Below, piece by piece: positions 1-23,342 of a DNA stretch of 23,342 nt. Location of the stretch: the IMG/VR virus record IMGVR_UViG_3300032241_002001, positions 1 through 23,342 of that record. The stretch is one strand, 5' to 3'. The notes under the pieces are model-generated. The model worked only from the letters and a program-made list of their open reading frames with translations, did no database searches and was not told the DNA's origin. How positions within the stretch are numbered: the stretch's first letter is position 1; each line of letters opens with the position of its first letter. This DNA is from a virus. Position numbers and translations under genes: made by a program.

Positions 1-198
1 TAACACACCTTCAAATGCTATAGTGGCATTGGCAATTAGTTCATCTCTATGACCCACTACATAGTCACTGATGTTATCGCCAGCCCAGAAACGTTTGTTA
101 TCACGTTTCATATTAAAACGAATAGCATCTGCTAGATTGGCTTCTTCATATCCGCCGTCGTCGGCCATTGCGTCTACTGCTGTTTGTTTATCTGACAT
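1..198 (-). CDS. folE: GTP cyclohydrolase I-like protein, N-terminal part (cut by window edge)
   Basis: Only the first 66 residues are in the window; the frame is still open at base 1. The ATG at 198 follows a good ribosome site (GGAG, six bases upstream). The stretch NKRFWAGDNISDY followed by an acidic helix (DELIANATIAFEGVL) resembles, from memory, the N-terminal region of phage-type FolE proteins that precedes the catalytic domain. The catalytic Cys/His residues lie outside the window, so the call rests on the weakest part of the protein. FolE converts GTP to dihydroneopterin triphosphate, the first step of both folate and preQ0 (7-deazaguanine) synthesis. A DpdA-like transglycosylase in the operon just upstream makes the preQ0 role attractive, but that is inference. 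The gene has its own strong promoter at 243-271. Confidence 0.5.
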   Translation of the reverse strand, partial: MSDKQTAVDAMADDGGYEEANLADAIRFNMKRDNKRFWAGDNISDYVVGHRDELIANATIAFEGVL

Positions 199-242
199 TT
201 TTTCTCCGAGTTATAAGGTCGTGGATGACCAGTCTTGTTGCT

Positions 243-271
243 ATTGTAAAGGTTATTTAGGTCTGTGTCAA
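243..271 (-). promoter_or_regulatory. Composite promoter of the folE-like gene: sigma70-type with internal CTAAATA
   Basis: Read on the minus strand, TTGACA (266-271) and TACAAT (243-248) are separated by exactly 17 bases. This is a perfect -35 and a five-of-six -10. Inside the spacer, at 254-260, lies CTAAATA, the late-promoter-like element I recall from T4-like cyanophages. It drives toward the start codon at 198. The same arrangement occurs before the sliding clamp gene. The site lies in the 78-base gap between the acetyltransferase stop (277) and the folE-like start; I see no clear terminator in that gap. Confidence 0.75.
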
Positions 272-276
272 TACGT

Positions 277-909
277 TTAGAAGATTTTAAGTGTAAGACT
301 GGTATCGTCTGATTGTTTACGTTTACCAGAATAAGTTCCTGGAACCTCAATTGATTCGGTAACTGTACTGTCTAGCATGAAGTTGGACCAATCGGCTATG
401 TTTAATTGACTGTCGGGTTTGCCTGGAAAAGTTCCTCTTAGGCCGATACATACGCCCGTACCTAAGGTAGTAAAGCAAAGATACGAAAACGGACTGATAT
501 GACAAAAGTCACCAATGATAACACAATGGCTAATTGCCAGATGATTGGCCAGGGTACAATGATCTCCGACTACAACATCATCGTACACTACATTGAAGTT
601 GTTGACGAAGGTATTGCGTCCGATCTTGACATTGTGCCCAATGTGCGAGTTGGCAGCTACCGCACTAACCCATTTGATATTGCGATCGGCCAAGGTGTCT
701 GCGATTTGTTTTTTAAAAGGTATGCTGGTAACAACGCCCATAAATTGGTGGCTGTCTATCCAGGTTTGATTCTTTGTTGCAACGTCTTCCAAACTAAGAT
801 GCTCACACGGTCTAAGATCTTTAAAATAGTTGTATAAAGTGTGGTTGTGAAATGTGTTGCCTATAAAACACAATGGTAATCCATGATCGTGAATAATGCT
901 GTATTGCAT
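277..909 (-). CDS. Hexapeptide-repeat (left-handed beta-helix) acyltransferase, NeuD/PglD-like
   Basis: A 210-residue protein. Residues about 1-75 look like the small alpha/beta N-terminal domain of NeuD/PglD-type sugar O- or N-acetyltransferases. Residues about 85-185 carry imperfect hexapeptide turns (HIGHNVKIGRNTFVNN, VVVGDHCTLANHLAISH, VIIGDFCHISPF) typical of a left-handed beta-helix. Such enzymes move an acetyl group from acetyl-CoA to an amino- or hydroxy-sugar and usually act as trimers. The ATG shares one base with the TAA of the oxygenase gene upstream, so the two are translationally coupled. With the PLP enzyme, GalE and glycosyltransferase in the same operon, a role in making an acetylated amino sugar is likely; the substrate is unknown. 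It is the last gene of the operon. A paralogous enzyme sits at 14780-15373. Confidence 0.7.
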   Translation of the reverse strand: MQYSIIHDHGLPLCFIGNTFHNHTLYNYFKDLRPCEHLSLEDVATKNQTWIDSHQFMGVVTSIPFKKQIADTLADRNIKWVSAVAANSHIGHNVKIGRNTFVNNFNVVYDDVVVGDHCTLANHLAISHCVIIGDFCHISPFSYLCFTTLGTGVCIGLRGTFPGKPDSQLNIADWSNFMLDSTVTESIEVPGTYSGKRKQSDDTSLTLKIF

Positions 910-1637
910 TAACGATTCTCCTTGCGATCGTATGCACCCACTTCGTCGTCAAACCAATATAGACTACGATGCGGTGGACTGGTAGGTGTGGCATTGCTGT
1001 TGAAATAAAATAAACGTAGCCCGTCACGACTTATGTCTTCAGGACAAGCAATCGGTTTAGGATGCCCGTGTACTAACTTTTCATTGTAGTTCCAAATCAA
1101 CAGACGATTAGGTTTGGGCTCAATAGTATGCAGGCGATTCTTCCTTTCAAAGTCCCAAAATTCTAAACCACCGCCCCACTCGGGTTCCCAAGTCCGGCCT
1201 ATGTATAAAATCATGCTAAGACATCTATTAAGTCCTAGTTGCTCATTCCAGTTGAAGTCTGTGTGCAGTTTAAGACTGTCACCCGGACCACAACGCATGA
1301 GTCCTGCGCCAATTAAGTGTGGATCTGGAATTAGTTTTTTAAGCCCAGTGATATCTTCTAACCAGTTTAAAAATTCACGACTGTTTAGATTCAACACTAG
1401 ATCTCTAATGTGTGGCGAAAATTTAAGATTGTTGCACTCGCGCATGAATGAACCATTGCGGGTAAACTTGCTCCAGACATGTGCCGGTATAGTTTCTATT
1501 TCTTCTTGTATGCCTTGTAACAGATCTTCTGGTAAAAAATCATCAAACGCCAGCCAAGGTACCGGAGTGCCGTGACTATAGTCTACAGCATAATTTTTTG
1601 GATCGTACTTGCTGGTTATGAGATCTATGTCAATCAC
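909..1637 (-). CDS. 2-oxoglutarate/Fe(II)-dependent oxygenase (prolyl-4-hydroxylase-like fold)
   Basis: About 242 residues from the GTG at 1637. The iron-binding set is visible: HTD (His125, Asp127), a distal His in LVHGHPKP (about 190-192), and an Arg in the following DGLRLFYF strand (about 208) that would bind 2-oxoglutarate. The strand EWGGGLEFWDFE between them is typical of P4H-like dioxygenases. These enzymes hydroxylate a carbon of a protein, sugar, base or small molecule using O2 and 2-oxoglutarate. Start choice: the frame also opens at a GTG at 1724, but that overlaps the upstream gene by 95 bases; GTG 1637 overlaps its stop by only eight. Neither has a clear ribosome site and no ATG is available near the N-terminus. 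Substrate unknown; the sugar-gene neighbourhood hints at sugar or glycan modification, but DNA is also conceivable next to a dpdA-like gene. Confidence 0.8.
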   Translation of the reverse strand: MIDIDLITSKYDPKNYAVDYSHGTPVPWLAFDDFLPEDLLQGIQEEIETIPAHVWSKFTRNGSFMRECNNLKFSPHIRDLVLNLNSREFLNWLEDITGLKKLIPDPHLIGAGLMRCGPGDSLKLHTDFNWNEQLGLNRCLSMILYIGRTWEPEWGGGLEFWDFERKNRLHTIEPKPNRLLIWNYNEKLVHGHPKPIACPEDISRDGLRLFYFNSNATPTSPPHRSLYWFDDEVGAYDRKENR

Positions 1638-2544
1638 GAGGTAGTGTTCCGGAGTATAGGTATTTTGCAAAACACAAGCGATTGGTGTTACCGCCACGAT
1701 TGTATTTACTAAACTCTGGCCCACCTAGACCAAATACCACACTCCGGCTGGCTGTCACTCCTAGTTGTTCACAAAATTTTAGCTGTGTCTTGCGCCAAGT
1801 TTCAACATTGTAATCGGCTGTGCAGGTTTTTAGTAGCTGTGATCCTACAGCACATGCTAATCGATTGTTATAATTTGTTTTGTTGTGAACCAACAAGGAA
1901 TCGTCGTCATCTGTGCGTGTAAGGCGCATGCCTATACGCAAATTTGCAACTGGAAAACTTTTGCTTAGGCTAAAGGTAATATCGGTGATACAAGGCCGAT
2001 CAAAGTCAAATTTGATGTCTTGACATATACCAAAAAACGCACAGTCGATCAGGACTGGGATGCCAAGCGCATCGCATTGATCAAGTACGGCCATAGTTTC
2101 AGGATGGATGTCTCCGGTATCGCTGAACGGCATGCTGACTACTACAGCATCACCTGCGGCCAATGTCTCATCTTCAATGTACTTCCATGTGGGAAAATAG
2201 TTGCGCCAGGCCGCTTGATGGTACATGTATTCACCGCGGAAACATCTAAATCTACGAGTAGAATTTTTGAGATAAAACTTGTCAAATGATTCTGTGGTAC
2301 CATTACTAAATGCTGCAATAGGAAATTGATCTAAACCTGACAGTTGGTTAAGTTGGCTGGCCCGAATCCAATCCTGATACTCGGATAAAAAATTATTTTG
2401 AATTTCTAGATCTTGTAAAAATTGTCCTTGGTTGGCCTGATCAAAAATAATATCATACACAGTAGACAACATCTCAGGGTCAATTACACTGGATGCTCCC
2501 CCAAAATTCAAGGTCTTGAGGTTGTTCATTGCTGGTTGGATCAT
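1630..2544 (-). CDS. Fold-type I PLP-dependent aminotransferase-like protein
   Basis: A 304-residue protein with the layout of a fold-type I PLP enzyme. There is a cofactor phosphate-binding stretch AFSNGTTESF (about 78-87), a Pro-rich strand, an Asp in PVLIDCAFFG (Asp167) that would hold the pyridine nitrogen, and SLSKSFPVANLRIG, where Lys195 is the expected Schiff-base lysine. It is shorter than most aminotransferases (usually 350-420 residues), so the small C-terminal domain is reduced. The ATG overlaps the GalE stop as ATGA, and its own stop overlaps the oxygenase start. A role as sugar or amino-acid aminotransferase in the glycan operon fits, but the donor and acceptor cannot be read from sequence. 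Confidence 0.7.
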   Translation of the reverse strand: MIQPAMNNLKTLNFGGASSVIDPEMLSTVYDIIFDQANQGQFLQDLEIQNNFLSEYQDWIRASQLNQLSGLDQFPIAAFSNGTTESFDKFYLKNSTRRFRCFRGEYMYHQAAWRNYFPTWKYIEDETLAAGDAVVVSMPFSDTGDIHPETMAVLDQCDALGIPVLIDCAFFGICQDIKFDFDRPCITDITFSLSKSFPVANLRIGMRLTRTDDDDSLLVHNKTNYNNRLACAVGSQLLKTCTADYNVETWRKTQLKFCEQLGVTASRSVVFGLGGPEFSKYNRGGNTNRLCFAKYLYSGTLPRD

Positions 2545-3494
2545 CGATTATACCAGGCCCAGGCATGAGTGACCATATCTTCTAGACCAAATTGTGGGCG
2601 CCAGCCTGACAAATTTTGAAAACGTTCTGCGCTGGCAGTCAACACTGCTGGGTCGCCTGGTCTTGCCTCTCCATGTAACATGGCAATGTCTTTACCAGTA
2701 ACTTTGGCTGCAGTTTTAACCACTTGTAAATTGCTATGTCCCTGACTGGTTCCAAGATTGTATACGCCCGGCACAATATCTTTTTCTAGTGCTCTAACGT
2801 GGGCTGTAGCCAGATCCTCTACATGGATATAATCACGTACACAGGTACCATCTTCAGTGGGATACTTGTCGCCGTAAAGCGTAAAATCTTTGTTTTCGAT
2901 AACAGATTCTAACACACGGGCAATGATGTGTGTAGCACCAGGCTCTTGCCCGTGTCTAGCTTGGCTGTCGGCACCACACGCATTAAAGTATCTAAAGCTG
3001 ACATAGTCTAAGCTATAGGCCCGTTGATAACTGGCCAACATCCAATCGATCATTAACTTGCTTTGACCGTAAGGACTAATAGGCTCGCACGGATCCGATT
3101 CTTCACACGGAGTCATGATAGGATCACCGTAGGTAGCAGCACTGCTACTAAAGATAAATTTGATGTGTGTTTGTTTTTGGTCTACTAGGAAGTCCAGCAA
3201 GCGTTTGGTCTTGACAAAGTTGTTTTCGTAGTATTCGCTGGGATTCATTAGACTTGGACCAACCAGGCTGGTGCCGGCACAGTGTATGATGGCATCCGGC
3301 TTGAACATGTCAATTGTTGCTAGGCCAACATCGCTGGCAAAGTCGTGAGTACACCACCAGGTGTTGGGCAAGTTCACCAAGCGTTCTGGCGGAGCACGAC
3401 GATCCACTCCTAAGACTTCGTGTCCGGCATCCAATAACTTTAATACAGTTTCTCCGCCAATGTAACCAACAGCACCGGTTACCATCACTTTCAT
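2541..3494 (-). CDS. galE: UDP-glucose 4-epimerase-like NAD-dependent sugar epimerase
   Basis: A 317-residue extended short-chain dehydrogenase. The N-terminal NAD-binding loop is TGAVGYIGG (6-14), followed by an acidic residue after the second strand (GVDRR, Asp31). Catalytic residues appear as SSSAATYG (117-124) and Tyr142/Lys146 in SPYGQSK. FRYFNACGAD and GTCVRDYIHVEDLA are hallmark GalE segments. GalE interconverts UDP-glucose and UDP-galactose, or the N-acetyl forms. The length (about 330-340 usual) and motifs are complete, so the enzyme is probably active. Its ATG overlaps the glycosyltransferase stop and its stop overlaps the PLP-enzyme start, so all three are translationally coupled. 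A substrate other than UDP-glucose, within the GalE/Gne group, cannot be excluded. Confidence 0.88.
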   Translation of the reverse strand: MKVMVTGAVGYIGGETVLKLLDAGHEVLGVDRRAPPERLVNLPNTWWCTHDFASDVGLATIDMFKPDAIIHCAGTSLVGPSLMNPSEYYENNFVKTKRLLDFLVDQKQTHIKFIFSSSAATYGDPIMTPCEESDPCEPISPYGQSKLMIDWMLASYQRAYSLDYVSFRYFNACGADSQARHGQEPGATHIIARVLESVIENKDFTLYGDKYPTEDGTCVRDYIHVEDLATAHVRALEKDIVPGVYNLGTSQGHSNLQVVKTAAKVTGKDIAMLHGEARPGDPAVLTASAERFQNLSGWRPQFGLEDMVTHAWAWYNR

Positions 3495-4696
3495 AGTTCG
3501 ATCTTCCTTACTGGGTATTTGGCCTGGCTCACATGGTCACGATAGCGATTGCCTGCACGATTCCAAGATTCACCTGAGCCCTCTAAGATATCTACAATGC
3601 GATCTACAGTGCCATTGGTCCAATCACTGATCAAGCCCATGTTGTGATGTGGCTCTTCTAGCAACTGTTCTAACTTGGTGTATGCATCGTCTATCGACCA
3701 AGGGACATAAAGCCTGTTTGGATCGTCGGCAAAAGTCTCAGGAAAACTACGATAAGCGGGATACAGCACATTACAGCCAAGTGTGTCAGCTTCTGAGACC
3801 GTGTTAGATACCCAGTCCTGTAAAGCACAATTAAATAGCACACGACTATCGTTAAGCAAATTGTAGTAGTCATTTTTCTTCAAGTTCTCATAAATTTTGA
3901 CCTGGCCTGCTGATTCCAACATTCTGGCACGAGTCACATAGTCAGGATTGTTACTGCGCAAAGGACCACCCTGCATGATAGCAAACTCAATGTCCTTGTG
4001 ACGTCCTTGACTGTGATACATATCAATCAGATCCATAAAGAAACCGGGTTGTTTTTCTTGATCAAAACGTGCCGCAAACGCCACACGAATTTTTCTTTGT
4101 TCAAACGGTCGAATATTTTGCGAGCCACCAATGCGTTCTAACACTTCTGCCTTGCCAAATGCCAATCCTGAAATATTGTAAATAGGAGCAGTCCAACCGG
4201 CAATGCGCATGTGGGCTACCATCTCTTCATTAGAAGCTAATATACCGGTGGCAAATTCATTAACCATTTTCTCATAGAGGCCCATCCACTTAGCCATACC
4301 CCATACATGAACAAAGTCATCAGGATCAATGGCCTGAGCAAGACAACGAACAAAAATACGGGGACGCTGAGCAGGATCGACTTGATCAAGAATATAAGGC
4401 AAGCTCTCGATACCGGGTTGAAACATGTCTTCAAAGTAGATAACATCTTCATTAGTAACATCTCCATTACGCATCATTTGAACCAGGTTCATCATTTGAC
4501 TCATACCAAAGTAGCTGCGGCCGTGTGCATCTAACACCTGTCCTACACTGATACTTTGAGTGTTGTCAATAGTAGTTCCAGGAACAACCACATAGTTGAT
4601 ACCACGCCGTTCAAATACTCTAGCGTTCCATTCAGTTAATTGTAGAGTGTATCGGGCTTCATACGACTCTAAGCCCATGTAGAATAACTTACGCAC
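3491..4696 (-). CDS. GT-B fold glycosyltransferase
   Basis: About 401 residues. The C-terminal half looks like a group 1 GT-B glycosyltransferase: RKIRVAFAARFDQEKQPGFF is the typical strand-loop where the donor domain starts, followed by a strand ending IMQGGPL, LLNDSRVLFNCALQDWVSNTVSEADTLGCN (compare the acidic E and the loop in GT4 donor sites), and a C-terminal helix. The N-terminal half holds a second Rossmann-like domain. The frame is open up to 4861, but the longer form covers most of the upstream 75-residue gene in another frame. GTG at 4696 has AGGA seven bases upstream and overlaps the preceding stop by eight bases; ATG 4678 is the alternative. With GalE directly downstream, a role in transferring a hexose or amino sugar to a glycan is likely. 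Acceptor unknown. Confidence 0.7.
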   Translation of the reverse strand: MRKLFYMGLESYEARYTLQLTEWNARVFERRGINYVVVPGTTIDNTQSISVGQVLDAHGRSYFGMSQMMNLVQMMRNGDVTNEDVIYFEDMFQPGIESLPYILDQVDPAQRPRIFVRCLAQAIDPDDFVHVWGMAKWMGLYEKMVNEFATGILASNEEMVAHMRIAGWTAPIYNISGLAFGKAEVLERIGGSQNIRPFEQRKIRVAFAARFDQEKQPGFFMDLIDMYHSQGRHKDIEFAIMQGGPLRSNNPDYVTRARMLESAGQVKIYENLKKNDYYNLLNDSRVLFNCALQDWVSNTVSEADTLGCNVLYPAYRSFPETFADDPNRLYVPWSIDDAYTKLEQLLEEPHHNMGLISDWTNGTVDRIVDILEGSGESWNRAGNRYRDHVSQAKYPVRKIEL

Positions 4697-4916
4697 GGCG
4701 ATATCCTGAGAATCTACGGCTGTCTTCATCCCACATGTTCTTGGCATTTTTGCCTTGGCTGAACTTGTTGTACTGTTGCCATGCATAACTCTTGAAGTTG
4801 TACACATCTTCTTCTCGAAAGCGGTAGCCATAGTCGACGCAAAATTCCAAATACTTGCCAAGTTCTTCTTGTACAGCCAAAGCTCTAGGGTTTACACGCG
4901 GTTGGGGTTTGCCCAT
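4689..4916 (-). CDS. Small conserved phage protein, unknown function
   Basis: A 75-residue, charged, Tyr- and Arg-rich protein without signal peptide or membrane segment. The stretch DYGYRFREEDVYNFKSYAW and the C-terminal KNMWDEDSRRF resemble, from memory, a small conserved protein of T4-like cyanophages with no assigned role. The ATG has an excellent ribosome site (AAAGGAAA) and sits ten bases after the stop of the previous gene. Its coding frame rules out the longer start of the glycosyltransferase that overlaps it. It is part of the small-gene group that follows the DpdA-like gene, so it could be a partner of that system; this is guilt by association only. Confidence 0.75.
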   Translation of the reverse strand: MGKPQPRVNPRALAVQEELGKYLEFCVDYGYRFREEDVYNFKSYAWQQYNKFSQGKNAKNMWDEDSRRFSGYRRA

Positions 4917-4926
4917 GATGTTTCCT

Positions 4927-5376
4927 TTAAATTACGATTAATTGTGTTGGACGAGTAAGGTTATAACTAATGGAGCATCCGTTCTCGCCGTCTTCGGACA
5001 CTTCGATTACTACATTACGACCAGGATAGCGATCGGCTATCTGTATATATAGGTCATCGGCGATCATCTCGCAACTTTTCCAGTCTAGTTCTAGAACGGA
5101 ACTCGAACCTGAATACAGTGACTCACACCAGCGTTTGAACTGGATAAATTCGATGTCCCTGTCATTGTGGAACACATCGATTGACACCCTGAAATGAAAG
5201 ATATGGCGAGGAGGATTAGCAAGGAACGCGACATCATACTCTCCTGCTGTATTTAATTTAGGATCAGTTGCGGCAGCAGGATAGCAATGAATGCCTTCCT
5301 TGCGGAATGTGACCCAGATCTGACGCTGGGCGGCTTGCATCACACGTTCTGCTGTTTCTCTTTCTGCTTGTATCAT
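4927..5376 (-). CDS. Conserved phage protein, possible T-fold (QueD-like) relative
   Basis: A 149-residue protein that I cannot name with confidence. The core reads PRHIFHFRVSIDVFHNDRDI, then EFIQFKRWCESLY, then a helix (SCEMIADDLYIQIADRYP) and a strand NVVIEVSEDGENGCSISY. This order (His-bearing strand, hairpin, D/E-F..LK helix, long helix, strand with a Glu, final Gly/Cys turn) resembles the T-fold of QueD/6-pyruvoyl-tetrahydropterin synthases, where LHGHSY supplies zinc ligands. Only part of the zinc triad is apparent (HxxH), so the resemblance is weak and activity doubtful. The protein also resembles conserved cyanomyovirus hypothetical proteins. ATGA overlap with the upstream gene shows coupling. 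If it is a QueD relative it would fit between FolE and DpdA in a 7-deazaguanine pathway. Confidence 0.6.
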   Translation of the reverse strand: MIQAERETAERVMQAAQRQIWVTFRKEGIHCYPAAATDPKLNTAGEYDVAFLANPPRHIFHFRVSIDVFHNDRDIEFIQFKRWCESLYSGSSSVLELDWKSCEMIADDLYIQIADRYPGRNVVIEVSEDGENGCSISYNLTRPTQLIVI

Positions 5377-5690
5377 TTTTGTAATAGTTCCATGGTTACG
5401 ATTTTACCGATTGATTCTGCTAGATTTTCTTCAGGAGTCACAATGTGTAGTTTGACGCGATGGTCATCCTTTTTGGGATCATAGTAGCGTGTTTCAATCA
5501 CAGTGCCGCCATTGACCTGTTGCACTTTGAAGTTGATAGGATCTGGAAGATCAATACCGCTGTCACTGCAATCTTCTATTTCGTCAAAATCACGAACGGC
5601 ACGCGATCCACGATTTCTACCTATAACTTTTATTTCAGCATGCCCACCTACTAGGAGGTTGAGCAAGCGTTGTCTTAGCCAATTTTTCAT
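5373..5690 (-). CDS. Conserved hypothetical phage protein
   Basis: A 105-residue protein. Residues 1-14 form a basic amphipathic helix (MKNWLRQRLLNLLV); residues about 53-105 look like a small alpha/beta domain with FKVQQVNGGTVIETRYYD, a strand LHIVTP and a final helix. No catalytic motif is visible. From memory a similar domain occurs in T4-like cyanophages without known function. The ATG overlaps the preceding stop as ATGA. A CTAAATA element at 5712-5718 lies 22 bases before the start, so separate late transcription from here is possible. It belongs to the same small-gene string as the DpdA-like gene. Confidence 0.7.
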   Translation of the reverse strand: MKNWLRQRLLNLLVGGHAEIKVIGRNRGSRAVRDFDEIEDCSDSGIDLPDPINFKVQQVNGGTVIETRYYDPKKDDHRVKLHIVTPEENLAESIGKIVTMELLQK

Positions 5691-6202
5691 TTTATTACTT
5701 CGTCCTTGGTATATTTAGACCAGTCAGTGAACAGGTCTCGATTTTGTAAGTCATGCAGGCTGTGGCACCACACTCCGGGATTTGTTGCTGCAAAATCTTT
5801 GTCATCGATTTTAATAGTTGCGTTGTAGCCATACTGTTTGATGTAAGGAAGTTTAACACTGATCATTGGAATAAAGTTATGAAACTCTACCAGGGCACTT
5901 TCTAATAAGCCTTCTGCTTGTGCATGATCCAGATCCAGCGTACATAACCATCCGGCTTCTAAACAGTCTTGAACCATGACTTCCCAATCGCGCCAGCCAT
6001 CGGCATCGTTGGTATCCAGTGCTGGAAAACTTTGATTGGCACCAAAGTAAATGTGTTCGCAATCGTTGTTCTTTGCTTCTTGCAACACAATTTGCGGATC
6101 TTGTAGACCTACAACAAATAATGTGCGTAGGCCAAAGGCGGCAGTATGTTCTACTTCGGTTCCTATAAAGAAACTTACTTCTTCGTGCCCTACTCTAATC
6201 AT
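5687..6202 (-). CDS. Conserved hypothetical protein of the dpdA neighbourhood
   Basis: About 171 residues from the ATG at 6202; a longer open frame to 6256 would run deep into the upstream gene, whereas ATG 6202 overlaps its stop by only eight bases. The protein has an alpha/beta look: FFIGTEVEHT, a strand TLFVVGLQD, HIYFGANQSF, a strand WLCTLDLDHA, and a C-terminal block KIDDKDFAATNPGVWCHSL. The repeated pattern of strands ending in acidic or His residues suggests an enzyme-like or TIM-barrel-like fold, but I cannot assign a reaction. It recalls a conserved cyanomyovirus protein of unknown role. Its position two genes after the DpdA-like gene, in a coupled string, suggests a related job. Confidence 0.72.
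   Translation of the reverse strand: MIRVGHEEVSFFIGTEVEHTAAFGLRTLFVVGLQDPQIVLQEAKNNDCEHIYFGANQSFPALDTNDADGWRDWEVMVQDCLEAGWLCTLDLDHAQAEGLLESALVEFHNFIPMISVKLPYIKQYGYNATIKIDDKDFAATNPGVWCHSLHDLQNRDLFTDWSKYTKDEVIK
5712..5718 (-). promoter_or_regulatory. CTAAATA element inside a coding region (possible late promoter)
   Basis: Minus-strand CTAAATA within the last codons of the 5687-6202 gene, 22 bases before the ATG of the next gene at 5690. No sigma70-like -35/-10 pair accompanies it, unlike the two composite promoters. It may be a late promoter or a chance match in coding sequence. Confidence 0.3.
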
Positions 6203-6401
6203 TTTGTTCAGTTGTGTAATGGGTTGAAGGATTATGGTCTTGTTTAAGTTTAACAAGTTGCGTCTTTAATTGCAACCTTTGTTTCTTCAAATTGTTCAAT
6301 TCGACATCATCGAATACACCAGTTGACTCCAAACCGTCAATGCGTTTATTCAGGGCCTGATGCGCTTGTTCTAAATGATGAATTCGGCGTTCCCAGGTCA
6401 T
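6195..6401 (-). CDS. Small coiled-coil protein, DUF465/YdcH-like
   Basis: A 68-residue protein, almost all helix. It has the DUF465 signature: a first helix with LEQAHQALNKRIDGLE, a turn GVFDDVELNNLKKQRLQLK and a second helix. DUF465 (YdcH) proteins are small helical hairpins found widely in proteobacteria, of unclear function. The ATG overlaps the stop of the DpdA-like gene as ATGA, and its stop overlaps the start of the next gene. It could act as an adaptor or oligomerisation piece for the neighbouring enzymes; no direct evidence. Confidence 0.65.
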   Translation of the reverse strand: MTWERRIHHLEQAHQALNKRIDGLESTGVFDDVELNNLKKQRLQLKTQLVKLKQDHNPSTHYTTEQND

Positions 6402-7954
6402 GCGGCCTCCAAGTTGTCTAGTTTAGATTGATCAAGTTCTACTTCATCCTCGTTAGCACCATGCGATGGTTCTACTTCCTCAAACAAAATATTGAACATG
6501 GGCCGACCGCTCTTGGCTTTCTTGCCTTTGAATCCTCTTGTACCAATAATGTCCATCCAGTAACGGTCGTAACTTTCGATGATAGCTTCGGCTTTGGCAC
6601 GATCGGGTGTGGCAAATATAGCGTCCACGATGTCGTGGAAGTACTTGTGATCACCGTTTTCGTTGCGCATCATGTAAGGATATTTGCCAGCATCATATTC
6701 ACGATTGGCACGCTGGACTGCTTCGATGTGCATCCAAACATTATGACCCATCAACAGTGCATAACTGAAGCTATCCCAACTTGTCTTGCCTTCCTTGCCA
6801 ATCTTGTTCAACATGCCAGGTTGATAGTAACAGATGTCTTTCATTTGCAAATGCTGACTGATTGGACTTTCGTCAAAGTGATCGACCAGTTTATCTTGCA
6901 ACACCGCATCACGATAGGAACGTGTATCTGTTGAATATTTTTTGTCATCTGCAATGGGACTCATGCGATAGCACCATTTACCTTCGTGTGGAAGATCGAT
7001 ATGATGATATACCTGTCCATTGGCTGTGGCCAAGAATGGACTGGCACAGTCAAAAGATATAGTAAAGCTAGGATTAACATACTTACGCACAGCACGTTGT
7101 ATGTCTGTGAGTAGGACTGCCCACTCTAGTTTACTTGTACCCAAGAAGTGCATCCAATCGTGTAGGCCTTCTTGTAACAGGCCGTCATGTCTAAGCGCCA
7201 CAAGTCTACGCAAGATCAAGTGTACATCACACATGTTCTGGCCACCCATGGCCCAACCATCAAAGTGTGTGTCTGGGTATTTCACAGGATCACAATAGTC
7301 TTTCATGATCTCGTACCAGTCGTCAGCGTTCTTGTGATTGTCACCTTGTAGAACGTTTAAGATCTTAGTACCACCATTGGCCTTGCCCCGGCGATTGGCC
7401 ATGAAGTATTCGTTGTTGAATTTGGTAGCATCGATGGCCTGCTGTAGAGTTTTAATTTTACAAGCATCTGAAGCCTTTTGATCATGAATCACCCAGGTTG
7501 GAATATCCAAGGTCATACAGTAGTCGCTGACTGTGTCTAGCCAAGTCAATACAGCCTTGCGTTTGGTTTCGGCTTTTTTACAACCTGAGCCGGCTTTCCA
7601 ATCACCTTCCCACAGGCCTTTGGCAATCTGGAATCCGCCTGAGTCACCTAACATAAGTGTTCCTGGCTCGCGATTACGAACCATGTCTTCGGACCAGTCT
7701 TGTTTAGTAAGGTCTAAGTTGGCATGGCCGCCCGAGTATAACGACCACCGGTATGGAAATAGACCTTTGGAACTGTTGAGCCAGTTCATCATCTCCATAT
7801 CTTTCATTTTGGCGGGCATACGAGTTTTGGGATCTACGTAAGGGCCGTTTACAGGGTCTCTTTGTTTGCCTATGTAGGTAGCATAGAAGCCACTAATAGC
7901 TGGAAGGAATACAGCGTAATCATTTTGCTTGGCTGTTAAGTTATCTTGTGTCAT
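6398..7954 (-). CDS. dpdA: DpdA-like DNA 7-deazaguanine transglycosylase (TGT superfamily)
   Basis: About 518 residues from ATG 7954, which overlaps the upstream stop as ATGA and has GGATC close by; an ATG-less longer frame to 7999 is less likely. Active-site elements of tRNA-guanine transglycosylase occur in order: GDSGGFQ (Asp104, the first catalytic Asp), TLDIPTW (Asp150), NVLQGD (Gln203, base recognition), DGWAMGGQN (Gly237-238) and SFDCASPF (Asp302, the expected nucleophile). The CxCxxC...His zinc site of tRNA enzymes is not visible, and the protein is longer than bacterial TGT (about 375). This fits DpdA, which swaps guanine in DNA for a preQ0-type base. Such bases protect phage DNA from host restriction. 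A FolE-like gene in the next transcription unit supports the pathway. An RNA substrate remains possible. Confidence 0.82.
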   Translation of the reverse strand: MTQDNLTAKQNDYAVFLPAISGFYATYIGKQRDPVNGPYVDPKTRMPAKMKDMEMMNWLNSSKGLFPYRWSLYSGGHANLDLTKQDWSEDMVRNREPGTLMLGDSGGFQIAKGLWEGDWKAGSGCKKAETKRKAVLTWLDTVSDYCMTLDIPTWVIHDQKASDACKIKTLQQAIDATKFNNEYFMANRRGKANGGTKILNVLQGDNHKNADDWYEIMKDYCDPVKYPDTHFDGWAMGGQNMCDVHLILRRLVALRHDGLLQEGLHDWMHFLGTSKLEWAVLLTDIQRAVRKYVNPSFTISFDCASPFLATANGQVYHHIDLPHEGKWCYRMSPIADDKKYSTDTRSYRDAVLQDKLVDHFDESPISQHLQMKDICYYQPGMLNKIGKEGKTSWDSFSYALLMGHNVWMHIEAVQRANREYDAGKYPYMMRNENGDHKYFHDIVDAIFATPDRAKAEAIIESYDRYWMDIIGTRGFKGKKAKSGRPMFNILFEEVEPSHGANEDEVELDQSKLDNLEAA

Positions 7955-8304
7955 TTGATCCAATGTTGTGCTAATACCATCAAGCTCAACCAAGCCCACA
8001 TGGTGTTAAATCCTACCAGGGTAGGCAAGGCTTTTTTACGGCTCGCCCAGATAAGTGTTACGCTGGTCAATAGTGTTAGGTAGTAAAGTTCCCAGATCTG
8101 GATACCAAAGATTAGTCCAGGAATAATGATGATGGCTTTAGCTACCCAACTAACAAACTCTACTGTGTTGTAATTTGTCCAGTATTCTTGTGTAAACAGC
8201 ATCAAGTAGCAGTCACGTATGTTGCGCCAACCGCTGTGGGTGTAACTGATCGCTATCAACACTGTCCATATACCGCAAGCCAGTAGAATTTGATTGGCAG
8301 TCAT
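7951..8304 (-). CDS. Small integral membrane protein, unknown
   Basis: A 117-residue protein with about four hydrophobic segments (roughly residues 4-22, 49-67, 70-87 and 95-112), Trp-rich, with a short polar loop between the first two. No signal peptide cleavage site or known family motif is evident. The ATG shares a base with the TAA of the clamp gene and its stop overlaps the DpdA-like start, so it is coupled to both. It would sit in the host inner membrane. Its place between a replication protein and a DNA-modification enzyme is odd. It could be a holin-like, superinfection-exclusion or transport protein; the sequence does not decide. Confidence 0.7.
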   Translation of the reverse strand: MTANQILLACGIWTVLIAISYTHSGWRNIRDCYLMLFTQEYWTNYNTVEFVSWVAKAIIIIPGLIFGIQIWELYYLTLLTSVTLIWASRKKALPTLVGFNTMWAWLSLMVLAQHWIK

Positions 8305-9026
8305 TATTTGGTCTGCGCAGGAAGAATGTAGTTGTAAACAGCTACACCTGAATCAACAGTGATCTGCGCCGCACCGTCGTCACTGATTTTAAATGTTTTG
8401 TCTCCGGTGAGATCCAAGATACTGATAACTTGTTTGATTGGCCAAGACCATGTACGCTTGAGTGTGCCGGTTACACCAGGGTGGAATACAAAGTTGCCTG
8501 CGTGTGTTGAATGATCACCAAAGAAAAACTTTAAATCGCCGTTTTCTGTCTTGGCTTGGAAGTTTACTTCTTCAGCATTGGCACTGGCCTGCATCTTGAG
8601 TCGCTGAATTGCTGCTACAGTTGGTTCAAATTCAATGTGCCAGTTGACGCCTTTGAATTTAACAGTCTTGGCTTTTTCTGTAACAATTTCAGAACTCATG
8701 AATCTGTAGTTGTTTTTAAAGTCGCCTACTGCATTTTTAAAAGCAATGCCATCTGGCTCACCTTTGGCATTTTGTGTGATACTTAAATCAGCACCTTCTT
8801 TGTACTCGTTCAAGTTCAACAGCACTTTTAACTTGCCCAAGTTTGGCATACCAAACAGGCCAATAAAGTCTGCTACCGGACCAGCAAATGCGCCTTCGAC
8901 CACCACGCTACGATCTTCAGCAACACCAAAAATCTGTGTTTCGGTATTGCTACCGGTAATTTTAACCAAGTCGATAACGCCTAGGTCATGTGTATGTTCT
9001 ACCAAGTCTAATAAATGATCTCTCAT
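8304..9026 (-). CDS. 45: DNA polymerase sliding clamp, gp45-like
   Basis: A 240-residue protein, close to T4 gp45 (228). The pattern is clamp-like: acidic N-terminal helix, repeated beta-alpha-beta units, VKFKGVNWHIEFEPT in the second domain, and FFFGDHSTHAGNFVF followed by a C-terminal strand (GVAVYNYILPA). The clamp forms a trimeric ring that tethers polymerase to DNA; in T4-type phages it also activates late transcription with gp33 and gp55. The ATG has AAGGAG nine bases upstream and follows a composite promoter at 9048-9076 that carries both sigma70-like and CTAAATA elements. The clamp loader genes (44/62), usually nearby in T4, are not in the window. Confidence 0.85.
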   Translation of the reverse strand: MRDHLLDLVEHTHDLGVIDLVKITGSNTETQIFGVAEDRSVVVEGAFAGPVADFIGLFGMPNLGKLKVLLNLNEYKEGADLSITQNAKGEPDGIAFKNAVGDFKNNYRFMSSEIVTEKAKTVKFKGVNWHIEFEPTVAAIQRLKMQASANAEEVNFQAKTENGDLKFFFGDHSTHAGNFVFHPGVTGTLKRTWSWPIKQVISILDLTGDKTFKISDDGAAQITVDSGVAVYNYILPAQTK

Positions 9027-9047
9027 GTGTAATTCTCCTTATGTTGT

Positions 9048-9076
9048 ATTGTACAGTGTTTATTTAGATTTTGCAA
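9048..9076 (-). promoter_or_regulatory. Composite promoter of the sliding clamp operon: sigma70-type with internal CTAAATA
   Basis: Minus strand: TTGCAA (9071-9076) and TACAAT (9048-9053) with a 17-base spacer, and CTAAATA inside it at 9061-9067. The start codon at 9026 lies 21 bases beyond the -10. The -35 directly follows the stop codon of the methyltransferase-like gene, so the whole 50-base gap is promoter and ribosome site. The design matches the promoter at 243-271, except that the gap between CTAAATA and TACAAT is seven bases here and five there. Confidence 0.7.
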
Positions 9077-10111
9077 CTATTTTGGCATTATTTTAGCCAT
9101 TACTTGTCCACCACGCATGGTAGTTAATTTGCCAGGTTTGTGTAGTTCAATCCAGGTCCACGGGCCGCCATTGTTAAATTCAAAACCTTGTTGATATCCG
9201 ACAGTTTCAGCCAAGCTACGGATTAGGTAGCCGGGTGTATAACAAGCAAAGTTTTGCTCAACCAATTCCACTGCCGCGCCACGGTCGCAATCGTTGAAGG
9301 TCATGAGCAGTACTCCGCCTGGTCTTAATTTGGTGTAAATTTCAGTCAGATATTGTCGTATCACATCAAGTGGTTTGTAGTTGAAAAAATTATAAACCAA
9401 ACATGATAAAAATTGTTCATTTGGTATCTTGTCCAGTATGGATTGATCTGGATTTTCCTGAATCACATAAGGCCGCAACCGACGTTGATATGCGTCCGGA
9501 AATTTATTGAGAGCTGGTTGTAACAACTGACGATGCTCATCAATAATGTAAAGCGGATCTGTGGATACCATGTGATGGATCAGCTCACTGTTGCCTGGAT
9601 GTATAATCATAGCTGGATAGTGCCAATCAGTGTAGCGACGTACTCGACCTATTTGTAGTTCCTTGGCTTCATCACTCAATTCAGGTACACGACTTAATAT
9701 GCCGTTTAGTGCAGTATCTCGCATGGCTTCAATATTTTTGTCGGCACCCCTGCGTAAAATACCGTAGTCATCTCGATAAGTGTCGGCACGATATTCGTTG
9801 AACCCGCGTAACATGGTATTTTGTGTTTCGTACCATTGATAGCTTTGTTGAAACAAACTGGGTTCTTGTCGAGTTATTTCATTTCGCACATGTTGCTTGA
9901 GGTTGGTCATGTAATCGTCAAACTGTTGAACAGCCTGCATTACAGCACCTTGTCGAGCACCGATCACTGTTGAACAATCTTGAATCTGTAGCGGATGATT
10001 TTGTACCACATGCACTATATCACTCAACGTAGTATGAGCAGTAGATTGAACTGGGTCAATAGAAAATCTTTCTAATTGATTAAGATAGTGTACAAGTTCG
10101 CTCAGTTTCAT
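9077..10111 (-). CDS. Methyltransferase-like protein with long N-terminal extension
   Basis: About 344 residues from ATG 10111, just after the polymerase stop; the frame also opens at a TTG (10123) inside the polymerase gene. The C-terminal third looks like the second half of a SAM-dependent methyltransferase: SCLVYNFFNYKPLDVI, then LRPGGVLLMTFND (the usual strand after motif III), then FNNGGPWTWIELHKPG as the final hairpin. The expected glycine-rich SAM loop is not clear; the best candidate region is STDPLYIIDEHRQ, which lacks GxGxG. The first 170 residues are mostly helical with a charged, coiled-coil-like stretch. Coupled to the DNA polymerase, it may act on DNA or a replication protein, or may be a non-catalytic relative. 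Confidence 0.6.
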   Translation of the reverse strand: MKLSELVHYLNQLERFSIDPVQSTAHTTLSDIVHVVQNHPLQIQDCSTVIGARQGAVMQAVQQFDDYMTNLKQHVRNEITRQEPSLFQQSYQWYETQNTMLRGFNEYRADTYRDDYGILRRGADKNIEAMRDTALNGILSRVPELSDEAKELQIGRVRRYTDWHYPAMIIHPGNSELIHHMVSTDPLYIIDEHRQLLQPALNKFPDAYQRRLRPYVIQENPDQSILDKIPNEQFLSCLVYNFFNYKPLDVIRQYLTEIYTKLRPGGVLLMTFNDCDRGAAVELVEQNFACYTPGYLIRSLAETVGYQQGFEFNNGGPWTWIELHKPGKLTTMRGGQVMAKIMPK

Positions 10112-10112
10112 A

Positions 10113-12767
10113 TTACCACTCAAATAGGGTTTGGAAAGTGTTTTCTGTGTTGGTAGCAGATTTTAGATCCCAGTCCAATACACTCAACAGGTTATCAATT
10201 TTTTGATCAACTACTGTAGTTTCCATTTCAGCATCATCAAACGGCAAGTCTTTAAACCACTGTGGCAGTTGTAACTCGTCTGTAGGATAACCAATCGACG
10301 TCCAGCCCAAGGGATTCTGTTTCAACTTGCACACAATGGTTTTCATACCGTCTACAATCTGCATTGAATATTTGTCACTGTTCATTCTACGCAAGTTGTT
10401 CCAGTTGATTGCCGCACGAACGTGCCCAGGCATGTTGGCTTTGCCTAAGCGTTCTTCTTCTTTGGCATACTTGGTCAAGTTGTTGACACGCTTGGGTGAT
10501 CCTTTTTCCCAACCCGGACGCTCTTTGAACAGGTATTTGAACTCGCGAATTTTTTCAATGATCTCATCACGTGTAGCACCAATCAACACATCGTTGAGAA
10601 TTTCACTCAAGAACTCTTGGATGACCTTGGGTGTATCACTACGCTTCAAGTCCAGACCCATGGCTTTGACCTTGCCAGGCGCACCGTGTGTGTCTACCCG
10701 CTTGTTTTCTTTGTCGTAATACATGACAGCATAACGTTTCTTGGTAATGAACAAGCCCTTTGAAGCTACAATTTCACGACCGCCCTTGATTACAGATCCC
10801 ATCTCTCTGGGCACATGAAACGCCTGTTCCATAAAGCCCGGGAATGAGTCGTTAACTTGATCAGCAATACTGTTATAAAGTTGAACAGCAATCTCTCGGC
10901 TCCACTGCATCTCGCCCTTTTCAATTGATTCTTTAAGAACAGGATAGGCTGTAAAGTAACACGAGTCTGTGTCACCATAGATGATTGCATCGCCTACGTG
11001 ATCATACTTGCCTGTGATGCATTCGTTTACATAAGCATCCATGTGACGGGCAATCGCACGACCAGTAAGAGTTGTGGACTGACCAATGCGCTTATCAAAG
11101 AAACGGCAACCAGGATTAAGAATAGCACCATAGAGACTGTTGAGGTTAATCTTTTTAACAAGTTGACGCTTGTCCCAATATTCTTCATCTTCTGCATTTT
11201 TACATTCCTTTAGTCGGGCCTGCATCTCTTTACGTTCTGCATACCAACGTTTTAGTAGCCCTGGAATAACTGCTTCTTTCTCGTAGGTAAAGATTGTGCC
11301 ATTGGCACTGAGCATCCAAGGTTGATTTGAATCAAAAATAATTTTCCATACTTCAGCAGCACTATGAACTGATTCTTCTCCATCTTTCCAGTCAATGGTG
11401 ATTTCTGTTCCAGGCTCTGTAGCCATTACTGCTTCATATTCTAAACTGCCGAATAAGCCTTCCCATGCCGCGGCAAAACTACTACCACCGCGTATCTTGT
11501 CTTGAATGTAACGATCAGTCATGATAGGACGTAGTTGTCCTACAATGGTCTCTGGTCCCATATTCAATGCGCGAATTGCCGACGGATATAGACTGTTGAT
11601 ATCTATTGATCCTACATATTCATGGATGCCTTTGCGTGGATACGCAACATAGGCACCTGCGGCTTGTGTGTCCTCGTCTGAGTAACGTTCTTTGCGATTT
11701 GGTACAACCATACCGCGCTCGTGTGCTTCATTGATAATGGCCTGCTCAGTCACAGCCACAGCACCCATAGTGGTCTGTAGTAACACTGTGTTTTCATGCG
11801 CCAGGGTATTGGCCAGATCTAAGAATTTTAGTTTCTTATCCAACTTGGCAAGAATCATTGTGTCTTGTCTGTTGTACTCAATAAATGTTTTAAAGTTTTG
11901 GTTGTACAGTTGATCCAATGTACCTTCAAACACTGTTTTGCTTTCGCCCAGTTCGTATTCAGCAATAGCATCCAAACTATAACTGTGACGTTCTTCATAT
12001 GTGTACTTGCGATACAGTTGCATATAGTCCATATGCACACGACCAATCAAATCATAGGTTTCGTTCTCAGCACCAAAGCGTTCAAACATGCGTTTTTTAG
12101 GATATTGATTCCATAAACAGAATCTACGTGTATCGTCTTTGCTTAGAACTCTGGTAACACGATTTACTGTGTAGGGTATATCATAGCCCTCTGAGTTCCA
12201 ACCAGATATGGCATCGGCATCTTCGATCAAGTCCAGGAATGTTTTTAACATTTCACCCTCGTCGGTGAATATGACAGTGTTTTCAAATTGGCCGGCAATT
12301 TCTCTCGCTGTTTCTTCACTCATGTGCTTGGGCGGGACAACCAAGGTGACCATTTGCTCGAGCCATTGCAGGTAGACACTAATAGCAGTGATAGCATTAA
12401 ATGGGTCTGTGGTTGGGCTGAAGCCACGCTCAGGGTCAAAGTCCACCTCAATGTCAAAAAATGCTACATTTAATTTTGGTGCGTCTTGCCCTTTGTAGTT
12501 GTCCTCAAGGCATCGAAACACAGGATTAATGTCAGACTCAAATAACTTCTTGCCCGATTGTATCCTAAGTTCCTTACGAAACTCTTTGTTGTTTCTAGTT
12601 GAAAATCTACTTACTGGTGTGCCGAAGATACTTTGAAATTTGCCGCGGTTGTCTTCGTAATAAAAAATATAGTTGGCCGGATACTCGCAATACTTACGCT
12701 CGCCATCTCTACGCTCAACTACATGTATGCGATCGTGTTCACGATCAAATAAGGCGTCAATGTACAT
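10113..12767 (-). CDS. 43: Family B DNA polymerase, T4 gp43-like
   Basis: An 884-residue protein, near the T4 gp43 length (898). Proofreading exonuclease motifs: FFDIEVDF (Asp105, Glu107), SGWNSEGYDIPY (Exo II, about 188-199) and EYNRQDT (Exo III, about 297-303). Polymerase motifs: SIDINSLYPS (A, Asp389), KKINLNSLYG (B, about 538-547) and IIYGDTDS (C, 595-602) with both metal-binding aspartates. The last residues (FQTLFEW) resemble the clamp-binding peptide at the end of gp43, which fits the clamp gene downstream. All motifs are intact, so the enzyme should replicate the phage genome with proofreading. The ATG has a strong ribosome site (AAGGAGAA). No intron or inserted homing gene interrupts it. 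Confidence 0.96.
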   Translation of the reverse strand: MYIDALFDREHDRIHVVERRDGERKYCEYPANYIFYYEDNRGKFQSIFGTPVSRFSTRNNKEFRKELRIQSGKKLFESDINPVFRCLEDNYKGQDAPKLNVAFFDIEVDFDPERGFSPTTDPFNAITAISVYLQWLEQMVTLVVPPKHMSEETAREIAGQFENTVIFTDEGEMLKTFLDLIEDADAISGWNSEGYDIPYTVNRVTRVLSKDDTRRFCLWNQYPKKRMFERFGAENETYDLIGRVHMDYMQLYRKYTYEERHSYSLDAIAEYELGESKTVFEGTLDQLYNQNFKTFIEYNRQDTMILAKLDKKLKFLDLANTLAHENTVLLQTTMGAVAVTEQAIINEAHERGMVVPNRKERYSDEDTQAAGAYVAYPRKGIHEYVGSIDINSLYPSAIRALNMGPETIVGQLRPIMTDRYIQDKIRGGSSFAAAWEGLFGSLEYEAVMATEPGTEITIDWKDGEESVHSAAEVWKIIFDSNQPWMLSANGTIFTYEKEAVIPGLLKRWYAERKEMQARLKECKNAEDEEYWDKRQLVKKINLNSLYGAILNPGCRFFDKRIGQSTTLTGRAIARHMDAYVNECITGKYDHVGDAIIYGDTDSCYFTAYPVLKESIEKGEMQWSREIAVQLYNSIADQVNDSFPGFMEQAFHVPREMGSVIKGGREIVASKGLFITKKRYAVMYYDKENKRVDTHGAPGKVKAMGLDLKRSDTPKVIQEFLSEILNDVLIGATRDEIIEKIREFKYLFKERPGWEKGSPKRVNNLTKYAKEEERLGKANMPGHVRAAINWNNLRRMNSDKYSMQIVDGMKTIVCKLKQNPLGWTSIGYPTDELQLPQWFKDLPFDDAEMETTVVDQKIDNLLSVLDWDLKSATNTENTFQTLFEW

Positions 12768-12846
12768 CGTTCTCCTTGTGGCTTATGGCCCACTGACCTT
12801 GATTCATGCGCCTTACGGGAGCGACTCGCTGTTGTAAAAACAGTAC
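12768..12846 (-). other. Leader region of the DNA polymerase gene
   Basis: A 79-base gap between the DsbA-like gene and the polymerase gene. I see no good promoter pair. On the minus strand it holds a short self-complementary sequence AGCGACTCGCT (12820-12830) and a possible 16-codon ORF (12757-12807, ATG preceded by AAGG) that ends eleven bases inside the polymerase gene. Either could serve translational control, as the T4 gp43 leader does, but there is no direct support. Confidence 0.3.
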
Positions 12847-13110
12847 TTATAAAGTTTTACCTACAGTGGTCAAAATTGTTTCCAACAGTTCATGATCCTG
12901 TTGCTCACGACCAAACTCGGCCTTGTGTGCCAGCTTGATGGCCTTCTTAAGGATGTTGGGTTTGATATCTAATTCTTCGGCAATGGCCTTGATAGTGTCA
13001 TTGAGTCCGCCGGTGAGTGTTTCAATCTCCAAGGTAACCTGCATACCTTCGTTGATGACCTGGGTCAGTTTGGCCTGCTCGGCTGTGTTAAAAGTTCTGT
13101 TGTTAGACAT
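12847..13110 (-). CDS. dsbA: DsbA-like small double-stranded DNA-binding protein
   Basis: An 87-residue helical protein. The layout (acidic/amphipathic N-terminal helix, a turn GLNDTIKAIAEELDIKPNIL, then KKAIKLAHKAEFG and a final helix) resembles T4 DsbA and its cyanophage relatives, small DNA-binding proteins that bind upstream of late promoters and modulate late transcription. Similar length (T4 DsbA is 89 residues) and the conserved ELxxKxxxxxKAxxxxHK pattern support the call, though the family is short and variable. The ATG has AAAGGAG. It is transcribed from a sigma70-like promoter at 13132-13159 and may co-transcribe the polymerase gene. Confidence 0.65.
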   Translation of the reverse strand: MSNNRTFNTAEQAKLTQVINEGMQVTLEIETLTGGLNDTIKAIAEELDIKPNILKKAIKLAHKAEFGREQQDHELLETILTTVGKTL

Positions 13111-13131
13111 GTAAATCTCCTTTGAATATGT

Positions 13132-13159
13132 ATTGTACAGGATTTTTTGGCAAAGTCAA
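13132..13159 (-). promoter_or_regulatory. Sigma70-like promoter for the DsbA-like gene
   Basis: Minus strand TTGACT (13154-13159) and TACAAT (13132-13137) with a 16-base spacer, followed by a strong ribosome site and the ATG at 13110. Unlike the promoters at 243 and 9048 it has no CTAAATA in the spacer. All three share the same -10 (TACAAT). Confidence 0.65.
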
Positions 13160-13173
13160 CATTTTAATTTGTC

Positions 13174-13202
13174 TTGACCAATCCGCAATAAGTATTGATT
13201 AT
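13174..13202 (+). promoter_or_regulatory. Probable promoter of the plus-strand gene pair
   Basis: Plus strand TTGACC (13174-13179) and GATTAT (13197-13202), 17 bases apart; the -10 matches the consensus at four of six positions. The ATG at 13220 follows 17 bases later with only a weak ribosome site. The region 13111-13219 thus holds two divergent, non-overlapping promoters. Confidence 0.45.
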
Positions 13203-13219
13203 ATAGTATTTTCCAAGAC

Positions 13220-14140
13220 ATGTCAACAATATTTCAAAGCACCTATCCTATCCTAGAAGCCTGTATGAACAAAGGGTCCACTTTGGAATTGGCCTTGGCT
13301 GTACATGCCGCTGGCGGTTATCCTAGCCTGTGTTCTTGGACTTACAATGGTAAACCCGAACTGCTGCAACGCGATTTGGATCGTTTTGTATCGGCTACTG
13401 GATCCAATCGCATACACATCAGTTTTGAACTTGACGAATACGAGTCTGATACAGTTTACCAAATAGTTCGATCGCATGGTATTCCTACTGTAGAAATTAT
13501 CTATGGAGATAAAAATACATTCCGCCCGACCAGAACAGAAGCAGAACTGACCGAAGATGTGATCAAGTTACTGACTCCAATCAAGGCACTCGGTACCCGA
13601 GTATTCAAACGCATATACGATCCTGTTGATCAGGCCACAATGGACCTGCATCTGTTGGATGGATTCTGTATCAAGGGCGCCGAAAGTGCCGGCTTTACTT
13701 CCTATACACCGATCCGAGAAGTGTTCTTGCGTCAGCGTTATCTAACACCTGGTGCTATATTGATTCCTTACGGCGGAGTAGGCACAGCCGAACAGGTCCG
13801 AGAATACATAGACATGGGTGCAGAGATGGTTGCGGTCGGAACTGTGCTGGCATTGAGTACAGAAAGTTCTATGTCTACAGAAACCAAACTGGCCGCATTG
13901 CAATCACAAAGCACGGACCTAACACAATTTACACACACAGTTGGCAATGTTGAACGCAAACAAAATACCTTGCAATTTGAACCTTACACAGGGCCAGACG
14001 ACGCCAATGGTACCATGGGTCTACTGCGCGGTCTACGAGGACGAGAAACCGGACATGTGTATTTTGGGCACGGAATCGATCATGTGACTGAACTGCGTGG
14101 TTGTAAAGAAATTATACAGGACCTAGCATCATGCCTGTAA
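13220..14140 (+). CDS. Nitronate monooxygenase/2-nitropropane dioxygenase-like flavoprotein
   Basis: A 306-residue TIM-barrel protein of the NPD group. Family signs are LELALAVHAAGGYPSLCSW near the start (compare xxLAxAVSNAGGLG), IKGAESAGF (151-159, in place of QGxEAGGH), IPYGGVGTAEQVREYIDMGA (182-201) and VAVGTVLALSTES (204-216), the FMN-phosphate binding loops. NPD enzymes use FMN to oxidise nitronates; relatives include FabK-type enoyl reductases. The usual active-site His in the QGxEAGGH segment is replaced, so the reaction may differ. The ATG of the next gene overlaps the stop by ten bases. It is unusual in a phage and carries its own promoter on the opposite strand, which suggests an acquired accessory gene. 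Role unknown; a link to sugar synthesis comes only from the neighbour. Confidence 0.72.
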   Translation: MSTIFQSTYPILEACMNKGSTLELALAVHAAGGYPSLCSWTYNGKPELLQRDLDRFVSATGSNRIHISFELDEYESDTVYQIVRSHGIPTVEIIYGDKNTFRPTRTEAELTEDVIKLLTPIKALGTRVFKRIYDPVDQATMDLHLLDGFCIKGAESAGFTSYTPIREVFLRQRYLTPGAILIPYGGVGTAEQVREYIDMGAEMVAVGTVLALSTESSMSTETKLAALQSQSTDLTQFTHTVGNVERKQNTLQFEPYTGPDDANGTMGLLRGLRGRETGHVYFGHGIDHVTELRGCKEIIQDLASCL

Positions 14141-14793
14141 CTCGTACAGAATTAGATCTGTTGCAACAAGCTGGATATACATTTGAACAACCGTGGCAAG
14201 TGGTAGATCTATTTGAAAAGAAAATCGCAGAATTCTTTGGAGCACCTTATGCTGTGGCCACAGATTCTTGTACTCATGCCCTGGAATTGTGTTGTCAGCT
14301 GCATGGTCGTAAGAAACAAAGTTTAAAGGTGCCTGTACATACTTACATGAGTGTGCCCATGATGCTGGACAAGATAGGCCAGGCCTGGCAATTTGTAGAC
14401 AGTACCTGGTCGGAACAATACAGGTTAGATCCTTTGCCTATTGTTGATGGCGCAAGGCTATGGCGTGCCAATTCGTATGAACCTGGCACCCTGTTGACAC
14501 TCAGTTTTCAATTTAAAAAACACATTGCCATTGGTCGTGGCGGCATGATCTTAACTGACAACCTAGCTCACTACACACGCCTACAACGCATGGTGCGTGA
14601 CGGTAGAGATCGAGAGCTATTATGGGCCAACGATGATATTGCTGAAATTGGGTATCATTACTACATGACACCCGAAGATGCTGCACGTGGTATCTTGTTG
14701 TTTGACGAGCTTGCTACAGTAGCGCCAGATAAACTATGGACCTGGCAAGACTACAAGCCCTTGACTGAATTCTCAGTATTTAAACATCGCTGA
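14131..14793 (+). CDS. Short DegT/DnrJ/EryC1-type aminotransferase
   Basis: A 220-residue protein that matches the large domain of DegT-family sugar aminotransferases: FEKKIAEFFGAPYAVATDSC (28-47), PIVDGARLW (Asp106, pyridine-binding) and LSFQFKKHIAIGRGGMILT, where Lys129 or Lys130 is the expected PLP lysine, followed by the GGM(I/V)LTD hallmark. Normal family members have about 370 residues; here the C-terminal domain is missing. It may be a naturally reduced form or a remnant, but the frame is clean and ribosome site (AGGA) present. Such enzymes make amino sugars from keto nucleotide sugars. It is coupled to the NPD-like gene and ends 14 bases inside the convergent acetyltransferase gene, a possible partner. 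Confidence 0.72.
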   Translation: MPVTRTELDLLQQAGYTFEQPWQVVDLFEKKIAEFFGAPYAVATDSCTHALELCCQLHGRKKQSLKVPVHTYMSVPMMLDKIGQAWQFVDSTWSEQYRLDPLPIVDGARLWRANSYEPGTLLTLSFQFKKHIAIGRGGMILTDNLAHYTRLQRMVRDGRDRELLWANDDIAEIGYHYYMTPEDAARGILLFDELATVAPDKLWTWQDYKPLTEFSVFKHR

Positions 14794-15373
14794 TACGTCT
14801 AGCCGTTGATCCAGCATACCGGCCAGCCTGGTCAATATCTTTAACCACATTACTTAGGCCCATGATTTCCACATGGTCTGCAATAGTAACCTTGTTGGTC
14901 ACAGTGGCTTTGATGTTGAATACACAATGATCACCTACAATGGACTTGTCAGAAATAGTAACACCAGGTCTAGTAATACAGTTGCGCCCTACACGACTGT
15001 AGTGCCCAATTAGATTGTACGGGCCAATCACACTGTGCGGTCCAATTTTGGATCCTAAGGCTACAATAGTAAATGGAAATACAAATGCGCCAGCACCAAT
15101 ATCAGCAGGTGGATTGGTGCCTACCAAACTGGTATCGTGTATAACTGTGACTAGATCCAAGTTGTTTTGATCTATCAAATCAATCATGCGTCTACGTTCC
15201 GCTAGGTCTAGAGTCACAGCCACAATGTATTGATAATCAGCGTCGGCTACAAAATCAGGAGGTTCTATCACATCTACTGCGTGAGTTTTAATTATCTCGT
15301 TTACAAACTCCTGAGTCATAGATGACTGTGCATAACCAATGATACGAATAGGTTTGTTGTTTCCAATGATCAT
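14780..15373 (-). CDS. NeuD/PglD-like hexapeptide acetyltransferase
   Basis: A 197-residue protein with an N-terminal alpha/beta domain (about 1-85, starting NNKPIRIIGYAQS) and a left-handed beta-helix built from hexapeptide turns (IGAGAFVFPFTIVALGSKIG, HSVIGPYNLIGHYSRVG, ITRPGVTISDKSIVG, VTIADHVEIMGLSNV). The fold matches sugar O/N-acetyltransferases of the NeuD/PglD group, which acetylate sialic acid or amino sugars with acetyl-CoA. The ATG overlaps the stop of the upstream glycosyltransferase-like gene as ATGA. It converges on the DegT-like aminotransferase, whose product would be a natural substrate. The enzyme at 277-909 belongs to the same class; the two differ enough to act on different sugars. 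Confidence 0.8.
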   Translation of the reverse strand: MIIGNNKPIRIIGYAQSSMTQEFVNEIIKTHAVDVIEPPDFVADADYQYIVAVTLDLAERRRMIDLIDQNNLDLVTVIHDTSLVGTNPPADIGAGAFVFPFTIVALGSKIGPHSVIGPYNLIGHYSRVGRNCITRPGVTISDKSIVGDHCVFNIKATVTNKVTIADHVEIMGLSNVVKDIDQAGRYAGSTARRISDV

Positions 15374-16437
15374 AGGCTGGCCAACATGTTGTGTACGGAT
15401 TCGTTTGTACGTTCACAAATCATACGGAAACAGTTAGAGTCTACATATTCTCGATTGTATTCTGTACTGCCTCGGGTCATTTCATAAAGATCGTCAGCTG
15501 ACCAAGATTGCAAAGATTTTATTACGGTAACAATCTTTTCTAAACGTGTTAAGTCGCCTACGTCTTCGTCAAAGCTCAGGTCCAGCGGACCGTAATCAAA
15601 TTGTAGACCTAGACTACGCAACCAACGATACACATAAGCCTGTCCCACAGATATAAATGCTGTGCCACTCACTAGACATTTCCAAGTTTTTTCTGTGATA
15701 AATGGACCTGGACGACATACAGCACGCCCGTTGTGCTGTGTGAAGCTGTAGTGATAACTTTCTTGTGTAAAATTCAGTGCGGCCTGACGATAAGCTGTGT
15801 TGTTGTAGTTGCCTTCAATACCGTCGTCCTGCGGCAGTTGTAATTTTTGATGATTCCACACTTCTTGAAACAGTTGAGAAAAGTGATCACATACAGCATT
15901 ACCGGTAGGATCCCAACTGTGTATGTCTTTGGGTCTGTAAAGATTGTGATGCAAGGCAGTTACACAGTCGTCACCCAGGTATTGTTTCAAGGCTGCAAAT
16001 ACAATAGCTTTGCTTTGTGTCACGCGATTGTTCAAGGCACTGGCCTTGTATTGAATATCTTTTTGGAAAGGACGTGGTGTTCTAGGTATGCCAGCAATAC
16101 GTTGATATATGTTGTTGTAACTTGCATACTGTATTTGATCAGTGTCTAGAGAGTCTGGCATGATGCTACCTGTAAGATGTATAATTTTGCCATTTACTTG
16201 ATTGGCTATGTGTTCTGGAAAACCAAACATGTAACTGTCGCCGTGAGTAATGTAGTAGTCATAGCCTGGAGGAGGCGCATCCGGATAACTGCCGTCCCAT
16301 TTCCACTGCGCACACAGCATTAGGTAAACACTTTTGTTTTGAATGTCTGCGATCCAGGGCCACCAATGTAGTATTTCATCGGTAATGATAATGTCTTGTA
16401 TGGGGCCTGTAACTGCCACAGGAATGTAAGGGTGCAT
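15370..16437 (-). CDS. Putative glycosyltransferase with an ITEKTWK-type motif
   Basis: A 355-residue protein. The C-terminal part has PFITEKTWKCLVSGTAFISV (about 248-267) followed by YRWLRSLGLQFDYGPLD. This resembles a segment common in phage proteins related to GT10-like fucosyltransferases (TEKxWxALxxGxxPVxxG), where the Glu-Lys contacts the nucleotide sugar. The N-terminal half looks Rossmann-like (PVAVTGPIQDIIITD; YITHGDSYMFGFPEHI) but has no definite motif. It follows a TATAAATA late-promoter match at 16472-16479 and is coupled to the acetyltransferase downstream. A role in adding a sugar to a virion or cell-surface glycan is possible. Confidence in the family is moderate, in the substrate nil. 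Confidence 0.5.
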   Translation of the reverse strand: MHPYIPVAVTGPIQDIIITDEILHWWPWIADIQNKSVYLMLCAQWKWDGSYPDAPPPGYDYYITHGDSYMFGFPEHIANQVNGKIIHLTGSIMPDSLDTDQIQYASYNNIYQRIAGIPRTPRPFQKDIQYKASALNNRVTQSKAIVFAALKQYLGDDCVTALHHNLYRPKDIHSWDPTGNAVCDHFSQLFQEVWNHQKLQLPQDDGIEGNYNNTAYRQAALNFTQESYHYSFTQHNGRAVCRPGPFITEKTWKCLVSGTAFISVGQAYVYRWLRSLGLQFDYGPLDLSFDEDVGDLTRLEKIVTVIKSLQSWSADDLYEMTRGSTEYNREYVDSNCFRMICERTNESVHNMLASL

Positions 16438-16471
16438 TAATGCTCACTTTGGTTAAAATAGGTAGCGAATC

Positions 16472-16479
16472 TATTTATA
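16472..16479 (-). promoter_or_regulatory. T4-type late promoter (TATAAATA)
   Basis: A perfect TATAAATA on the minus strand, 35 bases before the ATG at 16437, in the 79-base gap 16438-16516. It is the consensus late -10 of T4, recognised by gp55 together with the clamp. No sigma70 -35 is present. A GC-rich short inverted repeat (CGGC...GCCG, about 16481-16497) precedes it and might slow readthrough from the nuclease gene, but it is too weak to call a terminator. Confidence 0.6.
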
Positions 16480-16516
16480 GCCCGGCAGCAGCCGCCGACA
16501 CGTAACCCTAGCGGTC

Positions 16517-17047
16517 CTAAGGTGTGTTCTGTCTGGGTTGAGGATAACGAGTGGTACTGGGTTGATCGGGTCGATGTTGGTAGTTGCAAGCAGGATTGAG
16601 CACAGCTACTATACGATCTTCTATGGCGCCTAATTTCCGTTTGAATGTTTCAGGATCATCTCCGGCATCTGGCGGAATAGGAAAAAATCTAAGTGTTATA
16701 TTTTTGAGATCATCCATGCCATAGCCAGCGGCAAAGAAACGTTGACTAAACTCTTGCCAATTTTTCATTTGCTTGGCGCTGGTACATTGATCCAGCAGTT
16801 TTTGTATGTGTTTGTACCAGCGTTCACGAAAATTGTTTTTGCTGGCTATGCCTATGTAGAAATATCCCCAGTCGGGGTGATACCAGGCATAGATACCGCT
16901 TTGTAAGACTTCAGGCGGTAATTGCTGTTTCTTTTTGAAACGTATTTTTAGACCAGGCTGGCCAGGGACCTTTTGTTGTACAACATCAAATATGCTGTAA
17001 AAAGGATATCGAACGCTACGCCCTAGGGCGATCTCATTGAGTCTCAT
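16517..17047 (-). CDS. GIY-YIG domain endonuclease
   Basis: 176 residues from ATG 17047; a TTG at 17074 opens the frame further but that start is excluded by the overlapping mini-ORF. GIY (51-53) and YIG (64-66) are 10 residues apart; FRERW (73-77) supplies the conserved Arg; AIEDRIVAVLNPACN (141-155) holds the catalytic Glu143 and the following Asn. This is a full GIY-YIG nuclease set of the homing-endonuclease/Seg type. It contains no DNA-recognition module that I recognise beyond a basic N-terminal patch (RFKKKQQ) and a Pro-rich tail. Being free-standing between other genes, it may mediate mobility of its region or degrade host or competitor DNA. The start overlaps the mini-ORF stop as ATGA. 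Confidence 0.82.
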   Translation of the reverse strand: MRLNEIALGRSVRYPFYSIFDVVQQKVPGQPGLKIRFKKKQQLPPEVLQSGIYAWYHPDWGYFYIGIASKNNFRERWYKHIQKLLDQCTSAKQMKNWQEFSQRFFAAGYGMDDLKNITLRFFPIPPDAGDDPETFKRKLGAIEDRIVAVLNPACNYQHRPDQPSTTRYPQPRQNTP

Positions 17048-17121
17048 ACTGGTGCGTAGGGATTTCTTGGGCAATCACTGCCATCGTCTTCAGGCCAGAC
17101 TGGATATTGATTATCGTTCAT
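17044..17121 (-). CDS. 25-residue mini-ORF coupled to its neighbours
   Basis: Too short for most gene callers. The ATG at 17121 overlaps the stop of the deaminase-like gene as ATGA, and its TGA (17044-17046) overlaps the ATG of the GIY-YIG gene as ATGA. Fitting exactly between two genes by the same coupling used throughout the operon argues that it is translated. The peptide is acidic and Pro/Asn-rich (MNDNQYPVWPEDDGSDC...) with one Cys, no membrane segment and no known family. It may only serve translational coupling, or be a real micro-protein. Confidence 0.5.
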   Translation of the reverse strand: MNDNQYPVWPEDDGSDCPRNPYAPV

Positions 17122-17756
17122 TTGCCATCCACATGTAGTTGACTGCCCTTGTTGAAACTGGGACTAAAAGGACTTTGTGCTACTCGTCCACCTTTGGCCT
17201 GACTCCAGGCATAGCCGGCACGATGACCTGAGCAGTCCTTGGTGCAGGGCGATCCTAGGAAGCTGAGTTCATTTAATTCGTTCTTAAGCCAAGTATCAGC
17301 AAAGGCCTGGCATAGAGCTTGTATTTTTTTATTCTTAGTAATTTGTAAATGATAAGTTTTGTCACCGGCAGTGGTCTGTTGGCTGGGATCTCTGTAGCCG
17401 GCATAGACCTTGTGTACCGGTGTGCTACTGATTAGATCTTTGCAACTTGATCCTTCACGGTCAGGCATGGGTTCAGTGCAGGGACTACAAGTGGTCAAGA
17501 TAATACTGCCTTCGGGTATTTCACCAAAACGTTCATGATAAGCATCTATGGCCGCACGTTCACCGTGTACATCGCCTTGGTCATTGCGATAGTTCAAGGC
17601 GGCCACACAGTTGTTGTCAGGATCTAACACAGCGGCAGCAACCATGCCATACTCAGCCGGATCTCGGCGTTGTCCGTCAATTACCAACTCACACAGCTTG
17701 ACCAGTAGGCGATCCAGCTTGTCGTGATTGCGAATGTGAAAATCACTTATCTTCAT
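17118..17756 (-). CDS. Cytidine-deaminase-superfamily protein with a Cys/His tail
   Basis: 212 residues from ATG 17756 (ATGA with the upstream gene; a longer frame to 17774 is unlikely). VHGERAAI (His64, Glu66) is the zinc/catalytic H-x-E motif, preceded by a strand MVAAAVLDPDNNCV. TTCSPCTEPMPDREGSSC provides Cys90, Cys93 and Cys105 as zinc ligands; the spacing is not the usual PCxxC but recalls the longer loop of RibD-like deaminases. A separate tail follows: GSPCTKDCSGHRAGYAWS (168-185), a Cys/His motif I associate with other marine phage proteins. The substrate could be a nucleotide, a base in DNA, or a pterin-like ring. Position in the coiled-coil/Dps gene group suggests it may be virion-linked. 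Function uncertain, fold fairly sure. Confidence 0.65.
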   Translation of the reverse strand: MKISDFHIRNHDKLDRLLVKLCELVIDGQRRDPAEYGMVAAAVLDPDNNCVAALNYRNDQGDVHGERAAIDAYHERFGEIPEGSIILTTCSPCTEPMPDREGSSCKDLISSTPVHKVYAGYRDPSQQTTAGDKTYHLQITKNKKIQALCQAFADTWLKNELNELSFLGSPCTKDCSGHRAGYAWSQAKGGRVAQSPFSPSFNKGSQLHVDGK

Positions 17757-20700
17757 TTTTTGCGGCCTGCGCAATGAGCCCGTTGACTAAAACCTTTAGG
17801 ATGACTGCAATCGATACTGCTTTTGTATTTGGCCGACCATTTTTCGTCTAACTGATCATCTGGAAAGAATTCACTACCTGGCATACCAAACTCGTCGGCA
17901 TCATCAAACGAATCATCCGGAACGCCAAGTATATCCTTGACCTGATGCACCCAACCAGATACATCACTGGTGCCAATTTCATCCAGATCGCCTACGCCAT
18001 ACGCAACTTCTTCTACGGCCTGCATGACTTTTTCCGGACCAAATTCTTTTAATAAGTCCAAGTGTGCAACCATGATACGTTTAAGGATCGCGCTTTCGAC
18101 TTCCTCTGAACTGGTGCTGGATTCTTCTCTAAGGCCTTCGATGCGATCTTGTTCACGTCGCTTGGCACGTTTACGAGTATAGTCAGTTTGTGGATTCTGA
18201 GGTTGACGAGCAACAGGTTTACCAGCATCAATATCCTTTTCACGCTGGCGACGCTTGGAGTAATCTGTTTCACCTTCCGTCACACCTTTTTTCTTGTCTT
18301 TTAAGTCAGCAAGTTTATTTCTTGCTTGTGCATCGCCGGCGTATCTATTATCGCCCTTGTTCCACATCTTGTTAGCAAGTTCTTCATTACCTTTTTCATC
18401 AGCTTTGTTGCCTAGCTGATCATACTTCTGTGAGTGACCTTTAGATTTCTTAATATAGCTCTTTAGTGTTTCAGGGCTTAGTTCATCTAACTGCGCTTCC
18501 GCCACACCTTTGTTCTTTTTAACCTGAATCTTTGGACGCTTTGGATAGCGTGGTCCTGCTAATTTATCAATTTGATCTTTTGAAAGATTATTAGTCCAGT
18601 TTGTATCACCGTTGGCACGAATCTGCCTTGCTAATTCTGTGCCAGCACCTTTGGGACCAAAGTGGCGATTGGTTGCCTCCTTCATGATAGGATTAAGTGT
18701 AATCTTATCAGCTTTTTCTTTTTCACCTTGGTTGTATAACTTTTTCTTCCAGTTATCGTGGAAGCGGCGAGCATCTTCGTAGTAGTCAAATGTTTTAACA
18801 CACTTGCCAGCCAGGCAAACTTCATATGGCTCTACCTTGTTGAAGTCTTGATAACCTTCCTTGAGACCAACCATGGTTATCTGTCCATCCTGGGACTTAA
18901 TACCAACTTCCATACTGGGGTATTTGTTTTTTATATTCTGGGCATGTGCTTGGGCTTGGGCATAATCGTTATACTGTTTCAACGGAGTCCAACGTCCGTC
19001 TTTGCGACGACCTACTTCATATATTGGACCCAGGTTACGTTCTTGACGTTCGATGTCTAAATTTTTATAGTAACCCTCTTCTAAGGTAGAACCGGCCGGT
19101 TTAATACGATCGGCTCTAGGAGCATTTTTTGCCCAGTAGTCCTGCATTTTCTTTTCCTGCTCAGGAGTGGTCGGTGCTGTTTGTGCCACACGGCGCTGTT
19201 TACGACCCGCCCGTTCGGCCTGCTTGGCCGCAATGGCCGCCGCTAATTTGGCATCTAGTTCAGCTCGCTTGGCATACAGTTCAGGAACCATGCCAGGACG
19301 ATAAGGAATATGATAGTGCCGTGCTGCCAACTTGACAGCAGTTTCAAAGTCAACAGCCTGTCCTTCGCGACCCATCTGTTGCATGTATTCTACAGCCGCA
19401 CGATATAACAATTCGTTGGTAGTCATTTCAGCACCGGGTTCGATGGTTTCGGCCAAGGGTATTTGTTTGCCTTCGGCGGCCATTTGATCTGCTTGAGCTT
19501 GTTGAGTTGCTCGAGCTTGTTTAGTTGCTTTTTTAGAATTAATAGATGTTACATTAGAAGCAACTGGTTCATTTTTGATTTTTTTAGTTGACGCTGGTTC
19601 TAATCTCATACGGCCAAACAGTTGATCCATTTGGTCTTGGGCAGATTTTTTGTCTGCTACGGTCTTGGCTCTTTTTTCCGCTGCGGCCTTTTGTTTGGCC
19701 ACACGTTCTGCTCGTTCTTTTTCCAGTTCATCAATACGACCTTGTAGTTGATCAATCTGAGCCTGCGATTGTTTTTGCTGATCCGGCGGCTTGACAGCTG
19801 ATGCCTGTTGTAGTTGTTGTATCTGTTTGTTCAGTTGAACAATTTCAGCACGAGCTTCAGCATCTTGTGCGGCAACTTCAGCTGGCACAGGCTCTGGTGC
19901 ATAAGAAGGCTCTGCCTTGGGTTCTGGTGCAGGTTGTGCAACCGTTGTGGGCGGGACCTGCCGTAATTGTTTGTACAGGTTGTCGATTTCGCGACCTTGT
20001 GAAGTGATTTCAGAACTTTGTGTTTGATTGGTCTGCACCAACTGTGTTAGTTGTTGTTGCTGACGATCGATTTCAGATTCATGTTGTGCAAGCTGTTGCT
20101 CGGTGCGAGCCGCTTGATCCATTTCATCGCGAACCAAGGCTTCAATGTCTGATGCAGCAGATGGCTGACGGCCACGCATCTTTCTCAGTTCACGTGCTAC
20201 TACAGGGTCACGTGCTGTTTTACCGCTTAGATCCGGTTCTTGAGAATTTTTTTTTTGACCTGCAGATTCGCTTAGGTCCTTGAATGGTTGCCACTGGCGA
20301 GCGTCAGGTTGTGTTGTGCCAGTCTGCTGTGGCTCAGGGTGTGGACTAGGCGAAGGTGAAGTCTGCTGTTGTACGCTGGCTCTGTGCTCTGCACTGGGCC
20401 TACGATACTGATACGGCTTGAGGCGACTCACAAACAACATGAAATTTTCAAATGTTGAAAAATTCTTTTCAATAGCTTTTTTACGAGCATTTGGATTCAT
20501 CTGGTACAGTGCGACCAAGGCATTAAAAATACTAGGTTTGGTCAGGGTGGCCTGTTTCTGCTCTTCCATAAACGGAATAATCACATAAGGAACTTCGGCC
20601 TTGTAGGCCTGTATCAACTGTTGATATACTGCTTGGCCTGCAGATTCTGGTGTCTGGGCTGTCAATTCAAATGGCTTGTTGCCGGCATCGACTTCGTCCA

Positions 20701-21166
20701 GCTCGCTTTCGTAGGTAGGACCTTCTTTGCCAGGTCCGCCTTTGCCGGTTAACCAATCCTTGGCATGTCCAATGATGCCCTTGTTAGGGTTAGGATTTAC
20801 ACGCTGTTGCGGAGTAACTACGTCACTACCGACCTTGCCAGGTTGATTTAGTCTGGCCATCTTGGCCTGTTTGTCTGCTACATCCGGAAGTCCTGCTTCA
20901 CCAACTAGACTACCATAGCCCATGCACTCATCTTGGGTCTCTGGTTTTTTGCCATGTATGATATCCAAACGTTTGGCAACCAGATCTTCGTATTCAGCTT
21001 CCAGAGCTTTTACTTGTGCAGGACTGAGATTTCCATTGCGTAACTGTGTACGAATATCTGCGGCTCGTAAACTCAAAGGTTCAATCAATCGAGCAATAGT
21101 ATTGTCTACTGCACCTTCGTGCAGTTCTTTTTCATGACGGGTATTGAATAAATCTAAGGTTAACAT
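17753..21166 (-). CDS. Giant coiled-coil, low-complexity protein, probably structural or packaged
   Basis: A 1137-residue protein, very rich in Gln, Lys, Glu and Ala. Residues about 1-250 appear folded (ELHEGAVDNTIARLIEPLSL near the start; KAEVPYVIIPFMEEQKQATL). About 260-640 is Pro/Gln linkers and coiled coil (REIDNLYKQLRQ; QIDQLQGRIDELEKERAERV). About 740-830 is a small domain (GRWTPLKQYNDYAQAQAHAQ). About 970-1040 holds a repeated TDY(S/T)(K/R)(K/R)R block. The end has a conserved-looking helical part (VMQAVEEVAYGVGDLDEIGT) and a basic Cys/His tail (DCSHPKGFSQRAHCAGRKK). No enzymatic motif is seen. Several L-x-E-G sites could be prohead-protease cuts. It may be an internal virion or scaffold protein. 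A run of ten A in the coding strand lies at 20247-20256. Confidence 0.7.
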   Translation of the reverse strand: MLTLDLFNTRHEKELHEGAVDNTIARLIEPLSLRAADIRTQLRNGNLSPAQVKALEAEYEDLVAKRLDIIHGKKPETQDECMGYGSLVGEAGLPDVADKQAKMARLNQPGKVGSDVVTPQQRVNPNPNKGIIGHAKDWLTGKGGPGKEGPTYESELDEVDAGNKPFELTAQTPESAGQAVYQQLIQAYKAEVPYVIIPFMEEQKQATLTKPSIFNALVALYQMNPNARKKAIEKNFSTFENFMLFVSRLKPYQYRRPSAEHRASVQQQTSPSPSPHPEPQQTGTTQPDARQWQPFKDLSESAGQKKNSQEPDLSGKTARDPVVARELRKMRGRQPSAASDIEALVRDEMDQAARTEQQLAQHESEIDRQQQQLTQLVQTNQTQSSEITSQGREIDNLYKQLRQVPPTTVAQPAPEPKAEPSYAPEPVPAEVAAQDAEARAEIVQLNKQIQQLQQASAVKPPDQQKQSQAQIDQLQGRIDELEKERAERVAKQKAAAEKRAKTVADKKSAQDQMDQLFGRMRLEPASTKKIKNEPVASNVTSINSKKATKQARATQQAQADQMAAEGKQIPLAETIEPGAEMTTNELLYRAAVEYMQQMGREGQAVDFETAVKLAARHYHIPYRPGMVPELYAKRAELDAKLAAAIAAKQAERAGRKQRRVAQTAPTTPEQEKKMQDYWAKNAPRADRIKPAGSTLEEGYYKNLDIERQERNLGPIYEVGRRKDGRWTPLKQYNDYAQAQAHAQNIKNKYPSMEVGIKSQDGQITMVGLKEGYQDFNKVEPYEVCLAGKCVKTFDYYEDARRFHDNWKKKLYNQGEKEKADKITLNPIMKEATNRHFGPKGAGTELARQIRANGDTNWTNNLSKDQIDKLAGPRYPKRPKIQVKKNKGVAEAQLDELSPETLKSYIKKSKGHSQKYDQLGNKADEKGNEELANKMWNKGDNRYAGDAQARNKLADLKDKKKGVTEGETDYSKRRQREKDIDAGKPVARQPQNPQTDYTRKRAKRREQDRIEGLREESSTSSEEVESAILKRIMVAHLDLLKEFGPEKVMQAVEEVAYGVGDLDEIGTSDVSGWVHQVKDILGVPDDSFDDADEFGMPGSEFFPDDQLDEKWSAKYKSSIDCSHPKGFSQRAHCAGRKK
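18149..18271 (-). repeat. Degenerate internal repeat of the giant protein
   Basis: Two copies of a basic motif inside the coding sequence: TDYSKRRQREKDIDAG and TDYTRKRAKRREQDRIEG, about 25-30 residues apart. Each is preceded by a linker and followed by a short acidic stretch. They look like duplicated lysine/arginine-rich segments, perhaps for DNA binding in the capsid. The DNA copies are diverged, so this is an old duplication. Confidence 0.5.
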
Positions 21167-21167
21167 A

Positions 21168-21746
21168 TTATCTTTCTTCTACATAATCTTGTGAATCCGT
21201 GACTTCAGGGCGAGCACGGCGATTGCGGAACATTTGTAAAGCAGTTTCCGCATGATCTAATTGTTTGAATTTTGTGGGCATGGCACGTCCAGCATGGCAA
21301 ATCTTAAAACCATCTTGATCGTTGCCGTGTATTTCACACACACGACCATCGGCCATTTCCATAGTTTTAACCGGTACGCTTTCTCTGGCAATCAAGTCAC
21401 GATCTTTTGTGTCTTTATCTTTGAGATCTGAATCTCCAGTTTTCTTTTCTTTGATGTCCGAATCTTCGATTTCATCTGCTACAGTCTTGATAAAATCTGT
21501 GAATGATTTTTTAACTTTGTCTAAGACATCTTCGGCCACTTCGTTGTCTACAGACTCTTCGCAACCACCAACCAATTTGCCAGCCATTGGATTTTTAGGA
21601 TCTTTTTTGGCAGTGAGTACTGCTACTGTTTTTGGTCGAAAGGTAGCACTCAGCTGATTGACTGAACGTTGGTTTTTATCCAGTCCTTCTTCAAGAACAC
21701 GGAGGCGATCTACTATACTATAGATGTCGTTATGATCTGGTGCCAT
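21168..21746 (-). CDS. Acidic conserved hypothetical protein
   Basis: A 192-residue protein. The first 30 residues form a helix ending VLEEGLDKN, then a basic patch (VLTAKKDPKNPMAGKLVGGC), a strongly charged middle (Lys/Asp repeats such as DSDLKDKDTKDRDL, about 100-117) and a C-terminal small domain with DGRVCEIHGNDQDGFKICHA and a helix (DHAETALQMFRNRRA). The C-terminal domain appears, from memory, in other marine phage proteins; function unknown. The ATG lies three bases after the Dps-like stop and its stop is one base before the giant gene. The L-x-E-G near residue 17-20 matches the prohead-protease pattern seen in the neighbours. Confidence 0.65.
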   Translation of the reverse strand: MAPDHNDIYSIVDRLRVLEEGLDKNQRSVNQLSATFRPKTVAVLTAKKDPKNPMAGKLVGGCEESVDNEVAEDVLDKVKKSFTDFIKTVADEIEDSDIKEKKTGDSDLKDKDTKDRDLIARESVPVKTMEMADGRVCEIHGNDQDGFKICHAGRAMPTKFKQLDHAETALQMFRNRRARPEVTDSQDYVEER

Positions 21747-21749
21747 TGC

Positions 21750-22190
21750 TCATGCCCTTGCTTCCTTTAAGCTACTGCGCAACTGCCAGGCAAATTTATT
21801 GGTCTGGCTGAGTCGTTCAGCGATAAAGTTCGCTATGTCTTGTTTGTTTTCTTTGGTGGCAGCTGCAAAGCATTGATTCAACAAATCAACCATGACTTCG
21901 CTACTGGCCAACAATTCTTCAATCATTAATCGGGCACGTGGTACCTTGGTCTGTCCAGGTATCTTACTGAGTTCTAAAAAACGTTCTAGGCTGCCTGGAG
22001 CATACTCGTCCAGGCTCCTGATGTATTCGGCTATGGGATCTACAGCACTGTAAGCATCTTCGTAGATCTTTTGGAAAAACTTGTGATACTGATAAAAATC
22101 TGGAGTTTCAACATTCCAATGGAACGCATGTGCCTTTACATAGTAGGCAAATTGTGTTCCCAACAGGACTTTTAACAAATCAGCTAACAC
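21750..22190 (-). CDS. dps: Dps-like ferritin (DNA protection during starvation family)
   Basis: A 146-residue four-helix protein that starts at GTG 22190 (AGGA about ten bases upstream; overlap of 11 bases with the previous gene). Helix A carries YYVKAHAFHWNVETPDFYQY: His24 in HWNV is the first ferroxidase ligand, His36 the second, and DPIAEYI supplies Asp51 and Glu55, spaced exactly as His51, His63, Asp78 and Glu82 of E. coli Dps. The fifth ligand (Asp67 in E. coli) is Gln40 here. The rest follows Dps (DEYAPGSLERF; SQTNKFAWQLRSSL). Dps dodecamers store iron and protect DNA. A phage copy may protect phage or host DNA from oxidative damage; the Gln change could weaken iron oxidation. The Lys-rich tail that lets Dps bind DNA is absent. 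Confidence 0.85.
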   Translation of the reverse strand: MLADLLKVLLGTQFAYYVKAHAFHWNVETPDFYQYHKFFQKIYEDAYSAVDPIAEYIRSLDEYAPGSLERFLELSKIPGQTKVPRARLMIEELLASSEVMVDLLNQCFAAATKENKQDIANFIAERLSQTNKFAWQLRSSLKEARA

Positions 22191-22389
22191 GACGTTTTTT
22201 TCCTTTTTTCATATAGGCGGGAGTATTAGGATACGGATCCGCGCTGTTAGAGTATTTACCTGTAAAGAAGCTTCCGCCATTTCTTGTGATCATACCGCCC
22301 AAGGGCATCGCAACCGGAGCAATACTGCCCGCAACTGTGGCGCAGGTACTGCCTTCCTCGTTTAAAGTAACAAATTCGTGCAGTCTCAT
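22180..22389 (-). CDS. Small hypothetical protein with possible capsid-targeting N-terminus
   Basis: A 69-residue protein: MRLHEFVTLNEEG at the start, then a Gly/Ala/Ser-rich middle (AGSIAPVAMPLGGMI; NGGSFFTGKYSNS), and a basic end (KKGKKRRVS). The N-terminal pattern resembles the capsid-targeting sequence of T4 internal proteins, and LNE followed by E/G resembles the gp21 prohead-protease site; this is inference. From memory, similar proteins occur in other aquatic phages without a known role. The ATG overlaps the upstream stop as ATGA, and the Dps-like GTG start lies inside its last codons. Confidence 0.65.
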   Translation of the reverse strand: MRLHEFVTLNEEGSTCATVAGSIAPVAMPLGGMITRNGGSFFTGKYSNSADPYPNTPAYMKKGKKRRVS

Positions 22390-22673
22390 TGTTCAATCCT
22401 TACAATATTGCCCGGAATCACCGAAACATTGCCATAGCTGGCTCGCATGTTGGTCACATCCAAGTGAGCCAGGTGTGGTGGTACCAATTCCCATCTGAGT
22501 TGATAATCGCCAGGTTCAGCTTCGATTGGTACTGTTTCTTCTAGGTAAAAATTGTCCCATTCCCAGGTGCGCTCTGTGAACAATTCGTCATTTACGTACA
22601 GACGATAGATAGGATTTAGTCCTTCCCAGCGACAGTGTATATCAGCAGTAATTTGCACGAAACGTTTGTTCAT
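22386..22673 (-). CDS. Beta-rich conserved phage protein
   Basis: A 95-residue protein of alternating strands: FVQITADIHC, NPIYRLYVNDELFTERTWEW, YLEETVPIEAEPGDYQLRWE, then ASYGNVSVIPGNIVRI. It looks like a single beta-sandwich domain. Similar proteins occur, from memory, in T4-like cyanophages with no known function. The ATG has no clear ribosome site; instead a CTAAATA element ends five bases before it, so translation may be from a leaderless late transcript. Its stop overlaps the next gene as ATGA. Confidence 0.65.
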   Translation of the reverse strand: MNKRFVQITADIHCRWEGLNPIYRLYVNDELFTERTWEWDNFYLEETVPIEAEPGDYQLRWELVPPHLAHLDVTNMRASYGNVSVIPGNIVRIEQ

Positions 22674-22677
22674 GCTG

Positions 22678-22684
22678 TATTTAG
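22678..22684 (-). promoter_or_regulatory. CTAAATA element next to a start codon (possible late promoter)
   Basis: Minus-strand CTAAATA in the 18-base gap between the 62-residue gene and the 95-residue gene. The downstream ATG follows after only four bases. If used as a late -10, transcription would begin at or just after the start codon, giving a leaderless message or one starting inside the gene. Confidence 0.4.
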
Positions 22685-22691
22685 TTGGGTT

Positions 22692-22880
22692 TTATTTGAC
22701 TTCTCTGATGTTGCTAATACTCTGATCCTTGATACCGTACTGAGCTTTCATTAACCTACGAGCCTGCGTTAGATCGGCGGCTGTAACTGTAGCTTCTACA
22801 TATTCGGTGTAGTCGGGTTGTTCGATACGCAAGGTAGCGGCCCATAATCGATATTTGGGATATATGTCTCGGGCTCTCAT
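22692..22880 (-). CDS. Small conserved hypothetical protein
   Basis: About 62 residues from ATG 22880, which overlaps the upstream stop as ATGA; an in-frame ATG at 22892 would overlap more and is less likely. The protein is one beta-alpha-beta unit: RLWAATLRIEQPDYTEYVE, then a helix LTQARRLMKAQYG, then a strand SISNIREVK. The layout recalls small phage proteins with an ARxLLxAQYG helix. Function unknown; it is part of the coupled string with the GNAT-like gene. Confidence 0.65.
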   Translation of the reverse strand: MRARDIYPKYRLWAATLRIEQPDYTEYVEATVTAADLTQARRLMKAQYGIKDQSISNIREVK

Positions 22881-23342
22881 CGTCCTGTCCACTTGGCTAT
22901 CATGCTGACATATTGGCTTGAGTAGATTCCGGTGCCACGGCGAGTGCTACGCATACTGCGTTTTCCAGGCTCTACAGGGAATGTGTAGCGTGTCCAAGTG
23001 TCATTTTGATCTACTATCTTGTCACCTGGCTTGGCACGATATTCCGGAGTGCGGTCCATGGCATAGCCCAACACTTCTACTCCGGGTATTGAGTCCAACA
23101 TGAGCCACATGGCTTGTCCAAATTTGGTCTGTGTTTCCCCAGCTTCAATTGTGAGTTTAAGTATGCTGAGAGCAATACCATACAAGGCCTTGCCCATGCC
23201 CCGACCACGATAGTCTGGATCGGTTATTACAGTTTCCACACGCCAGGTTTTGAGTGGATCGCGAGTGGCAAACAGGTCTAATTCTGCGGCTAGAGTGTCA
23301 TCATCAAAGATCATAATTTCCATAAACTCTGGATCTTTTCGA
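22877..23342 (-). CDS. GNAT-family acetyltransferase-like protein, 5' end cut by window
   Basis: At least 155 codons; the frame stays open to the window end (RKDPEF precedes the first visible ATG at 23323), so the true start is probably outside. ETVITDPDYRGRGMGKALY is the GNAT acetyl-CoA binding motif (V/I)xxxxRGxGxGxxL. After it comes a helix (GIALSILKLTIEAG), then a strand. The acceptor-binding part before the motif is mostly missing here, in agreement with a cut gene. The basic C-terminal tail (KRSMRSTRRG) is unusual for GNATs. The acceptor cannot be predicted. It is coupled to the 62-residue gene. Confidence 0.7.
   Translation of the reverse strand, partial: RKDPEFMEIMIFDDDTLAAELDLFATRDPLKTWRVETVITDPDYRGRGMGKALYGIALSILKLTIEAGETQTKFGQAMWLMLDSIPGVEVLGYAMDRTPEYRAKPGDKIVDQNDTWTRYTFPVEPGKRSMRSTRRGTGIYSSQYVSMIAKWTGR

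Follow-up and report, generated by a model that had tools for sequence, protein, structure and literature searches.

A probable jumbo-phage 7-deazaguanine DNA-modification operon with a base-exchange enzyme apparently tethered to the replication clamp

The IMG/VR virus record IMGVR_UViG_3300032241_002001 (positions 1 to 23,342; this whole stretch of 23,342 nucleotides is called the window here) carries a gene for a DpdA-like transglycosylase among genes for a sliding clamp and a DNA polymerase, and the question is what base such an enzyme would put into DNA and why it lies there. The computed features (a TGT fold with its catalytic residues, the pathway genes, a QueD fold, the tail peptide and the linkage of the genes) make it quite probable, in our view, that a jumbo phage here encodes an operon for 7-deazaguanine modification of its DNA and that the enzyme which exchanges the base is held at the replication clamp. 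The operon probably replaces guanines of the phage DNA with a 7-deazaguanine of the phage's own making, and the reading of the locus as a deazaguanine one, first put forward in a preliminary description, is supported by the TGT fold, the catalytic residues and the pathway genes found in relatives.

The transglycosylase and its neighbours

Judged from its sequence and its AlphaFold model (pLDDT 89.9), the dpdA product is a DpdA-type transglycosylase that is predicted to exchange guanine in DNA. The model has the TGT TIM-barrel fold (a structure search gave TGTs as all of the 24 best PDB matches, with E from 1e-6 to 2e-3), and the motifs GDSGGFQ (D104, S105), LD.P (D150), LQG (Q203), GG (G238) and FDCASP (D302) are conserved; D104, D150, Q203 and D302 are invariant across 46 homologues that are 30–90% identical, and S105 is likewise listed as invariant. 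Direct reading of all 518 residues found no zinc motif C-x-C-x2-C of the tRNA TGT type, as the preliminary description had said. Pfam, NCBIfam and PHROGs returned no family for the protein, a result that is uninformative because the tRNA TGT model PF01702, which does not match it, also fails on established DpdAs, those of phages 9g (DpdA1) and nt-1 (DpdA2). Of the DpdAs compared by hhalign, its profile is linked to nt-1 DpdA2 only (E 2.9e-5). Searches with this profile against nt-1, 9g, CP220 and HVTV-1 gave nothing at E≤10, a profile search of the PDB gave nothing useful, and viral-contig scans queried with the DpdAs of PA5oct and 2.275.O found no matches. From direct comparisons with DpdA1 and DpdA2, the sequence looks like a separate subfamily.

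The small genes around dpdA had been described as an ATGA-coupled string. Overlaps of 4 nt are indeed present at four junctions (117-aa ORF/DpdA, DpdA/68-aa ORF, 171/105 and 105/149), but the 68/171 overlap is 8 nt and the 75-aa ORF follows a 10-nt gap; the clamp and 117-aa ORF meet at TAATG. The 171-aa protein has no Pfam or PHROG match, and homologues of it are present in PA5oct (50%) and within the FolE-DpdA cluster of phage ACP17. The 240-aa product is assigned as a sliding clamp by its position and by its homologues, which are annotated as PCNA or sliding clamp and lie near the polymerase in all phages examined; its hhalign match to T4 gp45 (E 0.026) is below significance, and a profile search of the PDB returned nothing useful for it. 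The protein encoded upstream of dpdA in phage Phosso was considered as a clamp and rejected, being a virion protein; the Phosso clamp lies elsewhere and adjoins the polymerase gene. Of the suggestion that the operon is driven from the clamp promoter, the promoter-like site itself was found (9076-9048), but transcription from it is no more than plausible, since sigma70-like sites are only modestly enriched (43 found against 29 ± 5 expected). The site before folE is the stronger of the two.

Table 1. Features of the modification locus and adjoining replication genes in the window
Feature	Position	Strand	Basis or remark
FolE (GTP cyclohydrolase I), truncated at contig end to N-terminal 66 aa	1..198	(-)	matches relatives' FolE
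Sigma70-like promoter TTGACA-N17-TACAAT, before FolE	243..271	(-)	11/12 matches, best site in 1-13200
Nucleotide-sugar epimerase, possible sugar supply	2541..3494	(-)	PF01370, E 1.6e-54; adjoins glycosyltransferase
GT-B/GT4-like glycosyltransferase, 401 aa, GTG start	3491..4696	(-)	PF00534, E 1.8e-4
75-aa ORF, lineage-conserved	4689..4916	(-)	69 loci
QueD-fold paralogue, 149 aa, without catalytic Cys	4927..5376	(-)	phrog_17812; best PDB match 4ntk
105-aa ORF	5373..5690	(-)	61 loci, conserved within lineage only; no family match
171-aa conserved protein, candidate partner	5687..6202	(-)	89 loci
68-aa DUF465 coiled-coil protein, variable	6195..6401	(-)	PF04325, E 4e-12; 29 loci
DpdA-type DNA-guanine transglycosylase (predicted), 518 aa	6398..7954	(-)	AlphaFold model and invariant residues
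Clamp-binding-type peptide MFNILFEEVE, DpdA residues 486-495	6470..6499	(-)	F..[LFIM]F motif in tail
117-aa ORF between clamp and DpdA	7951..8304	(-)	4 loci only; outside conserved core
Sliding clamp (putative), 240 aa	8304..9026	(-)	phrog_12062; homologue annotation; place by polymerase
Sigma70-like promoter TTGCAA-N17-TACAAT, just upstream of clamp gene	9048..9076	(-)	consensus match only
Polymerase C-terminal peptide TFQTLFEW, same kind as DpdA tail	10116..10139	(-)	matches T4 gp43 C-terminus type
Family B DNA polymerase, 884 aa	10113..12767	(-)	phrog_262, E 6e-198

A probable pathway without QueC and its proposed product

The FolE-like gene start noted earlier at 198 on the minus strand belongs to an N-terminal fragment that matches FolE ORFs in 62 loci, and full-length FolE proteins of relatives match PF01227 at E about 1e-40. 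In longer relatives FolE, QueD and QueE are encoded downstream in the same orientation, no further than about 25 kb away, and in the relatives' records FolE is present in 16/16 and PTPS/QueD in 14/16, with QueE near DpdA; deazaguanine genes, whose absence would have spoken against the preliminary description, are thus present in relatives. No QueC was found in the relatives, where there are weak matches only, an absence that is provisional because these relatives are contigs of unknown completeness. The QueC candidates in relatives G001, G005 and G012 were rejected as NAD synthase.

The protein at 4927-5376 was correctly described as QueD-like in fold. Its AlphaFold model (pLDDT 90) is closest in the PDB to QueD of E. 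coli (4ntk, probability 1.00, TM 0.72 on target), but it lacks the catalytic Cys, and a separate functional QueD is encoded further downstream in relatives. The Cys position before HxH, four residues ahead of H56 by sequence correspondence, is occupied by Leu52 in 52/52 homologues; H30, L52, H58 and E128 are invariant among these and H56 is present in 51/52, while in the window's own protein one residue of the metal His triad is changed to Pro (H56P). With phage QueDs the hhalign alignment is limited to the C-terminal half (E 6e-4), and a profile search of the PDB gave nothing useful. A QueF-like reading, based on a Cys-x6-Asp spacing, was dropped, as Cys31 is not conserved (11/52) and the fold found by structure search is that of QueD. 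The paralogue most likely serves a branch without QueC, acting on the side chain of 7-carboxy-7-deazaguanine.

The start of the glycosyltransferase gene was fixed by comparing relatives, and in most long relatives the epimerase gene adjoins it. When contigs are collected by their glycosyltransferase, 72 of 73 have the QueD paralogue and all 73 have DpdA. The BLAST relatives of the glycosyltransferase in a set of 50,697 phages sit without exception in clusters with the QueD paralogue and DpdA; this linkage suggests that the modified base is a glycosylated 7-deazaguanine. Some weak glycosyltransferase matches (e.g. L366) have no Pfam support and were left out of the evidence, and a viral-contig scan queried with the glycosyltransferase of phage X1 found no matches. 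Several sugar genes lie near the glycosyltransferase gene.

Two other products have to be weighed against this one. Since sugar genes lie nearby, the glycosyltransferase may serve virion or cell-surface sugars, and the same DpdA system would then have a simple product, the QueD paralogue decarboxylating 7-carboxy-7-deazaguanine so that plain 2'-deoxy-7-deazaguanine results. We give this alternative a substantial chance, though somewhat less than an even one: phages phiST, RHph_I1_18 and Bakedbeans have the QueD paralogue by FolE/QueD/QueE with no glycosyltransferase detected, and Cui et al. in 2023 reportedly described a carboxy-deazaguanine decarboxylase, DpdL, and deoxy-7-deazaguanine, but the near-constant company of glycosyltransferase, QueD paralogue and DpdA just given speaks for glycosylation. 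The other product is preQ0, as in phage CAjan, with QueC supplied by the host. Many bacteria encode QueC. Moreover, dpdA of 9g alone inserted preQ0 in E. coli (PMC6884629). Against this stand the strict mutual exclusion of QueD paralogue and QueC, which occur in 10 and 6 phage lineages respectively with zero overlap (16 lineages, Fisher p 1.2e-4), and the fact that a phage with three of the four steps and the fourth missing suggests a different end product. With QueC missing, preQ0 is therefore probably not the product, and host supply appears unlikely.

A tail peptide like that of the polymerase

Within a low-pLDDT segment near the end of the DpdA model (residues 474-505) lies the peptide RPMFNILFEEVE, and the polymerase of the same phage has the tail peptide ENTFQTLFEW. 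In T4 the polymerase gp43 ends in SLDFLFG, and the C-termini of gp43, gp55 and gp33 are interchangeable gp45-binding epitopes (PMC2988020). The two tails match in PA5oct, 2.275.O, ACP17, X1 and Moby; unrelated phages have their own DpdA and polymerase pairs, SLESLFG/SLEELFG in X1 and SLDDLFE/TLDELFE in ACP17. Polymerase and DpdA are the only consistent carriers of the motif among 112 gene families. The DpdA1 proteins of 9g, NP1, Skure and R7M end in [QM][DE]LF, and an annotated clamp gene adjoins DpdA1 in 9g, NP1 and R7M and is one gene away in Skure; a clamp-type tail is seen in three DpdA subfamilies. The DpdA2 of nt-1 and the homologue in Xanthomonas PhiXhv lack such a tail, and that of pf16 is degenerate. 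Because its tail resembles both the C-terminus of the polymerase that the phage itself encodes and the T4 epitope, DpdA is probably a sliding-clamp client, and the sequences suggest that the base swap is carried out by an enzyme travelling with the replication machinery. No report of DpdA as a clamp client was found in the literature searched.

The likeness of the two tails might be chance, or a linker motif with no relation to the clamp, given that the motif is short, that clamp binding is a prediction and that the clamp family is unmatched to gp45. We think this improbable: F..[LFIM]F is present in the tails of 134/147 complete DpdA homologues versus 2.9% of shuffled tails, the DpdA tail tracks the phage's own polymerase lineage by lineage and is not confined to one subfamily, and the motif turns over to new positions, several homologues without the first copy having a second at the extreme C-terminus. 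The same peptide bears on whether the protein might be a variant tRNA-modifying TGT of the queuosine pathway and no DNA enzyme at all, as the fold and the queuosine-pathway genes would allow. That is very improbable indeed, as the zinc motif is missing, the clamp peptide is polymerase-like, the gene adjoins those for clamp and polymerase, and the profile resembles DpdA2 of nt-1, a phage with modified DNA (PMC6884629).

Known systems and a proposed mechanism

The preliminary description did not recognise the linkage to a clamp gene, but it is not new: 9g, the prototype dG+ phage (Queuovirinae; DpdA1, FolE, QueD, Gat-QueC, QueE), already has the polymerase-clamp-DpdA-FolE-QueD block. It shares FolE/QueD/QueE and a clamp-type LF peptide at the DpdA1 tail with the present locus, and differs in having Gat-QueC, no QueD paralogue, a 330-aa clamp and a 317-aa DpdA1 that aligns with the family studied here at the DSGxF motif only. 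The nt-1/KVP40 group, with a DpdA2 distantly related to the present one and T4-type replication genes, has QueC and lacks the QueD paralogue, the tail peptide and a clamp gene beside DpdA2. The DpdA2-type clusters of ACP17 (Acidovorax), X1 (Xanthomonas) and BUCT-ZZ01 (Synechococcus) have the QueD paralogue, a related glycosyltransferase, FolE, QueE and a clamp-type DpdA tail and no QueC, although their DpdA is of another subfamily. The Pseudomonas jumbo phage PA5oct has homologous polymerase, clamp, DpdA (35%), QueD paralogue (53%) and QueE genes in one stretch, together with a weak Glycos_transf_1 protein; its FolE and two QueD genes lie elsewhere in the genome, and its polymerase gene is split by a homing endonuclease. 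The T4 clamp clients gp43, gp55 and gp33 likewise have a short hydrophobic-acidic C-terminal epitope, that of gp55 on a variable linker (PMC2988020), whereas DpdA is a base-exchange enzyme. In huimycin biosynthesis a glycosyltransferase (HuiG) also acts on a 7-deazaguanine-derived base (PMC7439116), but the product is a free natural product, QueC is present, and neither DNA nor DpdA is involved.

From these features we infer clamp binding, base identity, glycosylation and protection as follows. FolE (cut here) with QueD and QueE (past the contig end, seen in relatives) would convert GTP to 7-carboxy-7-deazaguanine, whose side chain the Cys-less QueD paralogue, acting in the QueC-less branch, most likely modifies. 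DpdA would exchange guanine in phage DNA for 7-carboxy-7-deazaguanine or a product of it; since its flexible tail imitates the clamp-binding end of the polymerase, it probably binds the clamp encoded next to it and acts on fresh DNA. The linked glycosyltransferase probably attaches a sugar to the modified base, and such DNA would be expected to resist host restriction. That all these parts form an undescribed hypermodification, glycosylated 7-deazaguanine made by QueC-less FolE, QueD and QueE, the Cys-less QueD paralogue, a clamp-riding DpdA and the glycosyltransferase, with tethering general and unrecognised in at least three phage DpdA subfamilies, we propose tentatively, at a little under an even chance.

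On how DpdA finds and modifies phage DNA, the literature searched goes no further than calling the insertion probably post-replicative. A clamp-binding tail, if true, would provide a direct mechanism by which base exchange is coupled to replication, one that seems valid across several unrelated phage groups. A QueC-less branch is used by very many uncultured phages (at least 600 rows per scan); likely enzymes of it are the QueD paralogue and the glycosyltransferase, and it may be of value as a source of new DNA bases and for understanding how phages evade restriction.

Locus organization

The window is an entire viral contig of 23,342 bases, a fragment of a jumbo phage whose close relatives reach 320 kb. 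The gene junctions of its minus-strand run are for the most part 4-nt overlaps, and a core of polymerase, 344-aa ORF, clamp, DpdA, 171-aa ORF, 149-aa ORF (the QueD paralogue), glycosyltransferase, epimerase and FolE is kept across 11 compared regions, in which the 117-aa and 68-aa ORFs are variable. The 171-aa protein (5687-6202, minus), which has no known family, has a counterpart in PA5oct (50%) and also occurs within the ACP17 FolE-DpdA cluster, and so may be a further partner of the system. Three putative sigma70-like minus-strand sites directly precede FolE (243-271), the clamp (9048-9076) and an 87-aa regulator-like ORF (13132-13159), and their common -10 hexamer, TACAAT, suggests one shared regulon.

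Features of the contig
Feature	Coordinates	Strand	Remarks
DNA polymerase	12767-10113	minus	
344-aa ORF		minus	between polymerase and clamp
Putative clamp, 240 aa	9026-8304	minus	assigned from position, size, homologue annotation
117-aa ORF		minus	between clamp and DpdA
DpdA	7954-6398	minus	
Small ORFs of 68, 171, 105, 149, 75 aa		minus	in that order past DpdA
Glycosyltransferase	4696-3491	minus	
Epimerase, then other sugar genes		minus	between glycosyltransferase and FolE
FolE, first 66 codons	198-1	minus	window ends within gene
Ferritin/Dps-like protein	21750-22175	minus	elsewhere on contig
Nitronate monooxygenase-like protein	13220-14140	plus	elsewhere on contig

DpdA and the 7-deazaguanine pathway

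The preliminary description proposed a DpdA-like protein with transglycosylase catalytic residues and without the zinc site, and this held: the best 24 PDB matches of its AlphaFold model (pLDDT 89.9) are all tRNA-guanine transglycosylases (Zymomonas, mouse, archaea), D104, D150, Q203 and D302 are invariant in 46 homologues, and the sequence has no CxCx2C zinc motif. Phages nt-1 and 9g, whose 7-deazaguanines are proven, gave no match to the DpdA-family profile, and neither did CP220 and HVTV-1; hhalign alone links nt-1 DpdA2 to the family (E 2.9e-5), which by sequence comparison appears to be distinct. Among sequenced isolates it is found in the PA5oct group, Vibrio phage 2.275.O and Sinorhizobium phage Phosso, and Xanthomonas PhiXhv-type phages have a weak match. 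That a DpdA 7-deazaguanine system is present is very likely.

The FolE-like gene from 198 proved to be FolE itself, present in 16/16 related records, and of the other deazaguanine genes sought in close relatives QueD (PTPS/QueD in 14/16) and QueE were found but QueC was not. In relatives, orthologues of FolE, QueD and QueE follow DpdA in that order, on its strand and within about 25 kb, QueE being identified by NCBIfam models and PDB matches to 7-carboxy-7-deazaguanine synthase. As FolE is cut off by the end of the window, the remaining pathway genes of its own phage are inferred from these relatives. A search for QueC in the contigs of the close relatives (possibly incomplete), among them those of 320 kb and 317 kb, gave none; weak QueC-like matches were rejected as NAD synthase. 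In 2.275.O, QueF, a YhhQ-like transporter, QueC, FolE and QueD adjoin DpdA, and in PA5oct QueE is near DpdA.

Radical SAM domain matches number 11-17 in each of five jumbo contigs (G001, G003, G005, G006, G012), far above the need of QueE. A phosphoribosyltransferase gene lies near QueE in many clusters (e.g. L143:8471-9001, minus; L179:2441-2902), in 21/89 loci found via the QueD paralogue and 51/80 found via the glycosyltransferase, an arrangement that recalls pathways to 7-deazapurine nucleosides. In Stenotrophomonas phage Moby, a gene for inositol-3-phosphate synthase separates FolE from QueC-DpdA (L264:6454-7704).

The QueD paralogue and the glycosyltransferase

The weak QueD-like pattern first seen at 4927-5376 is a QueD fold (pLDDT 90.3; first 15 PDB matches all QueD or PTPS, the best being E. 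coli QueD 4ntk) with H30, H58, E128 and an S-C-E region conserved, but the catalytic Cys is replaced by Leu52, 4 residues before the HxH motif, an equivalence read from sequence. Residue 56 (5209-5211, minus) is Pro in the window and His, presumed metal-binding, in 51/52 homologues, so that Pro56 reflects a genuine variant or an error of sequencing.

In nine isolated phages at most about 4 kb separates the paralogue from FolE, QueD, QueE or DpdA, and none of these phages has a clear QueC, apart from a partial QueC-like match located elsewhere in Vibrio phage D479. When lineages were grouped by us, with D479 excluded and QueC of Moby and pf16 taken from annotation, ten had the paralogue without QueC and six QueC without the paralogue (p 1.2e-4). 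Since the two are mutually exclusive over these lineages, the paralogue most likely replaces QueC and would act on 7-carboxy-7-deazaguanine or its product; we regard such a QueC-less role as rather probable. A decarboxylase, DpdL, possibly the same protein, was reportedly described by Cui et al. in 2023. Two contigs of Streptomyces sp. NEAU-Y11 (L367, L368) carry QueD paralogue-QueD-FolE, with no DpdA found on them, and are possibly a 7-deazapurine natural-product cluster.

Around the paralogue in 89 loci there is a glycosyltransferase match in 77, window-type DpdA in 75, FolE in 69 and QueC in none. Conversely, 73 viral contigs found via the glycosyltransferase and having at least 5 kb upstream of it contain the paralogue in 72 cases and DpdA in all 73. 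Apart from its own record, the BUCT-ZZ01 glycosyltransferase matched ACP17, X1 and Phosso alone in a BLAST search of 50,697 phage records, each time inside such a cluster; ACP17, X1 and BUCT-ZZ01 have the triad of paralogue, glycosyltransferase and DpdA but with another DpdA subfamily. Bacterial contigs, e.g. of Magnetospirillum, carry the triad too. Given this linkage, base glycosylation is a reasonable prediction, about as likely to be right as wrong, and HuiG is a natural-product precedent for a glycosylated 7-deazaguanine-type base (PMC7439116). In six loci from Magnetospirillum and other bacteria (L356-L359, L362, L364) the paralogue adjoins DpdA, and most add a glycosyltransferase-like gene and QueD.

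The DpdA tail and the putative sliding clamp

DpdA residues 474-505, of low model confidence, contain MFNILFEE, and the phage's own polymerase ends in TFQTLFEW. Tails of 134/147 complete DpdA homologues contain the pattern F..[LFIM]F, versus 2.9% of shuffled tails; after thinning at 80% identity, 36/45 do. Several motif-less homologues have a related copy at a new site at the extreme C-terminus (LNNLFTFG in L241, NSDIFEV in L248), and L254 has lost the usual tail site and has FNELFQLGT at its end; such turnover would fit a short motif that is functional. Judged from the respective polymerase/DpdA ends of PA5oct (HFDSLFGW/SFNSLFDV), 2.275.O (NNTDLFDW/NNNDLFGW), ACP17 (SLDDLFE/TLDELFE), X1 (SLESLFG/SLEELFG) and Moby (SLEDLFGW/SLDDLFG), the DpdA tail tracks its own phage's polymerase end across lineages. 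The compared regions hold 112 gene families, of which polymerase and DpdA alone carry the motif consistently. The tail is missing in nt-1 DpdA2 and PhiXhv and degenerate in pf16. In one relative (L152, G011:27123-27680) the 171-aa ORF and the QueD paralogue flank a gene for a 185-aa protein ending in STFHNLFTLE, a possible second clamp client in the operon.

The T4 polymerase ends in SLDFLFG, and the clamp-binding epitopes formed by the C-termini of gp43, gp55 and gp33 can replace one another (PMC2988020). Queuovirinae dpdA1 adjoins an annotated clamp gene (one gene away in Skure), and DpdA1 ends in RLQDLFDE, RIQELF, RVMELF or DIQELF. Such LF ends resemble bacterial clamp-binding peptides. An hhalign comparison of the putative 240-aa clamp with T4 gp45 was not significant. 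We found no paper linking DpdA or 7-deazaguanine to a sliding clamp in a search largely confined to non-subscription literature, and the word clamp is absent from the two main openly available papers on phage 7-deazaguanines. From these C-terminal motifs we consider it likely that DpdA is tethered to the putative sliding clamp, and clamp tethering of DpdA is the one general, easily testable new idea to come from this locus.
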